DNA from: Saccharobesus litoralis
GTDB lineage: Bacteria > Pseudomonadota > Gammaproteobacteria > Enterobacterales > Alteromonadaceae
Length of the DNA stretch: 64,000 bases
Reading direction: 5' to 3'
Assembly (NCBI RefSeq): GCF_003063625.1
Contig: NZ_CP026604.1
Location: 1,612,001 to 1,676,000 of the forward strand
In this document: in pieces, positions 1-64,000 of the stretch
Layout of the letters: every line of letters begins with the position of its first letter
Position numbering within the stretch: the first letter of the stretch is position 1
Program-made: the position numbers and the translations under genes
The notes under the pieces: model-generated
Told to the model about the DNA's origin: nothing
Databases searched by the model: none
What the model saw: the letters and a program-made list of their open reading frames with translations, nothing else

Positions 1-118
1 ACAATTGAATTAACAAAGTCCGATAGTCGCTGATAGTTTGTGATCTCAAATGTGAGACACACAACACCGCCTAGCTCAGTGTTATTCACTTTGCTAGCAG
101 CGCTTTCTCCTTTGCATA

Positions 119-238
119 TAGTCTTCTCGTTCGGGTTTTATGGTTCATTGTCAGCACTTATTCCCTATAACATAATAGTTCATATGTTATGGGCCTCGAA
201 GCGTGACGGCTTCCCTTAAACCCCGATCGCTTTGACTA
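119..238 (-). repeat. TAGTC/GACTA mobile-looking repeat, copy A
   Basis: A diverged member of a dispersed repeat family found eight times in the window. It begins TAGTCTTCTCG and ends GCTTTGACTA on the + strand, so it is in minus orientation relative to the copy at 56226. The core palindrome has decayed (CATATG is retained). It lies upstream of rluC, in the region that normally separates rluC from rne. No transposase is inside; it looks like a non-autonomous (MITE-like) element. Confidence 0.75.
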
Positions 239-655
239 ACTAAGGCTAGCAGTCTTTGGAGTGTTTTTTCACTCCTCATTAGCACTGCAAATAGCCTTAC
301 TTTCTTAACATCAAAATTTGTGCATTTGATGCTTGTAGATTGGGTTAACTTATTTAATCGCGTTTAGGCGAATTTTCAATATTGATGACCACTCCCGACA
401 GGATTTTCACGTTTTAACCGACCGCGAAAAAGTACACACTCCGGATAAGTTAAAAATGCGAATGGCACATAAGTCTAATACTTAAATTAGCTTATATACA
501 TGCTGCGCGTAAACCTCTTACGTAAGCGAGGGTCACCTTCAATCTTAATACATTTGGAAAAATAACTGGCATTGTAAAATGCCATAGCGGAAAATATAGC
601 AAACGCTTGCCAATTACGGCAATTGAAATCATCGATTAATGCAGAAATATTAACA
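239..655. other. Intergenic region upstream of rluC
   Basis: No convincing gene is visible here. In gammaproteobacteria rluC is usually divergent from rne, whose long regulated leader would occupy this space on the minus strand. That gene, if present, lies left of the window, so this assignment is inference. AT-rich stretches near 475-500 could be promoter elements, but I cannot assign one with confidence. Confidence 0.3.
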
Positions 656-1606
656 ATGAAAGAAAATGACTACAAGTCAGTTAGTTTTGTTACCTTGGAT
701 GAAGAGATTTGTGGTCAAAGAATAGACAATTGGCTAAAAAGGAACTTGAAAGGTGTGCCGACATCGCTCATCTATCGGATCATTCGTAAAGGCGAAATTC
801 GCGTCAATAAAAAGCGAGTTAAACCTGAATATAAGTTACAAGAAGGTGATGTCGTTCGTATTCCGCCTATTAAAATAGATGAAGCCGCAGATAAACCTAA
901 GCAAGTGGGCCAACATATTTTAGATAGTGTAGAAAAAAATATTCTATTTGAAGATGAAAGCTTGATGATTATCAACAAGCCATCTGGGTTAGCTGTGCAT
1001 GGCGGCTCAGGTTTAAATTTTGGCTTAATTGAAGCTGTACGTAAATTGCGGCCTAATTGCCGTTCGCTTGAATTAGTTCATCGCTTGGACCGAGATACAT
1101 CTGGGGCTATCGTCATTGCGAAAAAACGCTCGGCATTAAAGTCATTACATGAGCAATTAAGGCATAAAACGGTTGATAAGCGTTACTGGGCGTTGGTCAG
1201 AGGGCGTTGGTCCGATAAATTACGTAAAGTAGAAAAGCCTTTGCATAAAAACCAACTGTCTTCGGGAGAACGCTTAGTTAAAGTCGATGCTAAATTGGGT
1301 AAACCGAGTTTAACTAAATTTCGTGTATTACAACGCTTTGATCAAGCCACATTAGTTGAAGCTTCGCCTGTGACTGGACGCACGCATCAGATCCGTGTTC
1401 ATACCGCAGCCAGTGGCCACCCAATAGCTTGCGATGATAAGTATGGTGAAAAAGATTTTGATCAAGTTGTCAAACAGGTTGGTGTGAAGCGTTTATTTTT
1501 GCATGCCGCATCGATCAGCTTTTTACACCCTAAAACCGAAACCACACTAAGAGTTGAAGCCCCTCTTGATGATAAGCTCGCGCAGGCTTTAAATAAATTA
1601 AAGTAG
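656..1606 (+). CDS. rluC: 23S rRNA pseudouridine synthase RluC
   Basis: Predicted to convert uridines 955, 2504 and 2580 of 23S rRNA to pseudouridine (role known for the family). An N-terminal S4-like RNA-binding domain (QRIDNWLKRNLKGVPTSLIY) is followed by the RluA-type catalytic domain with the HRLDRDTSG motif that carries the catalytic Asp. The RTHQIRVH motif lies near the C-terminus. The ATG at 656 gives 316 residues, close to E. coli RluC (319). An in-frame TTG at 623 would add 11 poorly conserved residues. The HAD phosphatase gene starts 10 bases downstream, so the two are probably co-transcribed. Confidence 0.93.
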   Translation: MKENDYKSVSFVTLDEEICGQRIDNWLKRNLKGVPTSLIYRIIRKGEIRVNKKRVKPEYKLQEGDVVRIPPIKIDEAADKPKQVGQHILDSVEKNILFEDESLMIINKPSGLAVHGGSGLNFGLIEAVRKLRPNCRSLELVHRLDRDTSGAIVIAKKRSALKSLHEQLRHKTVDKRYWALVRGRWSDKLRKVEKPLHKNQLSSGERLVKVDAKLGKPSLTKFRVLQRFDQATLVEASPVTGRTHQIRVHTAASGHPIACDDKYGEKDFDQVVKQVGVKRLFLHAASISFLHPKTETTLRVEAPLDDKLAQALNKLK

Positions 1607-1616
1607 GAAGCAATTA

Positions 1617-2264
1617 ATGAAATATAAAGTTGTGCTGTTTGATTGGGATGGCACCTTAATGGATTCTATCGCTAAAATTGTCAATGCGGTGCAAGTCGCT
1701 GCTGAGCTAAACCAAGTGGTTGTCCCCAGTGTTGATAAAGCTAAATCGATTATTGGCTTATCGTTAGAAACGGCCGTTGAAGTTTTATTTCCTGATTCTA
1801 CTTTGGCTGTACAGCAACAAATCGGTGCTGACTATAGTCGTACCTATAATAATAGTCAGGTGGCGTCGCCTTTATTTGCGGATGCTCTTGATTGTTTAAC
1901 CCAACTTAAAGACGCTGGAGCTGTATTAGGTGTTGCGACAGGAAAACGCCGCAGGGGATTGAATAAAGTGCTGGATTCAAGTGGTACTAGGCATTTTTTC
2001 TCTGCCAGTCGCTGTGCAGATGAGACAGCTTCTAAGCCTGATCCGCAAATGCTTAATGAAATATTGGCTGAGTTAGACGTGCGTGCCAGTGAGTGTGTTT
2101 ATATTGGTGATACGGTACATGATTTAGCTATGGCACAAGCTATCAATATGGACCGGATTGGCGTGACTCATGGTGTTGATGATTTTGATGCATTAAATAA
2201 GCATAAGCCGGTATTGATTGCCGATAACCTGACTGGCATTGTTAATTATATTTTGCAGCCTTAA
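1617..2264 (+). CDS. HAD-superfamily (subfamily IA) phosphatase, phosphoglycolate phosphatase-like
   Basis: A soluble 215-residue HAD hydrolase. All four HAD motifs are visible: FDWDGTL (motif I nucleophile Asp), the Thr of VATGK (II), the Lys of KPDPQ (III), and YIGDTVHDLAMAQ (IV). A small cap domain is inserted after motif I. Its substrate is not deducible. In gammaproteobacteria a gene of this type commonly follows rluC, and here it starts 10 bases after it with AGGAAG as ribosome-binding site. Small phosphorylated metabolites such as phosphoglycolate are the usual substrates of this subfamily. Confidence 0.88.
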   Translation: MKYKVVLFDWDGTLMDSIAKIVNAVQVAAELNQVVVPSVDKAKSIIGLSLETAVEVLFPDSTLAVQQQIGADYSRTYNNSQVASPLFADALDCLTQLKDAGAVLGVATGKRRRGLNKVLDSSGTRHFFSASRCADETASKPDPQMLNEILAELDVRASECVYIGDTVHDLAMAQAINMDRIGVTHGVDDFDALNKHKPVLIADNLTGIVNYILQP

Positions 2265-2340
2265 TTTTTAAGCAAATGGTGTAAAGATCTAAATTGGCGA
2301 AAACGGCTGACGAAAGCTTATTAAAGTTTAAGTGCTAATA

Positions 2341-2378
2341 CCCTAAGTACAAGATGCCAATACATCTTTTACTTAGGG
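2341..2378. terminator. Hairpin between convergent genes
   Basis: An inverted repeat (CCCTAAGTAcAAGATG against CATCTTtTACTTAGGG) with a 6-base loop lies between the HAD gene and the convergent yceF. No long T-run follows on either strand, so terminator function is inferred from position. Confidence 0.45.
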
Positions 2379-2411
2379 AGCTAGGTTTTAATGATCTTTA
2401 AAGCATTAAAT

Positions 2412-3005
2412 TTAAAAGTCAGTTAATGGGTTAACGCCAAATTCACGTAATACTTTTGTTAGTGCTATTAAAGGTAAACCCATTAGGGTGTTCGGATCAT
2501 CACCTCTTAATGCGTTAAATAAGCTAATACCTAAAGCTTCACTTTTAAAACTACCCGCACAATTATATGGTTGTTCCTTATTAAGGTAAGCTTTTATTTC
2601 TTCTAGGGATAATTCTCTAAATTCAACTTCAAACGGCACAACTTGGGTTGAAATTAAATCTTTGGCGAGCCATTGCACACTTAAGCCAGTTAAAAACGTG
2701 ACGGTTTTGCCATTAAGTTGTTGTAATTGTTTAACGGCATTTTCGAAATTTCCCGGTTTGCCAAGAATTTTATTGTCGATAACAGCAACTTGGTCAGAAC
2801 CTATGACAATCGCGTTTGGCGTATTTTTAGCAACCGCTTGGGCTTTTAGTAAAGCAAGGCGCTCAACTAAGGCTGATGCGCTTTCATTTTCTAATGGTGT
2901 TTCATCGACATGTGGCTTCGCGGTATCGAACGGTAACTGTAATTTTTCGAGAATTTGCTTTCGATAGGGAGAAGTAGAAGCAAGAATGATAGATGTTTGA
3001 CTCAT
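2412..3005 (-). CDS. yceF: Maf-like nucleotide pyrophosphatase YceF (7-methyl-GTP pyrophosphatase type)
   Basis: A house-cleaning nucleotide pyrophosphatase of the Maf family, YceF branch, which hydrolyses 7-methyl-GTP in E. coli. The N-terminus ILASTSPYRKQILEKL is the Maf signature. The motifs DETP, SDQVAV and GKPG with the downstream LTGLSV match the family, and 197 residues is normal length. The gene is divergent from yceD (99 bases apart), the conserved arrangement in gammaproteobacteria. There is no sign of truncation. Confidence 0.92.
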   Translation of the reverse strand: MSQTSIILASTSPYRKQILEKLQLPFDTAKPHVDETPLENESASALVERLALLKAQAVAKNTPNAIVIGSDQVAVIDNKILGKPGNFENAVKQLQQLNGKTVTFLTGLSVQWLAKDLISTQVVPFEVEFRELSLEEIKAYLNKEQPYNCAGSFKSEALGISLFNALRGDDPNTLMGLPLIALTKVLREFGVNPLTDF

Positions 3006-3103
3006 AGGTAGACACTTTTATTTTAAGCAGGAACATAATAGGTTGTGTATTTTCGTTAAATTCGTTTGACTAAACAAGTCCAGATCTATACTATTCGCGC
3101 GCT

Positions 3104-3634
3104 ATGCAAAAGGTTAAGATGCCAATTGAGATTGACCCAATAAAAAGTGCGCAAAAACGCTCTGATTATTCTGGTGTTTATCTATTGGAAAATTTAAAAC
3201 GACTCAATGATATTACTCTCGATAAAAGCGGGGTAGTTGACGTTGAGTTATGTTGCAAGGTTGATGAGCAAGGCTTAACGGTTCTGCTTGTCGATGCTCA
3301 AACGGATGTGCTAATAACTTGTGAACGCTGTGGTGGGGAAATGCCCTATCATTTGACTTTTTCTACGGTATTTACACCAGAATCGAAAAAAGTTGATGAA
3401 GACTTAGTTCCAGCGGAATATGAAATCGTTGCAGTTGATGAGTTCGGCTTGATCAACTTACGAGATTTGGTTGAAGATGAATTAATTTTATCTTTGCCTA
3501 ATTTTCCCAAGCACGAAATAGACGATTGTCTTATTTCACAAGATGCGATGAGTTGGGGTGAAATTGACGAACAAGTGTCAACCAAGCCTAACCCGTTTGA
3601 TGTACTGAAAAAGTTGAAAACTCAAAAAGATTAG
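3104..3634 (+). CDS. yceD: YceD family protein (DUF177), 23S rRNA accumulation protein
   Basis: A 176-residue DUF177 protein. It starts MQKVKMPIEIDPIKSAQKR, nearly the E. coli YceD start. A CERCGG motif at about residues 74-79 corresponds to the CxRC of the family, and the C-terminal KPNPFDVLKKLK is highly conserved. YceD homologues are linked to 23S rRNA accumulation in plants and bacteria, but the mechanism is unsettled. It is the first gene of the yceD-rpmF-plsX-fab cluster, with rpmF nine bases downstream. Confidence 0.93.
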   Translation: MQKVKMPIEIDPIKSAQKRSDYSGVYLLENLKRLNDITLDKSGVVDVELCCKVDEQGLTVLLVDAQTDVLITCERCGGEMPYHLTFSTVFTPESKKVDEDLVPAEYEIVAVDEFGLINLRDLVEDELILSLPNFPKHEIDDCLISQDAMSWGEIDEQVSTKPNPFDVLKKLKTQKD

Positions 3635-3643
3635 GAGTGGGCA

Positions 3644-3814
3644 ATGGCTGTTCAAAAAAGTAAAAAATCTCGTTCAAGACGTGGTATGCGTCGTTCACAT
3701 GATGCATTAACTGGCGCAACTTTATCTGTAGATGGTACTACAGGTGAAACGCACCGTCGTCACCACGTAAGTGCTGATGGTTTCTACAAAGGTAAAAAAG
3801 TAATCTCTAACTAA
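3644..3814 (+). CDS. rpmF: Ribosomal protein bL32
   Basis: A 56-residue protein beginning [20 protein letters not shown], which is the bL32 signature, and ending KGKKVISN. It is a structural protein of the large ribosomal subunit. AGGAGTGGGCA precedes the ATG as a strong ribosome-binding site. It lies between yceD and plsX as in most gammaproteobacteria, linking ribosome and lipid synthesis in one operon. It lacks the four-cysteine zinc site found in bL32 of some other bacteria. Confidence 0.96.
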
Positions 3815-3825
3815 GAGTTACTGCC

Positions 3826-4854
3826 TTGGTCAATCTAACGATCGCGTTAGATGCTATGGGAGGCGATAATGGGCCTCCCGTAACCATTCCCGCTGCCATT
3901 GAAGCCCTTGCGGCTAATAAAAGTCTAAAGTTTCTGGTATTTGGTGATCAATACCAAATCAATCCGTTTATCCAAAACACGCCCAAATCAGTATTAGACC
4001 GTCTTGAAATAATTCATTGTACCCAATCTGTATCAATGGATGAAAAGCCGTCTTTGGCTCTGCGTCAAAAACCAGAATCTTCAATGCGCTTGGCGCTTGA
4101 GGCCGTTAAAAATGGTGAGGCACAAGCCTGTGTCAGTGCTGGCAATACTGGTGCGCTAATAACAATTGCTTATTATGTGCTAAAAATGTTGCCAGGTATC
4201 AGCCGCCCAGCCTTAGTGACTGCAATGCCTTCTTTGTCTGGCCATAAAACCTACTTGCTTGATTTAGGTGCCAATGTTGATGTAGATGAATTGACTTTGC
4301 ATCAATTCGCCTTAATGGGCAGTGTATTAGCGGAAGCAAAAGGTACGCCCAATCACACCAAGCCTCGAGTGGGTTTGTTAAATGTCGGCGAGGAAGAAAT
4401 TAAAGGCTCTAGTAAAATTAAACGTGCGGCTAAATTAATTAATGACGATGATGAAATTAATTATGTTGGTTACGTAGAGGGTAATGATATTTTTACTGAG
4501 CGAGCCGATGTCGTGGTTTGTGATGGATATGTCGGGAACGTGTCACTAAAAGCCTGTGAAGGTATCGCTAAACTAGTTGTCGAGAGCATTAAAGAAGCTG
4601 TTGGCAAAAGCTGGGTAAGTAAGTTATTAGCATTTCTCGCTTTACCTACGCTGAAAAAAATGTATAAAAGGGTCAACCCCGATCAATACAATGGGGCAAG
4701 TTTGCTCGGATTACGCGGAATTGTCATTAAAAGTCACGGTAATGCATCGAAAGATGGCTTTAAATACGCCATTGTTGAAGCCGTGAATGAAATAGAGCAT
4801 AAGGTGCCAGAAGCAATTGGTCACCGTATTGCAGCTTTAAACGAAAGGTCTTAA
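3826..4854 (+). CDS. plsX: Phosphate acyltransferase PlsX
   Basis: Makes acyl-phosphate from acyl-ACP, the first step of the PlsX/PlsY route to phosphatidic acid; it is a peripheral membrane enzyme. The N-terminus [12 protein letters not shown] is diagnostic, and the SAGNTGALI and GGLRG-like ([13 protein letters not shown]) regions are present. It has 342 residues, usual for the family. The best start is a TTG at 3826, 11 bases after rpmF, preceded by a weak AAGAG; no ATG lies upstream of the conserved N-terminus. fabH follows after 7 bases. Confidence 0.94.
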
Positions 4855-4861
4855 GTTCGTT

Positions 4862-5821
4862 ATGTATTCAAGAATTACAGGTACAGGTAGTTATTTTCCT
4901 TCTCAAGTACGCACCAATGCAGATTTAGAACAAATGGTTGATACCAGCCACGAATGGATAATCGAAAGAACCGGTATTTCTGAACGCCGTATTGCGGCAC
5001 CCGACGAAAATGTCGCGACTATGGGCGCCGAAGCGGCTAAAAAAGCGTTAGAAGCCGCTAATCTTGACATTAGTGATATCGATTTAATCATTTGTGCTAC
5101 GACAAGTTGGGAAAAAGCGTTTCCTAGTGCGGCTTGTGAAATTCAAAAAATATTAGGTGCGCCAGGTGTGGCGGCTTTTGACGTCGCTGCGGCGTGCTCA
5201 GGTTTTTGCTATGCAATTGGTGTTGCCGATAAATTTATAAAATCGGGTACGAATAAACGCATACTAGTGATAGGTACAGATACCCTTTCACGTGTTGTTG
5301 ATCCGACCGATAGAACAACCATTATTTTATTTGGTGACGCAGCGGGTGCTTGTGTATTAGAAGCCGATGAAGAAACGGGTATTTTATCGACCCACCTACA
5401 CGCAGATGGCAACTATGGCGAGTTGTTAACGGCGGGTATTCCAACTCGAGGCGAAGAAGAAACCGTTCACAGTTCTTGGGGTTATATGAAAGGCAACGAA
5501 GTATTTAAAGTTGCTGTCACCAAGCTAAGTGAGATTTGCGAGCAAACATTAGCGGCTAATAATCTACAAAAAGAAGATATTGATTGGTTAGTTCCGCATC
5601 AAGCGAATTTACGTATTATTAAAGCGACCGCTAAAAAATTAAATATGACCATGGATCGTGTCATTGTGACCTTACCTAAACACGGTAACACCTCCGCAGC
5701 TTCTGTTATAACTGCATTGGATGAAGGCATTCGCGACGGTCGAATTCAAAAAGGTCAAACCATTCTTATTGAAGCCTTTGGCGCAGGATTTGCGTGGGCA
5801 TCAGCCTTACTTAAATATTAA
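4862..5821 (+). CDS. fabH: 3-oxoacyl-ACP synthase III (FabH)
   Basis: Condenses acetyl-CoA with malonyl-ACP to start fatty-acid synthesis. The catalytic triad is visible: Cys in AACSGFCYA, His in VPHQANLRI, and Asn in GNTSAAS. It starts [13 protein letters not shown] and has 319 residues, typical length (E. coli 317). It is in the plsX-fabH-fabD-fabG-acpP-fabF cluster and probably co-transcribed with plsX and fabD. Confidence 0.96.
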
Positions 5822-5864
5822 GCTCTGTTAGCAGAGCTTCTATCTAGTTAACGAAGAAGAAATT

Positions 5865-6800
5865 ATGTCAGATAATAACATTGCATTTGTGTTTCCTGGT
5901 CAGGGTTCACAAACCGTTGGTATGCTTGCCGACTTATACCAAGAATACGATGTCGTTAAGCAAACCTTTGCTAAAGCCAGTGATGCCTTAGGCTATGACC
6001 TTTGGGCGTTAGTTGCTGAAGGTCCGGCGGAAGAGTTAAATAAAACACATATCACGCAACCTGCGTTATTAACTGCCAGTATCGCTATTTTTGAGGTGTT
6101 GCGTGAAAAAGGCGTGGCCCAGCCTGCTTTAATTGCGGGGCATAGTCTTGGCGAATACTCTGCTTTAGTGGCAGCGCAAGTGATTAAATTTGAAGATGCA
6201 GTCAAACTAGTTGAATTACGTGGCCAATTAATGCAAGAAGCCGTTCCTGCTGGAACTGGCGCTATGTATGCCATTATTGGTTTAGCAGATGATAAAGTCA
6301 AAGCTGCGTGTGAAGAAGCTGCGCAAGGCGAGGTTGTATCTGCGGTTAACTTTAATTCTCCTGGTCAAGTCGTTATCGCGGGACAAAAAGAAGCGGTAGA
6401 ACGAGCCGGTGCTTTATGTAAAGAAGCGGGTGCAAAACGCGCATTGCCTTTACCTGTAAGCGTGCCTTCTCATTGTGCTTTAATGAAACCAGCCGCAGAT
6501 AAACTAGCTGAGAAGTTAGCTGAAATTGAATTTTCTAACCCAAGCTTGTCAGTCATCAATAATGTTGATGTGGCAATCGAAACAGAAGGCGATGCTATTC
6601 GTGATGCCTTAGTTCGTCAGCTTTATTGCCCAGTTCGCTGGACAGAAAGTGTTGAGCAACTCGCGGCTCAAGGTATTAGCCAATTAGTTGAAGTGGGCCC
6701 AGGTAAAGTATTAGCGGGTTTAACAAAACGTATTAATAAATCATTATCTGCAACATCGGTTAACGATATTGCATCAATCGAATCTTTCATTAGTGAGTAA
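5865..6800 (+). CDS. fabD: Malonyl-CoA:ACP transacylase (FabD)
   Basis: Transfers malonyl from CoA to ACP. It carries FPGQGSQ at the N-terminus and GHSLGEYSAL with the nucleophilic Ser, followed by the VPSHCALM His region and the QLVEVGPGKVL C-terminal motif. It has 311 residues, as expected. GAAGAAGAAATT precedes the ATG. fabG begins 4 bases after the stop, so translation of the two is probably coupled. Confidence 0.96.
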   Translation: MSDNNIAFVFPGQGSQTVGMLADLYQEYDVVKQTFAKASDALGYDLWALVAEGPAEELNKTHITQPALLTASIAIFEVLREKGVAQPALIAGHSLGEYSALVAAQVIKFEDAVKLVELRGQLMQEAVPAGTGAMYAIIGLADDKVKAACEEAAQGEVVSAVNFNSPGQVVIAGQKEAVERAGALCKEAGAKRALPLPVSVPSHCALMKPAADKLAEKLAEIEFSNPSLSVINNVDVAIETEGDAIRDALVRQLYCPVRWTESVEQLAAQGISQLVEVGPGKVLAGLTKRINKSLSATSVNDIASIESFISE

Positions 6801-6804
6801 TATC

Positions 6805-7545
6805 ATGTTTGGAAACTTAGAAGGACAAGTCGCTTTAGTCACTGGCGCAAGTCGTGGTATTGGTAAAGAAATCGCACTTAAATTAGTTGCAGCCGGAGCA
6901 ACAGTGGTTGGCACGGCAACAAGTGACAATGGTGCTGCTGCTATCAGTGATTATTTAGGTGAAAACGGTAAAGGCTTAAAACTGAATGTAACCGATGCTG
7001 ACAGCATTGCTGAAACATTTGATGCAATTAAAGAAGCTTACGGTGTCGTTGATATTTTAGTTAATAACGCGGGTATTACGCGCGATAACTTAATGATGCG
7101 CATGAAGGATGACGAGTGGGATTCAATTATCGACACGAATTTATCTTCTATTTTCCGCATTTCAAAAACTGCTTTACGTCCTATGATGAAAAAGCGCTAC
7201 GGTCGTATCATCAATATAGGCTCAGTTGTTGGTTCAACGGGGAACCCTGGTCAAGCTAACTATTGTGCGGCGAAAGCTGGTGTTATTGGTTTTTCTAAAG
7301 CTTTAGCAAAAGAAGTGGCTTCTCGTGGTATTACAGTTAACACGGTTGCTCCAGGTTTTATCGACACTGATATGACAAAAGCGCTAAATGATGAGCAAAA
7401 AGAAGCTATCTTCGGTAATATCCCAGCTGCACGTTTGGGCCAACCAGAAGAGATTGCTTCAGCTGTATTATTCTTAGCGTCAAAAGAAGCTGGTTATATT
7501 ACAGGTGAAACTATCCATGTAAATGGTGGTATGCACATGGCATAA
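6805..7545 (+). CDS. fabG: 3-oxoacyl-ACP reductase (FabG)
   Basis: NADPH-dependent reductase of fatty-acid elongation, short-chain dehydrogenase fold. The Rossmann motif TGASRGIG, NNAG, the catalytic Ser (GSVVGS) and the YxxxK pair (NYCAAKAG) are all present. The ATG at 6805 (MFGNLEGQVALVTGAS) matches the family start and gives 246 residues; an upstream in-frame ATG at 6769 lies inside fabD and is rejected. It is followed by a 297-base gap before acpP that probably holds the acpP promoter. Confidence 0.95.
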   Translation: MFGNLEGQVALVTGASRGIGKEIALKLVAAGATVVGTATSDNGAAAISDYLGENGKGLKLNVTDADSIAETFDAIKEAYGVVDILVNNAGITRDNLMMRMKDDEWDSIIDTNLSSIFRISKTALRPMMKKRYGRIINIGSVVGSTGNPGQANYCAAKAGVIGFSKALAKEVASRGITVNTVAPGFIDTDMTKALNDEQKEAIFGNIPAARLGQPEEIASAVLFLASKEAGYITGETIHVNGGMHMA

Positions 7546-7842
7546 GGCTATAAAGCCTATGTCCGCACGCACGTAATGGTTATTTATTAACCTACTTTTG
7601 CTTAACTGCGTTAAACAGCGCAGTTAATGCTTGAAATGCCGCTAATAAGGGCTATTATGTGCGTAATTTTAATTTGCACACTCAAAACTTGACACTATAA
7701 GTGCGTCAAAGATTGTTGAACTGAGCAATAAGAATACAGGTTTGACCAGAAGCAATTTAATAATTTTAACTTGCTACTGATTCAGCCAATCAAATAAACT
7801 ATCAGCAATTAAAATTGCGTATTTTCTAAGGGAAACCTACTT
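7546..7842. other. fabG-acpP intergenic region
   Basis: There is no gene in these 297 bases. acpP is usually expressed far more strongly than its neighbours, so a separate promoter is expected here. I did not find a clear consensus -35/-10 pair. A small imperfect hairpin with TTTGCTTAACTGCGTTAAACAGCGCAGTTAA occurs near 7597. Confidence 0.3.
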
Positions 7843-8079
7843 ATGAGTTCTATCGAAGAAAGAGTTAAAAAAATTATCGTTGAGCAATTGGGCGTTAAAG
7901 AAGAAGACGTTCGTAACGAAGCATCATTTGTTGACGATTTAGGTGCAGATTCTTTGGATACAGTTGAGCTAGTTATGGCTCTTGAAGAAGAATTCGACAC
8001 AGAAATCCCTGATGAAGAAGCGGAAAAAATTACTACGGTTCAATCAGCAATTGATTACGTAGACGCGAACAAAGAATAA
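7843..8079 (+). CDS. acpP: Acyl carrier protein
   Basis: A 78-residue acidic carrier protein holding growing acyl chains on a 4'-phosphopantetheine arm. The attachment Ser is in [18 protein letters not shown]. It starts [18 protein letters not shown], the canonical N-terminus. A strong hairpin terminator follows the stop by about ten bases, which suggests that part of the acpP message ends before fabF. Confidence 0.97.
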
Positions 8080-8089
8080 GATTCTTTAT

Positions 8090-8113
8090 GGGCGGTTCTT
8101 CACCGCCCTTTTC
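8090..8113 (+). terminator. Rho-independent terminator after acpP
   Basis: GGGCGGT-TCTTC-ACCGCCC stem-loop followed by TTTT, ten bases beyond the acpP stop. Confidence 0.8.
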
Positions 8114-8171
8114 ATATCCATATAGATAAAGCAAAAACCCATCTGTTTTTCTCCATTCGGAGGCAAGAAAA

Positions 8172-9410
8172 GTGTCTAAACGTCGTGTAGTCGTCACTGG
8201 TCTAGGTATGTTATCGCCTGTTGGTAACTCAGTAGACGAATCATGGAAATCATTATTGGCAGGTCAAAGTGGTATTCAAACCATTGATACTTTTGACGTG
8301 TCTAGCTTTGCAACCAAAATCAGCGGTCTAGTAAAAGGTTTTGATATAGAAGAATATCTGCCTAAAAAAGAAGCCAAAAAAATGGATGTTTTCATCCAGT
8401 ATGGCGTTGCCGCGGGTATGCAGGCGTTTAAAGATTCAGGTATCGAAGTCACCAGCGACAATGCACATCGCATTGGTGCTAGCGTTGGCTCTGGTATTGG
8501 TGGTTTAACCTTAATTGAAGAAAACCACAGTAAATTATTAAAAAGCGGCCCGAAACGCATGTCGCCTTTCTTCGTGCCATCGACCATTATTAATATGATC
8601 TCAGGTCATTTGTCGATTATGTACAACTTGCAAGGGCCGAATATTGCTATTACAACCGCTTGTACCACAGGTGTTCATTGTATTGGTCATGCTGCGCGTA
8701 TGATCGCGTATGGTGATGCTGATGCCATGTTAGCAGGTGGTGCAGAAGCCGCTACGACTCCACTTGGTTTAGGTGGTTTTGCTGCTGCTCGTGCACTTTC
8801 ATCACGAAATGATGATCCAACTCGTGCTAGCCGTCCTTGGGACAAAGACCGTGATGGTTTTGTCATGGGTGATGGTGCGGGTGTTGTTATGCTTGAAGAG
8901 TATGAGCATGCCAAGGCACGTGGTGCAAAAATTTATGCTGAGCTAGTTGGCTTTGGTATGAGTGGTGATGCCAATCATATTACGTCTCCGCCGGATGATG
9001 GTCGTGGTGCTCAAGCTGCAATGGCTAATGCCATTCGCGATGCAGGTGTTGAACTAGAAGCGATTGATTATATCAATGCCCACGGTACATCAACTCCAGT
9101 TGGCGATAAAGCAGAAACAGCGGCTGTGAAAAACTTATTTGGCGATCACGCATACAAGTTAGCGGTTAGCTCGACTAAATCGATGACAGGCCATTTGCTT
9201 GGTGCAGCCGGTGCCATTGAAGCGATTATCACGGTTAAAGCAGTACAAGATGGCGCTATTCCGCCAACAATTAACCTAGATAATCCAGATGAGGGCTGTG
9301 ATTTGGATTATGTGCCGCACGAAGCACGCCAATTAAATATGGAGCTTGCGCTTTGTAATTCATTTGGTTTTGGTGGAACTAACGGTTCACTTCTATTTAA
9401 AAAAGTTTAA
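8172..9410 (+). CDS. fabF: 3-oxoacyl-ACP synthase II (FabF)
   Basis: Elongating beta-ketoacyl-ACP synthase. The Cys-His-His triad is seen in [26 protein letters not shown] and [14 protein letters not shown], and the C-terminal [12 protein letters not shown] motif is intact. It has 412 residues (E. coli 413). Translation starts at a GTG ([17 protein letters not shown] follows) with CGGAGGC as ribosome-binding site. In most gammaproteobacteria pabC follows directly. Here a DUF1456 gene bracketed by repeats intervenes. Confidence 0.96.
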
Positions 9411-9433
9411 ATCCAAACGCTTTTTAGTATTGT

Positions 9434-9462
9434 AAAAAAGGTCAGCTATGCTGGCCTTTTTT
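9434..9462 (+). terminator. Rho-independent terminator after fabF
   Basis: AAAAAGGTCAGC-TAT-GCTGGCCTTTTTT hairpin with flanking A and T runs, about 25 bases after fabF. It probably works in both directions. Confidence 0.8.
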
Positions 9463-9472
9463 AATTGTATTA

Positions 9473-9620
9473 TAGTCAAAGTGATCGGGTTTTAGGGGCG
9501 GGTTCTAGTTCCAGACGAAACCTAAGTACTTACATCCTGTCAGCTCCAAAAGTTGGGGCTTGTAAGCCAAGTCGAGGGCAAGCGCAGACAATGAACCATA
9601 AAATCTGAGCGAGAAGAATA
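9473..9620 (+). repeat. TAGTC/GACTA repeat, copy B
   Basis: Starts TAGTCAAAGTGATCGGG and ends GAGCGAGAAGAATA (one change from GACTA). It lacks the central ATGAGCATATGCTC block but keeps the CCAGACGAAACCTAAGTAC and GACAATGAACCATAAA blocks. It lies immediately left of the DUF1456 gene; copy C lies immediately right in the same orientation. Confidence 0.8.
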
Positions 9621-9742
9621 TTAGGAGTTATTTTCACTGTTTTGCGTATAATGCACCCAAATTAATTCAAGCTATTGCTTTTTGATGTTCAGACTGATCA
9701 TCTTTACTAGCGAATAGCTATGATACTTTGGAGCAGACTAAA

Positions 9743-10423
9743 ATGACCAACAATGATATTTTGCGTCGTATTCGCTACACCTTTAATTATAACGACGCCA
9801 AAATGGCCAGTATTTTGGAATTGGTTGGTTATAAAGTTGAACCGGCGTTAATTACCCAGTGGTTAAAAAAAGAAGAAGATGAAGCTTATGTGCGGTGTAG
9901 CGATCGCGAATTTTCTAACTTTTTAAATGGCTTTATTGTCGAAAAACGCGGTAAACAAGAAGGTAAACCTTTACCTAAAGCGGAAGACCATTTAAACAAC
10001 AATATCATTCTAAAGAAACTAAAAATCGCGTTAAATTTACAATCAGAAGAACTCATTGCAATGATCTCGCATGGAGACTTTTCCATCAGTAAACATGAAT
10101 TGAGTGCGCTATTTCGTAACCCGCAACATCATCATTTTCGTGAATGTAAAGACCAGTTGTTACGCAAGTTTTTGAGCGGAATGCAGGTAAAATATCGTGG
10201 TGATAGTGAAGTTTCTTCTGCAGGTAATCAATTCTCAAAAGCGCCTAAAAAGCCTTTCAATAAAACGCCCAAAAAGCCAAGTGATAACCCATATGCTAAT
10301 TGGCAACCTTCTGGTAATGAAACAGTGAAAGTCACGAAAAAGTCGTTTTCTAAGCCAGTTAAAAACAAACCTAAAACCAGAATATCTAAAGATAATTTTA
10401 AATGGCCTGACATGAAAAATTAG
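9743..10423 (+). CDS. DUF1456 family protein (YehS-like) with basic C-terminal tail
   Basis: Two tandem DUF1456 repeats cover about residues 1-150 (NNDILRRIRYTFNYND... and NNIILKKLKIALNLQSEE...). Each repeat resembles the helical repeat of E. coli YehS, whose function is unknown. A Lys/Pro/Ser-rich, probably disordered tail (KAPKKPFNKTPKKPSDNP) follows from about 155 and suggests nucleic-acid or membrane contact (inference). I chose the ATG at 9743 with TTGGAG upstream over an in-frame TTG at 9728. The gene interrupts the usual fabF-pabC order and is bracketed by two repeat copies. Confidence 0.82.
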   Translation: MTNNDILRRIRYTFNYNDAKMASILELVGYKVEPALITQWLKKEEDEAYVRCSDREFSNFLNGFIVEKRGKQEGKPLPKAEDHLNNNIILKKLKIALNLQSEELIAMISHGDFSISKHELSALFRNPQHHHFRECKDQLLRKFLSGMQVKYRGDSEVSSAGNQFSKAPKKPFNKTPKKPSDNPYANWQPSGNETVKVTKKSFSKPVKNKPKTRISKDNFKWPDMKN

Positions 10424-10462
10424 AAAAATTAGGTCGATTTTTCTATTATTTTATCGTAAGTA

Positions 10463-10730
10463 TAGTCAAAGCGATCAGGTTTTAGTGGCAGGTTTCTGGT
10501 TCCAGACGAAACCTAAGTACCTACATCCATGTAGGCAAAGCCGTCAAAGCTACCGCGTCCTGCTCTCGCCCCTTACCTGCATCCATGCAGGCAAGCTTCG
10601 AATCCCCATGAGCATATGCTCTATTATGTGATTGGGGTTGCCTAAAGGGATTTAGGTAGTAGGACGACGCAGGAGCCAAAGTCGAGAGTAAGCGCTGACA
10701 ATGAACCATAAAGCCTGAGCGAGAAGACTA
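10463..10730 (+). repeat. TAGTC/GACTA repeat, copy C (longest copy)
   Basis: A 268-base copy with intact TATAGTC...GACTATA ends. It contains the CCAGACGAAACCTAAGTAC block, two CATCCATGNAGGC blocks, the ATGAGCATATGCTC palindrome and the GACAATGAACCATAAA block. Comparison with copies G and H shows these to be removable internal blocks. It ends 35 bases before pabC. Confidence 0.85.
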
Positions 10731-10765
10731 TATTAGGTTTAACTTTGTTATTAGAAACACTTTAA

Positions 10766-11572
10766 ATGCGCCTCCATTTTATTTCTGAACGGTCAAAATT
10801 GAGTCCTTATAATCGGGCTATACAATTTGGTGACGCACACTTTACAACCATGAAAGTGTGCTCGGGTGAAATTCAGCTATTTTCATATCATCAAGCTCGT
10901 CTGCAATTGGCGTCATCGAGGTTGGGTTTTGTCATTGATGAAAGTGAGTGGCAATGGCTTTTTGAGATGCTGTCCTCCCATGCAGAAGGTAAGCAAACGG
11001 CGGTTGTGAAAATCATTATTAGCCGTGGCGAAAGCCAACGCGGTTACGCCATACCTGAACCACCTGACTATCAAGCTTTTATCTATACATCGGAATTACC
11101 AATTGATTGGCTTGCACAATTACAACAAGGTATCGCGTTAAACATTGCTGATTTTACGTTAGGTCATCAACCTGCTTTAGCCGGATTAAAACATTGTAAC
11201 CGCCTAGAGCAGGTAATGCTTAAACAAGAATTACAAGCTAAAGGTTGGAGTGATGCCATTGTTTGTGATTTGACTGGAAATGTTATCGAAACTTCGATTG
11301 CAAACTTGTTTTTTTATGATGGTCATACTTGGTATACCCCAGAATTAAGTTTGGCTGGTGTGGCTGGGGTATATAGACAATATATACTGCAACAGGCGAA
11401 AAAACATAATATCAAAATTGAAGTTTGTGCTATTGCTAGGCAAAACTTAACAAACTTCACCGCGGCTTTTGCCTGCAATGCATTGCAAGGTATTGTGCCT
11501 GTGACGCAAATCGCCGAAAATAGCCTATCAGTTGAACCCGTTCATCATTTTAAGCGCACTTTTGAAAATTAA
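10766..11572 (+). CDS. pabC: Aminodeoxychorismate lyase
   Basis: A PLP enzyme of the branched-chain aminotransferase fold (class IV) that releases pyruvate from 4-amino-4-deoxychorismate to give p-aminobenzoate for folate. RAIQFGDAHFTTMKV matches the family N-terminus. The PLP-binding Lys is in LAGLKHCNRLEQV, and TSIANLFFYDG is the downstream class-IV motif. It has 268 residues (E. coli 269). The stop overlaps the start of mltG, as in the usual pabC-mltG-tmk-holB operon. Confidence 0.92.
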   Translation: MRLHFISERSKLSPYNRAIQFGDAHFTTMKVCSGEIQLFSYHQARLQLASSRLGFVIDESEWQWLFEMLSSHAEGKQTAVVKIIISRGESQRGYAIPEPPDYQAFIYTSELPIDWLAQLQQGIALNIADFTLGHQPALAGLKHCNRLEQVMLKQELQAKGWSDAIVCDLTGNVIETSIANLFFYDGHTWYTPELSLAGVAGVYRQYILQQAKKHNIKIEVCAIARQNLTNFTAAFACNALQGIVPVTQIAENSLSVEPVHHFKRTFEN

Positions 11573-12578
11573 ATTATCCACATTTTTAAAACTATTGGCC
11601 GCGAGTATTTTTGCTTGTTTAACTGTCGCAAGTGTTTTGGCATTTAAAATTGCTAGCCAATGGCAACAACCTGCGGCTATACATCAGCCGTTATTTACTA
11701 TTGAATCGGGTTGGTCGTACTACAAATTAATCGAGCAGCTTGAGCATAGCAATATGATTCAAGAGCCGTTTGCATTTAAAATACTCGTTTGGCTAAATCC
11801 GCATTTACGTGACATTAAAGCGGGGACTTATCGCTTGCCGGAAAAGGCAACTCAGCGCGAATTAGTTGAAGCTTTAGTATTTGCCAAACCAGCCGAGTTT
11901 AAAATCACGTTTATTGAAGGCAGCCGATGGCAAGATTGGTATGCCAAATTACAAGATCACTCATTTATTCAAACCACTTTACAATCATCAAAAGATGAGC
12001 AACTTAAACCTTATTATGCAAATGGCCGTATAGAAGGTTTGTTGTTTCCCGATACTTACGTATTTTTTGCTGATACCCCAGATATTAATATTGTTGAGCA
12101 AGCATATCGACGTATGCAGTCTGTGATGAATCAAGCCAAGCAAGCGCAACAGAGCCGAGGTAAACATGTTTATCCATTGGATGATTACCAAACGCTAATT
12201 TTGGCTTCGATCATCGAAAAAGAAACCAGTATAGTGTCGGAAATGCCTTTGGTTTCATCGGTATTTCATAACCGGTTACACAAAAAAATGCGCCTACAAA
12301 CCGACCCAACCGTGATTTACGGTTTGGGAGACGAATATCAAGGCGATATTACGCGTGCTCATTTAAAACAAGCGACGCCATACAATACTTATGTGATTAA
12401 AGGTTTACCGCCGACTCCCATTGCTATGCCGGGTAAAGCGGCCATCGAAGCTGCGTTTAATCCACAGCAGAGCGAATATTATTATTTTGTGGCTGACGGA
12501 AAGGGAGGACATAGTTTCTCTCGAACCCTACGCGAACATAATGCAGCGGTTAAGCGCTATTTAAAACTCAGTAAGTAG
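11562..12578 (+). CDS. mltG: Endolytic murein transglycosylase MltG
   Basis: An inner-membrane enzyme that cleaves nascent peptidoglycan glycan strands. One N-terminal membrane segment (LLAASIFACLTVASVLAF) precedes a periplasmic YceG domain with the catalytic Glu in LASIIEKETS, followed by TDPTVIYGLG and a conserved GLPPTPIAMPG region. There is no ATG at the N-terminus. A TTG at 11562 gives 338 residues (E. coli 340) and overlaps pabC by 11 bases; another TTG at 11532 is possible. The exact start is uncertain but the gene is not. Confidence 0.9.
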   Translation: MKIKLSTFLKLLAASIFACLTVASVLAFKIASQWQQPAAIHQPLFTIESGWSYYKLIEQLEHSNMIQEPFAFKILVWLNPHLRDIKAGTYRLPEKATQRELVEALVFAKPAEFKITFIEGSRWQDWYAKLQDHSFIQTTLQSSKDEQLKPYYANGRIEGLLFPDTYVFFADTPDINIVEQAYRRMQSVMNQAKQAQQSRGKHVYPLDDYQTLILASIIEKETSIVSEMPLVSSVFHNRLHKKMRLQTDPTVIYGLGDEYQGDITRAHLKQATPYNTYVIKGLPPTPIAMPGKAAIEAAFNPQQSEYYYFVADGKGGHSFSRTLREHNAAVKRYLKLSK

Positions 12579-12602
12579 TACTGCGATAAATAAGAGACAA
12601 AT

Positions 12603-13220
12603 ATGCAAGGTCAGTTTATTGTTATTGAAGGTTTGGAAGGTGCAGGAAAATCAACTGCCGTTAACGCCATTCAAACCTGGTTAAGTGAACGTGGTATTGA
12701 GTTTATTAATACACGTGAACCAGGGGGCACACCCATGGCGGAAGCGTTGCGTACGCTGGTTAAAAAAGTGCATGAAGAAACGGTTACCGCAGAAGCCGAG
12801 CTATTAATAATGTATGCAAGCCGTATTCAATTGATTAAAAATGTCATCGAGCCTGCGTTAGCTCAAGGTAAGTGGGTTATTGGTGATCGCCATGATTTAT
12901 CGTCACGTGCATATCAGGGTGGTGGCCGTGGGATACCAGACGATTTAATTGAACCTATACGTCACGCCGTGCTTAAAGGGTTTAAACCTGATTTAACTTT
13001 ATATATGGATATTGACCCAGCGGTTGGCTTAGCCCGAGCGTCAGCCCGTGGCGAACTCGATCGCATTGAGCTGGAACAACGAACGTTTTTTGATAACACG
13101 CGTAAAAAATATCAGCAAATTGCCGCTAGTGACGATAGCATAGTAACTATTAATGCTGAACAAAGTATTGAACAAGTCGCGCAAGATATAACGGCAGCAC
13201 TGAACACCTATTATGGTTAA
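12603..13220 (+). CDS. tmk: Thymidylate kinase
   Basis: Phosphorylates dTMP to dTDP. The P-loop GLEGAGKST, the DR motif in [17 protein letters not shown], and the LID region with [12 protein letters not shown] are visible. The 205-residue length is typical. Its last 8 bases overlap holB, showing tight translational coupling in the pabC-mltG-tmk-holB operon. Confidence 0.95.
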
Positions 13221-14154
13221 CGAAACTTATCCTTGGTTAGAATCTACTCTGTTGAATATTGGCCAGCAATATCAACAGGGGCGTTTACATCATGGTTTAC
13301 TGATTGATGCCAATCATGGCATGGGTAAACTGACACTGGTTAAGCAATTAGCTCAACACCTGTTATGTACGGCTGGTCAAGACAGGGCTTGTGGTCAATG
13401 TAAATCTTGCCATTTATTTAGCCAAGGCAATCACCCTGATTATTTGTTGATTTCAGATAGAGAGGCAAACTCTGTTGGTGTAGATGCCATTCGTGAATTA
13501 GTGGCTAAATCGCAACATAAGTCGCAGTTGGGCGGTAATCAAGTTTTCGTTATTGACCAAAGCCATAAAATGACGGAATCCGCGGCTAATGCATTACTTA
13601 AAACGTTAGAAGAGCCAAACTCCCAAACCTACTTATTGCTGACTACGACCTCTGTTAGTCATTTATTACCGACTATTTTGAGCCGTTGCCAAATTTATAA
13701 AATCACCGCACCCACTTTGCAAGCTTTACAACCTTGGTTACAAGCCAAGCAAGTTAATATTGATGATTTTGCGATAGCTTATCAAGATATGGGGCAAGCG
13801 CCGTTGTGTGCACTCGAGTTATTGGCTGACGATTATATTAGTCAACGCCAAGCGTTTTTAAATGAATTTAAGCAAGTCTTATCCGGTAAAATTTGCGCTA
13901 TGGAATTTGGTGTTAAAGCTGAAGAAACTTCGTTGAGTTTTTATTATATTTGGATGATGCAAGCATTGAATAAATGGCTGCAAGTGAAAAGTGCACAGCG
14001 GCAAAAGGCGGGCTTCAATCATGCTCAGTTATATAAAATTATGGATTTGTACCAAGCCGTGTTGACCAGTCAAAAGCAAAACGGCTTAACTGGTGTCAAT
14101 AAAAAACTGAACTATCAGCAACTTTGCCATAAAATAGCACAGGTAAATAAGTAA
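13213..14154 (+). CDS. holB: DNA polymerase III subunit delta'
   Basis: A clamp-loader subunit. An AAA+ domain with a degenerate Walker A (HGMGKLTL) is followed by a zinc-binding module with Cys in [10 protein letters not shown] and an upstream Cys in [11 protein letters not shown]. The sensor-1/SRC region is [13 protein letters not shown]. It has 313 residues (E. coli 334). It overlaps tmk upstream, and pilZ follows after 10 bases. Confidence 0.93.
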
Positions 14155-14164
14155 GGTTAAGGTT

Positions 14165-14491
14165 ATGGAAGCTATCCCTCTGGAATTTAGAAGCGTTCAA
14201 GATTTATACAAAAGTTATATGGCATTTTTGCCAGAAGGCGGCTTGTTTATTGAAACCAGTCGTCAGTACGAAATGGAATACGAGCTTGAATTAGATGTGT
14301 TAGTGCCTAATGCGATTGATAGCTTAAAAGTTACGGGAAAGGTCTGTTGGATTAACCCAGTTAGCGCTTCTAGTGCCACCCCACAAGGTATAGGTGTGGT
14401 ATTTACCGAAGACAAGCAGCATTTAAAAGATCGCATAGAAACCATGCTCGGCGGTTTATTAAATTCCAGCGAACCGACCTTTACTATGTAA
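14165..14491 (+). CDS. pilZ: Type IV pilus assembly protein PilZ
   Basis: A 108-residue PilZ-domain protein similar to Pseudomonas PilZ, with a conserved GGLFIET core, the VTGKVCWINP strand, GIGVVF, and a C-terminus ending EPTFTM. The RxxxR and (D/N)xSxxG c-di-GMP-binding motifs are absent, as in the founding PilZ protein, which acts with the pilus system without binding c-di-GMP. The holB-pilZ-tatD order is the same as in pseudomonads. TAAGGTTAAGGTT precedes the ATG. Confidence 0.9.
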   Translation: MEAIPLEFRSVQDLYKSYMAFLPEGGLFIETSRQYEMEYELELDVLVPNAIDSLKVTGKVCWINPVSASSATPQGIGVVFTEDKQHLKDRIETMLGGLLNSSEPTFTM

Positions 14492-14704
14492 CTGAGGTTA
14501 TTTTTGTATGCCTAAATCAGCAGAGCAATTTGCTGCAGCTACCACATCCTGCGCATATTTAGTTGTTGTAGCTTGGGCTTCGTACCAACAATAGCTGCTG
14601 TAAGCGTGCTCTAGAAATTTTGTTTTAGACAAACCTCAGCTAATTATATCCATATAAGCCAGTGCTAAACCTTGGTTGGTTATTCAAATGAAAGGTAAGA
14701 TTTT

Positions 14705-15487
14705 TTGTTAGTTGATTCTCACTGTCATTTAGACAGACTAAAGTTAGACGAGTTTGAAAACGGGTTAGATACCGTATTAGCTAATGCTGAACAGCAAGGT
14801 GTTGAGCATTTTTTGTGTGTTTGCGTATCGCTGCAAGACTTTAATAAAATGCGTGACGCGGTCGCGGGCTACAACAATGTTTCGATCTCTTGTGGGGTGC
14901 ACCCATTACACCAAGAAGACGCCGCCTATACTTATGACGATTTAATTGCGTTAGCCGCTGATCCCAGTGTCGTTGCCATAGGTGAAACAGGGTTAGACTT
15001 TTATTATTCGCCTGACAGTAAAGCGATCCAAACCGAATCTTTCCGTAAACATGTGCGCGCTGCAGTTGAATTAAATAAACCATTAATCATACATACGCGC
15101 GATGCACGGCAACTCACCATTGATATTCTGCGCGAAGAAGGCGCAGAGAAAGTCGGCGGGGTATTGCACTGCTTTACTGAATCGTTGGAAATGGCCCAGC
15201 AAGCCATGGAATTGGGCTTTTACATTTCTATTTCAGGCATTGTTACCTTTAAAAACGCTAAAGAGTTACAAGACACGGTACGGCAAATTCCACTCGAGCG
15301 TTTGCTAGTTGAAACCGATTCACCTTGGTTAGCGCCTATTCCTTATCGTGGAAAACAAAACCAGCCGGCTTATGTAAAAAATGTCGCGCAATTTGTCGCG
15401 GACTTAAAAGGTGTGAGCTTAGAAGAGTTGGCTCAAGTGACGACCCAAAATTATTACGATTTGTTTGCCTTGAGTAAAAAAGTCTAA
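14705..15487 (+). CDS. TatD-family metal-dependent DNase (YcfH-like)
   Basis: A 260-residue TIM-barrel hydrolase of the TatD family. Metal ligands are visible in VDSHCHLD (HxH), the Glu of AIGETGLD, the His of IIHTRDA, GVLHCFT, and the Asp of VETDSPWLAP. Family members are 3'-5' DNases or D-aminoacyl hydrolases; the substrate here is unknown. The start is a TTG at 14705 directly before LVDSHCHLD, with AAAGGTAAG upstream. The position after pilZ matches ycfH of other gammaproteobacteria. Confidence 0.9.
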   Translation: MLVDSHCHLDRLKLDEFENGLDTVLANAEQQGVEHFLCVCVSLQDFNKMRDAVAGYNNVSISCGVHPLHQEDAAYTYDDLIALAADPSVVAIGETGLDFYYSPDSKAIQTESFRKHVRAAVELNKPLIIHTRDARQLTIDILREEGAEKVGGVLHCFTESLEMAQQAMELGFYISISGIVTFKNAKELQDTVRQIPLERLLVETDSPWLAPIPYRGKQNQPAYVKNVAQFVADLKGVSLEELAQVTTQNYYDLFALSKKV

Positions 15488-15501
15488 GCATATTTTAATC
15501 A

Positions 15502-15626
15502 TAGTCAAAGCGATCGGCTTTTAGGCAAAGCCGTCAAGCTTAGAGTCCCCATGAGTTTATGCTCTACTAAATGATTGGGGCGAAAAGCGCAGACAATGCC
15601 GTCCTAGAAACCGAGCGAGAAGACTA
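15502..15626 (+). repeat. TAGTC/GACTA repeat, copy D
   Basis: Compact 125-base copy with TAGTCAAAGCGATCGGC at the left end and GCGAGAAGACTA at the right. Its core is diverged (ATGAGTTTATGCTC). The start codon of the DUF3565 gene lies one base beyond the right end, so the repeat supplies that gene's immediate upstream sequence. Confidence 0.8.
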
Positions 15627-15627
15627 T

Positions 15628-15831
15628 ATGCTGCAACCCATTATTGGTTATTACAAGGATGAACAAGGTCATTGGGTTGCAAAATTATCCTGTCATCATA
15701 ACCAACATGTTCGCCACCAACCGCCTTTTATTAATCGACCTTGGGTAACAACCCCAGAAGGACGAAACAGCAAACTGGGTTTTGAACTTAACTGTGTTAA
15801 GTGCGAGCGTAAAGCCCCTAAAGATTTCTGA
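15628..15831 (+). CDS. DUF3565 family small protein
   Basis: A 67-residue protein (MLQPIIGYYKDEQGHWVAKL...) matching DUF3565. It is rich in His and Cys (CHHNQHVRHQPP, CVKCERK), so metal binding is likely, but its function is unknown. I chose the ATG at 15628 because the family starts there; an earlier in-frame ATG at 15571 falls inside repeat copy D and encodes unrelated residues. GAGAAG from the repeat end lies 6 bases before the ATG and may serve as the ribosome-binding site. Confidence 0.82.
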   Translation: MLQPIIGYYKDEQGHWVAKLSCHHNQHVRHQPPFINRPWVTTPEGRNSKLGFELNCVKCERKAPKDF

Positions 15832-15941
15832 AATTATCCTCAGTTTTACCAAGATATTGCCATTAAAATATGCTTGGCTAGAAATTTGCTTAGCCAAAAT
15901 GAAAAAAATTCAATTATTTCGAAAAAAAATCACCCACAAAG

Positions 15942-15970
15942 CTTGAAAGTCTATTCCTCGACCCTACTTA
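15942..15970 (+). promoter_or_regulatory. Sigma32 (heat-shock) promoter of dnaK
   Basis: CTTGAAA at 15942-15948, a 13-base spacer, then CCCTACTTA at 15962-15970. This closely matches the sigma32 consensus CTTGAA-N13/14-CCCCATNTA. It is 51-79 bases before the dnaK start. Confidence 0.82.
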
Positions 15971-16020
15971 TAAACCAAGAAATTAATCCAGAGTTATTTA
16001 TTAGTTGAGGGTTTTCCAGC

Positions 16021-17946
16021 ATGGGTAAAATCATCGGTATCGATTTAGGTACAACCAATTCATGTGTTGCTGTTTTAGACGGCGACAAAGCAAAAGTTAT
16101 TGAAAACGCCGAAGGCGATCGTACTACTCCTTCGATTATCGCTTACACAGCTGAAGGTGAAACATTAGTTGGTCAGCCAGCGAAGCGTCAGGCGATCACT
16201 AACCCACAAAATACGTTATTTGCTATTAAGCGTCTTATTGGCCGTCGTTTTGAAGATAAAGAAGTTCAACGCGATGTAGACATCATGCCATTCAAAATTG
16301 TTAAAGCTGACAATGGCGATGCATGGGTAGAAGCCAAAGGCGAAAAAATGGCACCACCGCAAATTTCTGCTGAAGTTCTTAAGAAAATGAAGAAAACAGC
16401 AGAAGATTACTTAGGTGAAGAAGTGACAGCGGCTGTTATTACAGTTCCGGCTTACTTTAACGATTCACAACGTCAAGCTACTAAAGACGCGGGTCGTATC
16501 GCAGGTTTAGAAGTTAAGCGTATTATCAATGAGCCAACTGCTGCTGCCCTTGCTTACGGCATGGATAAAAAGCAAGGTGACAACATTGTTGCAGTATACG
16601 ACTTAGGTGGTGGTACATTCGATATTTCAATTATTGAAATTGATGAAGTTGAAGGCGAGCACACATTTGAAGTATTAGCGACTAATGGTGACACTCACTT
16701 AGGTGGTGAAGACTTTGATAACCGCTTAATCAACTACTTAGTGACTGAATTTAAAAACGAGCAAGGCTTTGATCTTAAAAATGATCCATTAGCAATGCAA
16801 CGTTTGAAAGAAGCTGCTGAAAAAGCTAAGTGTGAACTATCATCTTCACAACAAACTGAAGTTAACTTACCTTACATCACAGCTGATGCAACAGGTCCTA
16901 AGCACTTAAACATTAAAGTAACCCGTGCTAAGTTAGAGTCTTTAGTTGAAGATTTAGTCCAACAATCTCTTGCGCCACTTAAGCAAGCTTTAGCAGATGC
17001 AGATTTATCAGTTAGCGACATCAACGACGTTATCTTAGTTGGTGGTCAAACACGTATGCCATTAGTGCAAAAAACCGTGACTGACTTCTTTGGTAAAGAG
17101 CCTCGTAAAGACGTTAACCCTGATGAAGCCGTAGCCGCAGGTGCAGCGATTCAAGGTGGTGTATTAGCAGGTGACGTAACGGACGTATTATTACTAGACG
17201 TTACACCATTATCACTAGGTATCGAAACCATGGGTGGCGTAATGACACCTGTAATTGAGAAAAACTCGACTATTCCGACTAAGAAGTCACAAACTTTCTC
17301 AACAGCTGAAGATAATCAATCAGCGGTAACAGTACACGTTGTACAAGGTGAGCGTAAACAAGCGAGCTTGAACAAATCGTTAGGTCAGTTCAACCTTGAA
17401 GGTATTCGCCCAGCAATGCGTGGTACCCCACAAATTGAAGTGACGTTCGATATTGATGCGGATGGTATTTTACACGTATCTGCCAAAGATAAAGATACGG
17501 GTACAGAGCAGAAGATCACCATTAAAGCGTCTTCTGGTTTAAGTGATGAAGAAGTCGAAGCAATGGTTCGCGACGCCGAAGCTAACTCTGACGCAGACGC
17601 TAAGTTTGAAGAATTAGTTCAAGCGCGTAACCAAGCCGATGGCCTTGTTCATGCAACTAAGAAGCAAATCGAAGAAGCTGGTGATGAGTTAGCGACTAAC
17701 GATAAAGAAGCGATTGAAACAGCGGTATCTGCGTTAGAAACAGCGATCAAAGGTGACGACAAAGCAGAGATTGAAGCAAAATCTCAAGAGTTGATCACAG
17801 CATCGGCTAAATTAATGGAAATCGCTCAAGCGAAAGCACAAGCTCAAGGCGGTCCAGAAGCGACTGACGCCGGTGCACAACAAGCGTCTCCTGCTGATGA
17901 TGTAGTCGATGCTGAGTTTGAAGAAGTTAATGACGACAAAAAATAA
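16021..17946 (+). CDS. dnaK: Chaperone DnaK (Hsp70)
   Basis: ATP-dependent chaperone. It starts [21 protein letters not shown]; the phosphate-2 motif [15 protein letters not shown], the [11 protein letters not shown] linker-side motif and a substrate-binding domain are complete. It has 641 residues and ends with the acidic EEVNDDKK tail. A sigma32 promoter lies just upstream and a strong terminator just downstream. dnaJ follows after 177 bases, the usual pair. Confidence 0.98.
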
Positions 17947-17970
17947 GTCAGACTTTTAAAACGACTAAGG

Positions 17971-17995
17971 ACGGGCGTATTATGCGCCCGTTTTT
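17971..17995 (+). terminator. Rho-independent terminator after dnaK
   Basis: CGGGCG-TATTATG-CGCCCG stem-loop followed by TTTTT, 25 bases after the dnaK stop. Readthrough or a separate promoter is needed for dnaJ. Confidence 0.85.
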
Positions 17996-18123
17996 GTTGT
18001 TGCTAAAGGTGAATACCCATACGTTTAAGCCTTTAGCCTTGCGTTTATTTTATTGTAAAAATAAGGCTAAAGGTTTACTGGTTTTTTAGGCAATATGCCA
18101 ATGGTTGAGTGAAGTAAAAGATT

Positions 18124-19248
18124 ATGTCAAAACGGGATTTATACGAAGTCTTAGGCGTCCAGAAAGGCGCAAGCGAGCGTGAAATTAAAAAGGCCTACAA
18201 GCGCCTAGCTATGAAATATCATCCAGACCGTAACCCGGATGAAAGTGCCAAAGAAAAATTTTCTGAGATCCAACAAGCTTACGAAGTCTTAACTGACGAC
18301 AATATGCGCGCCAGATATGATCAATATGGTCATGCGGGTATTGATCCACAGCAAGGTGGCTTTGGCGGCGGTGGCGGCGCACAAGACTTTGGAGATATTT
18401 TTGGTGATGTGTTTGGTGACATTTTTGGTGGCGGCGGTGGTGGCCGTCGTCAGTCGCGAGCGCAACGCGGTGCCGACTTACGTTACAACCTAGAGCTCAC
18501 ATTAGAAGAAGCGGTTAAAGGTAAATCAGTTGAAATTAAAGTGCCGACTTGGGTCGCTTGTGATCCATGTGATGGCAGCGGTGCGAAAAAAGGCACACAA
18601 GCGCAAACGTGTCCAACCTGTCATGGCCAAGGTCAAGTACAAATGCGCCAAGGCTTCTTTGCGGTACAGCAAACTTGTCCAACCTGTCATGGTAAAGGCA
18701 AAATTATCAAAGATCCGTGTAACGTATGTTCGGGTCAAGGTCGCGTGCAAAAGAGCAAAACCTTGTCTGTTAAAGTACCTGCTGGCGTCGATACAGGTGA
18801 CCGAATTCGCTTAGCCGGTGAAGGCGAAGCAGGACAACATGGTGCACCAGCTGGTGACTTATATGTACAAGTTTCTGTGCGCGAACACTCAATCTTTGAG
18901 CGCGACGACAATAACTTATATTGTGAAGTGCCAATTGGCTTTACAACAGCCGCATTAGGTGGCGAGATTGAAGTTCCGACTTTAGAAGGTAAAGTTAAGT
19001 TGAAAATCCCAGCGGAAACGCAAACCGGCCGTATGTTCCGCATGCGTGGTAAAGGGGTTAAGTCAGTGCGCGGTGGCGCTGTCGGGGATTTAATTTGTAA
19101 AACAGTTATTGAAACGCCGGTTAACTTAAGCGAAGAACAAAAAGACTTTCTACGTCAATTGGAAGCTTCGACCACCCATAAACATAAACCGAAAGAGCAA
19201 GGTTTTTTTGATGGGGTTAAGCGCTTTTTCGATGACTTAACTAGCTAG
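18124..19248 (+). CDS. dnaJ: Co-chaperone DnaJ (Hsp40)
   Basis: Stimulates DnaK ATPase. The J domain carries HPD in MKYHPDRN. It is followed by a Gly/Phe-rich stretch (about residues 75-105), four CxxCxGxG zinc repeats ([32 protein letters not shown]), and C-terminal substrate-binding domains. Its 374 residues are standard. It is downstream of dnaK and followed by a terminator. Confidence 0.97.
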
Positions 19249-19294
19249 ACCATTGTTAGTCGAGAACAATTTGACTCGTTATTAGATGCTAGAG

Positions 19295-19327
19295 CCCGCA
19301 GTGTTTCGCACTGCGGGTTTTATTTTG
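19295..19327 (+). terminator. Rho-independent terminator after dnaJ
   Basis: CCCGCAGTG-TTTCG-CACTGCGGG stem-loop followed by TTTTATTTT. Confidence 0.88.
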
Positions 19328-19480
19328 CCTGAATTTTATCTTAACCTAGGTGTAATTAACCCTAATTCTGGTACAAAATGATCTTTATCAAATGCGGGTG
19401 GGTAAATTACATGATAAATTTACTCAAAATGCCCAAGTGATTGGGTACGCAGCATTTTTACTTATCCACGGAGAATAATT

Positions 19481-19801
19481 ATGAAAACACTTAAAACCTT
19501 GGGTGTTGCAACAACTTTATTAATGGGCGCATTATCTGGTCAAGCTATGGCGGCTGACGCTGCTGCTGGTAAAGCTAAAGCCGTTATGTGTGCGGCTTGT
19601 CACGGTGCCGACGGCAAAGCGCAAATCCCAACTTACCCAAATCTAGCAGGTCAAAACGAAGCTTATTTAGTTTCAGCCATGAATGCTTATAAAAAAGGTG
19701 AGCGCACAGGTGGTCAAGCGGCCATCATGGCTGGCATGGCAGCACCTCTGTCAGATGCTGATATTGCCAATTTAGCGGCTTATTTTGCATCTTTAAAATA
19801 A
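19481..19801 (+). CDS. Periplasmic class I cytochrome c (c4/c5/c553 type)
   Basis: A 106-residue monohaem cytochrome c. A signal peptide ends near [11 protein letters not shown]. The haem site is CAACHG, and a C-terminal Met ([24 protein letters not shown]) probably provides the second axial ligand. It likely shuttles electrons in the periplasm. CGGAGAA precedes the ATG. It is flanked by its own terminator and marks the last housekeeping-type gene before the polysaccharide locus. Confidence 0.9.
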
Positions 19802-19855
19802 AGCTAGTTATAAATGTATAGTGCGATTAACAGCCATTTTAATCGTACATTTCTA

Positions 19856-19882
19856 AAAACGTCAGCTAAAGCTGACGTTTTT
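19856..19882 (+). terminator. Rho-independent terminator after cytochrome c
   Basis: AAAAACGTCAGC-TAAA-GCTGACGTTTTT perfect hairpin with A and T runs; probably bidirectional. Confidence 0.85.
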
Positions 19883-19943
19883 GACAAAGTCCCCCTCAGC
19901 CTAAATCATTTTAAAGAGCCTAATTGACAGTTGAACCGATCTT

Positions 19944-20225
19944 TCAAGGGCGATCTACGGTTTCTATTTCAGCTTTGTTAAGTAGGTTATTCCCTTTATT
20001 AGTTTCAATTGTTTTTTGTTTGGGCTTTATATTATTTTTAAAACCAATGTTATGTCGCAATAGCCATTCATACCCAAATTGTGCTTTAAAATCATAGAGA
20101 TTTGTGAGGGTGTTATCAGCTCTATATAGCGTATAAACGCGGAGTGTTTTTCTTGCGCGAGCAACTAATGTGGCTGATGCTTTGTAGTAAACGTTGTTTG
20201 CTGCGGCTATTTTGAATTCTACTAA
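19944..20225 (-). pseudogene. Possible 3' remnant of an unidentified gene
   Basis: The minus strand holds an open frame of about 93 codons bounded by TAA upstream and TGA at 19944, with no plausible start codon at its beginning. The conceptual product contains KIAAANNVYYKASATLVA, ARKTLRVYTLYRAD and YDFKAQFGYEWLLRH and ends ETVDRP. Composition is protein-like, but I recognise no family. It could be the C-terminal end of a gene whose 5' part was lost when the locus to its right was inserted. It could also be a chance open frame. Confidence 0.25.
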
Positions 20226-20301
20226 TTAACAACGTTGGTTTTGCCGTGTTTTTTTGCTGGTATCAAGTTAGTTTGTTGCCCTGAGTATTTTACTTTTGCA
20301 T

Positions 20302-20315
20302 TGTAACCGGTTACA
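20302..20315. promoter_or_regulatory. LacI-type operator before the alpha-galactosidase gene
   Basis: Perfect 14-bp palindrome TGTAACCGGTTACA, 28 bases before the GH27 start codon. Member of the operator set spread over this locus. Confidence 0.85.
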
Positions 20316-20343
20316 TTGTTTGTTTTTACGTAAAGGAAAGGAT

Positions 20344-21594
20344 ATGAAAATTAATAAGGGTCTATTTAACATCAATGTTATTTGTCTTGGAATATTGATC
20401 GTAGTTTTCTCTATGACTCAGGTGCAAGCGAGTAAAGCACCTGAATTGGCCAATTCACCACCTATGGGGTGGAACAGCTGGAATCACTTTGCATGTGATA
20501 TTGATGAAAAACTTATTAAAGAAACAGCTGATGCAATGGTTGAATCAGGTTTAAGGGATGCTGGTTATCAATACGTTAATATGGATGATTGCTGGCACGG
20601 GGAGCGAGATGTTAATGGCTTCATTCAGCCTGATGAAAAGCGTTTTCCATCAGGAATGAAAGACTTAGCAGATTATGTTCATGCTAGAGGGCTTAAGTTT
20701 GGCATATATTCAGATGCAGGTTTGAAAACGTGTGCTGGACGTCCAGGTAGTCAGGGTTACGAATATCAAGACGCATTGCAATATGCTCGTTGGGGCGTAG
20801 ATTATTTAAAGTATGATTGGTGTAATACAGGAGAAGGCGCCGCGCAGCGTAACCCAATTGAAGCTTACACAACCATGAGTCGCGCATTGATGGATTCAGG
20901 TCGGCCAATATTACTTTCTATCTGTGAGTGGGGGGACAGTAAACCATGGCTATGGGCAAAAAACGTCGGGCACATGTGGCGAACAACTGGAGACATTATA
21001 AATTGCTGGGATTGTGAAGTCGGCCACGGTACTTGGGCATCAAAAGGTATATTACCTATTTTGGATCAGCAAGATGCACTGCGCTCTTATGCTGGCAAAA
21101 ATGCTTGGAATGATCCTGATATGATGGAGGTTGGAAACTTACCTACGTTGGGTGAAAATCGCGCTCATTTTGCAATGTGGGCTATGTTAGCAGCGCCATT
21201 AATTATTGGTACTGATGTTCGTCAACTAGACCAGCCTATCTTGGATATATTGCTCAATCGCGAAATCATTGCGATTAACCAAGATCCGTTAGCTATTCAA
21301 GGCTTTCGCTATTACCAAGATGAGAAGCTAGAAATATGGCTAAAATTGTTAACTGGAGGTGACTTTGCACTCGCTTTTTTAAACAGAAGTCAGCAAGGCG
21401 TAGAACATACGCTAAAATTTGATTTACTCGATCTAGAGGATAGCCTCCATCATTGGCGCTCCAAATTTGCTGAAAATCACTACACTATTGTAGATTTATG
21501 GAATGGTGAAAATAGCAGGGATACTAGAAGTGCATTAACAGTTCAAATTGCCCCGCGAGACGTTCAAATATATAGATTCAATAAGGTTAAATAA
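20344..21594 (+). CDS. GH27 alpha-galactosidase, secreted
   Basis: Removes alpha-1,6-galactose side chains, here presumably from galactomannan. An N-terminal signal peptide (ICLGILIVVFSMTQVQA) precedes a GH27 barrel starting PPMGWNSWNHFAC. The nucleophile is Asp158 in LKYDWC; the acid/base Asp217 is in RTTGDI; NAWNDPDMMEVG follows. A C-terminal beta domain completes 416 residues. The ATG at 20344 has AAGGAAAGG upstream; an earlier in-frame ATG at 20296 would place the operator inside the gene. It is a single-gene unit with an operator in front and a hairpin terminator behind. Confidence 0.93.
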   Translation: MKINKGLFNINVICLGILIVVFSMTQVQASKAPELANSPPMGWNSWNHFACDIDEKLIKETADAMVESGLRDAGYQYVNMDDCWHGERDVNGFIQPDEKRFPSGMKDLADYVHARGLKFGIYSDAGLKTCAGRPGSQGYEYQDALQYARWGVDYLKYDWCNTGEGAAQRNPIEAYTTMSRALMDSGRPILLSICEWGDSKPWLWAKNVGHMWRTTGDIINCWDCEVGHGTWASKGILPILDQQDALRSYAGKNAWNDPDMMEVGNLPTLGENRAHFAMWAMLAAPLIIGTDVRQLDQPILDILLNREIIAINQDPLAIQGFRYYQDEKLEIWLKLLTGGDFALAFLNRSQQGVEHTLKFDLLDLEDSLHHWRSKFAENHYTIVDLWNGENSRDTRSALTVQIAPRDVQIYRFNKVK

Positions 21595-21603
21595 GCTTGA
21601 TTT

Positions 21604-21645
21604 TAAGTCACAAAACAATAGTTTATTGTTTTGTGACTTAACCTT
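21604..21645 (+). terminator. Terminator after GH27 gene
   Basis: AAGTCACAAAACAATA against TATTGTTTTGTGACTT with a very short loop, starting 10 bases after the stop and followed by AACCTTTTCTTT. Confidence 0.75.
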
Positions 21646-21696
21646 TTCTTTGGCAAAAATTTCTATCCAGAAATAAAAAAGAACTATTGTTGTGTA

Positions 21697-21858
21697 TTAC
21701 AACTTGTTTAATTTCGTGTGCAGCAATTGATGTTGGGTTGCTTCGCCACAATCGACTAAATACCAATTTTTACCTTGGCTTTCGATTAGGGCAATAGCAC
21801 TGACATTGCGTCTTTTAGTAGGGGTGCCAGACGAGGTGCCTAAAAATAAAAATTCCAT
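21697..21858 (-). pseudogene. Truncated ribonuclease Z (5' fragment)
   Basis: The minus strand encodes 53 residues beginning [20 protein letters not shown] and containing [18 protein letters not shown]. This is the N-terminus of tRNase Z / ElaC of the metallo-beta-lactamase fold. The frame stops right after LHTKLNKL, before the HxHxDH zinc motif that catalysis needs; normal proteins are about 300 residues. It therefore cannot be an active RNase Z. The break lies within about 100 bases of the GH27 terminator and probably marks a deletion or insertion junction. Confidence 0.85.
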
Positions 21859-21890
21859 GTTGTTAATTTAATTCTTAATAAATATGCGGT

Positions 21891-22515
21891 TTATTGTGGG
21901 TCAAAAAATGTGTATTCATAGGAAATATACAAATGCTGTGGCGAATGGCCTCTATAGCGCTCTGGTAAAGCATTACGATCTGATTGCTTAGTCGCTTTAA
22001 AATGGACTGGAAGGTTATTTTTATCTTCTAACCATTTTAGTCGGTAGTTAGCATCAAGGCTTGCACAAATATCGACTATGGGTGCGGTATGTGGCGTTTT
22101 ATAGCTGACTTTTGTCGATAGTTGCTTATCAAATCTAGCTTGCATTCTTGGTAAATATTGGCTGTATTCAGGCTCTTTGAAAAAATCTAACGGGCGCAAG
22201 TCTAATTCGCCCGTCTGCTTATTTTTCCAACCAGAGGTAACAAGCTGATTTTGTTCATCGTAAACATATACGGGTGTTGAACCTGTTCTGCCAATACCAC
22301 TTTCTACAATATTACCTCGTTTATCAAAACCATAAATGTAAGTAACACAAGGAAAATATTCTGGTGGTTCTTTGCCTTTCTCGTACCTAGAGACTTTTAT
22401 AAAAAGGGACTTAATTTTATGGTCGGTAAGAGTCTCTCGATCAAAATGCTCCATCCCCAGAGCTAAGCTATAACCGCTTGTTGCGAGTAAAACCAAATGT
22501 AATTAAAGTTAGCAT
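21891..22515 (-). pseudogene. Hypothetical secreted protein with apparent frameshift in its signal peptide
   Basis: The main frame (22496 to 21891) encodes LVLLATSGYSLALGMEHFDRE... and ends SYEYTFFDPQ. No family is recognised. It has no ATG near its 5' end and a stop just upstream. On the same strand an ATG at 22515 with AAGGAAG before it reads MLTLIT and then runs out of frame. Removing one base of the AAA run at 22495-22497 joins them into MLTLITLVLLATSGYSLALG, a good signal peptide. The gene is thus either a recent pseudogene, a sequencing error, or starts at TTG 22496. It is the last gene after the esterase in the GH26-receptor-esterase series. Confidence 0.6.
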
Positions 22516-22546
22516 AATAACTTCCTTATTTATAAATCAAGCAAAG

Positions 22547-23650
22547 TTACCACGCTAATTTCTGCTTAATAAATTTCGTTAGTTTATCGGCATTGCGTTG
22601 GTGCTGATGCACTCTTGGGTGAGCTTTGTAACCCGTAAATTCGAAAAAGAGCGTATTAATATCTGCAGTGTTATCTTGCTGTTTTATTCTTTTAACCGCT
22701 GTTTTAACTAATCCTGGCCATTTAGAATTCGACTTAGTGATATCCATACTACCTAGCGCGCAAATAACGGGTTTATTGGGGTATTTACTGCGAATAGTAT
22801 TCACAAATTTGATATAGGCTTGAATAATATTTTCATCATTAGGAATAGGGGAAATGCGCTTGGGATCGTGTACCAACCAACTGTCATTTTGAAATAGGTT
22901 AATCACGACTATATCCGGTGTCCACTGTTTAAAATCCCATTTTGAATCATTATTACCCGCGCCATTTACCTGGTCGTAATACTCAGGCATAGTGAAATCA
23001 AACCAACTGGCCATTATGCCAATACCACTTAGCGAGATAGTATGGTGTTCGGCGTTTAAATTTCTGGCGGTGATGGATGCATAAGATAGGTAATTGTTCT
23101 TTTCCGACAGTTGTTTATCGCCAGCGTTATCCGCTGCTTCGTTGCCCATGCCGCTAGTAATCGAATCACCAAAAAAGGCAATTCTGCGATTAGGACGAGC
23201 AGGCGCAGGCAACAGTTTTGCGTTGTCACTTAGCTCTAACCCTAAAAAGCGACTATAACCTTCATGGCCTTCAGTACGCTTATAAATCTCTACAGTGTGG
23301 ATCCCGTCTTTAAGATGATGGGCTACAGGGTAGGTGTGTAAACCTTGTTTAGCTTGAATAACGTATGGGAATTGATCGTTACCATTAATAATGACATTAA
23401 AGAAGTTTTCACCTCGTTGGTCATCTAATCTGATGTTTAGTTTATTGCCAGTAAATTTCGCTTTAATCGAGGTACCAGCAAAACTAATTAGCGGTTGCTT
23501 GGCTTGGGTAAAATCGATGCGCCCTGTGTATTGAAAGTGGTTGTTATCGGCTTCAAAAAATTGTGCCGCGCAGCTGAAAACGCTTACCGCAAGCATACAT
23601 AAGCCAAATACGATTTTGTTAGCGAGTTTTAATTTAGCGCTTAGTGTCAT
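22547..23650 (-). CDS. CE2-type acetyl esterase (SGNH fold), secreted
   Basis: Predicted to remove O-acetyl groups from mannan or glucomannan. A signal peptide (IVFGLCMLAVSVFSCAA) is followed by a jelly-roll domain (about residues 35-145) and an SGNH hydrolase domain with FFGDSITSG (nucleophile Ser163), LSGIGI (block II Gly) and His344 in KAHPRVHQ. CE2 enzymes use a Ser-His dyad, in line with the absence of a DxxH spacing. The N-terminal jelly roll plus SGNH order is diagnostic for CE2. It lies downstream of the TonB receptor and GH26 genes on the same strand. Confidence 0.87.
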   Translation of the reverse strand: MTLSAKLKLANKIVFGLCMLAVSVFSCAAQFFEADNNHFQYTGRIDFTQAKQPLISFAGTSIKAKFTGNKLNIRLDDQRGENFFNVIINGNDQFPYVIQAKQGLHTYPVAHHLKDGIHTVEIYKRTEGHEGYSRFLGLELSDNAKLLPAPARPNRRIAFFGDSITSGMGNEAADNAGDKQLSEKNNYLSYASITARNLNAEHHTISLSGIGIMASWFDFTMPEYYDQVNGAGNNDSKWDFKQWTPDIVVINLFQNDSWLVHDPKRISPIPNDENIIQAYIKFVNTIRSKYPNKPVICALGSMDITKSNSKWPGLVKTAVKRIKQQDNTADINTLFFEFTGYKAHPRVHQHQRNADKLTKFIKQKLAW

Positions 23651-23840
23651 TGTTATTTTTCTCTGTCGTCTACAAGTCCTAAGTGGTTTTGTGACAATTT
23701 TATTTTATGAATTAGGTAATAGTGTTGTGTTAAGCAGGGGCAGATTGAACAAATATAAAGTCGAAGTCAAACAAATATCTAATGGTTAAGATTTAGCAGC
23801 TTTGACTGATTAGAGTTTGATGGATTTAAGTTTGAGTAAA

Positions 23841-23877
23841 AATAAAAAAAGCCTTAACTCGTTTGAATTAAGGCTTT
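23841..23877 (-). terminator. Terminator after TonB receptor gene
   Basis: On the minus strand, AAAGCCTTAA-TTCAAACGAG-TTAAGGCTTT is followed by TTTTATTTTT. It would partly separate the esterase gene from the receptor transcript. Confidence 0.8.
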
Positions 23878-23911
23878 ACAGGACAACACAAGGAGTTTTA
23901 ATTACTGTAAA

Positions 23912-26900
23912 TTACATTTTAACTTGAACGCCCAAAGTTAAACGGCGCTCTGCGTATACCTGACCATCGATATTAGATTCCCACTGATGGTAGTTTTCTT
24001 GATGCTCTTCGGTTAAGTTAGTACCTTGCAAAGATAAGGTAACTAAGTCAGATACCTCATAACTAACAGACGCATCTATATATGTAGTAGGGGCAGTAAA
24101 GTAAGCAAACTTATAAGCACCATCGTTTTTCAATGTTTGGAACATTTTGCTACGCTTATTTTGAGCAATACGGGCTTGTAAGCCATCTTTTTCATACCAA
24201 ATAGCGATGTTACTTTGAGTTTTAGACTGGCCGACACTTGGTAATTTTTGACCATAGTAGTCAGTTAAATCACTTTCGCCAGGCGAATAAGTGTAGTTGG
24301 CGGTTATGCCGAAACCACTCCAAATGCCAGGTAAAAAGTCAAAACCTTGTTGATAACCCATTTCAATACCCGTATCTGACCAGTCGCCTTTAGCTGGTAC
24401 ATTAACTTTCGCTTGAATAGGTACAACGCCAGTATAGGTGCCAGTTTCTATATCAAAACCACGCACAACACCGTCACTATCTGGAATGTTATCAAGCATT
24501 AAGGTTACATCGACTTCTTTAACATTACCTTTGTTTCTAAATGCGCCAACATTAAACATACCTGACTCGCTGAAATACCACTCAAACGATAGCTCCATAT
24601 TGTCATTTTGTTGTGGCTCTAGGTAAGGGTTACCAAATAGAGTACCGCTGGTAGCACAGAACACAGTCTCGCCAGTGTCGGTGGTTTGCTCACAGGTTTT
24701 AGTACGGTTAACGTTTAAGCCGCCACCAATGTTATCCGTGTCGTGGGTTGAGATTGTTTCGGTATATGAGAAACGCAACACCATATCTGGATTTAGGTTT
24801 AAGGCTAAGTTAAGTGCAGGCAACGCATTGTTATATTTATTAACCGTTCTTAAGGTATTACCCACTGGTTTTTGCATACCAGGGCCAAGCAAGAAGTCTT
24901 GACCATTAAAGTTAGCCACAGTTCCTTGTAGGGCTTCACTCTGTGTAACGTCAAACTCAGTCTCAACATAGCGTAAACCAAAATTACCAATTAACAGCAT
25001 ACCTGCTATGTCGGTTTCTATGTTTAATTGCGCGTAAGCCGAAGTCACGGTTTCTATTACTTCATAAACGTTGGCCGCATCTGGTGTTAAAACATGAGTG
25101 CCATATATTTCATTGTGCCAAGCGATAGGATCTTTCATGACTTCTGGGTCAACGAAATATAAAGTTCCTAAACCGGTTGTACCATGGAAATCATCAATGG
25201 CTTTGATCATGCCTTTTTCATTTAATTCGGTAAATGAAATTGGCGCAATGTAAGACTCAACGGTTTCAGGCGCGTCTGTTGCAGTATCTTTCCAACGGGC
25301 TAAGAATGCATCACCATATTGGTTAGTGCGGGCAACACCGCCGTACCAGCCTTGTTTGCTAACGGTGCGTTCTGCTGAACGAGCACCAAATTCAATTGAG
25401 GTAAAACTATCTAAAACAGGGATACTTAAATCTAATTCGTATTTACCGTCTAGTCGAATAACATCAAGATCGGCATTGGTATAAATACCGTACAAGTTAC
25501 TTGATTTAGCACTGTAACGATTTAAGTTGCTACCAAATGCTTCAGTAGTGCCATCGTCCAACATCATATCTGGAAATGCCCAGTGTTGTTTGCCACCTGA
25601 ATAAGCAATGCCTACTGGAATTTGTGTGTAAGCCCCCTCTACTACTGTGCCGTCTGGTAGGTAAGCTTCAGTTCCTTGATAACCCCAAGGGTTAACGTGG
25701 CTAATGAAGGTTTTACCCGGACCATGGTATGTATCACCGATTGATGAACCATCTGTTACGAATGAATCGACAACACTGTTGGTCTCATCTGCAGCCGCTT
25801 CACCATGAACCCAACGTAAGGTTAATGACAAAGAGTCGCCAACGTAATCAAGCTGTAAGTTTGAGTTAAAGGCTTCTTTTTCGTCTGCGCGAGTAAAAGA
25901 TTGAGCTTTAACAACACGTGCTTGATACAAAGCTGACTGTAAAGTGTAAAACTCACCTTCGTTTAACACAGGCTCACCGTCTACATGGGTGACATTGTGA
26001 TAACCCGTAGCCTCTAGTGGAGTAAACCAGCCTGTTTCACTTGACCAAGCTTGGCTTGCAGTAATGGCATTGGCCATCGCATATTCATCTAACTTGGTGT
26101 AGAACATTTCTGCGGTGAGTTGTAGCTCATCAGTAATTTGATATTGCAATGATGAGTTGATACCAGTGCGGTCACGCTCAATAAAGCGGTTAGCAGCTTG
26201 ATGACCTTGGAATGAATAAAATACATCGTTGGTATCGCCGTCACCACTTACATCAATATCGTCTTGCACAAAGTTGTTAGCTTCGGTTGCCATAAAAGAC
26301 CAACCGCCGTAACGACCTGGTTCACCACCTTGTGAGCCGTTAGTGTAGTCAGCTAAGTAGCTTTCTGATTTGGCGATATTTAACGTAAAGCCAAGGCGCG
26401 TATCTAGGTTATAACCCACAAAAGCAGAAACCGACGGGTCAACTTCGCCACCCAAAGAGCCACGAGTCGCTTCGACTTTACCGAGCGCTGTCCAACCTTC
26501 ATCTAAGCTAAGCGGGCGAGTGGTTTGTAAATCAATCGTACCTGCCAGGCCGCTAACAAGATGTTTAGCCTGCGTTGACTTTAATACGTCAATACCCGAA
26601 ACCATAGTCGAAGGAATATCGGCAAAATCGGCTTCTAGCTTGGTGATAGCACCCGCGGTGATCATTTGCTCGCCGTTTAATGTAGTCGTTACATTCTCAT
26701 TACCACGAATATTAACTTTAGTACCTTCACCGCCTTCACGAGTGATTTGGATACCGGTAATACGTTGTAAAGAATCAGCGATAGTCGCATCCGGTAATTT
26801 ACCGATATCAACTGCGGTAATTGAATCAGACACGTTGCCAGAAAAACGCTTTTTATTCATGGATTCAATTAAAGAACCACGAATACCTGTGACTTCTATT

Positions 26901-27010
26901 GTTTCTATTTTTTCTTCTTCAGCAAACGCTGGCAATGAGCCCACAGATAAGCTAGCAAGAACACTAGCGGTTAAAATATTAAATTTAAATTTGTTTGTAT
27001 TGGAAGACAT
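23912..27010 (-). CDS. TonB-dependent outer-membrane receptor, probably for manno-oligosaccharides
   Basis: A signal peptide (ILTASVLASLSVGSLPAFA) leads to a TonB box-like EKIETIEVTGIRGSL. The plug domain contains DIGKLPDATIADSLQRITGIQI and VNIRGNENVTTTLNG, followed by a long beta-barrel ending LTLGVQVKM with a terminal aromatic/hydrophobic pattern. The architecture matches the Alteromonadales/Xanthomonas glycan receptor class (TIGR01782). About 1032 residues. I prefer the ATG at 27010 with AGGA six bases upstream over ATGs at 27028 or 27016. Lying between a GH26 mannanase and a CE2 esterase, it is the likely importer of released oligosaccharides. Confidence 0.9.
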   Translation of the reverse strand: MSSNTNKFKFNILTASVLASLSVGSLPAFAEEEKIETIEVTGIRGSLIESMNKKRFSGNVSDSITAVDIGKLPDATIADSLQRITGIQITREGGEGTKVNIRGNENVTTTLNGEQMITAGAITKLEADFADIPSTMVSGIDVLKSTQAKHLVSGLAGTIDLQTTRPLSLDEGWTALGKVEATRGSLGGEVDPSVSAFVGYNLDTRLGFTLNIAKSESYLADYTNGSQGGEPGRYGGWSFMATEANNFVQDDIDVSGDGDTNDVFYSFQGHQAANRFIERDRTGINSSLQYQITDELQLTAEMFYTKLDEYAMANAITASQAWSSETGWFTPLEATGYHNVTHVDGEPVLNEGEFYTLQSALYQARVVKAQSFTRADEKEAFNSNLQLDYVGDSLSLTLRWVHGEAAADETNSVVDSFVTDGSSIGDTYHGPGKTFISHVNPWGYQGTEAYLPDGTVVEGAYTQIPVGIAYSGGKQHWAFPDMMLDDGTTEAFGSNLNRYSAKSSNLYGIYTNADLDVIRLDGKYELDLSIPVLDSFTSIEFGARSAERTVSKQGWYGGVARTNQYGDAFLARWKDTATDAPETVESYIAPISFTELNEKGMIKAIDDFHGTTGLGTLYFVDPEVMKDPIAWHNEIYGTHVLTPDAANVYEVIETVTSAYAQLNIETDIAGMLLIGNFGLRYVETEFDVTQSEALQGTVANFNGQDFLLGPGMQKPVGNTLRTVNKYNNALPALNLALNLNPDMVLRFSYTETISTHDTDNIGGGLNVNRTKTCEQTTDTGETVFCATSGTLFGNPYLEPQQNDNMELSFEWYFSESGMFNVGAFRNKGNVKEVDVTLMLDNIPDSDGVVRGFDIETGTYTGVVPIQAKVNVPAKGDWSDTGIEMGYQQGFDFLPGIWSGFGITANYTYSPGESDLTDYYGQKLPSVGQSKTQSNIAIWYEKDGLQARIAQNKRSKMFQTLKNDGAYKFAYFTAPTTYIDASVSYEVSDLVTLSLQGTNLTEEHQENYHQWESNIDGQVYAERRLTLGVQVKM

Positions 27011-27098
27011 ATTCATTCCTATTTTCATCAGTTTAATGGTGCGAGATGAGTGGGGCAGGATGCATATGGCCCCACTTTCGAGTCATTTGTTTTGGTTT

Positions 27099-30000
27099 TT
27101 ATTTGAACTCAACTTTATCGATATAGAATTGAGCAGGCGTTGTGCTATTGTCTGGGCTCATAAACCGGACGCCAAAGCCACTTAGCTCGCTTAATCCTGA
27201 TACGTCGATTGATAGTTCAACACCACCGTCAACTACATCTACCGCACCACTGTCTGACCATGTACCGTCTTGATCTTTGACGAATAACATAGCTTGAAGT
27301 GATGAACCGGCATCTTTCGCGCTAGCGGTAATATGTAAGGTTGTTACATCGCCAAGCAAAAGTCCGTCTACTGGATACGTTTGCAGAACCACGTTATCGT
27401 CGCCATCTGCTAATTGCACGACACCAGATAATGAGTTTGCACCGTCGGCAACCCAATCTTGCGCCAATTGAATACCTGATACAGGTGACCAGTTATTTTG
27501 GAACTCCCATTTTCCTGTTCCTTCAAAGTCAAACAACACTGCGTCGTCTAAACGAACATTGTCTAAATAGAACATCGCGTCAGTCGCTGTCGCATCAAAG
27601 TTTTCAATTTGTAAGCCAAAGCCGCTTACGTTGTCGATATCAGACACATCAACAGCTAGCTCTAAACCGCCTGCAACCAAGGCGGTAGCGCCAGCATCAC
27701 GCCAAACACCAGCGCCATCTTTTGCCCACAACTTAATAGTTGTTGCATCACCAGCGTTGACCGCGTTGGCACTGACTTTCAACATATTCACGCCAGTAAC
27801 ATCAATCCCACCTTCAGGGTAAGTTTGCATAATGACGCCATTGGCACCCGCTTCAGCGGAAAGGTCTTTAACATAGGTAAGTGCTTGTACACCACTGGTA
27901 GCCCAGCCGTTAGTTACGGTAATACCAGGTTTAGTGCTCCAGTTGATCTGTCCTTCAAAGCCTGATGTTTGTGGCTCGAAATCATGGATCAGGGTGTCGT
28001 CTAAGCGAACATTGTCTAAGTAGAACTTAGCATCGGTTGCTGCAGTATCAAAACCTTCAATCTGTAACCCAAAGCCGCTTACGTTGTCGATATCCGAAAC
28101 ATCAATCGCTAGGTCTAAACCACCTGCAACTAAGGCAGTTGCGCCAGCATCACGCCATACGCCTGAACCATCTTTAGCCCATAATTTGATAGTGACAGAG
28201 TCACCAACATTCATGGCATTGGCATTTAGGCTTAGGGTATTAACACTAGAAACGTCTATACCACCAGCAGGATAGGTTTGCATGATTACGCCGTTAGCAC
28301 CTGCTTCAGCACTTAGATCTTTACTGTAAGTTAATGAATAAGCACCACTTGCGGCCCAATCACTCATGACTGACAAACCAGGTGAAGGACTCCAATTGAT
28401 TTGCCCTTCAAAACCAGCCGAGCTGATCTCAAAGTTATCAAAGATACCCGCTTCTGTTTTAGCGCGTCCGCCCGGAATGTCGGCTAAGTTAATAACACCG
28501 TCTTGTGCATAGAAGGTATCCACATCAGTTGAATTGGCACCTTGAGGACCAATCACTGAGCTTGAATCCCAAACTTCAGAATTCCAAGTGATAAAGAAAG
28601 ACCACCAAGCATTGGCACCATGCATGGTTTCAACATTTGGAATGGTACCTGTTTCAGTTAAGGCAATAAGTTTTTGACCGTCGTGGCGATCTTTTAGGGT
28701 TGCGTACTCTTGAGAGAAGGTCGCACTGCTGTCGTTTCTTGGATCGGCATAGCCGTCAAAACCAACAATATCGACGTAATCATCACCAGGGTACCAATCT
28801 TCTGGCAATCCATGTGTATGGGTAAATACCCAAATCAAATTGTCTAGGCCATGGTGAGTCGTCATACGGTCGTACATTAACACCCAAAGATCTTTAAGCG
28901 CGTCTGCACCGTGGTTACCCCACCAGAACCAACCACCTGACGCTTCGTGCAATGGACGCCATAATACAGGCACATCGGCATCTTCTAGTTTTTGCAATTC
29001 TGCTGCAATGATGTCAATGTCGGCAATCAGTTCTGCATATTCTGCACTGTTAGTATCGGCTAAGGCTGCGGCCAAATCGAAGTTAGTACCATTGCTGTAG
29101 AACGAGCCTTCTGATCCGGTATTACCACTTGGCGCGCGCCAGTGCCATAAGGCAGAAATCACGATATTTTTGGCTTCGTGCTCGGCAATGATTGATTCGG
29201 TTAAGCCGTCAAAGTTGTTACCTGAGTGTGACGACGAATAATTCATATAGTCAAAAGCAACAATAGCAGGCGCATCGTCTCCAGTTGCTGCCGTGATCTT
29301 GTTGAATTCGGTCAATGGGAAGCTATCACCGTCTTTGCGTGGGAATTCTGTTTGACCAGAAAGTGTCGCAGAACCGTAGTTTTCAACTAAGAAACTCATC
29401 AAATCTTTTGCAGACTGAGTCGCGTTGTCATTAACTAGCTGATCGACGACAGGTACCGGGCCAGCAGGGGCTTCAGCAGTTACCATTGCTATTGAATCTA
29501 AGCGGTAGTAATCCCAGCCGCCACCGACTTCGATGATGTTGTCACCGGCATTTAGTTTATATACACCATAGCGATATTCGGCAAATGAGCCTGTCGCTGG
29601 AATAAATACTTCGGTAGACAGACCGTTAACTGTAATTACAGCGCCTTTGCCATCACCGTAACCAGACGCTGGTATAGCGAACGTACCATATAAAGTTACA
29701 AAGGTATCTGAAGGCACATTAACCGTAAATGTCACACTAGTGCCAGGGATGAAATCACTTGTATGAGAACCGACACCACCAGGTAAGAAATTCGCATCAC
29801 CGTCACTTACAATAGTAGGCCCGGTTGAAACACCTTCGGTTTCAACTTCTAAAACAATCTTGGAAGATTCATCAAAAACGGTGATTGTTATTTCATCAAG
29901 GACTGGATTACCGTTTTCATCTAATTCAGGGTTGCCGTCACCATCGAGCACACTTAATTGAAAGGTAAATGTTTCCGTACCAGAAACGGCTGGAGCGGTA

Positions 30001-30314
30001 AAAGTTAATTCTTGTTGGTCTAAACCAGTTAACCCATCTAATGGAGTACCGCTCGTTTGGGTCCATACAACAGTTTGGTCAGTTACAGGGCCAAGTAACC
30101 GAGAGGTCAAGGTTACTTCTGTATTTGGTGGTACTTCTGTTTTATCTTCTTCAACACCGGCTACCACCGCGACTGGTCTTTCTTCTGGTGTATATTCAAC
30201 CGTATCTGTATTTAGTGTTTTTTCTTCTACTGGACCACAGCCTGCTAATACAGCTGAAATAGTGGCAGCTAGAAGAAGAGAACCTGCCGATTTGAGTTTA
30301 CATGGAATATTCAC
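27099..30314 (-). CDS. GH26 beta-mannanase lipoprotein with CBM35-like module and three C-terminal binding-module-like repeats
   Basis: An endo-beta-1,4-mannanase at the cell surface. The lipobox LAGC gives acylated Cys26. An Ig-like region (about 45-150) and a CBM35-like module (about 155-285, YYRLDSIAMV end) precede the GH26 catalytic domain (about 300-620). Glu457 in WRPLHEASGGWFWWG is the acid/base and Glu554 in ALTETG the nucleophile. Three C-terminal modules follow (about 625-775, 776-925, 926-1071). The first two are near copies (both contain SAEAGANGVIMQTYP and KLWAKDG), and the third is diverged; they resemble mannan-binding CBM23/CBM27 types (tentative). Two operators lie upstream. 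Confidence 0.9.
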   Translation of the reverse strand: MNIPCKLKSAGSLLLAATISAVLAGCGPVEEKTLNTDTVEYTPEERPVAVVAGVEEDKTEVPPNTEVTLTSRLLGPVTDQTVVWTQTSGTPLDGLTGLDQQELTFTAPAVSGTETFTFQLSVLDGDGNPELDENGNPVLDEITITVFDESSKIVLEVETEGVSTGPTIVSDGDANFLPGGVGSHTSDFIPGTSVTFTVNVPSDTFVTLYGTFAIPASGYGDGKGAVITVNGLSTEVFIPATGSFAEYRYGVYKLNAGDNIIEVGGGWDYYRLDSIAMVTAEAPAGPVPVVDQLVNDNATQSAKDLMSFLVENYGSATLSGQTEFPRKDGDSFPLTEFNKITAATGDDAPAIVAFDYMNYSSSHSGNNFDGLTESIIAEHEAKNIVISALWHWRAPSGNTGSEGSFYSNGTNFDLAAALADTNSAEYAELIADIDIIAAELQKLEDADVPVLWRPLHEASGGWFWWGNHGADALKDLWVLMYDRMTTHHGLDNLIWVFTHTHGLPEDWYPGDDYVDIVGFDGYADPRNDSSATFSQEYATLKDRHDGQKLIALTETGTIPNVETMHGANAWWSFFITWNSEVWDSSSVIGPQGANSTDVDTFYAQDGVINLADIPGGRAKTEAGIFDNFEISSAGFEGQINWSPSPGLSVMSDWAASGAYSLTYSKDLSAEAGANGVIMQTYPAGGIDVSSVNTLSLNANAMNVGDSVTIKLWAKDGSGVWRDAGATALVAGGLDLAIDVSDIDNVSGFGLQIEGFDTAATDAKFYLDNVRLDDTLIHDFEPQTSGFEGQINWSTKPGITVTNGWATSGVQALTYVKDLSAEAGANGVIMQTYPEGGIDVTGVNMLKVSANAVNAGDATTIKLWAKDGAGVWRDAGATALVAGGLELAVDVSDIDNVSGFGLQIENFDATATDAMFYLDNVRLDDAVLFDFEGTGKWEFQNNWSPVSGIQLAQDWVADGANSLSGVVQLADGDDNVVLQTYPVDGLLLGDVTTLHITASAKDAGSSLQAMLFVKDQDGTWSDSGAVDVVDGGVELSIDVSGLSELSGFGVRFMSPDNSTTPAQFYIDKVEFK

Positions 30315-30575
30315 GGCTTATACCTCGCTATCGTTTGCACGTTGGCTAATGAATTCCTGCAAAGCAGGATAGACGACAGCACTTGTCGGAATACTCAATC
30401 GTGTAGACCTTGTCATTTTTCACCTCATTGTATGGCAAATGTCAGTTCCGGTGTGTGTTTGGATGGTTGACACTTTTGCGTTTAATGCTTTAACTGATAA
30501 ATGCCAGTTCTAATTGTAGACCTTGGACATCTATCAGTAGAAATTAATACTTTAGTAACAAAACCTCTCTCGTTA

Positions 30576-30589
30576 CGTAACCGGTTACA
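30576..30589. promoter_or_regulatory. LacI-type operator upstream of GH26 gene (site 1)
   Basis: CGTAACCGGTTACA, one base from the consensus, about 260 bases before the GH26 start on the minus strand. Confidence 0.8.
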
Positions 30590-30606
30590 TTGTTGTTTTG
30601 TTTAAA

Positions 30607-30620
30607 AGAAACCGGTTACA
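30607..30620. promoter_or_regulatory. LacI-type operator upstream of GH26 gene (site 2)
   Basis: AGAAACCGGTTACA; right half perfect. It is centred 31 bases (about three helical turns) from site 1, so cooperative binding is possible. Confidence 0.7.
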
Positions 30621-31346
30621 TAAATTTAGAGTAAATTTTTATTTAATGCAACGATAATTTAACAAAAAATGAACTAATTTTTTTTTATATATAAAGAAAA
30701 AGTGGAATGGAATATTTACATTTAATTTTAAATGTTTGAAATATATATAAATTATTTTTTCACCGATAAATTAATAGTGATGTATTTTGTTAAAAAGACA
30801 TTCGATTACAGCATTTTGTAAAAGATCATTTTTCAAATACTTTTTATTAGGCAGCGCGTGTCCACGAAACATCTAAACGTCGTAGCAAAATAATTTAACT
30901 TTTGTCATTCACTAAGTCTTTATTCCAATTATTTCGTAACTACTCAGCGAATATAATTTTACGCGCCATAGTGTCGCTAGTTACTCTCGTCTTTGCCGTG
31001 CCTACATTCATGTAGGCCTGTCTCTTGATCACAAGTTTCAGAAGCGCTCTGTTAGGTCAATGGGTCGAAATCTTATCACCGTGGCGTAGGAAAATACCCT
31101 CGTCATCCTCGCGCCAGCGGGGAACCAGCGACTTTTGTTGGATAAACATAGCCTAGTTTAAGCAAAAGACACTGGGTTCCTGTCTGCCTGCGTGGATGCA
31201 GGTACTTAGCGCTAGCAGGACGCGGTAGCTGTACCTACGCAGGAAAGACGGTACTTTTTTAACCGTTATGTACTATCTGCTAATCCGTATTTTTCATCGA
31301 CTTTTGGTTGTTTAAGTTAATTTATGTTTGTGTAGAAGAGACAGAC
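30621..31346. other. Non-coding region with repeat debris
   Basis: No gene seen. 30621-30960 is very AT-rich. From about 31088 to 31260 there is a degraded repeat with GTCATCCTCGCG, GACACTGGGTTCCTG and TGGATGCAGGTACTTAGC blocks. Related blocks (GACACTGGATACCTG) recur near 34168, so this is a second dispersed repeat family, partly fused with the TAGTC/GACTA family. Confidence 0.5.
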
Positions 31347-31438
31347 TTACATCCATGTAAGCACCAAAAGTAGGGGCTTGTAAGCCAAGTCGAGAGTAAG
31401 CACTGACAATGAACCATAAGGCCTGAGCGAGAAGACTA
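31347..31438 (+). repeat. TAGTC/GACTA repeat, copy E (left-truncated)
   Basis: Only the right half is present: TTACATCCATGTAAGC, CCAAAAGTAGGGGCTTGTAAG, GACAATGAACCATAAGGCC, GAGCGAGAAGACTA. The left TAGTCAAAGCGATC end is missing. Confidence 0.7.
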
Positions 31439-31569
31439 TATTTAGCAAGTGAAGTGCAGAATGCTCATATTCCACAATGTGCCAATGAATGTAAGTTGTT
31501 TTTGTCTAAAATCTGTTTTGTTGTTTATCGCTAAATATTGGTCATTCATCTAATAACGTCAATATCTTG

Positions 31570-31583
31570 TTTAACCGGTTACA
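31570..31583. promoter_or_regulatory. LacI-type operator upstream of two-repeat secreted protein (distal)
   Basis: TTTAACCGGTTACA; two mismatches in the left half. About 210 bases before the gene at 31790. Confidence 0.65.
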
Positions 31584-31739
31584 TAAATATGAAACCATTA
31601 AACCACTTAAATTTAACGTATTGTTAAAGTTTGTTACGTTGAAAGTGGAGCTTCACTAATATTATTTAACGAAATAAGCGAATAGCAATAATGTTTATTT
31701 AAGGTGAAAACATATGGAACGGACGAATATTCAAAAATA

Positions 31740-31753
31740 TGTAACCGGTTTCT
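31740..31753. promoter_or_regulatory. LacI-type operator upstream of two-repeat secreted protein (proximal)
   Basis: TGTAACCGGTTTCT; left half and centre perfect. It is 36 bases before the start codon at 31790. Confidence 0.75.
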
Positions 31754-31789
31754 AAATTAAACACACAAAATTAACTGAAGGAAACAATA

Positions 31790-32332
31790 ATGAAAAAAAC
31801 TATACTCGCTTTAGCATTAAGCGGACTGGTATCAAGCACCTCATTTGCCGGTAATACACTAACTACAATGGCTTCAACAGGGTCGTATGGTTATTCTTTG
31901 CATAATAGCTGTAGTTGGATCGTAGATCATTCAGGTTCAAGTGGATTGTATAAGCATTTGACTTGTAATGATGTCAATGTTGCTTTTTACGCGCAAACGA
32001 CAAATGGGTGTACATTACAGCTAGCTAACCCAACGTTTAATTATACAATGACAGGCAGTGGTTGTTTTAATTACAGGATCAGCAAAGTTGAAGTAAGTTC
32101 AACACCGCCGGCTCAACCTGTTTGGGTCGCTGATGCGCATTCAACAAGCAGTAGTTGTAGTTGGGTAACCGAGTATTCCGGTTCTTCTGGCGTATATAAG
32201 CACTTGAAATGTGGTAATAAGCAAGTTGCTCGTCTTGACCAAAGCACAACGAGTTGTAGCTCTTACGTAACTGATTCCGATTATTATATGGATAAATCGT
32301 CTTGCTGGAACTTTGATATTTATAAAAAATAA
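31790..32332 (+). CDS. Secreted two-repeat cysteine-rich protein of unknown function
   Basis: 180 residues. A clear signal peptide (MKKTILALALSGLVSSTSFA) is followed by two tandem repeats of about 62 residues (about 38-100 and 117-179). Each repeat has SCSWxxxxSGSSGxYKHLxC at its start, then a third Cys (TTNGC / STTSC) and a final Cys in GCFNYRISK / SCWNFDIYK. The conserved Trp, Tyr and paired Cys suggest a small disulfide-bonded beta fold. I recognise no family. Two operators of the mannan regulon lie directly upstream, so a role in glycan binding or processing is inferred. AAGGAAAC precedes the ATG; it is a single-gene unit. Confidence 0.8.
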   Translation: MKKTILALALSGLVSSTSFAGNTLTTMASTGSYGYSLHNSCSWIVDHSGSSGLYKHLTCNDVNVAFYAQTTNGCTLQLANPTFNYTMTGSGCFNYRISKVEVSSTPPAQPVWVADAHSTSSSCSWVTEYSGSSGVYKHLKCGNKQVARLDQSTTSCSSYVTDSDYYMDKSSCWNFDIYKK

Positions 32333-32431
32333 TGCTGATGTTTTAGCTAATTACGCCGTACTATTTTAGTGTGGCGTATATCCAATTTTTCTATAGATGT
32401 TAACCCAATTCATTAATTTGTATATAAATAG

Positions 32432-33544
32432 TTAAAGGCAACCGTTAGCTGTATTACTTGTAACCAATCGTTCAAAATCAAATTGGTAATATGTTTGGTT
32501 GCGATTTAATGCTAAAGAGAACTGTTTGAAATTTATACAATGCCATATTTTTGATTGCCAGAGCGAGTGAAAGTGTTTGGCATTGTCTTGGGTAATAAGC
32601 TGGTGTGACAATGGCATTGCCGCCTGACTATGGCCAACATCTAACCCCATACTATGATCGTATGCCATGATGATAGCCCATGCGGCTTGCATAAAATGTC
32701 CGCCAACGGTTGCGGATATGCGTTGCTTTTTGACGGCTTCGATAGCATCGATTGACCAATCGATGCCACCTATTATCCAATTTTTATCCGTAGCTAGCAG
32801 CTTTAGCTCTTGCGAAATGGCAATAGCGATTTGATCTGAAGCTGCCCAAATGACATTGCTATTAGGATAGCGTTGAATGGCTTTGCGAATTTGTTGCTTA
32901 GCAATAGTTGGGTTCCAAAAAGTATAGAAAACCTGTTTAATTTGCGCTTGGTATTGATTGGCGCTTGTAATCAAGCCATCAGCTCTTTGTTCCGACAGTG
33001 ATGAATGATCTCCGTTAAATGCTAAAATATTCGGTTGAAGTTCACCATGATTTTTAGACTGCTTTAACAGTGCTGAACCAAGTAATTTTCCAGCCTGCCA
33101 ATCGTCGTAATATACCTCAGCAAGCCATAAAGGGTATTTCTCTTGCGGTTTACCAACTTGCTTGAACTCGGTTTTATCAATGGCTCTTTCCAAAGTAATA
33201 AAGTGCACGCCTTTATCAGTGAGTTGTTCAAATGATGCTGCGGCCTTGCCTCTATGTGGCATAAAAATAACGTAATCATATTTAGTGCTTATGTTGCTGA
33301 TAAGCTTGTGGTTGGCAAACCTATCGCCACCACCATATTTAACATCCAGTTTAATGTTTAAGTTATTGGCCGCGGCTTTGGCGACTTCTGTGGTTAGATC
33401 CCAAAACGGACGTCCTGGTTGATCAGGATTGATTAGCAGTATTTGCGTCGCCTGTGTTGTACAGGCGAATAAAGTCAGAGAAAAAGTTAAGATTAAACGT
33501 CCGATCTGTTGGTATATGTCCTTACATATACGCGAAAATTTCAT
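32432..33544 (-). CDS. Periplasmic sugar-binding protein (type 1, Peripla_BP_4-like), no ABC partner nearby
   Basis: 370 residues. An N-terminal signal peptide (LILTFSLTLFACTTQA) precedes a type-1 periplasmic binding fold: ILLINPDQPGRPFWDLTTEVAKAAANN at the start, EQRADGLITSANQYQ in the middle, VIWAASDQIAIAISQEL and WIIGGIDWSIDAIEAV in the second lobe. This pattern is that of ribose/galactose-binding proteins. No ABC permease or ATPase gene is in the window, so it may instead feed a sensor kinase or chemoreceptor (inference). It starts 3 bases after the NUDIX gene stop, so the two are co-translated. Confidence 0.8.
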   Translation of the reverse strand: MKFSRICKDIYQQIGRLILTFSLTLFACTTQATQILLINPDQPGRPFWDLTTEVAKAAANNLNIKLDVKYGGGDRFANHKLISNISTKYDYVIFMPHRGKAAASFEQLTDKGVHFITLERAIDKTEFKQVGKPQEKYPLWLAEVYYDDWQAGKLLGSALLKQSKNHGELQPNILAFNGDHSSLSEQRADGLITSANQYQAQIKQVFYTFWNPTIAKQQIRKAIQRYPNSNVIWAASDQIAIAISQELKLLATDKNWIIGGIDWSIDAIEAVKKQRISATVGGHFMQAAWAIIMAYDHSMGLDVGHSQAAMPLSHQLITQDNAKHFHSLWQSKIWHCINFKQFSLALNRNQTYYQFDFERLVTSNTANGCL

Positions 33545-33547
33545 AAT

Positions 33548-34054
33548 TTAGCCAATTGATGCTTTGTAGTTGTCTACCGCTTGGCGCAATGAAGCAAAGG
33601 CCATTTGGCTGGTATCTAACGAGTTTAATTTAAGCCATTGATAGCTTGTGATTTCATGTTGCTCTATTTTGATTCGTGGCTTTTTATCTAAATGTGCAAC
33701 GAATACACAATCCATAGTGTAGTAGGTGATGTCTTTATAGGTGTAGGTATTAGGTAAGCCGCTAAAGTATTGCCATTGATTTATGTCTATTGCCAATTCT
33801 TCTTTAATTTCGCGGCTTAGCGCACCTTCTAAAGATTCACCTGGGTCAACGAAGCCACCGGGTAAATCTAGCTGACCTTTACCGGGTTGTTTAGCCCTAA
33901 CTGTCATTAATATCTCGTCACCACATAAAATGATAGCTGCAGTTGCAGCTGCTACATTGTGGAAATAAGTAAAGTTGCAATCGTCACATTTAAAAAAGCG
34001 ACGATTTACAAAATCGATTTTATTGCTTTGACAGTTGGGGCATGTGTTAAACAT
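33548..34054 (-). CDS. NUDIX hydrolase with N-terminal zinc ribbon
   Basis: 168 residues. A CPNCxxNKI...CDDC zinc ribbon (residues 5-29) is followed by a NUDIX domain. The NUDIX box GGFVDPGESLEGALSREIKEEL is complete. This NudC/YfcD-like small class hydrolyses nucleotide or sugar-nucleotide diphosphates; the substrate is not deducible. It is directly followed by the sugar-binding protein gene. There is no operator upstream; the 400-base region before it holds repeat copy F. Confidence 0.88.
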   Translation of the reverse strand: MFNTCPNCQSNKIDFVNRRFFKCDDCNFTYFHNVAAATAAIILCGDEILMTVRAKQPGKGQLDLPGGFVDPGESLEGALSREIKEELAIDINQWQYFSGLPNTYTYKDITYYTMDCVFVAHLDKKPRIKIEQHEITSYQWLKLNSLDTSQMAFASLRQAVDNYKASIG

Positions 34055-34206
34055 CGTTTATTCCTAATCAATTCTAATACTCGTCATTGTGGCGAACGCC
34101 GCAATCTAGTGTCATGGAGGTAAGAAGCATGAGTTGATGAAATCTACCCAAGCGTTGAAAAAGACACTGGATACCTGCTTTTGCAGGTATGACGATTGTT
34201 TGAGTA

Positions 34207-34427
34207 TAGTCTTCTCGCTCAGGTCTTATGGTTCATTGTCGGCGCTTACTCTCGACTTTAGCTCCTGCGTCGTTCTAACACCTAAATCCCTTTAGGGGGC
34301 CCCAGTCACATAATAGAGCATATGCTCATGGGGTCTCGAAGCTTGACGGCTTTGCCTACATGGATGTAGGTACTTAGGTTTCGTCTGGAACCAGAAACCT
34401 GCCCCTAAAATCTGATCGCTTTGACTA
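34207..34427 (-). repeat. TAGTC/GACTA repeat, copy F
   Basis: A 221-base copy with TATAGTC and GACTATA ends. It contains the GACAATGAACC block (reverse), the CATATGCTCATGGGG palindrome region and the TACATGGATGTAGGTACTTAGG block. Adjacent debris at 34081-34200 belongs to the GACACTGG repeat family. Together they fill the 405-base gap between the NUDIX and phosphomannomutase genes, in which I see no gene. Confidence 0.82.
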
Positions 34428-34459
34428 TAGTAAATGAAGTGATTAAATTACTTCATTTA

Positions 34460-35818
34460 CTACTCAGCTAATCCTTTGATTAGTTTAAGCAACTCTTGGG
34501 TTTTGTCATCCATTAGTTGCTTGTCATTTCTAGCTTCTACATTGACTCTTAGTAATGGTTCGGTGTTAGACATACGAACATTAAAGCGCCAGTTTTCAAA
34601 CTCAATGCCTAGGCCATCGGTGTGGTCGAGTAATTTCGCTTCTTGCTGATAATGGCTCGATAACTCGGTTAAGATAGTAGCGGCATCGTTTACGCGTAGA
34701 TTAATTTCGCCACTACATGGGTATAAAGCCATGCGCTCACTAACTAGTTGGCTAATGGTTTTTTTGCTATCGGCAATAAGCTGACATATCAATAGCCAAG
34801 GAATGGTGCCATTGTCGCAGAAAGCAAATGAACTAAAGTAGTGATGCGCGCTCATTTCGCCACCATAAATGGCTTGTTCTCGACGCATGGTTTCTTTAAT
34901 AAAGGCATGTCCGGTTTTGCTCATCACAGGTTTGCCGCCCGCTTGTTCAATCATTTCTACCGTATTCCAATATAAACGAGGATCATAAACGATAGGTGAA
35001 CCGGGTTGTTGCTTAAGTAGCGTTTGTGCGAGCAAGCCAACTAAGTAATAGCCTTCGATAAATTCACCGCTTTCATCAAAAAAGAAACAGCGGTCAAAAT
35101 CACCATCCCATGCAATACCCAGATCTGCTTTATTGTCGATAACCGCTTGCTGGGTAGCTTGACGGTTTTCAACTAACAGTGGGTTAGGTACGCCATTAGG
35201 GAAGTTACCATCCGCTTCATGGTTAAGTTTAATAAATTCAAATGGTAAATGTGGTTCTAATAAATCTATGACTTTACCCGCGCCACCATTACCAGCGTTA
35301 ACCACAATTTTTAATGGTGGCAGGCTAGCTAAATCAACGTATTTTAATAGATGATCTAAGTAAGCATTTTGTGGGTCTTTATAGCTAATACAGCCTTCAA
35401 ATTCAGCATCGGTAAATTGATTGGCTTCGGCTAATGCTTGAATTTCGCGCAAGCCACTGTCACCACTGATTGGCTTGGCATCTTTGCCAACGAATTTCAT
35501 ACCATTGTAGTTTTTCGGGTTGTGGCTGGCGGTTACACAAATGCCACCGTCGACATGTTCGTTAAAGGCAGCGAAGTAAATTTCTTCAGTGCCGCATTGG
35601 CCAATATTGATTACATCGGCGCCGCCGGCCATTAGGCCTTTGGCGAGAGAATCACATAGTTGCTGACTCGTTAGACGAATATCATAACCAACAGCTACAG
35701 CTGAAGGTTTTAAAAACTGTGCATATGCTCGACCAATACGAAAGGCAATATCTTCGTTTAGTTCTTCTGGCACTTTGCCGCGAACATCGTAGGATTTAAA
35801 ACAGGTTAATGAGGTCAT
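34460..35818 (-). CDS. Phosphomannomutase / phosphoglucomutase (CpsG/ManB type)
   Basis: Interconverts mannose-1-phosphate and mannose-6-phosphate. The phosphoserine loop is in CVTASHNPKNYNGMK; the metal-binding motif is AWDGDFDRCFFFDE; the sugar-binding motif is YGGEMSAHHYF; the C-terminal phosphate loop is RMSNTEPLLRVNVEA. It has 452 residues, similar to E. coli CpsG (456). In this locus it would take the mannose-1-phosphate made by the GH130 phosphorylase into glycolysis. It is the third gene of the epimerase-sulfatase-mutase unit, 22 bases after the sulfatase stop. Confidence 0.92.
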   Translation of the reverse strand: MTSLTCFKSYDVRGKVPEELNEDIAFRIGRAYAQFLKPSAVAVGYDIRLTSQQLCDSLAKGLMAGGADVINIGQCGTEEIYFAAFNEHVDGGICVTASHNPKNYNGMKFVGKDAKPISGDSGLREIQALAEANQFTDAEFEGCISYKDPQNAYLDHLLKYVDLASLPPLKIVVNAGNGGAGKVIDLLEPHLPFEFIKLNHEADGNFPNGVPNPLLVENRQATQQAVIDNKADLGIAWDGDFDRCFFFDESGEFIEGYYLVGLLAQTLLKQQPGSPIVYDPRLYWNTVEMIEQAGGKPVMSKTGHAFIKETMRREQAIYGGEMSAHHYFSSFAFCDNGTIPWLLICQLIADSKKTISQLVSERMALYPCSGEINLRVNDAATILTELSSHYQQEAKLLDHTDGLGIEFENWRFNVRMSNTEPLLRVNVEARNDKQLMDDKTQELLKLIKGLAE

Positions 35819-35840
35819 AGTACAAAACCTTTAGCTTAAT

Positions 35841-37754
35841 TTAATTAGGTATAACAATATCAGCAGGTGTTAAAGAACTGGCTGCTGCAATTAAGTAAAA
35901 ACGACGTAAGCTATTTAATGATTGCCAGGTGGCCATTGTATCATTGCTTAGCATGGAAAATTTTAAGGTTACTTTACCTTTTGGCAGATCTAGCTGACCT
36001 ATTGGTGCTAAAGCATACTCAGATAACTGGGTAGTAAAGCTGTCGACTTGTTTACCTAGAACATAAGCTGTCATTTTAAAATTAAAGCCAGCTCCAGCAT
36101 GGCTTAGTTTATCTAACTCAATTCTATATTTGCCAGCTTGTTCAATATCAATTTTGTATTCTGCGAAGTCACCTTTGGCCTTAAAACCGCCTAGTTGATG
36201 CGCTTGGCTTTTTACATTACCGCCAGTCCGTGAAGGGCCAAATGCGTTAACGACACCGTATTCTGCATTTACCGGATAAATGGGTGTATCGAAGCTGCCA
36301 TTAGCAGCAAATATGTTTTGATAAGCTTGCTGCATTTGGGCTTGCATACGCTTGGCGATCTTTGGCTTGGTCGTCACTAGGTTTTTGCTTTCTTGCGGAT
36401 CGTTTTGCATATCAAATAGCAAATAACCTTGGGTTGGTTTAGGGTAGTGGGGTTCATCCAGTACTGGTCGTTTAATCAACTTATAACGACTGTCGCGTAA
36501 GGCAAACATTTGTTTTTCATAGTGCATATTATCGCGTGCGACTGAGTCTATCGGCGTCCATTGGTTAAAATGCTTTTTATCCGACATGACGTCGTGACTG
36601 CCAACCAACTGTGGTATTTTGCGTTTAAAAGCCTGGCCTGTTAGCAATGTGCTGCTAAATGATTCGCCATCTAGTGGTAGGTGATTTGTTTCCAGTTTGC
36701 TACCCGTCACATCAACTAGAGTAGGGAAGATATCCGTAACGTTGACGTAGGCATTGACAGTCTTGGGTTTAACTTTGGACGGCCAGCGTACAAATAGAGG
36801 TGATTTAATACCATTTTGCCAGTTACGCCCTTTCATGCCATGCCAATCATTTGGGTTGCGTTGTTGCCATTCTTTGGTTGTCATTGCGCCATAGTTGCTA
36901 GAGCCAAACCAAGGGCCATTATCACTCATAAAAATGACCATGGTGTTGTTGCTTAGCCCGCTTTCGTCCAAGTAGTCGATTAAACGGCCAATATGAAAAT
37001 CCATTTCTTCAATCATGCCATATAAGTTAGCAATCGCTTCGCGCTGGCCTTTGGCTTTGTATTTATCGACATATTGTTTCGGTGCTAACCAAGGTTCGTG
37101 TGGCGCCAAGTAACTTAAATAGGCAAAGAAAGGCTGTTGTTTATTGCGTTCAATAAAGTTGATTGCTTTATCGGTAATCAGCTCAGATACCCATTGCTGG
37201 CTTTTGTGTTTTTCAACCTTGCCTTGCTGATTAGGTTGGTAACCATAGGCGTTTTTATGCACGTACAAAGCTGAGTAATAGGCTTCGTCAAAGCCGCGAT
37301 CCCAAGGGCAATAACCTGGTGTTTTACCTAAATGCCATTTACCCCAGGTGCCTGTTTTGTAGCCATTGTTGGCTAATACATCTGCAATAGTGACTTCGTC
37401 TAAGCGCATATAATCGCGGCCACCATGAACGCCAGAAACTCCTGTTTTGTAATAGTGGCGTCCAGTAAGCAAGGCAGCGCGAGTGGTCGCGCACACCGGT
37501 GATACGTTGAAGTCACTAAATTGCAGAGATTGTGCCGCAAGTGAATCTAAGCGTGGCGTTTCGATGATGGGGTTGCCATGCAAAGATAAGTCGTCATAAC
37601 CCATATCATCTGATGTGATTAAAATGATATTGGGTTTGCTGATAGGTTTAGCCGCCGCAGCGTGGCTAGGACCTGAAAACGCCAACATAAGAATTAATGG
37701 TCCAGCTAAAATAATGCTAAGCCAAATCAAGGGATCAATCATTTTACGGGTCAT
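35841..37754 (-). CDS. S1-family sulfatase, secreted or membrane-anchored
   Basis: 637 residues. A hydrophobic N-terminal segment (PLIWLSIILAGPLILMLAF then SHAAAA) is followed by the sulfatase domain: NIILITSDDMGYDDL (metal Asp pair), catalytic Cys88 in CATTRAALLTGR, GTWGKWHLG, and MSDNGPWFG. The formylglycine motif reads C-A-T-T-R rather than the common C-x-P-S-R. A C-terminal beta domain (about 530-637) follows. I prefer the ATG at 37754 (AAAGGTGG upstream) over an earlier ATG at 37823. Its presence among mannan genes suggests sulfated mannan as a substrate (inference); it could act on another glycan. Confidence 0.85.
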   Translation of the reverse strand: MTRKMIDPLIWLSIILAGPLILMLAFSGPSHAAAAKPISKPNIILITSDDMGYDDLSLHGNPIIETPRLDSLAAQSLQFSDFNVSPVCATTRAALLTGRHYYKTGVSGVHGGRDYMRLDEVTIADVLANNGYKTGTWGKWHLGKTPGYCPWDRGFDEAYYSALYVHKNAYGYQPNQQGKVEKHKSQQWVSELITDKAINFIERNKQQPFFAYLSYLAPHEPWLAPKQYVDKYKAKGQREAIANLYGMIEEMDFHIGRLIDYLDESGLSNNTMVIFMSDNGPWFGSSNYGAMTTKEWQQRNPNDWHGMKGRNWQNGIKSPLFVRWPSKVKPKTVNAYVNVTDIFPTLVDVTGSKLETNHLPLDGESFSSTLLTGQAFKRKIPQLVGSHDVMSDKKHFNQWTPIDSVARDNMHYEKQMFALRDSRYKLIKRPVLDEPHYPKPTQGYLLFDMQNDPQESKNLVTTKPKIAKRMQAQMQQAYQNIFAANGSFDTPIYPVNAEYGVVNAFGPSRTGGNVKSQAHQLGGFKAKGDFAEYKIDIEQAGKYRIELDKLSHAGAGFNFKMTAYVLGKQVDSFTTQLSEYALAPIGQLDLPKGKVTLKFSMLSNDTMATWQSLNSLRRFYLIAAASSLTPADIVIPN

Positions 37755-37815
37755 GATGGCCACCTTTACATTGCTGTCTTTAATATTGAGAGACGTAAAA
37801 CTTAATTTTCCGTTG

Positions 37816-38988
37816 TTACGCATCTGTTTGGTTACAATAGTTTAAGGCTTCACGTGCCGCTATTATTAAATGATATAGGGTGCTGGCTGGCGCAAACTCA
37901 GCGATCACTTTATCGTCAGCGTCCAACTGGTCAAAATAGCCGCCTTTAACATCGTTATTTACATAGAATTCCATTAGGACTTCAATGGCCTCGGCAGCAT
38001 TATCTTCATATTGGGCTTTTAACTCGGCATCGGTAGCTTGCTTAGCTTGAGCAACACTGGCTTTAATTAGCTCAGTCATTGGCCAACAGCGTTTTGTCGC
38101 TTTGATGACTTTTCCGGTTTCAGTTGTTTCGTCATATATTAAACCGGTTACATTTTTACCGAAAGCAATGGCATTGTCATAAAGTGTGTTGGCATAACTA
38201 TCGACTGGAGCAGAAGTACGGTCAGAGTATTCACGCAATAACCACACCCATTCCAACATATGACCTGGCTCAACAATTTTGCCGTGTGTACCAAATTGCG
38301 GTGTCCAGTCGGCATTAAAGTATTCTAGCAATACCCTAGCACCGGCATCGTAAAAGTGTGATTCAAACATATTGAATATTTCACCGGCGCGCGCCAACCA
38401 TTTAGGTTGTTGACTGGCATCGTATAAAGCCATAAACGCTTCAAACAAATGCATATGTGGATTTTGGCGACGTTTGTCTGCACTATAATCACCTTCTAAC
38501 CAACCGCCTTTTAAACCTTTGATATAACTATCAAGGTTGGCCATCATGGCGTCGGCTTCTTGCATGGCTTTTGTGTCTTCAAATGCTCTAAAGCGCCATG
38601 CACATGAAAGTAAGTAGAAAGCTAGGTCATAGGTATCTTGTTTGCTATCAAGAATATTACCTTGTGGACCAAGCAGGTGAGCATAGGTACCAGGTTGTTC
38701 AGGATTAGCGCCATAGCGGTTTACAAATTGGTGTAGCTGATTCACTAATTGCTGGCCATTGTCGATCCAACCTAACTCATTCGCCATAGCAAAAACAAAC
38801 ATTTGACGATAATTAACTCTAACACGACGGTTGCATTCTAGATCTGGTTCGCCTTGTAACGTTAAGCGTTCATGAGAACCACCTGTGGTCGCATCAATGC
38901 CTTTAGTCGCCCACAAAGGAATTGATTCTTGCTTTAGCCAATTAGCAAACTTAACGCTAACTTGTTGTAATCGTGTCAGTTTTGTCAT
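37816..38988 (-). CDS. AGE-family sugar isomerase/epimerase (mannose isomerase or N-acylglucosamine 2-epimerase-like)
   Basis: 390 residues of the (alpha/alpha)6-barrel AGE family: NYRQMFVFAMANELGW, NPHMHLFEAFMALYD (catalytic His region), EPGHMLEWVWLLREY and TKRCWPMTELIKA. This branch contains D-mannose isomerases and YihS-like aldose-ketose isomerases; mannose-to-fructose isomerisation would suit the locus (inference). The ATG at 38988 is chosen; a TTG at 39003 is the only longer option. It is the first gene of a three-gene unit preceded by two operators. Confidence 0.85.
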   Translation of the reverse strand: MTKLTRLQQVSVKFANWLKQESIPLWATKGIDATTGGSHERLTLQGEPDLECNRRVRVNYRQMFVFAMANELGWIDNGQQLVNQLHQFVNRYGANPEQPGTYAHLLGPQGNILDSKQDTYDLAFYLLSCAWRFRAFEDTKAMQEADAMMANLDSYIKGLKGGWLEGDYSADKRRQNPHMHLFEAFMALYDASQQPKWLARAGEIFNMFESHFYDAGARVLLEYFNADWTPQFGTHGKIVEPGHMLEWVWLLREYSDRTSAPVDSYANTLYDNAIAFGKNVTGLIYDETTETGKVIKATKRCWPMTELIKASVAQAKQATDAELKAQYEDNAAEAIEVLMEFYVNNDVKGGYFDQLDADDKVIAEFAPASTLYHLIIAAREALNYCNQTDA

Positions 38989-39011
38989 GTTTATTTTAAC
39001 CAAAATAATAT

Positions 39012-39025
39012 TGATACCGGTTACA
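39012..39025. promoter_or_regulatory. LacI-type operator before the epimerase-sulfatase-mutase unit (proximal)
   Basis: TGATACCGGTTACA, one mismatch, 24 bases upstream of the AGE start on the minus strand. Confidence 0.75.
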
Positions 39026-39109
39026 TATTATGTGTAAGTTGGTGCTGCATTTGCACTTAAACTTTACCGGCCAGTGTTAATGTTTCGTTATATTAACTAT
39101 GATACATAA

Positions 39110-39123
39110 TGTAACCGGTTACA
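39110..39123. promoter_or_regulatory. LacI-type operator before the epimerase-sulfatase-mutase unit (distal)
   Basis: Perfect TGTAACCGGTTACA, 98 bases from the proximal site. Confidence 0.85.
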
Positions 39124-39193
39124 AGTCGTTTTTATCAAAAAGTGAACAAATGGAGTTTATAGGATTGAATTGATTGGCAATTTTGTTTGTTGT

Positions 39194-39247
39194 GGGTGAG
39201 CATTTATGCTTACAGAGCCTGCAAAATGCAAGCATAAATGCTCGCCC
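39194..39247. repeat. GGCGAGC-type palindromic repeat (hairpin) at the intron insertion site
   Basis: GGGTGAGCATTTATGCTT at 39194 pairs with AAGCATAAATGCTCGCCC ending at 39247, one mismatch. The group II intron begins two bases later. Same family as the sequences near 43924, 51028 and 54234. Confidence 0.8.
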
Positions 39248-39784
39248 AGTGTGTTACGAGTTACCAACAGTACAAGGAAGGCTGGAAGGTAACGCAACTA
39301 TATAAAACATGATGGTTTGGCCCATCCCATCGGCATTCAGGTGCAGGTGGAAACCACCTTATGCGGCATTGGTTAAGAGTCACTGTCGTGAGCGATAAGG
39401 GAAAGGCAAACACAATGATTTGTCAGGTGTGAGTTAAAGAGACGAACAGCGTAGGTGTCGAAATATTTAACCGTTGCATCCCGAAACCAAGCTACTGGGT
39501 GGAGTTTGGGAAGAGCTTAGAGGCAACCTGATTACCAACTAAGCGGGAGCCGGCAAAGAGCTGACGTGAATTTAACTCGGGGTTTTATATGGAACGTAAG
39601 AACCAGTCGTTTTGATGTTAACAGATATCCTCGAATGGAAACCCCATGAGAGCCAAGTCTGAATGCAAAGCACTGGGGCGGAGCAATTCGTAGTAGTGAT
39701 GATGATAGCTGTAATGGTTATCTAGCGAAGGGATTGCCTCGTTTTAAATGAAACTTTCATCAACTGCTGCAGCAGGAGGAATGA

Positions 39785-41020
39785 TTGAATTCAGCAAAAC
39801 CATTTAGTATTTCGAAATGGACAGTTTATGAAGCCTGGTTACGTGTAAGAGCCAACGGTGGAGCGGCAGGAATTGATGAGCAATCGATGAGTGATTTTGA
39901 ACAGGACTTGAAGAAGAACCTGTACAAGATATGGAATCGAATGTCATCGGGCAGCTATTTTCCACCGACGGTGAAGCGTGTCGAAATCCCTAAGGATAAG
40001 GGCGTTCGAGTACTAGGCATACCCACGGTATCAGACCGAGTTGCACAGATGGTCGTCAAGATGGAGTTGGAGCCTGAATTAGAATCGGTATTCGATAATG
40101 ATTCTTATGGTTACAGACCTAATCGCAGTGCACATGATGCATTAGCGATAACGCGCCAGCGGTGTTGGCGATACGACTGGGTGATTGATTTAGATATCAA
40201 AGGCTTCTTTGATAACTTGGACTGGGTGTTATTGGGCAAAGCGTTACGCAAACATACCAATAACCCATGGGTATTACTCTATATCGAACGTTGGCTTAAA
40301 GCGCCAATGGAAACCTCGGATGGTCAGATAATAGAGCGAACGAAAGGAACACCACAAGGAGGCGTGATAAGCCCATTGCTAGCCAATTTGTTTTTACACT
40401 ACGCATTCGACAAATGGTTGCGAAGAGAACATCCACATGTTCAATTTGCACGCTATGCGGATGATGCAGTGGTTCACTGTCGTAGTGAGCAAGAAGCAAA
40501 GGCGTTAAAGCAAGCTATTGAGCAACGCATGTTAGATTGTTGTCTAGAATGTCATCCAGAGAAAACTAAACTGGTTTACTGCTTTGATGAAGGTAGACAA
40601 GAAGCACATGAAGTCATTAGCTTTGATTTTCTTAGTTACTGTTTCAGGCCAAGGTTAGTAAGGAATCGGTGGGGTCGCATGTTTGTTGGCTTTACACCTG
40701 CTATTAGCCCTAAAGCGAAACAGAAAATTAGAGAGAAAGTTAAAGCGCTCAAGCTACATAAGCAAACGGGGTTAACGATACAAGAGTTGGCGTATAAGCT
40801 TAATCCGATGATAAGCGGGTGGATAAATTACTTCAGTCGGTTTTGGAAAACAGCATTAAGGCCACTTATGTCTTGGATAAACCTTAAATTGTTGAAATGG
40901 GCGAAGAAGAAATACAAACGGCTGAAATTCAGTTACCAAAGAGCAAGAAAATGGATGCAAAGGGTGTGTAATACACAACCGTATCTATTTTCTCATTGGC
41001 AATTTGGTTGCAGGCCGTAA
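39785..41020 (+). CDS. ltrA: Group II intron reverse transcriptase/maturase
   Basis: 411 residues. The fingers/palm reverse transcriptase domain carries YGYRPNRSAHDA, IDLDIKGFFDNLDW, GTPQGGVISPLLANLFLH and the catalytic YADD at residues 224-227. The C-terminal maturase (X) domain includes LAYKLNPMISGWINYFSRF. There is no HNH endonuclease domain. It starts at a TTG (39785) with AGGAGGA directly before it. It splices its host intron RNA and copies it into DNA at new sites. Confidence 0.93.
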   Translation: MNSAKPFSISKWTVYEAWLRVRANGGAAGIDEQSMSDFEQDLKKNLYKIWNRMSSGSYFPPTVKRVEIPKDKGVRVLGIPTVSDRVAQMVVKMELEPELESVFDNDSYGYRPNRSAHDALAITRQRCWRYDWVIDLDIKGFFDNLDWVLLGKALRKHTNNPWVLLYIERWLKAPMETSDGQIIERTKGTPQGGVISPLLANLFLHYAFDKWLRREHPHVQFARYADDAVVHCRSEQEAKALKQAIEQRMLDCCLECHPEKTKLVYCFDEGRQEAHEVISFDFLSYCFRPRLVRNRWGRMFVGFTPAISPKAKQKIREKVKALKLHKQTGLTIQELAYKLNPMISGWINYFSRFWKTALRPLMSWINLKLLKWAKKKYKRLKFSYQRARKWMQRVCNTQPYLFSHWQFGCRP

Positions 41021-41035
41021 ATGGTGAAACGAGAG

Positions 41036-41069
41036 GAGCCGTATGAATTGAGAGGTTCACGTACGGATC
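41036..41069 (+). ncRNA. Group II intron domain V
   Basis: GAGCCGTATGAATTGAGAGG...CACGTACGG forms the conserved 34-nt catalytic hairpin (AGC triad, tetraloop-like centre and bulge), just after the maturase gene. Confidence 0.85.
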
Positions 41070-41123
41070 TGTGAGAGGCTGAGGGGGAAGCTCCCTCGGC
41101 CTACTCGACCAAATGCCTATAAT

Positions 41124-42122
41124 TTAACGTTTAGGCGCAGCCGTACTTTCGCGCACCATAAATTCATGCGGAAGTATATATTCTTGCTGACTTAACTCTT
41201 GGCCTTCTAACATGCGATGTAAAAGATTCATCGCAGTATGGCCTAGCTCTGTTGCTGGTTGCGCAATAGTGGTTAGGGTAGGGTCGATATATTTGGCGAC
41301 TTCAAGATCATCAAAACCAGTAACCGAAATATCTTCTGGAATAGAAAGGCCTGCTGATTTAAAGCCTTTCACTGCACCTATGGCCATTTGGTCGTTAAAT
41401 GCGACTACCGCGGTAGGGCGATGATCCATATGGGTAAACTGTGTCGCAGCATTTAAACCGGACCATTTTGAGTAATCACCCTCGATAACGATTTTATCAT
41501 CATAAGGGATCCCGGCTTGCTCTAACGCGGCTTTATAACCCTTTAAACGGTTTTTAGAGTGAGCATTGTCACTAAGGCCAGTGATAGCGCCAATTCGAGT
41601 ATGACCCAGTGAAATCAAGTAATCGACAACGGTTTTTTGTGCTGCCGCGTTATCAATACGCACTGAAGGGTAGGGAGTTCCTACACAGCCACAGGCATTG
41701 ACAACGGGAAAGTCGGTACCAACGAATGTGCTTTCATCGCCTTCACGGTGCGGACGTAATTGAATAACACCATCGGCTTGGCGGGTATCGATTAGTTTTA
41801 AATACTCTTGTTCGCGTTCTAACGAATCTCGTGAATCACCTAATAGGACGTTAAAGCCTTTTTTACGGGCGACATCTTCAATCCCTTTAACCACAGTCGA
41901 GAAAAAGGGGTTAGCTAAGTCAGGTACCAAAACGAGAATGGCGTAACTGCGGTGAAAACGGAAATTGCGGGCTAACATGTTGGGTTTGTAGCCGATTTGG
42001 TCTATCGCATCCTGCACTTTCTTAAGGGCTTTTTCAGACACTTTTTCAGGGTTGCTTAGTGCTCTAGATACCGTAGCAATAGATACACCGGCAACTTTAG
42101 CCACTTCTCGAATATTAGACAT
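41124..42122 (-). CDS. LacI-family transcriptional regulator
   Basis: 332 residues. An N-terminal helix-turn-helix (IREVAKVAGVSIATVSRALSNPEKV) and hinge (ALKKVQDAIDQIGYKPNMLARN) precede a periplasmic-binding-like effector domain (ILVLVPDLANPFFSTVVKGIEDVA; VTGFDDLEVAKYIDPTLTTIAQP). It resembles CytR/PurR-type repressors. It lies centrally in the mannan locus, divergent from the GPH transporter. The many CCGG-centred palindromes around it are typical LacI-family operators, so it is the likely local regulator (inference). A degenerate operator lies about 35 bases before its start. Confidence 0.92.
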   Translation of the reverse strand: MSNIREVAKVAGVSIATVSRALSNPEKVSEKALKKVQDAIDQIGYKPNMLARNFRFHRSYAILVLVPDLANPFFSTVVKGIEDVARKKGFNVLLGDSRDSLEREQEYLKLIDTRQADGVIQLRPHREGDESTFVGTDFPVVNACGCVGTPYPSVRIDNAAAQKTVVDYLISLGHTRIGAITGLSDNAHSKNRLKGYKAALEQAGIPYDDKIVIEGDYSKWSGLNAATQFTHMDHRPTAVVAFNDQMAIGAVKGFKSAGLSIPEDISVTGFDDLEVAKYIDPTLTTIAQPATELGHTAMNLLHRMLEGQELSQQEYILPHEFMVRESTAAPKR

Positions 42123-42156
42123 AAAACCACTTCCACTTGCTGTAACACTTTTTTAA

Positions 42157-42170
42157 TGTAACCGTTATAC
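42157..42170. promoter_or_regulatory. Degenerate operator before the lacI-type gene
   Basis: TGTAACCGTTATAC retains the left half TGTAACC but has lost one central G. It may allow weak autoregulation. Confidence 0.4.
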
Positions 42171-42412
42171 ACCAGATAAATCGTGGCTGAAAACCGTTAC
42201 AAACATAAAAAAATTGTACCCGAAGTTGGCGCTAATTCCCAGTTTTTACCTGACCTTGGTAAAGTTTTGAGTTAATTTTTTAACCAGTAAAGTCTGAATT
42301 TCATATCATATCGGCTATTTAACTCCTTGTTAAATATAGAAATATCTTATTTGGTTATAACAAACTGATTTTTATCCGGTAAAAATTTTGTAAAAACACT
42401 GGAAAATTAAAA

Positions 42413-42426
42413 GGTAACCGGTTACA
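42413..42426. promoter_or_regulatory. LacI-type operator between the lacI-type and GPH transporter genes
   Basis: GGTAACCGGTTACA, one mismatch, 105 bases before the transporter ATG. The rest of the 408-base divergent region is AT-rich with no gene. Confidence 0.8.
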
Positions 42427-42530
42427 TTTTAATTAGATGTTAGATTAACTATGACTTGTACTAGTGTCTGGATTTGTAAAAAACAGTCTAAGCTTTTACA
42501 AAGTCGATTAGAAATAAAGGTAAATTGAGT

Positions 42531-43919
42531 ATGACAGTGATGACGGACAGACCCGATTTTAAAGAAAAGGTCGGTTATGGCTTGGGAGATTTTGCTTCTT
42601 CCATGTTCTGGAAATTATTTTCTGTGTACTTGATGGTGTTTTACACCGACGTATTCGGTATTAGTGCTGCAGCGGTTGGCACTATGTTTTTGTTAACTCG
42701 TATTTGGGATACCGCCAACGATCCTATTATGGGTATTTTGTCTGATCGCTTAAATACGCGTTGGGGTAAATTTAGACCTTTCTTGTTATTTGGTGCGGTG
42801 CCTTTCGCGGTAATTGGTGTAATGACCTTTACCACCCCTGATTGGTCGGCGGAAGCTAAACTAGTTTATGCGTATGTGACTTACACCTTAATGATGATGG
42901 CTTATACGGCTGTTAATGTACCTTATGCCTCGTTACTTGGGGTGATGTCTCCGCATTCTGAAGATAGAACGCAATTAGCATCGTTCCGCATGGTATTTGC
43001 TTTTGCTGGTAGTATTTTCGCGTTCTTGCTTATTGATCCATTAATTGATTTCTTTTCTACCTTAGGTACAAGCGAGCCTAATCCACAGCAAGGCTGGATG
43101 ATGGCAATCGTTGTATATGGTTTTATCGCGGCTATTTTATTTTACGGCACCTTTGCCTTAACTCGTGAACGTGTGCAGCCGCCAGCGGATCAAGAGAACT
43201 CACTTAAAGACGACTTAAAGAACCTTTCAAAGAATATGCCTTGGTTTGTATTACTTGGCGCGGCGCTTTCCACTTTGATTTTCAATAGTATGCGTGATGG
43301 TTCAGCAGTGTATTACTTTAAGTACACCTTTGCTGTGCAAGAAGTCAGTTTGCTGGGTTTAACCTTGGGTGTTACCACGACTTATTTAGTACTAGGGCAG
43401 GCAGCTAATATTTTAGGTGTGATTTTAGCTCAGCCTATTTCTAAATTAATCGGTAAAAAGCAAACCTTTATGTTTGCCATGTTTGGTGCAGCTATCTTTA
43501 GTTGTGGTTTCTATTACTTAGATGAATCGACTTTCTGGTTAATCCTAGTATTACAGTGTGTTGTTAGTATGTGTGCGGGCATTATCTTCCCATTGTTATG
43601 GTCAATGTACGCCGATATTGCTGATTATTCTGAGCATACAACAGGGCGTCGTGCGACAGGCTTAATTTTCTCTTCGTCTTCATTTTCACAAAAAATGGGA
43701 TGGACATTAGGCGGCGCGTTAACCGGCTGGACGCTAGCTTGGTTTGGCTATGAAGCTAATGTAGAGCAAACCGAGCAGGCCAAAGAGGGTTTACGTTTAA
43801 TGATTAGTTATATCCCGGCAATTGGTGCTTTGTTATCAGGTTTATTTATTGCCTTTTACAAGTTAACCGATGACGTGGTAGCCAATATCAATCAAGAGTT
43901 GGCGTTAAAGAGAGCTTAG
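42531..43919 (+). CDS. GPH-family sugar:cation symporter (MelB-like)
   Basis: 462 residues with 12 predicted membrane segments, of the glycoside-pentoside-hexuronide family: KEKVGYGLGDFASSMFWKL at the N-terminus, the conserved RIWDTANDPIMGILSDRLNTRWGKFRPFLL motif region, and YADIADYSEHTTGRRATGLIF in the second half. It probably carries mannobiose or longer manno-oligosaccharides over the inner membrane into the epimerase/phosphorylase pathway. The ATG at 42531 has AAAGG upstream; a TTG at 42525 is a less likely start. Confidence 0.9.
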   Translation: MTVMTDRPDFKEKVGYGLGDFASSMFWKLFSVYLMVFYTDVFGISAAAVGTMFLLTRIWDTANDPIMGILSDRLNTRWGKFRPFLLFGAVPFAVIGVMTFTTPDWSAEAKLVYAYVTYTLMMMAYTAVNVPYASLLGVMSPHSEDRTQLASFRMVFAFAGSIFAFLLIDPLIDFFSTLGTSEPNPQQGWMMAIVVYGFIAAILFYGTFALTRERVQPPADQENSLKDDLKNLSKNMPWFVLLGAALSTLIFNSMRDGSAVYYFKYTFAVQEVSLLGLTLGVTTTYLVLGQAANILGVILAQPISKLIGKKQTFMFAMFGAAIFSCGFYYLDESTFWLILVLQCVVSMCAGIIFPLLWSMYADIADYSEHTTGRRATGLIFSSSSFSQKMGWTLGGALTGWTLAWFGYEANVEQTEQAKEGLRLMISYIPAIGALLSGLFIAFYKLTDDVVANINQELALKRA

Positions 43920-43923
43920 TGTT

Positions 43924-44014
43924 GTAGGCGAGCATTTATGCTTGCGAATGGCTGTAAAGCCAAACCAATGCAAGGCTACCAAAAGTAGGGGCTTGCAAGC
44001 CAAGCCTTGCCTAC
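43924..44014. repeat. GTAGGCGAGC-type palindromic repeat
   Basis: GTAGGCGAGCATTTATGCTTG at the left and CAAGCCTTGCCTAC at the right, with internal inverted pieces (GGGGCTTGCAAGCC). It may also serve as terminator of the transporter gene. Confidence 0.7.
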
Positions 44015-44022
44015 GATAAATA

Positions 44023-44036
44023 TGTAACCGGTTTAT
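44023..44036. promoter_or_regulatory. LacI-type operator before the phosphorylase operon
   Basis: TGTAACCGGTTTAT; left half and centre perfect, 40 bases before the GH130 start. Confidence 0.75.
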
Positions 44037-44075
44037 TTTTAATTTGTTTTTCAGTTTGTATTTAGAGGAAAAAAC

Positions 44076-45236
44076 ATGAGTGATTTTCAACAACGTTTGC
44101 AAGGTTTACAGGCAGAGCAAGCGGCATTATTAGAGACTCCAAATCAGCCTACGGCTAAAACTAACGGTATTTATCAGCGTTACAGCAACCCAATTGTGAC
44201 ACCTGAGCATATCCCATTGACGTGGCGCTACGATTTTAATGAAGCGACTAACCCATATTGCATGGAGCGTATCGGGGTTAACGCAACGTTAAACTCGGGT
44301 GCTATCAAGTTCAACGATAAATACGTAATTGTTGTGCGTGTTGAAGGTAATGATCGTAAATCTTACTTTGCTGTAGCTGAAAGTGACAACGGTGTTGATG
44401 GTTTCACATTCTGGGATCGCCCAATCACTATGCCAGAAACCGACCGTCCAGATACTAACGTTTACGATATGCGTTTAACTCAACACGAAGATGGCTATAT
44501 CTACGGTTTATTCTGTACTGAGCGTAAAGACGAAAATCATCCAGAAGATACGTCAGCAGCTGAAGCGCAATGCGGTATTGCTCGTACTAAAGACTTAGTC
44601 ACTTGGCAGCGTTTACCTGACTTAATTACCTATTCAGGTCAACAACGTAACGTGGTTTTACACCCAGAATTCGTTGATGGTAAATATGCATTATATACAC
44701 GTCCGCAAGATGGTTTTATCTCTGTTGGCGGCGGCGGTGGTATCGGCTGGGGTTTAAGCGAGTCGATGGAAAATGCTGAAGTTAAACAAGAAGTGATTGT
44801 AGATACTAAGATCTACCACACCATTAAAGAAGTGAAAAATGGTCAAGGCCCTGCGCCAATTAAAACTGAGCAAGGTTGGTTGCATTTAGCACATGGTGTG
44901 CGTAACACGGCTGCTGGTTTACGCTATGTGTTGTATGTATTTATGACTGAGTTAGATCGCCCTTGGGTTGTTACTCATAGCCCCGCAGGTCACTTTATTG
45001 CGCCTGAAGGAGCAGAGCGTGTTGGTGACGTGTCAAACGTAGTATTCAGCAATGGTTGGATCGCAGACGATAATGGTGATGTATTTATTTATTACGCATC
45101 ATCAGATACTCGTATGCATGTAGCGACTAGTTCAGTTAAACAACTTGTTGATTACGCGATGAATACGCCAGAAGACGGATTACGTTCAGCGACGTCTGTA
45201 CAAGCGATTAATGCGTTAATCGATCAAAATTCTTAA
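44076..45236 (+). CDS. GH130 4-O-beta-D-mannosyl-D-glucose phosphorylase
   Basis: Phosphorolyses beta-1,4-mannosylglucose to mannose-1-phosphate and glucose in the cytoplasm. 386 residues without signal peptide, matching subfamily GH130_1 in length. Five-bladed propeller features are present: [52 protein letters not shown] (the presumed general-acid Asp), [24 protein letters not shown], and [15 protein letters not shown] (phosphate region). It is followed after 12 bases by the mannobiose 2-epimerase gene, the known partner enzyme. Confidence 0.92.
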
Positions 45237-45248
45237 TGGAGTTAGGCT

Positions 45249-46466
45249 ATGTTGCAACCAGTTAGTACTCAGCTTGAAACATTAAAGCAAGAATTTGCAA
45301 CCGAGCTGCAAAACATTACCGATTGGTGGTATGACAATACCCAGGACAATGAGCAGGGCGGATTTATTGGCGAAGTTTCTCATAACGGGGAACGCATTCA
45401 TAAAGCCAATAAAGGCATTATTTTAAATACGCGACTTCTTTGGTATTTCAGTGAAGCCGCTTATTTTACTGGTTGCGACAAGGCCAAAGCCATGGCTGAT
45501 CGCGCCTTTGATTATTTGTTAACTTATTTCGACGATAAAGAGTTAGGTGGAGTCGTTTGGGAGCTAGATTACCAAGGCAATTTAGTCGATGGTAAAAAGC
45601 AAACCTATGCGCAATCTTTCGCTATTTACGGCTTATCGTCTTATTACCAGTTAACTAAGAATCAAACGGCTATCGATAAGGCTTTGGCTTACTTTGATTT
45701 ATTAGAAGCCAAAACTCATGATGATAACCGAGGTGGTTATTTAGAAGCATTCTCACGTGAGTGGCAAGAAATCGAAGATATGCGTCTTAGTGAAAAAGAC
45801 GCCAACTTGCCAAAAACCATGAATACCCATTTGCATGTGTTAGAGGCTTACGCCAACCTGCAAAAGATCTACCCGACTAATAAAGTCGCGGGAGCTTTAA
45901 AGCGCTTAATCGGTTATTTCCAAGGTTCAATTGTTGATCATTCTAGCTACCATTTACGCTTATTTATGTGTCGTAACTGGGGTGATCACTCAGAGGCCTA
46001 TTCATATGGCCATGATATTGAAGCCAGCTGGTTGATCCATAAATCGTTAAAAGCGTTAAAACATCCGGCTACCACAGTGCAAGTGATGCCAACCGTGATC
46101 AAACTAGCCGAAACCTGCTTGGCTGAGGGTATAGGAGAGCATGGTCAGGTACTAGATGAAATAGACATCAGTACAGGCAAAGTTCACGCAGAAAGCTGTT
46201 GGTGGATCCAAGCTGAAGCGATTGTTGGCTTTTTAAATGCCTATCAAGCCACTGGCAATCAAGCATTTTTTGATGCCGTGATTGATATTTGGCAATTTAC
46301 CAAAAAATACCATATCGACGCAGAGAACGGCGAATGGCATTGGTTATCGACACTGGATCAAGACGATAACTACGACATATATAAAGCGGGCTTTTGGAAA
46401 GGTCCTTACCATAATGGTCGCGCAATGATGGAAGCGATTAAACTTCTAAAGAGCATACATTTATGA
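45249..46466 (+). CDS. Cellobiose/mannobiose 2-epimerase (AGE family)
   Basis: 405 residues, cytoplasmic, with the (alpha/alpha)6 barrel of cellobiose 2-epimerases: NEQGGFIGEVSHNGE, KGIILNTRLLWYFSEAAY, NTHLHVLEAYANL, YGHDIEASWLIHKS, SCWWIQAEAIVGFLNAY and KAGFWKGPYHNGRAMME. In the known mannan pathway (Bacteroides fragilis, Ruminococcus albus) it turns mannobiose into mannosylglucose, the substrate of the neighbouring GH130 enzyme. The stop overlaps the start of the next gene (ATGA), giving translational coupling. Confidence 0.93.
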   Translation: MLQPVSTQLETLKQEFATELQNITDWWYDNTQDNEQGGFIGEVSHNGERIHKANKGIILNTRLLWYFSEAAYFTGCDKAKAMADRAFDYLLTYFDDKELGGVVWELDYQGNLVDGKKQTYAQSFAIYGLSSYYQLTKNQTAIDKALAYFDLLEAKTHDDNRGGYLEAFSREWQEIEDMRLSEKDANLPKTMNTHLHVLEAYANLQKIYPTNKVAGALKRLIGYFQGSIVDHSSYHLRLFMCRNWGDHSEAYSYGHDIEASWLIHKSLKALKHPATTVQVMPTVIKLAETCLAEGIGEHGQVLDEIDISTGKVHAESCWWIQAEAIVGFLNAYQATGNQAFFDAVIDIWQFTKKYHIDAENGEWHWLSTLDQDDNYDIYKAGFWKGPYHNGRAMMEAIKLLKSIHL

Positions 46467-48043
46467 TCAAGCACACACACACACTACCTTTATTATTTGC
46501 CGCCGCTAGCTTGTTGTTAACTGCCTGTGGGGCAGGCTCACAAAATACGGCTGCAAATAATCAAGCTTCTTCGTCAGCAACTGTGAGTACTGAGAGCAAA
46601 ACGGATAAACCTCAGTATGCTGACAGCAAAAGCTTTAAACACTTTATTACTCGTGAGGGTCATCAACTTAAAGAAGGTGACAAGGAATTCCGCTTTGCCG
46701 GGATTCATGCACCAGAGTTGCACCGCATAGAAAACGATGCTCGTGGCAAATGTAAAGCCGATCCGCGAGGTTGGGGACAATACTTCCAATGGCCAACCGC
46801 AGACGAGCAAGAGAATTGGATTAAAGCTTTAGCTAAATCTGGCCACAAAGCGATGCGCGTTTATGTGTTATCCATTGAACACGAAACTGACTTAGCTTGT
46901 GAGCGCGAAACTCATATTCTTAAGCCGTTAACCCCAGGCGGAATGCCACGTTTTAACGAAAAAGCCATGCAGGTTTATGACCGCATGATAGCTTTATCAG
47001 ACGAACATGGTTTACGTTTAATCTTGCCATTTATTGATCACTGGCATTGGTGGGGTGGTCGTGAACAATTAGCTGAATTTTATGGCGAAACCAAAGACGA
47101 TTTTTACGATATAAACAGTAAAACGTACCAAGCTTATTTATACATAATCGATCAGGTGATTAATCGTAAAAACACCATTACAGGCCGTTTGTATAAAGAT
47201 GAAAAAGCTATTATGGCTTGGGAAACCGGCAATGAGTTAAAAACTACCACGGCAGAGTTTTTGGCTAAAACCGCAGCCTATATTAAATCGTTAGATAGCA
47301 ACCATTTAGTGATTGATGGTACTTATACCAAGATCAATGAGTTCGCGTTAAATGACGATAATGTCGATATTATTTCCAACCATTACTATTCGAATGTCGG
47401 CAATAACAACCCTGAGCAAGTCTTAAAAGATTTAAAAGCGATTGATGGTAAAAAGCCCTATTTTATTGGCGAGTTTGGATTGCTGAGTGCAACTGAACTG
47501 GGCGAAATCATGAATGCAGCGGTTAACACCGAATACAATGATGCAAAAGCAGTTGGCGCGTTTATCTGGGGCTTCCGCGGCCATAGACACAATGGTGGTT
47601 TTTACTGGCATCGTGAATGGACAGGTCACTACAGCTATCATTTACCAGGCTTCCCTGAAAGTGATTCAAATGAAGAAATGGCAATCGTCGATATCGTGCG
47701 TAAAGCGCAAGCAGATATGGCGGGTTTAGATGTAGTACCTGCATTACCAGCACCAGAAGCACCAAAACTTCGCCCGATTAAGAGTAACGGTGCGGTTAAT
47801 TGGTTAGGAGCGCCATTAGGACGTCATTACACCATAGAACGATCAACCCGTGCTGATTCAGGTTGGCAGGTGATTGCTAAAAATGTGTCGGATGGTAAGA
47901 ACGAATATGATCCTGCCAAAGATGACCTGTATATCGATACTGGCGCAGAAGCAGGTAAAACCTATTACTATCGCGTTACAGCACATAATGAAAGCGGCGA
48001 CTCAAAACTGTCAAATGTGCAAAAAGTTACGTACAAGAAGTAG
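46463..48043 (+). CDS. GH5-like mannanase/mannosidase lipoprotein with C-terminal Fn3 domain
   Basis: 526 residues. Lipobox LLTAC gives acylated Cys22; a low-complexity linker (about 25-48) follows. The barrel domain carries FAGIHAPELHRI, PFIDHWHWWGG, the acid/base Glu in WETGNELKTT, SNHYYSN, and the nucleophile Glu in YFIGEFGLL. A fibronectin-III domain covers about 435-526 (APKLRPIKSNGAVNWLGA...). It resembles GH5_7-type mannan-active enzymes; exo or endo action is not clear. It is the third gene of the phosphorylase operon and probably acts at the cell envelope on oligosaccharides. Confidence 0.84.
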   Translation: MIKHTHTLPLLFAAASLLLTACGAGSQNTAANNQASSSATVSTESKTDKPQYADSKSFKHFITREGHQLKEGDKEFRFAGIHAPELHRIENDARGKCKADPRGWGQYFQWPTADEQENWIKALAKSGHKAMRVYVLSIEHETDLACERETHILKPLTPGGMPRFNEKAMQVYDRMIALSDEHGLRLILPFIDHWHWWGGREQLAEFYGETKDDFYDINSKTYQAYLYIIDQVINRKNTITGRLYKDEKAIMAWETGNELKTTTAEFLAKTAAYIKSLDSNHLVIDGTYTKINEFALNDDNVDIISNHYYSNVGNNNPEQVLKDLKAIDGKKPYFIGEFGLLSATELGEIMNAAVNTEYNDAKAVGAFIWGFRGHRHNGGFYWHREWTGHYSYHLPGFPESDSNEEMAIVDIVRKAQADMAGLDVVPALPAPEAPKLRPIKSNGAVNWLGAPLGRHYTIERSTRADSGWQVIAKNVSDGKNEYDPAKDDLYIDTGAEAGKTYYYRVTAHNESGDSKLSNVQKVTYKK

Positions 48044-48344
48044 AGTACTAGGTCGCTAAATTTGTAGGTCGCACGCTTGCGTCGACAATTTTCAGTACGC
48101 AATGTTGGGCACTAATATTGCGTACTGAACTCCTGAATGCGGCTAATTGTAAGTTCGAAGTTTATGTGAAAAATCAAGTGGTTCATGCAATAACCTTAGC
48201 AACTAATATGTAAATCCAGGTATGTCTAAATGTTGATTTGTAGCTTCAAACTATTCCCTTAAAAGCAGACTTATTCTAAATAACACTAATACAACTTTGA
48301 TTGGCGGATTAAAATCTTTTCTTTTAAAAAGATAACAACGGGAT
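48044..48344. other. Intergenic region
   Basis: A short palindromic piece GTAGGTCGCACGCTTGCGTCGAC occurs at 48064-48086. The rest shows no gene or clear signal. Confidence 0.4.
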
Positions 48345-49064
48345 ATGAAAAAACAGCTTTTAGGGATAGCCCTTTCTTCACTGTCATTATTTAGTTACGC
48401 TGAAATGGATATTTATGCTGAGTTGCTTGTCGGCCAATCTAGTTATAAATTAGATTCGCAAATGAAACAGGGAAATAAAGATTACAATTATTCAACTTCG
48501 TTAGATGCGACATCTTATGGTTTGCGGCTAGGTCTTGATATATCAGAGCATTTTGCACTCGAGATCGCAGCACATCAGCATGGCTCAGCAGATTTAGACT
48601 ATGTACTTTACGCCTCTCAAGTAGTAACTGGTCCACCTGATGCATTTGGCAATGTCGATCTCATTGTTCTAGATCCAAAATTTGATGTCCCTTATGACAC
48701 GTCTATGCCTATTGAGTTGCAATCAGTGCGCCTTGGAGTAAAGGGGCAGTGGAAAATAACTGAAAGTATGTTTTTCAATGGCCGCCTAGGTATTGCGAAT
48801 TGGCGATTTAATAACTTTATTTACCAAAGACCCCCAGACAACAGTATGGCTTTATATCATGAGCGAAGCGGTGCAGATATATATTATTCGGTTGGAACTG
48901 ATTACTACTTGACTGACAATTTTTACCTAGGTTTGGAATATTCGTTGCTAAATGTTAGCGAAAATTTTAATGATCATGAGTTATTCGAAGGCTGGGAGTT
49001 GGTCGATGGTTCATTTGAGCATGCTATCACCGATTTATCTTTAGTGGTTGGTTGGAATTTTTAG
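48345..49064 (+). CDS. Outer-membrane beta-barrel protein (OmpA/porin-like)
   Basis: 239 residues. A signal peptide (LGIALSSLSLFSYA) is followed by alternating amphipathic strands typical of an eight-stranded barrel: YAELLVGQSSYKL, TSYGLRLGLDISEHFALEIAA, LGVKGQWKITESMFFNGRLGIANW, YYSVGTDYYLTDNFYLGLEYSL, and a final strand ending VGWNF with a terminal Phe. Function is unknown. No operator precedes it and it lies between the mannan operon and creA, so membership in the locus is uncertain. Confidence 0.8.
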   Translation: MKKQLLGIALSSLSLFSYAEMDIYAELLVGQSSYKLDSQMKQGNKDYNYSTSLDATSYGLRLGLDISEHFALEIAAHQHGSADLDYVLYASQVVTGPPDAFGNVDLIVLDPKFDVPYDTSMPIELQSVRLGVKGQWKITESMFFNGRLGIANWRFNNFIYQRPPDNSMALYHERSGADIYYSVGTDYYLTDNFYLGLEYSLLNVSENFNDHELFEGWELVDGSFEHAITDLSLVVGWNF

Positions 49065-49231
49065 GCAAATTTTGTTTAAGTTAATATAAAATCGCCTATA
49101 CGGTCAGCATTGGTTTAATTTATTCGACCAATGCTTGCTGTGTATTCAGCTCATGGTTGTAATCTCAACATTAAAACTAGCCACGAAGTGGTGTAAGACA
49201 CCTTCAATAACTACCCAGGCTACCAATATTT

Positions 49232-49711
49232 CTAACTTTTAGGCGCTGGCGTAACGTAAGCCTGCGTTCCCCATAAAGGTACGGTTGATAAGCTATGTTT
49301 AAAGCTGCCTGATGTTTCTTTGGTTGAATAAGATACATACATTAATGTTTGGCTGCTGGCATCGAAGATCCGCCGTACTTTCATATTTTTCATAAAAATA
49401 CTTTTCGATTTTTTGAATACCACTTCACCAGATTTCGACTTATCTATGCTAGCTATCATGGCTGGTGTAATCGCTCCGGTTTGACGACACGAAATAGAGC
49501 TATCACTAGGGTCTGACAAGCTTAAATCGGCTTCAATTGACGCTACATGACAGGTGACACCAGGGATTTTCGGATCTGTCATTTGATCTAATTTAATATC
49601 TTTAGTGGTAAACAAGCCAAGTGACACATCACCTACTTCATTATCGGAGCAAGCGACTAAACTGCTAACTGATAGCACTGTAGCAAAAGCTAATAAGGTT
49701 TTGGTTTTCAT
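49232..49711 (-). CDS. creA: CreA family lipoprotein
   Basis: 159 residues. The lipobox LVAC gives Cys21. The core matches CreA: a DPKIPGVTCHVAS segment, SISCRQTGAI, GEVVFKKSKSIFMKNMKVRRIFD, and LMYVSYSTKETSGSFKHSLSTVPLW. The role of CreA is unknown despite its name (catabolite regulation). Its promoter lies next to the right end of the IS110-type element. Confidence 0.88.
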   Translation of the reverse strand: MKTKTLLAFATVLSVSSLVACSDNEVGDVSLGLFTTKDIKLDQMTDPKIPGVTCHVASIEADLSLSDPSDSSISCRQTGAITPAMIASIDKSKSGEVVFKKSKSIFMKNMKVRRIFDASSQTLMYVSYSTKETSGSFKHSLSTVPLWGTQAYVTPAPKS

Positions 49712-49863
49712 ATGGTTAGGAAATTGAGTATTAGAGGCTGGCTAAAGTTTAACATAGAGACTTTTGTTCGATAGAGGTATTCGCTGTCATCAAACTGATT
49801 AATGAGGTGGTTTAGCGATTATATTGTAGATACCATCTCTCTATACCGGTCTCAAGTACTAAT

Positions 49864-50850
49864 TTATGTTACTTGAGGCTGATAATTTGTTTGTGTTTTG
49901 ACCACGCCAAAACATATTTGTGCAAGCTTTCGCATCGCAGCGCCCAAGGCTTCCATTTTCGTTTTTCCTTTGGCTAATAAGCGCACTTTCTGTGCCCTTA
50001 TATCTGGATTATGCTGGCTAGCAACAACCGCTGCCATATACAATTTTTCTCTTATGTAACCCGGCCCTTCTTTGCTCAAGGTCGTTTTTCCAGCTCGCTT
50101 TCCGGACTCTTTCATCTTAGGAATTAACCCCAAATAAGCCGATAATTGCTTTGCATCCTTAAAATCTTTACTGGCAAATAAGCTCACCATAATCCTAGAA
50201 ATAACTGGACCCACACCTTTGATAGTTAATAAGAAATCTCTGTTTTTTCCTAAATCTGGGTGACGGTCAATATGGTCATCAATCTCTTCTGTGAGCTTAT
50301 TAATTTCTTCTTTTAACGCTGAAATCATGTTTTCTAATGATTCAATTACACGTTTTGATGCACTTGAAAAATCAGCCGCTTCAAATCGATTTTCTTCTCG
50401 TTGTAAATCTTTCTCTAGTGCTTCCAATCGACGCAACATAGCTCTTAACTCCCTGAATTCCTTGGCCTCTGGCTGCCAATGAGATAAAGAATACTGTCTG
50501 TCGTGGCCATACCTCGCTAGCATTATCGAGTCTGATTTATCTGTCTTGTGAACCAAATCTAAGGCCTGAGCATACTTGTATGCTTTACCAGGATTAGCTT
50601 GTTGTAAAATAAAGCCTTTTGCATGTAAAAAATACATCAAGGGTTCACTATAAACACCGGTTGGTTCAACGGTGATAACAATCTCTTGAGGTGTTAAACC
50701 TGTATTTTTAAGTAACCATTCGGCTAATGCTTCATGGCCTTTAGAGGTGTTTTTTAACACCTTTGTTTTCTTTTTATTTGTGGTGACATCACGAAGCCAA
50801 CACACGTCTAATTTATCTTTACTAACATCAATGCCTGTAAAAGCCTTCAT
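49864..50850 (-). mobile_element. IS110-family transposase (insertion sequence)
   Basis: 328 residues. The N-terminal DEDD RuvC-like domain shows FTGIDVSKDKLDV, VTVEPTGVY and HKTDKSDSIMLARYG; a coiled-coil region spans about 140-190. The C-terminal Transposase_20 domain has LLTIKGVGPVISRIMVSLF and YLGLIPKMKESGKR, with the catalytic-Ser region TTLSKEGPGYIREKLYMAA. IS110 elements use a structured guide (bridge) RNA from a non-coding end to pair target and donor. The element ends cannot be fixed by eye; non-coding flanks lie at 49735-49863 and 50851-51020. The gene appears intact. Confidence 0.92.
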
Positions 50851-50916
50851 CTCTATTTACTCCCCTTGTACATGCAGCGTCAAGCGCTTGGATACCATTC
50901 AGTTTTATGGAGGTTA

Positions 50917-51017
50917 GGAAGCCAGGGTATAATCTACAAAACATCATTTTCTGATAAGACGAGCAACATACTTCACTGGCTTCCCGATGTGATAAGTGCT
51001 AGCTAAACACCTATCAC
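50917..51017. ncRNA. Candidate IS110 guide-RNA region
   Basis: GGAAGCCAG (50917-50925) pairs with CTGGCTTCC (50976-50984), enclosing about 50 bases. TGTGATA (50989-50995) pairs with TATCACA (51011-51017). These hairpins lie upstream of the transposase start on its 5' side, where IS110 bridge RNAs are encoded. Only position and pairing support this. Confidence 0.35.
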
Positions 51018-51027
51018 AGAGAGATAC

Positions 51028-51060
51028 AAGGCGAGCATTTATGCTTGCACGGTTGCAGGT
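51028..51060. repeat. GTAGGCGAGC-type repeat, fragment
   Basis: AAGGCGAGCATTTATGCTTGC matches the left arm of the family copy at 43924; a CAGGTACTTAAG block as in the TAGTC/GACTA repeats follows. Confidence 0.6.
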
Positions 51061-51132
51061 ACTTAAGATTTGTCGGGAACAAAATCTTGTATGCTTACAT
51101 AACCCCAAGCCTTTTGGTGGCGATTTTATAAT

Positions 51133-51236
51133 TAATATGCAGATAAAAAAGCCCTTAAAGCAAGGTGACCACATTGTGCTTTAAGGGCTGTGCAACTAGG
51201 TAGTTGGTATTAAAAGGAACAAAAGTCCTGACAATA
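51133..51236. repeat. 104-base direct repeat, left copy (contains hairpin terminator)
   Basis: Starts TAATATGCAGATAAAAAAGC and contains AGCCCTTAAAGCA pairing with TGCTTTAAGGGCT. It differs from the copy at 51362 by about three bases and abuts repeat copy G exactly. On the minus strand the hairpin is followed by a T-run, so it can act as a terminator. Confidence 0.88.
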
Positions 51237-51361
51237 TAGTCTTCTCACTCAGATTTTATGGTTCATTGTCAGCGCTTACTCACCCCAATCACATAATAGA
51301 GCATATGCTCATGGGGATTCGAAGCTTGACGGCTTCCCCTAAAACCTGATCGCTTTGACTA
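51237..51361 (-). repeat. TAGTC/GACTA repeat, copy G
   Basis: A compact 125-base copy with intact TAGTC and GACTA ends, the CATATGCTCATGGGG palindrome and the GACAATGAACC block (reverse). It sits exactly between two 104-base direct repeats. Confidence 0.88.
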
Positions 51362-51465
51362 TAATATGCGGATAAAAAAGCCCTTAAAGCAAGGTGACCA
51401 CATTGTGCTTTAAGGGCTGTGCAACTAGGTAGTTGGTATTAAAAGGAACAAACGTCCTGAAAATA
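51362..51465. repeat. 104-base direct repeat, right copy
   Basis: Starts TAATATGCGGATAAAAAAGC and ends GTCCTGAAAATA. It carries the same terminator-like hairpin as the copy at 51133. Confidence 0.88.
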
Positions 51466-51504
51466 AAAAGCCCCTAAACCTGGCGTACACTCCAAGTTTA
51501 GGGG
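51463..51504 (-). terminator. Terminator after the periplasmic binding-protein gene
   Basis: On the minus strand CCCCTAAACTTGG pairs with CCAGGTTTAGGGG and is followed by CTTTTTATTTT. Confidence 0.82.
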
Positions 51505-51538
51505 AGGGACAGTCACGAGACACAACTGTAAGAACTGG

Positions 51539-51552
51539 GTTAACCGGTTACA
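51539..51552. promoter_or_regulatory. Operator-like palindrome overlapping the stop codon of the binding-protein gene
   Basis: GTTAACCGGTTACA on the + strand. On the minus strand its TAA is the stop codon of the gene at 51548. It is downstream of that gene, so its function is unclear. Confidence 0.5.
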
Positions 51553-52459
51553 TTTTTGCAACAACTAATTGGTTTTTTTTTGCATCATTGTCAGATTCAA
51601 TATCTAGCCATAATTCTTTTCGATCTAGCGGTGTTGCTGCAGGTAAGTTAGGGTTTTTGATTCTAAATACCTTTCGTTCCGACAAGTTAGCGAGTTTCAA
51701 CGCGGCTTTTATATGAGGAGTGTTGTAAAACACCTTATCAAATTCGCCATTAGCTACCGCGCGGTTTAAACCTTGGCGCAGCATATTGGCTAAAGCGACG
51801 TCGTCTTTGCCTGTGAAGAAGTACATAGCCATAGGGTAAATTAGGAGAATTTGCTTCTCGACTGCGAGTTGTAGATCTTGGCGACTTTGCACCTCAGACC
51901 AAGGCTCGTGTACTGCTAACGGAAAATAATCAAAACGTTCACCATCCACCATGTAAAACAAGCTTTCTTTCTTTAACGGGGTGACGACAGGTAAGTCGGC
52001 ATTTTTTAAGATTGAGGTATCGCCCCAAAATCGACCTTGCCCGGCTTTAAACTGCTGTAGGTCAGCAAAGGTATTAATTGAACTGAATCGCGCCTGATCA
52101 TTAGCGCGAATGATAAATATACGATGGCCTTGTAGCCCCTTTAACAACGGAATACGAATTGGGTTTAGACGCTCTTCGTAGTCAGGCGTTGTACCAGCCC
52201 ACATAATTGACAAGCGGCCGTCATTAAGGCGTATTGCCTGCTGTTGCTGATTAAGCTTTTGGTTAATCTCTTCGGTTTTATATTTATGGCCGTTGTCAGC
52301 ATGTTTAATCGCTAGTTTTATTAGCTCACTAAAGTATTGATCTTGAGCAGATTGAATAGGTAAGTGGCTAATAACTTGGGTTTCTTTGGCTTCAAGCTGA
52401 ATTGATAGGCCTACGGCTACTAGCACTAACACATGTAGAAATTTAAAACGACTTAACAT
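51548..52459 (-). CDS. Periplasmic type-2 solute-binding-like protein
   Basis: 303 residues. A signal peptide (LHVLVLVAVGLSIQLEA) precedes a fold resembling SBP_bac_3 proteins: YFSELIKLAIKHADNGHKY, SIMWAGTTPDYEERLNPIRIPLLKGLQGHRIF, FADLQQFKAGQGRFWGDTSILK, and a C-terminal ANMLRQGLNRAVANGEFDKVFY segment. There is no transporter partner beside it. Such orphans occur in Alteromonadales and may present ligands to sensors (inference). The ATG at 52459 with TGAGG upstream begins the signal peptide; a longer in-frame start at 52510 would precede it by 17 residues. Confidence 0.78.
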   Translation of the reverse strand: MLSRFKFLHVLVLVAVGLSIQLEAKETQVISHLPIQSAQDQYFSELIKLAIKHADNGHKYKTEEINQKLNQQQQAIRLNDGRLSIMWAGTTPDYEERLNPIRIPLLKGLQGHRIFIIRANDQARFSSINTFADLQQFKAGQGRFWGDTSILKNADLPVVTPLKKESLFYMVDGERFDYFPLAVHEPWSEVQSRQDLQLAVEKQILLIYPMAMYFFTGKDDVALANMLRQGLNRAVANGEFDKVFYNTPHIKAALKLANLSERKVFRIKNPNLPAATPLDRKELWLDIESDNDAKKNQLVVAKM

Positions 52460-52480
52460 AATAACCTCAAAGCTAATATT

Positions 52481-52494
52481 GGAGCCGGTTACCT
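52481..52494. promoter_or_regulatory. Degenerate operator before the binding-protein gene
   Basis: GGAGCCGGTTACCT keeps only the CCGGTTAC part of the palindrome, 22 bases before the start on the minus strand. Confidence 0.4.
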
Positions 52495-52611
52495 TTATTG
52501 TTTTAAACACTGTTTAATACAATTCAGGTTTTATCCCTAGCGACTCGTTGTCACTGTTTGTGTGTACCACAACATTTGATGTTGCGACTTTGTTAATAGT
52601 AAAGCATAATG

Positions 52612-52625
52612 TGTAACCGGTTACA
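52612..52625. promoter_or_regulatory. LacI-type operator in the binding-protein / sugar-porter divergent region (site 1)
   Basis: Perfect TGTAACCGGTTACA, roughly mid-way between the two divergent genes. The remainder of the 405-base region has no gene. Confidence 0.85.
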
Positions 52626-52753
52626 AACTAAATTAGCAATTAATTTGTTTGAGTATGATGCTTGTAACGCCCGGTTTACGGCTATTAATTTGTAAGTTGA
52701 TGATTTTAATAAGATTAAACAAAATAAAACTAGAAAGATTATTTGGTTATAAA

Positions 52754-52767
52754 TGTAACCGGTTACT
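52754..52767. promoter_or_regulatory. LacI-type operator in the divergent region (site 2)
   Basis: TGTAACCGGTTACT, one mismatch, 98 bases before the sugar-porter start. Confidence 0.83.
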
Positions 52768-52864
52768 ATTTGTTTAGGTTAGGTAGAAAGTTAAAAGTAG
52801 ATTGAGAGGTTAAGTCTCAATTGGTGGTATCAAAAAATAAGATGAACTGCAGGAGTTCAAGTAA

Positions 52865-54214
52865 ATGAAAAATTTAGTGTTTTGGTCAGTTACGGTCGCA
52901 ATGGCCGGCTTTTTGTTCGGCTTTGATACTGCAGTGATTTCTGGTGCAGACAAGCCAATTCAAACTTTATGGAATACTTCACCTCTAGTTCATGGAGCCT
53001 TGATAATGTCCTCCGCGCTATGGGGGACAGTATTAGGTGCACTAACTGGCAGTATTCCATGCGATAGATTCGGACGTAGAACAACCCTAATCTTAGTTGG
53101 TGTTTTATATCTAGTTTCAGCCTTGGGTTCAGCGTTAGCGACCGATCCTTATACCTTTAGTCTTTTTAGGTTTTTAGGCGGTATTGGTGTTGGTATGTCC
53201 ACCATAGTGGTGCCTGCTTATATAACAGAGATTGCACCTAATCAGCATAGAGGCAAACTAGTTGCTTTGTACCAGTTTCAATTAGTATTCGGTATTTTGA
53301 TCGCGTTTTTATCTAACTATTTATTATCAGGTGTGATCAGCCACGATTGGCGTTTAATGCTTGGGGTTGAGGCTATTCCGGCGGCAGCCTTCTTATTGTT
53401 AGTGCTAAAAGTTCCAGAAAGTCCGCGCTGGTTATATTTGTTTAAGAATAAAACCGACCAAGCTAAACAAGTCTTAAATCGTTTGTACACTGAACCGCAG
53501 GAAGTAGAAGCCGTTCTGCAAGAATATAAAGCAGGTTTAAGCCAAACAAAAGCTAAGTTGTTTAGCAAACCATTCGCTTTTTCCGCTTTACTTGTTTTCT
53601 TACTGGCGTTTTTTAATCAAGTCTCAGGTATTAACTTTGTAATCTATTTTGCCCCACGCATTTTCGAGTTGGCTGGCTTAGATACGTCTGCGGCTTTATT
53701 GTCTTCAACTGGAATTGGATTGACTAACTTACTATTTACTATGTTGGGTGTTTATTTAATCGATAAATTAGGGCGTAAGCCTTTAATGCTAATAGGTTCG
53801 ATTGGCTATATTTCTTCATTAGCGGTTATTGCCTATGCCTTTAGTCATGATCTTGGTGGCATCACAATCGCTATGTTTGTGTTTGCCTTTATTGCTTCGC
53901 ATGCGGTCGGGCAAGGCGCTGTGATTTGGGTATTTATTGCTGAAATTTTTCCAAGTTCATTGCGTACCAAAGGTCAAGCATTGGGCTGCGGAACACACTG
54001 GGTATTTGCTGCGATTATTACCCTGGTTATGCCTTGGTGTTTAACTCAATTTTCCGCTAGTGGCATATTTACCTTCTTTGCCGCTATGATGATATTACAG
54101 TTATTGTTTGTGTTGTTTTTAATGCCAGAAACAAAAGGCCGCTCGTTAGAGGTTGTGTCTGACAAAGTGGATGATGTGGAAGAGCGTGGGAAAGTCGAGG
54201 CTGCTGTTGGTTAA
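52865..54214 (+). CDS. Sugar porter (MFS, XylE/GLUT-like)
   Basis: 449 residues with 12 membrane segments. Sugar-porter signatures are complete: FGFDTAVISGA in helix 1, GSIPCDRFGRR, PAYITEIAPNQHRGKLVALYQ, PESPRWLY, FFNQVSGINFVIYFAP, DKLGRKPL, and the C-terminal PETKGRSLE. It is likely an inner-membrane hexose/H+ symporter. The hexokinase gene follows 172 bases downstream, so imported mannose or glucose (inference) would be phosphorylated directly. CAGGAG precedes the ATG. Confidence 0.93.
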   Translation: MKNLVFWSVTVAMAGFLFGFDTAVISGADKPIQTLWNTSPLVHGALIMSSALWGTVLGALTGSIPCDRFGRRTTLILVGVLYLVSALGSALATDPYTFSLFRFLGGIGVGMSTIVVPAYITEIAPNQHRGKLVALYQFQLVFGILIAFLSNYLLSGVISHDWRLMLGVEAIPAAAFLLLVLKVPESPRWLYLFKNKTDQAKQVLNRLYTEPQEVEAVLQEYKAGLSQTKAKLFSKPFAFSALLVFLLAFFNQVSGINFVIYFAPRIFELAGLDTSAALLSSTGIGLTNLLFTMLGVYLIDKLGRKPLMLIGSIGYISSLAVIAYAFSHDLGGITIAMFVFAFIASHAVGQGAVIWVFIAEIFPSSLRTKGQALGCGTHWVFAAIITLVMPWCLTQFSASGIFTFFAAMMILQLLFVLFLMPETKGRSLEVVSDKVDDVEERGKVEAAVG

Positions 54215-54233
54215 AACAGAGTTGTTAATCATC

Positions 54234-54324
54234 TGTAGGCGAGACTTCAGTCTTGCTCTTTTGGATTTGGTTTGCCAACGAGGGTTCGGTTTGCAGGCTC
54301 TGCAAGCTTAAAAGCTCGCCTACA
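54234..54324. repeat. GTAGGCGAGC-type palindromic repeat
   Basis: TGTAGGCGAG at 54234 pairs with CTCGCCTACA ending at 54324, with internal inverted pieces (GCAGGCTCTGCAAGC). It lies between the sugar-porter and hexokinase genes. Confidence 0.72.
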
Positions 54325-54386
54325 AGAGACTGGTTTGCAGGCAAATGTTCGGCATAAGGCAAATAGATAATTTATAGGAGCTAAAG

Positions 54387-55610
54387 ATGCGAACTGCATC
54401 CTTACTTTATTCAAATGAACAATTGATTGATATAAGTCGCGATTTTTATCGAGCGTTACAACTTGGATTGCAAGATGATAAGCAACCTATTCGTTGCTTG
54501 CCGACTTATATCAACCCAGATTTTGGCCGTTATCAAGGCCAAGTTTATGTATTGGATCTGGGAGGTTCAAACTTGCGTGCTGCGCGTGTCGAATTAACCG
54601 AAGATGGCGCGATTTTAGCGAGTGAAGTTAAAGAATTTGTTATGCCTTGGCTGCGTGGAGAAATATTTTCCAAAGCCGATTATTTACATTGCTTGGCTCG
54701 TGCTATTGATGCTGTGCGTATTAATAATAGTTTGCCATTGGCGTTTTGTTTTTCGTTTCCTTGTACCAGCCTGACAAGTGGTGATGCGGTACTTAATAAA
54801 TGGACGAAAGGATTGTTTGTTCCAGATACCGAGGGGCAAAGCGTTACCCAAGATCTATTAGCGTTGTTAGACTCTGAGTATCAGTTAGCGATTAGTGGGG
54901 TGCAAATCGTAAATGATACCGTCGCTAGTTTATTAGCTGGACTTAGTGGCAATTCCGACAACGTTGACGTCAGTTTTGGAGGCTATTTAGGCTTGATTGC
55001 CGGTACTGGTTTTAATATTGCGACTATGATGCAAGTGGGGGAGGTTGCTAAACTTGAAAATGCCTCGCTTGCTAAGCAACAACCCATTCCGATTAATTTA
55101 GAATGTGGTAACCATAAGCCTCTGATGTTGGCTGATTGCGATAATGTATTAGACGCAGCATCAGAGCTACCTGGGCAACAGCAGCTAGAAAAAGCCTGTG
55201 CCAGCATGTATTTAGCGCGGTTATTTAATATATTATCCGACGATGTAAAAGTAGACGCGAGTGAGGGTGCTAAGGCATTTTCTGCTGTAGTAAAAAACCA
55301 TGGTATTGATTCTACTCCTGGGCAAATAGCTACTCAGCTTTACGAACGCTCGGCGCAATTAACTGCCTGCAGTTTAGTAGCTAACTTGCTGCTATTAAGT
55401 GATAGTCGTCAGATTGATAGTATAAAAGTAGTGGCCGAAGGCGGCTTGTTTTGGAGTCAGTTAACTCCTCAACATACCTATGAGCACTTAACCCAAAACT
55501 ACATAAAACAGCTGGTATCTGAGCTAGGACTAGATACTGAATTCGTTATCAAAAGAGTAGAGCACGCTAACCTATTGGGCTCGGCAATGGCTTTGAATTT
55601 GGCTAGTTAA
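54387..55610 (+). CDS. Eukaryotic-type hexokinase
   Basis: 407 residues of the eukaryote-type hexokinase family, not the ROK or Glk type usual in bacteria. Motifs: YVLDLGGSNLRAARVEL (phosphate 1, about 54-70), CFSFPCTS (121-128), LNKWTKGL (136-143), the catalytic Asp177 in IVNDTVASLLAG, GLIAGTGFNIA (about 202-212) and PINLECGN. It would phosphorylate glucose and mannose (and fructose) released in this pathway. AGGAGC precedes the ATG. It is downstream of the sugar porter and separated only by a palindromic repeat. Confidence 0.9.
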   Translation: MRTASLLYSNEQLIDISRDFYRALQLGLQDDKQPIRCLPTYINPDFGRYQGQVYVLDLGGSNLRAARVELTEDGAILASEVKEFVMPWLRGEIFSKADYLHCLARAIDAVRINNSLPLAFCFSFPCTSLTSGDAVLNKWTKGLFVPDTEGQSVTQDLLALLDSEYQLAISGVQIVNDTVASLLAGLSGNSDNVDVSFGGYLGLIAGTGFNIATMMQVGEVAKLENASLAKQQPIPINLECGNHKPLMLADCDNVLDAASELPGQQQLEKACASMYLARLFNILSDDVKVDASEGAKAFSAVVKNHGIDSTPGQIATQLYERSAQLTACSLVANLLLLSDSRQIDSIKVVAEGGLFWSQLTPQHTYEHLTQNYIKQLVSELGLDTEFVIKRVEHANLLGSAMALNLAS

Positions 55611-56030
55611 GTATTATTTATTGGATTTTATATCTAAGGACTTAAATTCGTAATTTGGGTCGATTTCATATCGACAAATATTGTAATAGCTGGAGGAAAT
55701 TCGGCTTTGCAATATATCTTGTGTGCTCTTCGGCTTAAGTCAAAATATCCTCCTGTAGGTGGCCGATGCTTATTCCAGAACGCTCGGCACTTCCTAGTTC
55801 CCTGTAGGTGCAGATTTATCTGCATAACACTAAAGTATCCGCTAACACAGGTTAAACCACCGCAAGCCTTGGTGCTGACTGTCTTTGATAGCTATCTCTA
55901 GGTTAAAACTGGTGTTTATGTAATTGGTTAGGCACTACAGGAACAGCGCACGGCGACCTACAATATTGAACAAACCACGACCCTAAAAGCTCTCTAAAAT
56001 TTATTAACATATCTATAAACACACCCTTAA

Positions 56031-56044
56031 TGTAACCGGTTATA
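56031..56044. promoter_or_regulatory. LacI-type operator upstream of the GH113-like/GH5 gene (distal)
   Basis: TGTAACCGGTTATA, one mismatch. Confidence 0.78.
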
Positions 56045-56201
56045 ATATTTACATATAGAATATTGTGATATTTTACATAGACCCTTTCGAGTTGAATTTA
56101 TCTTTTTAAGATATTGAATTTAATAATAAAAATATCAATCAAGGATTTCATTTTAAATGTTTCAATATAGTTATTTGCAATATACATTTTGACAACATAA
56201 A

Positions 56202-56215
56202 TGTAACCGGTTACT
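56202..56215. promoter_or_regulatory. LacI-type operator upstream of the GH113-like/GH5 gene (proximal)
   Basis: TGTAACCGGTTACT, one mismatch. Repeat copy H lies between this site and the gene at 56488. Confidence 0.82.
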
Positions 56216-56225
56216 TTTATTTATG

Positions 56226-56350
56226 TAGTCAAAGCGATCGGGTTTTAGGGGAAGCCGTCAAGCTTCGAGACCCCATGAGCATATGCTCTATTATGTGATT
56301 GGGGCGAGTAAGCGCTGACAATGAACCATAAAGCCTGAGCGAGAAGACTA
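56226..56350 (+). repeat. TAGTC/GACTA repeat, copy H (reference copy)
   Basis: A compact 125-base copy: TAGTCAAAGCGATCGGG, GAAGCCGTCAAGCTTCGAGA, CCCCATGAGCATATGCTC, TATTATGTGATTGGGG, GACAATGAACCATAAAGCC, GAGCGAGAAGACTA. The ends form an imperfect 17-base inverted repeat. It separates the operators from the GH113-like/GH5 gene. Confidence 0.88.
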
Positions 56351-56487
56351 GAGTGATAAGTTAGCTTGCTGTGGACAAATGCTTCGCTGTATTTGTTTTG
56401 GTTTACCAAATCACCCTCGACACGATCACGGCTTACTAACTGACTCACTAATCACACATAAAAATAACAAAACAATTTGAGGTTAAA

Positions 56488-59400
56488 ATGTTCAAGACAA
56501 AACTCAGTACGCTTACTACTTCTGTGGTAGCGCTGGCGTTGCTTGGAACCACACACGCCAAAGCCGGAGAGGTTTATCCTACTTCGGTTCAATATGATTT
56601 AAACACTCAGCAAGATATCCAAGTTGATCTGATCCCTGATCCTGGAACAGGCTTTTGGTATCTAAAAGACGTCAACAGTTATTCCAACTATCAAGGTGTA
56701 CTCACCATCAACAGCGATTTTTTACAAACGCTAAGTGCAGGTGAGCATGACTTTGAAGTGTACTTTAGTGATGGTAGCTATGATGTATTAACTGTCGCTG
56801 TTAGTGATGGCTCTAATAATAGCGGAGGCAATGGCAACACGGGTAATGATACTGGAGACACAGGTTCAGGGCAGGACTCAGGTTCTGATTCTGGTAATAG
56901 CGGCTCTGACAATACGGGTACAGATGCTTCGAATACATCACTTGTATTAACTATCGATCAAGCTAACCTATCAGACGGTGCCAATCTAGCCAGTGATCAC
57001 ATCAATTTGAACAAGGGTTTAGCGCAGTGGAGCTACAATGCCCCGACGTCTGGTCAATATCAAATCGATGTTATTTATCAGTCGCCTTATGGTAGTAAGG
57101 TTAATAACTTTTATGTAAATGATAACGTGCAGAGTGTGACGACAGCTCAAACTAGCAGTGATGCCAGCTATCGTTTTACATTGGAGTTAGCTGCAGGAAA
57201 TAACACTATAGGCGTGGATGCTCGTAATCAATGGGGATATATCTGGCTGCGTGGCGTCAATATTATTGCTCCGGCAGATAGTGACAGTAGCACAGGTGAT
57301 AACGGCACTGGTGACAACGGTACCGGTGGTGATAATTCAAATTATCCAGGCAGCTATGTTACTGATAGCACGAAAGACAACTTTGCAGATTTCGCTGACA
57401 CCATCCCTAGTGTCGCCAGCAATCAATACATAGTTCAAACCGATCAAACTCAGGTGTTCGGTGATTATGGTGATCTATACGATGGTGCTTTGTTTGACAA
57501 AGGTTTGGGCCAAGACGTTGGTATCGCGTGGGCAGGATGGAACCCATATCACTACGAAGCTAATAAAGCGACCAAGATGGCGGTGATTGATGAATACAAT
57601 ATCAAGCGCGTGTCTTTCATTCCGACCTATTTTATCAGCACATATGCAGAGGGTATTCGTTGTCATGACGATAACAATACGTTAAGTGCTGCCAAACAAG
57701 CCTCTTTAATAAAAGAATTAATCGATAAAGGCGTACGCGTTAACTATCGTCCACATATCGATCCTATCCAATTCTCTTGGTTGGGAGCTAACGGAAATGA
57801 AAATCCTGGTTCATTAAATTGGCGCGGTTTGTTTGATCAACTTGATCCTATGGCCGATGACTATAAATGCGTAATTGATAAAGGCTTAGCAATTATCGAA
57901 GATGTTTTAAACCAAGTGAACCTGCCTTTAGCCGAACCAATTCGATATGACATTGGTGCTGAGTTAATGGAGTCTACTAAAAACTATCCGGCACGTTGGG
58001 TCGAGTTATTAGCCTATGTTAGGGCGCAAGTTGCAGCCAATCCGACATTAGCCAACAACGTATTTTTTAGTCACAACTTTAGTCATCATATTCAATACTT
58101 GATGGAGCTTGAAAATCACCCTGAGTACTTCTCAAGAATTGTTTCAGGTTCCAGCTTTCAACAGTATCAACACTTGTTGTTTTTGGATGATATGACGGAT
58201 CAGCAACGTGCAGATATTGCCAACTACATTAAGGCGTTGGATACGGTTACTGTGTCGCAATATATGCCAATGGATATCTTAAATCCGGTTACGGACAACA
58301 ATTCAACGAGCATACCGACTACCCCAAGCGATGTAAAAGATGCCTTGCAGATCCATGAACAAAACTTTTTGCAAAAAGTGTTGATGGGCAAATTGGGTAT
58401 TGCTAAAGATGATCTGCCGCCATTCCATTTAGGTGAATATGGTATGGGTGTTAAAGGCTTAGTGACACCTAATGTTTGGGATAGAGATGAAGTCACCGCT
58501 GCAGAATTGGTTAGCTACGAAGCTCATCAAAAACATGCCGAAGTTGCGATTAAGGGCTTACTTGAATATATGCAAGATCCTAATACTGTTGCTAAATCAT
58601 TAATGATTTGGGTCAGCGGTGCGCCTTATGATGTGATTGGTTTTTATAATGGCGATGGTGTTGGATTAGATGTTGGTGACGCCGAGCATGGTTATCCGGG
58701 ACAATCTCCGTTTAATGTTGAGGCCGCTGCAGCATTAAAAGATTACTGGACAGCTAATTCAAATAATCCTCAGGATCCAATAGATCCAATAGATCCAATA
58801 GATCCAACCGATCCGACAGATCCAACCGATCCAGTTGACCCTAACGATCCTGTGATCCCGCCACTATCCACCACAACTTTAACAATTGCTGATGCCGTTG
58901 ATTCTAGCGTTACTGTGCAACCCGTTACGATTGAAGCTGACTATATTCAAATTGAAAATAGCCAAGTAGGTTCTTCTGCAGGTTGGGACTTTACCGTTGA
59001 AACCGCAGGACAGTATCGCATTACTTTAAATGTCGAAAACGTTAATGGTGATAATCGGGTTAACCAAGCTTTTCTTAATGGCACGGTTAAAGACTTTACT
59101 GTTTCTTCAACAGCACAAATAGTTTTTGATGCTGAGTTAGAAGCCGGTTCGCATAGCACTGGGATCCGAGTTGCCAATACCAGTACACATTGGGGATATG
59201 TTCAGCTTAAATCCGCTACGGTCGAGCATTTAGGCAGTTTATCGATTAGTTCACCCACTTCAGGTGCGCAATTACCAAGTGGGCAAGATATTGTTGTGCA
59301 TTTTGATAAGTTAGGTAATGGTGATATCACCTACAGCATAAACAGTGGTGCACAGCAAACTTATAGTGGTGCTAGTCCATTGGTTATCCCTGTTACCAAT

Positions 59401-60732
59401 GAAGGTTTTTATCGTATTAGTTTAGGTTTACAAGGTACGAGTACAACGCAAAGTATTGGAGTTACCGTGGGTGAACTCACCACGGGTTCATTTGTTACCA
59501 CCAATGGCACCCAATTTATGTTGGATGGTAAACCTTGGTACTTTAATGGCACTAATCAGTACTATCTGATGTACAAGCCAGAACCTATGGCGCAAGACTT
59601 CTTTAATCGAGCCGAGGCGGTTGGTTTAAATGCGGTTCGCACTTGGATGTTTTGTAATGACGAGAAAACCCATGACGGGGTTTGTATTAATCTGCAATCC
59701 GGCAATAGTTTTGTATTGAGCAAAGCGCCTAGTGAGCGAACGGCTGCTGAGCAAGCCTTTATTGATCGCAGCTTTGAGTTGTTCGATAACTATGTGGCGT
59801 TAGCGGCTGAGAAGAATATTCGCTTGGTGCTGAGCTTAGCGGACGAGTGGGACTATTTCGGCCGAATTACCGATTACGGGCCCTATACCGATATGACAGG
59901 GCGCGCCCAGTTTAAAGCCTTTATCACTAACTTACTTAATCACACCAATCAAATTACTGGTATCGCCTATAAAGATGACCCGACCATTATGATGTGGGAA
60001 TTAGCTAACGAACCGCGGATTGCCAATGGTTTTGCTGATTGGGTAGATGATATTGCAAGTCATATTAAATCAATTGCACCACAACATTTGGTATCGATTG
60101 GTATGGAGTCTTCGTTCAACTTTAATAGTTCAGGCGACGATTACCAAACCCTTAAATCACTTAATGCCAATCCTAATATTGATGCTGTTAGTGCGCATAT
60201 CTATCCCACTTGGTGGAATATGACAGATGCACAAACCGTTAATAATTTTGAACTGTTGGCGCAGCTAGGTCGCGAATTAAACAAACCTACCTATATTGGA
60301 GAATTTAGCTGGCCAGCCAATGTAATTCGACCTGTTGGTCAGGAAGACAGCGCGGCTTATACCACGGGCACTATTGAAGCGGGTTTGGCTAAACGTACTC
60401 AAGTGTTTACCGATTGGTATGCGGTTGCTTGGAATAACAAAGACGCAATCGGCGGTATGTTGAGCTGGCAACTTAGCGGCCTTGAATGGGGCAATGGCAG
60501 TACTGGCGGCCAGTGGGGTTCAGGCCCTTATGGTGAATATTCAGGCGGTTGGTCGGCTAACAATGATGGGTTCCAATTCTACTGTGTCATCAACGATAAC
60601 GAATACAACATTACTGGCTTAGGTGCGCCAGGAAATAATGTTGAAGGCAATACCATTCACTTAAATCTGCATAAGCCCGTATGTGATCTGATCAAACAAT
60701 ACTCAGCGGATTACCGCGCATTGTTTGAATAA
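56488..60732 (+). CDS. Large secreted bimodular enzyme: GH113-like barrel plus GH5 mannanase, with two CBM35-like modules
   Basis: 1414 residues with a signal peptide (LTTSVVALALLGTTHAKA). Order: N-terminal beta domain (27-110); Gly/Asp/Ser linker; CBM35-like module (about 152-262, HWGY-like NQWGYIWLRGV); linker; a barrel domain (about 290-750) with Glu492 in YDIGAELMES and Glu650 in FHLGEYGMG; a DPIDPTDP linker (about 763-790); a second CBM35-like module (about 797-910); an Ig-like domain; and a GH5_7-type mannanase (about 1005-1414) with Glu1175 in WELANEP and Glu1272 in YIGEFSW. The first barrel resembles clan GH-A, best GH113 (iGxEL motif); this is tentative. It would attack mannan with two active sites. 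Confidence 0.87.
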   Translation: MFKTKLSTLTTSVVALALLGTTHAKAGEVYPTSVQYDLNTQQDIQVDLIPDPGTGFWYLKDVNSYSNYQGVLTINSDFLQTLSAGEHDFEVYFSDGSYDVLTVAVSDGSNNSGGNGNTGNDTGDTGSGQDSGSDSGNSGSDNTGTDASNTSLVLTIDQANLSDGANLASDHINLNKGLAQWSYNAPTSGQYQIDVIYQSPYGSKVNNFYVNDNVQSVTTAQTSSDASYRFTLELAAGNNTIGVDARNQWGYIWLRGVNIIAPADSDSSTGDNGTGDNGTGGDNSNYPGSYVTDSTKDNFADFADTIPSVASNQYIVQTDQTQVFGDYGDLYDGALFDKGLGQDVGIAWAGWNPYHYEANKATKMAVIDEYNIKRVSFIPTYFISTYAEGIRCHDDNNTLSAAKQASLIKELIDKGVRVNYRPHIDPIQFSWLGANGNENPGSLNWRGLFDQLDPMADDYKCVIDKGLAIIEDVLNQVNLPLAEPIRYDIGAELMESTKNYPARWVELLAYVRAQVAANPTLANNVFFSHNFSHHIQYLMELENHPEYFSRIVSGSSFQQYQHLLFLDDMTDQQRADIANYIKALDTVTVSQYMPMDILNPVTDNNSTSIPTTPSDVKDALQIHEQNFLQKVLMGKLGIAKDDLPPFHLGEYGMGVKGLVTPNVWDRDEVTAAELVSYEAHQKHAEVAIKGLLEYMQDPNTVAKSLMIWVSGAPYDVIGFYNGDGVGLDVGDAEHGYPGQSPFNVEAAAALKDYWTANSNNPQDPIDPIDPIDPTDPTDPTDPVDPNDPVIPPLSTTTLTIADAVDSSVTVQPVTIEADYIQIENSQVGSSAGWDFTVETAGQYRITLNVENVNGDNRVNQAFLNGTVKDFTVSSTAQIVFDAELEAGSHSTGIRVANTSTHWGYVQLKSATVEHLGSLSISSPTSGAQLPSGQDIVVHFDKLGNGDITYSINSGAQQTYSGASPLVIPVTNEGFYRISLGLQGTSTTQSIGVTVGELTTGSFVTTNGTQFMLDGKPWYFNGTNQYYLMYKPEPMAQDFFNRAEAVGLNAVRTWMFCNDEKTHDGVCINLQSGNSFVLSKAPSERTAAEQAFIDRSFELFDNYVALAAEKNIRLVLSLADEWDYFGRITDYGPYTDMTGRAQFKAFITNLLNHTNQITGIAYKDDPTIMMWELANEPRIANGFADWVDDIASHIKSIAPQHLVSIGMESSFNFNSSGDDYQTLKSLNANPNIDAVSAHIYPTWWNMTDAQTVNNFELLAQLGRELNKPTYIGEFSWPANVIRPVGQEDSAAYTTGTIEAGLAKRTQVFTDWYAVAWNNKDAIGGMLSWQLSGLEWGNGSTGGQWGSGPYGEYSGGWSANNDGFQFYCVINDNEYNITGLGAPGNNVEGNTIHLNLHKPVCDLIKQYSADYRALFE

Positions 60733-60735
60733 TCA

Positions 60736-60810
60736 GTAGGTTGGGCTGAAGAATGAAGCCCAACAATTTAGTAAGAGGTGTTGGGCTTCACAAGCTCAGC
60801 ACCAACCTAC
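60736..60810. repeat. GTAGGTTGGGC-type palindromic repeat
   Basis: GTAGGTTGG at 60736 pairs with CCAACCTAC ending at 60810; an inner GGGCTGAAGAATGAAGCCC hairpin is also present. It lies between the two mannanase genes and may terminate the first. Confidence 0.72.
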
Positions 60811-60899
60811 GAAAAACAATAACAAGGCCAAGGATGCGCCACCAATTTACTTAAATAACAAGTGTAATTAACACACAAAACACGATTTTGAGGATATTT

Positions 60900-62084
60900 A
60901 TGAATAAATTAGCAAAAGCAATAACGGCAACTTTAGCCTTAGGTATGTCAGCTTCAAGTTTCGCTGGTTTCTATGTAAATAGTGGCGATATCTACGATGG
61001 TAATGGCAACAAGTTTGTTATGCGTGGTGTTAACCATGCTCACGCTTGGTTTACCGACAAGCTTGATACTTCGCTTTCGGGTATAGCTGCAACAGGCGCA
61101 AATACGGTGCGTGTTGTGCTAAGTAATGGTCATCGTTGGACAAAAAATAGTGCTAGCGATGTTGCCAATATTATTCAAAAAGCTAAAGACCATAACTTAG
61201 TGGCCGTGTTAGAAGTACATGACACCACGGGTTATGGTGAAGATGGTGCAGCAGCGACATTATCATCGGCGGTAGACTATTGGATCAGTATTAAAAATCA
61301 ACTTGTCGGTCAGGAAGACTACGTGATCATTAATATAGGCAATGAGCCATTTGGTAACAATCAGGCGGCAAGTAGCTGGATTAACGATCATAAAACGGCG
61401 ATCACACGTCTGCGTAACAATGGTTTTACCCACACGCTAATGGTTGATGCGCCTAACTGGGGACAAGATTGGCAAAACGTGATGCGCGATAATGCATCTC
61501 AAGTATTCAATCATGATCCAGACAAAAACATCGTATTTAGCGTGCATATGTATGAAGTTTACGACAGCTACAACAAGGTTAATAACTATATGTCGACGTT
61601 TGCCAATAATGGCCTACCACTTGTGGTAGGTGAGTTTGCAGCGACACATAAACAATTTGATGTTGATGAAGCGTCAATCATGGAACGTGCTGAATATTAT
61701 GATATGGGTTATCTAGGTTGGTCTTGGGATGGCAATGACGCCAGTTATGGTGAAATTGATATCGTTAATAATTGGAATGCTAATTCGTTAACCACCTGGG
61801 GCAATACCTTACTAAACAGCAGCAATGGTATAACTAACACCTCAGTATTATCGACTATCTATACCGGTGGCTCAGGCAATTATCCAAATTGTAGTTCAGC
61901 TGCGGCTGATCCTGATGGAGATGGTTGGGGTTGGGAAAACGGCCAAAGCTGTATTGTTGTTAATACCCATGCGCCGAATGGTTTCCCTTACTGCAGCTCA
62001 TCATCGGTTGATCCCGACGGTGACGGCTGGGGTTGGGAAAACAATGGTTCTTGCGTAGTACAAGGTTCTGCCGCGGATTACTAA
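60900..62084 (+). CDS. GH5_8-type beta-mannanase with two C-terminal CBM10 modules
   Basis: 394 residues. A signal peptide (ITATLALGMSASSFA) is followed by a GH5 barrel with FVMRGVNHAHAWF, AATGANTVRVVLSNG, Glu acid/base in IINIGNEPFGN, VHMYEVYDSY, the nucleophile Glu in LVVGEFAATH, and WSWDGND. Two short Cys-rich CBM10 modules (YPNCSSAAADPDGDGWGWENGQ... and YCSSSSVDPDGDGWGWENNG...) end the protein and should bind crystalline mannan or cellulose. The ATG at 60900 with TTGAGG upstream begins the signal peptide. It lies 167 bases after the large enzyme gene with a palindrome between. Confidence 0.92.
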   Translation: MNKLAKAITATLALGMSASSFAGFYVNSGDIYDGNGNKFVMRGVNHAHAWFTDKLDTSLSGIAATGANTVRVVLSNGHRWTKNSASDVANIIQKAKDHNLVAVLEVHDTTGYGEDGAAATLSSAVDYWISIKNQLVGQEDYVIINIGNEPFGNNQAASSWINDHKTAITRLRNNGFTHTLMVDAPNWGQDWQNVMRDNASQVFNHDPDKNIVFSVHMYEVYDSYNKVNNYMSTFANNGLPLVVGEFAATHKQFDVDEASIMERAEYYDMGYLGWSWDGNDASYGEIDIVNNWNANSLTTWGNTLLNSSNGITNTSVLSTIYTGGSGNYPNCSSAAADPDGDGWGWENGQSCIVVNTHAPNGFPYCSSSSVDPDGDGWGWENNGSCVVQGSAADY

Positions 62085-62112
62085 ATCATACTGTTTTTAG
62101 CTATCTTCTAAC

Positions 62113-62140
62113 ATGGATGCCAGTTTGATCTGGCATCCAT
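62113..62140 (+). terminator. Hairpin after the GH5_8 gene
   Basis: ATGGATGCCAG-TTTGAT-CTGGCATCCAT perfect stem, 28 bases after the stop; no strong T-run follows. Confidence 0.6.
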
Positions 62141-62233
62141 TATCTAATAGTAAAAAGCGTTTAGTTCCTTTTCAATTTAATTTTGATTAGTAGAGTGGTC
62201 TTTTGTAGGTCGGGTTCTCGCTTAATGCACCGA

Positions 62234-62436
62234 GTGTGATACGAGTTATCATGGACGGTAACCTAACTATATAAAACGTGATGGTTTGGCCCATCCCATC
62301 GGTATTCAGGTGCAGGCGGAAACCAACTTATGCGTCATTGGTAAAGAGCTATAGTCGTGAATGATAAGGAAAAGGCAAACACAATGATTTGTCAGGTGTG
62401 AATTAAAGAGACGAACAGTGTAGGTATCGAAATTTA
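62234..62436 (+). mobile_element. Truncated group II intron (5' remnant)
   Basis: Starts GTGTGATACGAGTTA and follows the 5' region of the intron at 39249 through several long blocks (ATGGTTTGGCCCATCCCATCGG; GGCAAACACAATGATTTGTCAGG; TTAAAGAGACGAACAG), with a short deletion after base 18 and scattered changes. Similarity stops after GTCGAAAT / ATCGAAAT. No reverse transcriptase or domain V follows, so it is a dead relic. Confidence 0.85.
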
Positions 62437-62490
62437 AGTACACTAAGACTGCTCGCGCTCAGAGGTAATTTGTATTGTGTTTACTTTATT

Positions 62491-62522
62491 AAAAAGCGGG
62501 AAGGTTTATAACGCCTTCCCGC
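62491..62522 (-). terminator. Terminator of the cytochrome gene
   Basis: On the minus strand GCGGGAAGG pairs with CCTTCCCGC and is followed by TTTTTAATAAAG. It lies 22 bases beyond the stop. Confidence 0.83.
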
Positions 62523-62544
62523 AGCTTATTTAAGTTAATTTTTG

Positions 62545-64000
62545 CTACTCATCATCAATATATAGCTCGCGGTCAATTGAGTGTAGATATTCGATTAAAT
62601 CGCTGCGCTCACTTTCGCTGATATCGACATAATGATCACCAGTGCTTAATACATCTTGCAACGTTGCTGCACTACCATCATGGAAATACGGCGCGCTCAT
62701 CCAGAGTTCGATCAAGCTTGGCGTACGGATGACAGTTAATGTACCGTTTAATCGCTGACCTGAACTAGCTTTGATGGTGCCAACATCATGACTTAGACCA
62801 TCACGATACGCTTGGCCACTATGACAATCGGCACAACCTTGCTGATTAAACACTTGCTGACCACGCTGGGCAGCAGTACTTAGCTGACCAGAATACTCAC
62901 GGTATGGCGAGCGGGCGACTCTGTCTTTACCCAAGCCATTTACGTATGCCGCCAATGCATCTAACTGTTCAGATTGACCACTGGTGATATGGCTTAATGG
63001 TGACATGCCTTGCGTAAAGGTAATGTCTGGAATTAAGCCATCGCCACCATTAAGTTGTTCCATTTGGATCTCAAAGTCTTGTACTTCATCAAAGTTAGCC
63101 GACCAGTGTAAGTTACCAAACCGCGTACCACTGCTACCATTTAACGATAAGGTGTTACGCAAACCTTCACCTAGGGCTGTGATATCCCAAGTCATACCAT
63201 CATGACCACCATCAGCGTGGCATGAAGCACAAGTCATATAACCTTCACGCCCCATTTCTGGAATGCTCGAAAAGTAGAAAGTTTGTAAGCCGAGTAGCTC
63301 TTGGTCTGATAGCTTTTCTTGGGTCACTGTCGATAAAGTTTCTATCGTTGGAGTTAGGTTATTGCTGTGCATATAGCTGGCAACATCAATAGCACTGACC
63401 GTGCGATCCGTATAGTTTTTCACATAGAGGGTACGCAAAGTGGTACACATTTCTTGAGGCGCTGAACCTGTGGTGATCTGCGCTGAACTGTTACGTTCAT
63501 GATTAGTTAAAATCAGATTGTTGTTACCACGCAAAGTATGGGCTTGGATCTGTGGATTGGCTAACAAGGTAATACCTGAAGGATCGGCGCTGTTATCCAA
63601 ATCGATACTGCCTTCCGTCGTAGTCGGATCAATATTGGCATCCGCGCCTGCGGTTAAGTCGAGAATGGCGATCATAGGTCTGATCGTATTGTCTTCATCA
63701 AGTGGCTCGCCACTGCGTTGTAAACCGCGATCGACATTGGCTTTATTGGCAGTGATCCAAGCGCGTGTGCCGTCTTGATTGATAACTATGCTAGATAGGT
63801 AGTTAGGTACACCCGAGCCATTGACAATATCGTCTCTGACCAAGACTTTATTAATGGTAATGGTTTGGCTTAGCTGCATGTCATCACCAATTTCAATGTC
63901 ATACACCTCGCCATGTTCCATGGTCGAAATAAAGCGTGTGACTAACAAGCGATCGGCAAATAGCGCCATGGCTTTTGGTGTTGGGCCAACGGTTATTCGT
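62545..64000 (-). CDS. Partial multihaem cytochrome c / beta-propeller protein (5' end outside window)
   Basis: The frame remains open to the right edge (upstream residues read RITVGPTPKAMALFADRLLVTRF, split here by a Met that is not the true start), so the gene continues outside. The N-terminal part resembles YVTN/beta-propeller repeats. The C-terminal part has two haem sites, CASCHADGG and CADCHSG, and a MauG/di-haem peroxidase-like layout with SPLSH and APYFHDGSAATLQDVL. It is probably a periplasmic redox protein. Its relation to the mannan genes is unknown; a dead intron and a terminator separate them. Confidence 0.85.
   Translation of the reverse strand, partial: RITVGPTPKAMALFADRLLVTRFISTMEHGEVYDIEIGDDMQLSQTITINKVLVRDDIVNGSGVPNYLSSIVINQDGTRAWITANKANVDRGLQRSGEPLDEDNTIRPMIAILDLTAGADANIDPTTTEGSIDLDNSADPSGITLLANPQIQAHTLRGNNNLILTNHERNSSAQITTGSAPQEMCTTLRTLYVKNYTDRTVSAIDVASYMHSNNLTPTIETLSTVTQEKLSDQELLGLQTFYFSSIPEMGREGYMTCASCHADGGHDGMTWDITALGEGLRNTLSLNGSSGTRFGNLHWSANFDEVQDFEIQMEQLNGGDGLIPDITFTQGMSPLSHITSGQSEQLDALAAYVNGLGKDRVARSPYREYSGQLSTAAQRGQQVFNQQGCADCHSGQAYRDGLSHDVGTIKASSGQRLNGTLTVIRTPSLIELWMSAPYFHDGSAATLQDVLSTGDHYVDISESERSDLIEYLHSIDRELYIDDE

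Follow-up and report, generated by a model that had tools for sequence, protein, structure and literature searches.

A cysteine-rich, two-repeat secreted protein of Saccharobesus litoralis is a candidate mannan-binding accessory of a LacI-type mannan regulon

The gene at positions 31790 to 32332 of the window (the whole stretch of 64,000 nucleotides analyzed here, from contig NZ_CP026604.1 of Saccharobesus litoralis) encodes a secreted orphan protein that is real, is under selection, and carries an old internal duplication. Its membership in the local mannan (LacI) regulon is well supported by the operator sequences upstream of it. The explanation that we favor, at a little less than an even chance, is that the orphan acts as a stand-alone, non-catalytic, two-domain mannan-binding or enzyme-assisting protein of this beta-mannan regulon. 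More tentatively, and with clearly less confidence, the repeat may found a new family of disulfide-stabilized beta-domain lectins/CBMs, namely free and diffusible two-domain mannan binders that belong to the LacI mannan regulon of one Alteromonadales lineage.

Re-reading of the DNA returned the same coordinates and translation for the open reading frame (ORF) as the initial annotation. The gene and its parts are as follows.

31777..31782, + strand: GAAGGA, Shine-Dalgarno-like, 7 nt before the ATG (direct reading)
31790..32332, + strand: orphan gene including its stop codon, for a secreted Cys-rich protein of 180 aa with two repeats (ORF and translation, repeat statistics, dN/dS between repeats)
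31790..31849, + strand: signal peptide, residues 1–20 (MKKTILALALSGLVSSTSFA), without a lipobox (direct reading)
31901..32086, + strand: repeat 1, residues 38–99 (HNSCSW...FNYRISK), with Cys 41, 59, 74, and 92 (sequence alignment)
32087..32146, + strand: linker, residues 100–119 (VEVSSTPPAQPVWVADAHST), where AlphaFold2 confidence is low (direct reading)
32147..32326, + strand: repeat 2, residues 120–179 (SSSCSW...WNFDIYK), with Cys 123, 141, 156, and 172 (alignment; predicted six-stranded beta domain)

The N-terminus (MKKTILALALSGLVSSTSFA followed by GN), read by eye, is a typical Sec/SPase I signal, in agreement with the signal peptide noted before. The mature protein has 160 residues (17.5 kDa, near-neutral), including eight cysteines and 54 Ser/Thr/Asn residues. 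The two repeats were also confirmed, with lengths of 62 and 60 residues rather than 62 for each. Of the 60 aligned residues, 26 are identical. Over about 60 residues the two halves show 41% identity (BLAST E 9e-17), and the alignment score of 141 was reached by none of 20,000 shuffles (maximum 79). The four cysteines of each repeat align (C41/C123, C59/C141, C74/C156, and C92/C172), and the previously described pattern SCSWxxxxSGSSGxYKHLxC is kept in both copies. The shared motifs are SCSW, SGSSG, YKHL, and, near the repeat end, C-F/W-N-Y/F; aromatic and polar residues (W, Y, H, K, S, and N) make up the positions kept in both copies.

Differences between the DNA sequences of the two repeats are commonest at the third codon position (26, 23, and 34 of 60 at positions 1, 2, and 3, respectively), and the NG86 estimates are 0.60 for dN and 1.58 for dS (dN/dS about 0.4). 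These values indicate a coding gene subject to purifying selection, and an old duplication in which the protein sequence has been conserved. A recent duplication of the repeats is ruled out by the dS value, and a spurious ORF is ruled out by the dN/dS ratio, the ribosome-binding site, and a GC3 (0.31) like that of the neighboring genes (0.31–0.41). For the fold, AlphaFold2 with the two-repeat alignment predicted a six-stranded all-beta domain (mean pLDDT 83.8, pTM 0.66); the five models of the repeat had pLDDT values of 79–84 with an alignment of two sequences only. A single-sequence run on the full mature protein gave the same strands for repeat 2, which was well predicted.

The regulatory elements assigned to the orphan gene are two operators and a regulator gene.

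31741..31752, no strand: proximal operator GTAACCGGTTTC, centered 43 bp upstream of the ATG
31571..31582, no strand: distal operator TTAACCGGTTAC, centered 213 bp upstream of the ATG and 170 bp from the proximal one
41124..42122, - strand: regulator of the LacI family that presumably reads the operators (Pfam LacI and Peripla_BP; orthologues flanked by the same operator)

Each of the two operators differs from the 12-bp consensus GTAACCGGTTAC by one mismatch. The exact 12-mer has seven copies in the 5.87-Mb genome (two contigs, the second of 208,085 bp), all within positions 20303–56214 of the window. One-mismatch sites number fourteen in the genome; the six that lie in the window are the only ones to retain the AACCGGTT core, and two of these six precede the orphan gene. 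The window has 16 copies of the core itself, whereas 1.1 would be expected. Furthermore, the orphan is the only ORF of at least 100 aa that starts less than 900 bp from the 31571 and 31741 sites and runs away from them. In a survey of LacI regulons, the interval from 140 to 30 bp before the start held more than 75% of sites, and even palindromes had a central CG (PMC4052901). The orphan operators fit this description, with a central CG and the proximal site at the usual position, and the promoter had no confident placement. The initial annotation placed two operators right upstream of the gene; two do exist, but only the proximal one is close. Its proposal of co-regulation with the mannanases gains stronger support than it could have known, and the mannan operator set includes the orphan sites. 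Looping of the DNA between the orphan operators is possible because their spacing of 170 bp is matched by the operator pair of the CBM35-GH5 gene (56032/56203), which is 171 bp apart.

The window holds a full mannan locus, which includes the following three genes.

27099..30314, - strand: GH26 lipoprotein mannanase, the neighbor beyond operators 30577 and 30608 (Glyco_hydro_26 and Mann_GBD_bact)
56488..60732, + strand: large secreted protein in which Pfam finds two CBM35 stretches (CBM_35) and a GH5-type domain (Cellulase), downstream of operators 56032 and 56203
60888..62084, + strand: secreted GH5 with two CBM10 modules (Pfam)

The mannan set comprises GH27, CE2, GH26 with mannanase galactose-binding-like domains, a TonB-type receptor, two AGE-type epimerases, GH130, transporters including a sugar transporter, hexokinase, CBM35-GH5, and GH5-CBM10 (Pfam for the enzymes and the sugar transporter). 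Further Pfam matches in the locus are NUDIX, a phosphoglucomutase/phosphomannomutase-type enzyme (PMM), a sulfatase, and the LacI regulator.

Close orthologues of the LacI regulator (45–61% identical) are present in 27 of 248 other genomes of the family, and 20 of their loci (26–40 kb each) were compared. GH130 and the epimerases are kept nearly always, and GH26, the TonB receptor, sulfatase, NUDIX, and PMM are often kept. The exact GTAACCGGTTAC is found in 12 of the 20 regions and one-mismatch forms only in five more (17 in total); the related variant TGAACCGGTTCA stands alone in three. Because the operator and the neighboring genes are kept at the LacI orthologues, the link between regulator, operator, and mannan genes is well supported by comparison. 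Homologues of the orphan are absent from all 20 loci (the best full-sensitivity match, E 0.02, is a chance ORF), and no convincing analogous small secreted Cys-rich gene was found there. This absence indicates that core mannan catabolism does not need the orphan. In one relative (G169), GH26 and NUDIX are directly adjacent with operators alone between them, whereas the two are separated in the window by the orphan, the gene for a periplasmic binding protein, and a MITE-like repeat. Judged from these loci, the orphan is a lineage-specific accessory added to an existing regulon, or one lost in other lineages.

Such a history may also be explained by a rearrangement that put a lineage-specific gene under the mannan operators, in which case its function would be unrelated to mannan or there would be little function. 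The orphan status, the absence between GH26 and NUDIX in G169, and the multi-copy MITE-like repeat just upstream agree with this explanation. It is opposed, however, by the age of the internal duplication and the purifying selection on it, by the presence of two operators, of which the proximal one occupies the position usual for LacI, and by a good ribosome-binding site; we consider it rather unlikely.

The initial annotation recognized no family, and this was borne out by searches of Pfam, NCBIfam, PADLOC, the PDB, predicted folds, and genomes. At E 10, no Pfam family matched the whole protein or either repeat, which includes all known CBM profiles in Pfam, and NCBIfam and PADLOC gave no matches. 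The same three profile collections gave no match to a protease inhibitor or another known non-carbohydrate family; a match of this kind had been named as evidence against a carbohydrate role. Sequence search of the PDB returned only partial transferrin and ice-binding matches (E 0.2–0.7). Foldseek searches with the repeat model had best E values of 2.0 against the PDB and 0.25 against BFVD, with none below 0.001 in either, and matched no known CBM or lectin fold in the PDB; the small size of the domain and an alignment of only two sequences limit these searches. Thus, the profile and structure-prediction search of one repeat that had been suggested matched no known family or fold. Weak PHROG matches (E 0.003–0.03) lie partly on the linker and are not common to both repeats. 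Among these, phrog_13095 (E 0.003) was rejected: it covers mostly the linker, is lost when the second half is scanned alone, and also matches in 7 of 14 control genomes.

Genome searches gave the same result. No homologue was found in 60 relatives or in sets of 399 family, 395 order, 369 class, and 399 phylum genomes, which overlap and amount to over a thousand related genomes altogether; the marginal profile matches (E 0.0006–0.01) all have internal stop codons. Phages and plasmids had none (one plasmid match at E 0.7 was taken as chance), nor did viral contigs including IMG/VR. A conserved-peptide scan of GTDB contigs from 84,980 species, with the protein and the repeat alignment, was also negative; as it detects only close relatives, a more distant family may exist. 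Fusions of the repeat to glycoside hydrolases, which the initial annotation had proposed to look for, were not found, as the collections searched hold no homologue, fused or free. The source genome is the sole member of its genus among the genomes sampled. The orphan is a clean one, an old duplicated domain without a relative in these collections.

For the favored reading of a mannan-binding accessory, we counted the repeats and the coding evidence, the predicted all-beta domain, the aromatic and polar conservation with nothing that resembles a catalytic center, the operator sites and their LacI-like placement, the full mannan locus with the CAZy classes of a known marine beta-mannan PUL (described below), and a GspD secretin encoded in the genome. 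Counted against it were the lack of a matching CBM family or solved structure, the lack of a glycoside hydrolase fusion, and the absence from the 20 loci. Without mannan, the LacI-family repressor would occupy the two orphan operators, possibly via a DNA loop; mannose or a manno-oligosaccharide would then free the repressor, such that the orphan is expressed together with the mannanases. The protein would be exported by Sec, its eight cysteines would be oxidized in the periplasm to form two disulfides per domain, and it would either remain in the periplasm or exit by type II secretion. With its two small beta domains on either side of a short linker that contains proline, the protein may bind mannan or gluco/galactomannan in a bivalent, avidity-type manner, which would keep the bound polymer or large oligosaccharides near the outer-membrane receptor as well as the GH26 and GH5 mannanases. 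Should the domain bind mannan, a new binding-module family would be defined, and marine Gammaproteobacteria would be seen to use free secreted binding proteins beside mannanases. Since the operator evidence points to the substrate, the function is directly testable with a few commercial mannans.

Shared regulation does not fix the function: a protein for adhesion, inhibition, or antimicrobial action could be under the same induction. Marine mannan is often particulate, and a mannan-induced adhesion or biofilm-matrix protein may attach cells to particles with no specific mannan recognition by each domain. A secreted, beta-rich, repeated protein with this Ser/Thr/Asn content would suit such a role, but the orphan has two repeats only and a small mass, with no visible surface-anchoring signal and no large repeat array, which makes adhesion an unlikely explanation. 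An inhibitor or antimicrobial released during mannan digestion, for example against the enzymes or cells of competitors, is less likely still. Small, Cys-rich, secreted, one-lineage orphans are as expected for fast-evolving antagonistic proteins; however, no inhibitor family was matched in Pfam or NCBIfam and none in PADLOC, the convergent neighbor encodes a periplasmic binding protein and no immunity-like gene is adjacent, and the dN/dS between the repeats gives no sign of diversifying selection. Finally, a role as a new, small enzyme for mannan or for its sulfate or acetyl decorations is highly improbable: although the regulon holds a sulfatase and a CE2 esterase and each repeat has one invariant His (in YKHL), enzymes are rarely built from tandem domains of about 60 residues with presumed disulfides, and the two repeats have no conserved Asp or Glu in common.

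Several known systems resemble the orphan or its locus in part. The cyanovirin-N homology domain (PF08881) is a small secreted mannose-specific lectin with two tandem repeats and disulfides. It has two cysteines per repeat, compared to four in the orphan, and neither a Pfam match nor a fold match with the repeat model was found. CBM10 (PF02013), present in the neighboring GH5, is likewise short, aromatic, and cysteine-containing and occurs in two tandem copies, but its profile has 36 positions and did not match the orphan in Pfam even at E 10. CBM112, an internal module of a Bacteroides GH26 that binds beta-mannan specifically, is also a previously unrecognized domain from a beta-mannan locus (PMC13357471). 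It sits inside an enzyme, whereas the orphan is a free secreted two-repeat protein; the two are set apart by description, the sequence scans being those of Pfam and the PDB. At the level of the locus, a beta-mannan PUL that has been studied by experiment, in Muricauda sp. MAR_2010_75, has the same CAZy classes (GH5, GH26, GH27, GH130, and CE2; PMC9860051). However, it is a SusCD system of Bacteroidota, whereas the locus here has a TonB-type receptor and a LacI-family regulator, with the orphan as an extra. The LacI-family ManR regulons (PMC4052901; Shewanella ManR1/ManR2, PMC3223726) share a LacI-type regulator and an even palindromic CG-centered operator upstream of mannoside genes; this likeness to the regulator at 41124–42122 is one of type and operator form and does not imply orthology.

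Other features of the locus were observed. The sulfatase and AGE-type epimerase genes at 35841–39003 are part of the mannan operator group. Several relatives also have sulfatase genes next to the LacI regulator, which hints at a sulfated marine mannan as a possible natural substrate. The periplasmic binding protein gene convergent with the orphan (32432–33544, Peripla_BP_4) has homologues in the LacI loci of G064, G203, G235, and G004. Its product may be a sensor component, as the window shows no ABC transporter next to the gene. The gene at 51548–52510 encodes a signal-peptide-bearing protein without a Pfam match, has operators on both sides (51540 and 52613), and has homologues near the LacI orthologues in G138, G203, and G102. 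An unannotated 201-aa ORF without a Pfam match (21891–22496) lies downstream of the CE2 gene. Among the relatives, one genus has a conserved secreted protein of 165 aa, encoded about 4–5 kb from the LacI orthologue (L066:4906-5403 in G085; the G014 and G120 loci hold copies). This protein contains four cysteines and its two halves look similar, but it is not related to the orphan.

Mobile elements are also found in the window. The MITE-like repeat of about 300 bp (31017–31344) has inverted ends (CTGTCTCTTGATCACAA / TTGTGTAGAAGAGACAG), sits between the GH26 operators and the orphan operators, and has tens of copies on both genome contigs (67 matching pieces). A group II intron signature at 39311–41109 surrounds a reverse-transcriptase-like ORF (39785–41020) and lies within the mannan locus, with an epimerase gene on one side and lacI on the other; a second such signature (62280–62397) follows the GH5-CBM10 gene.
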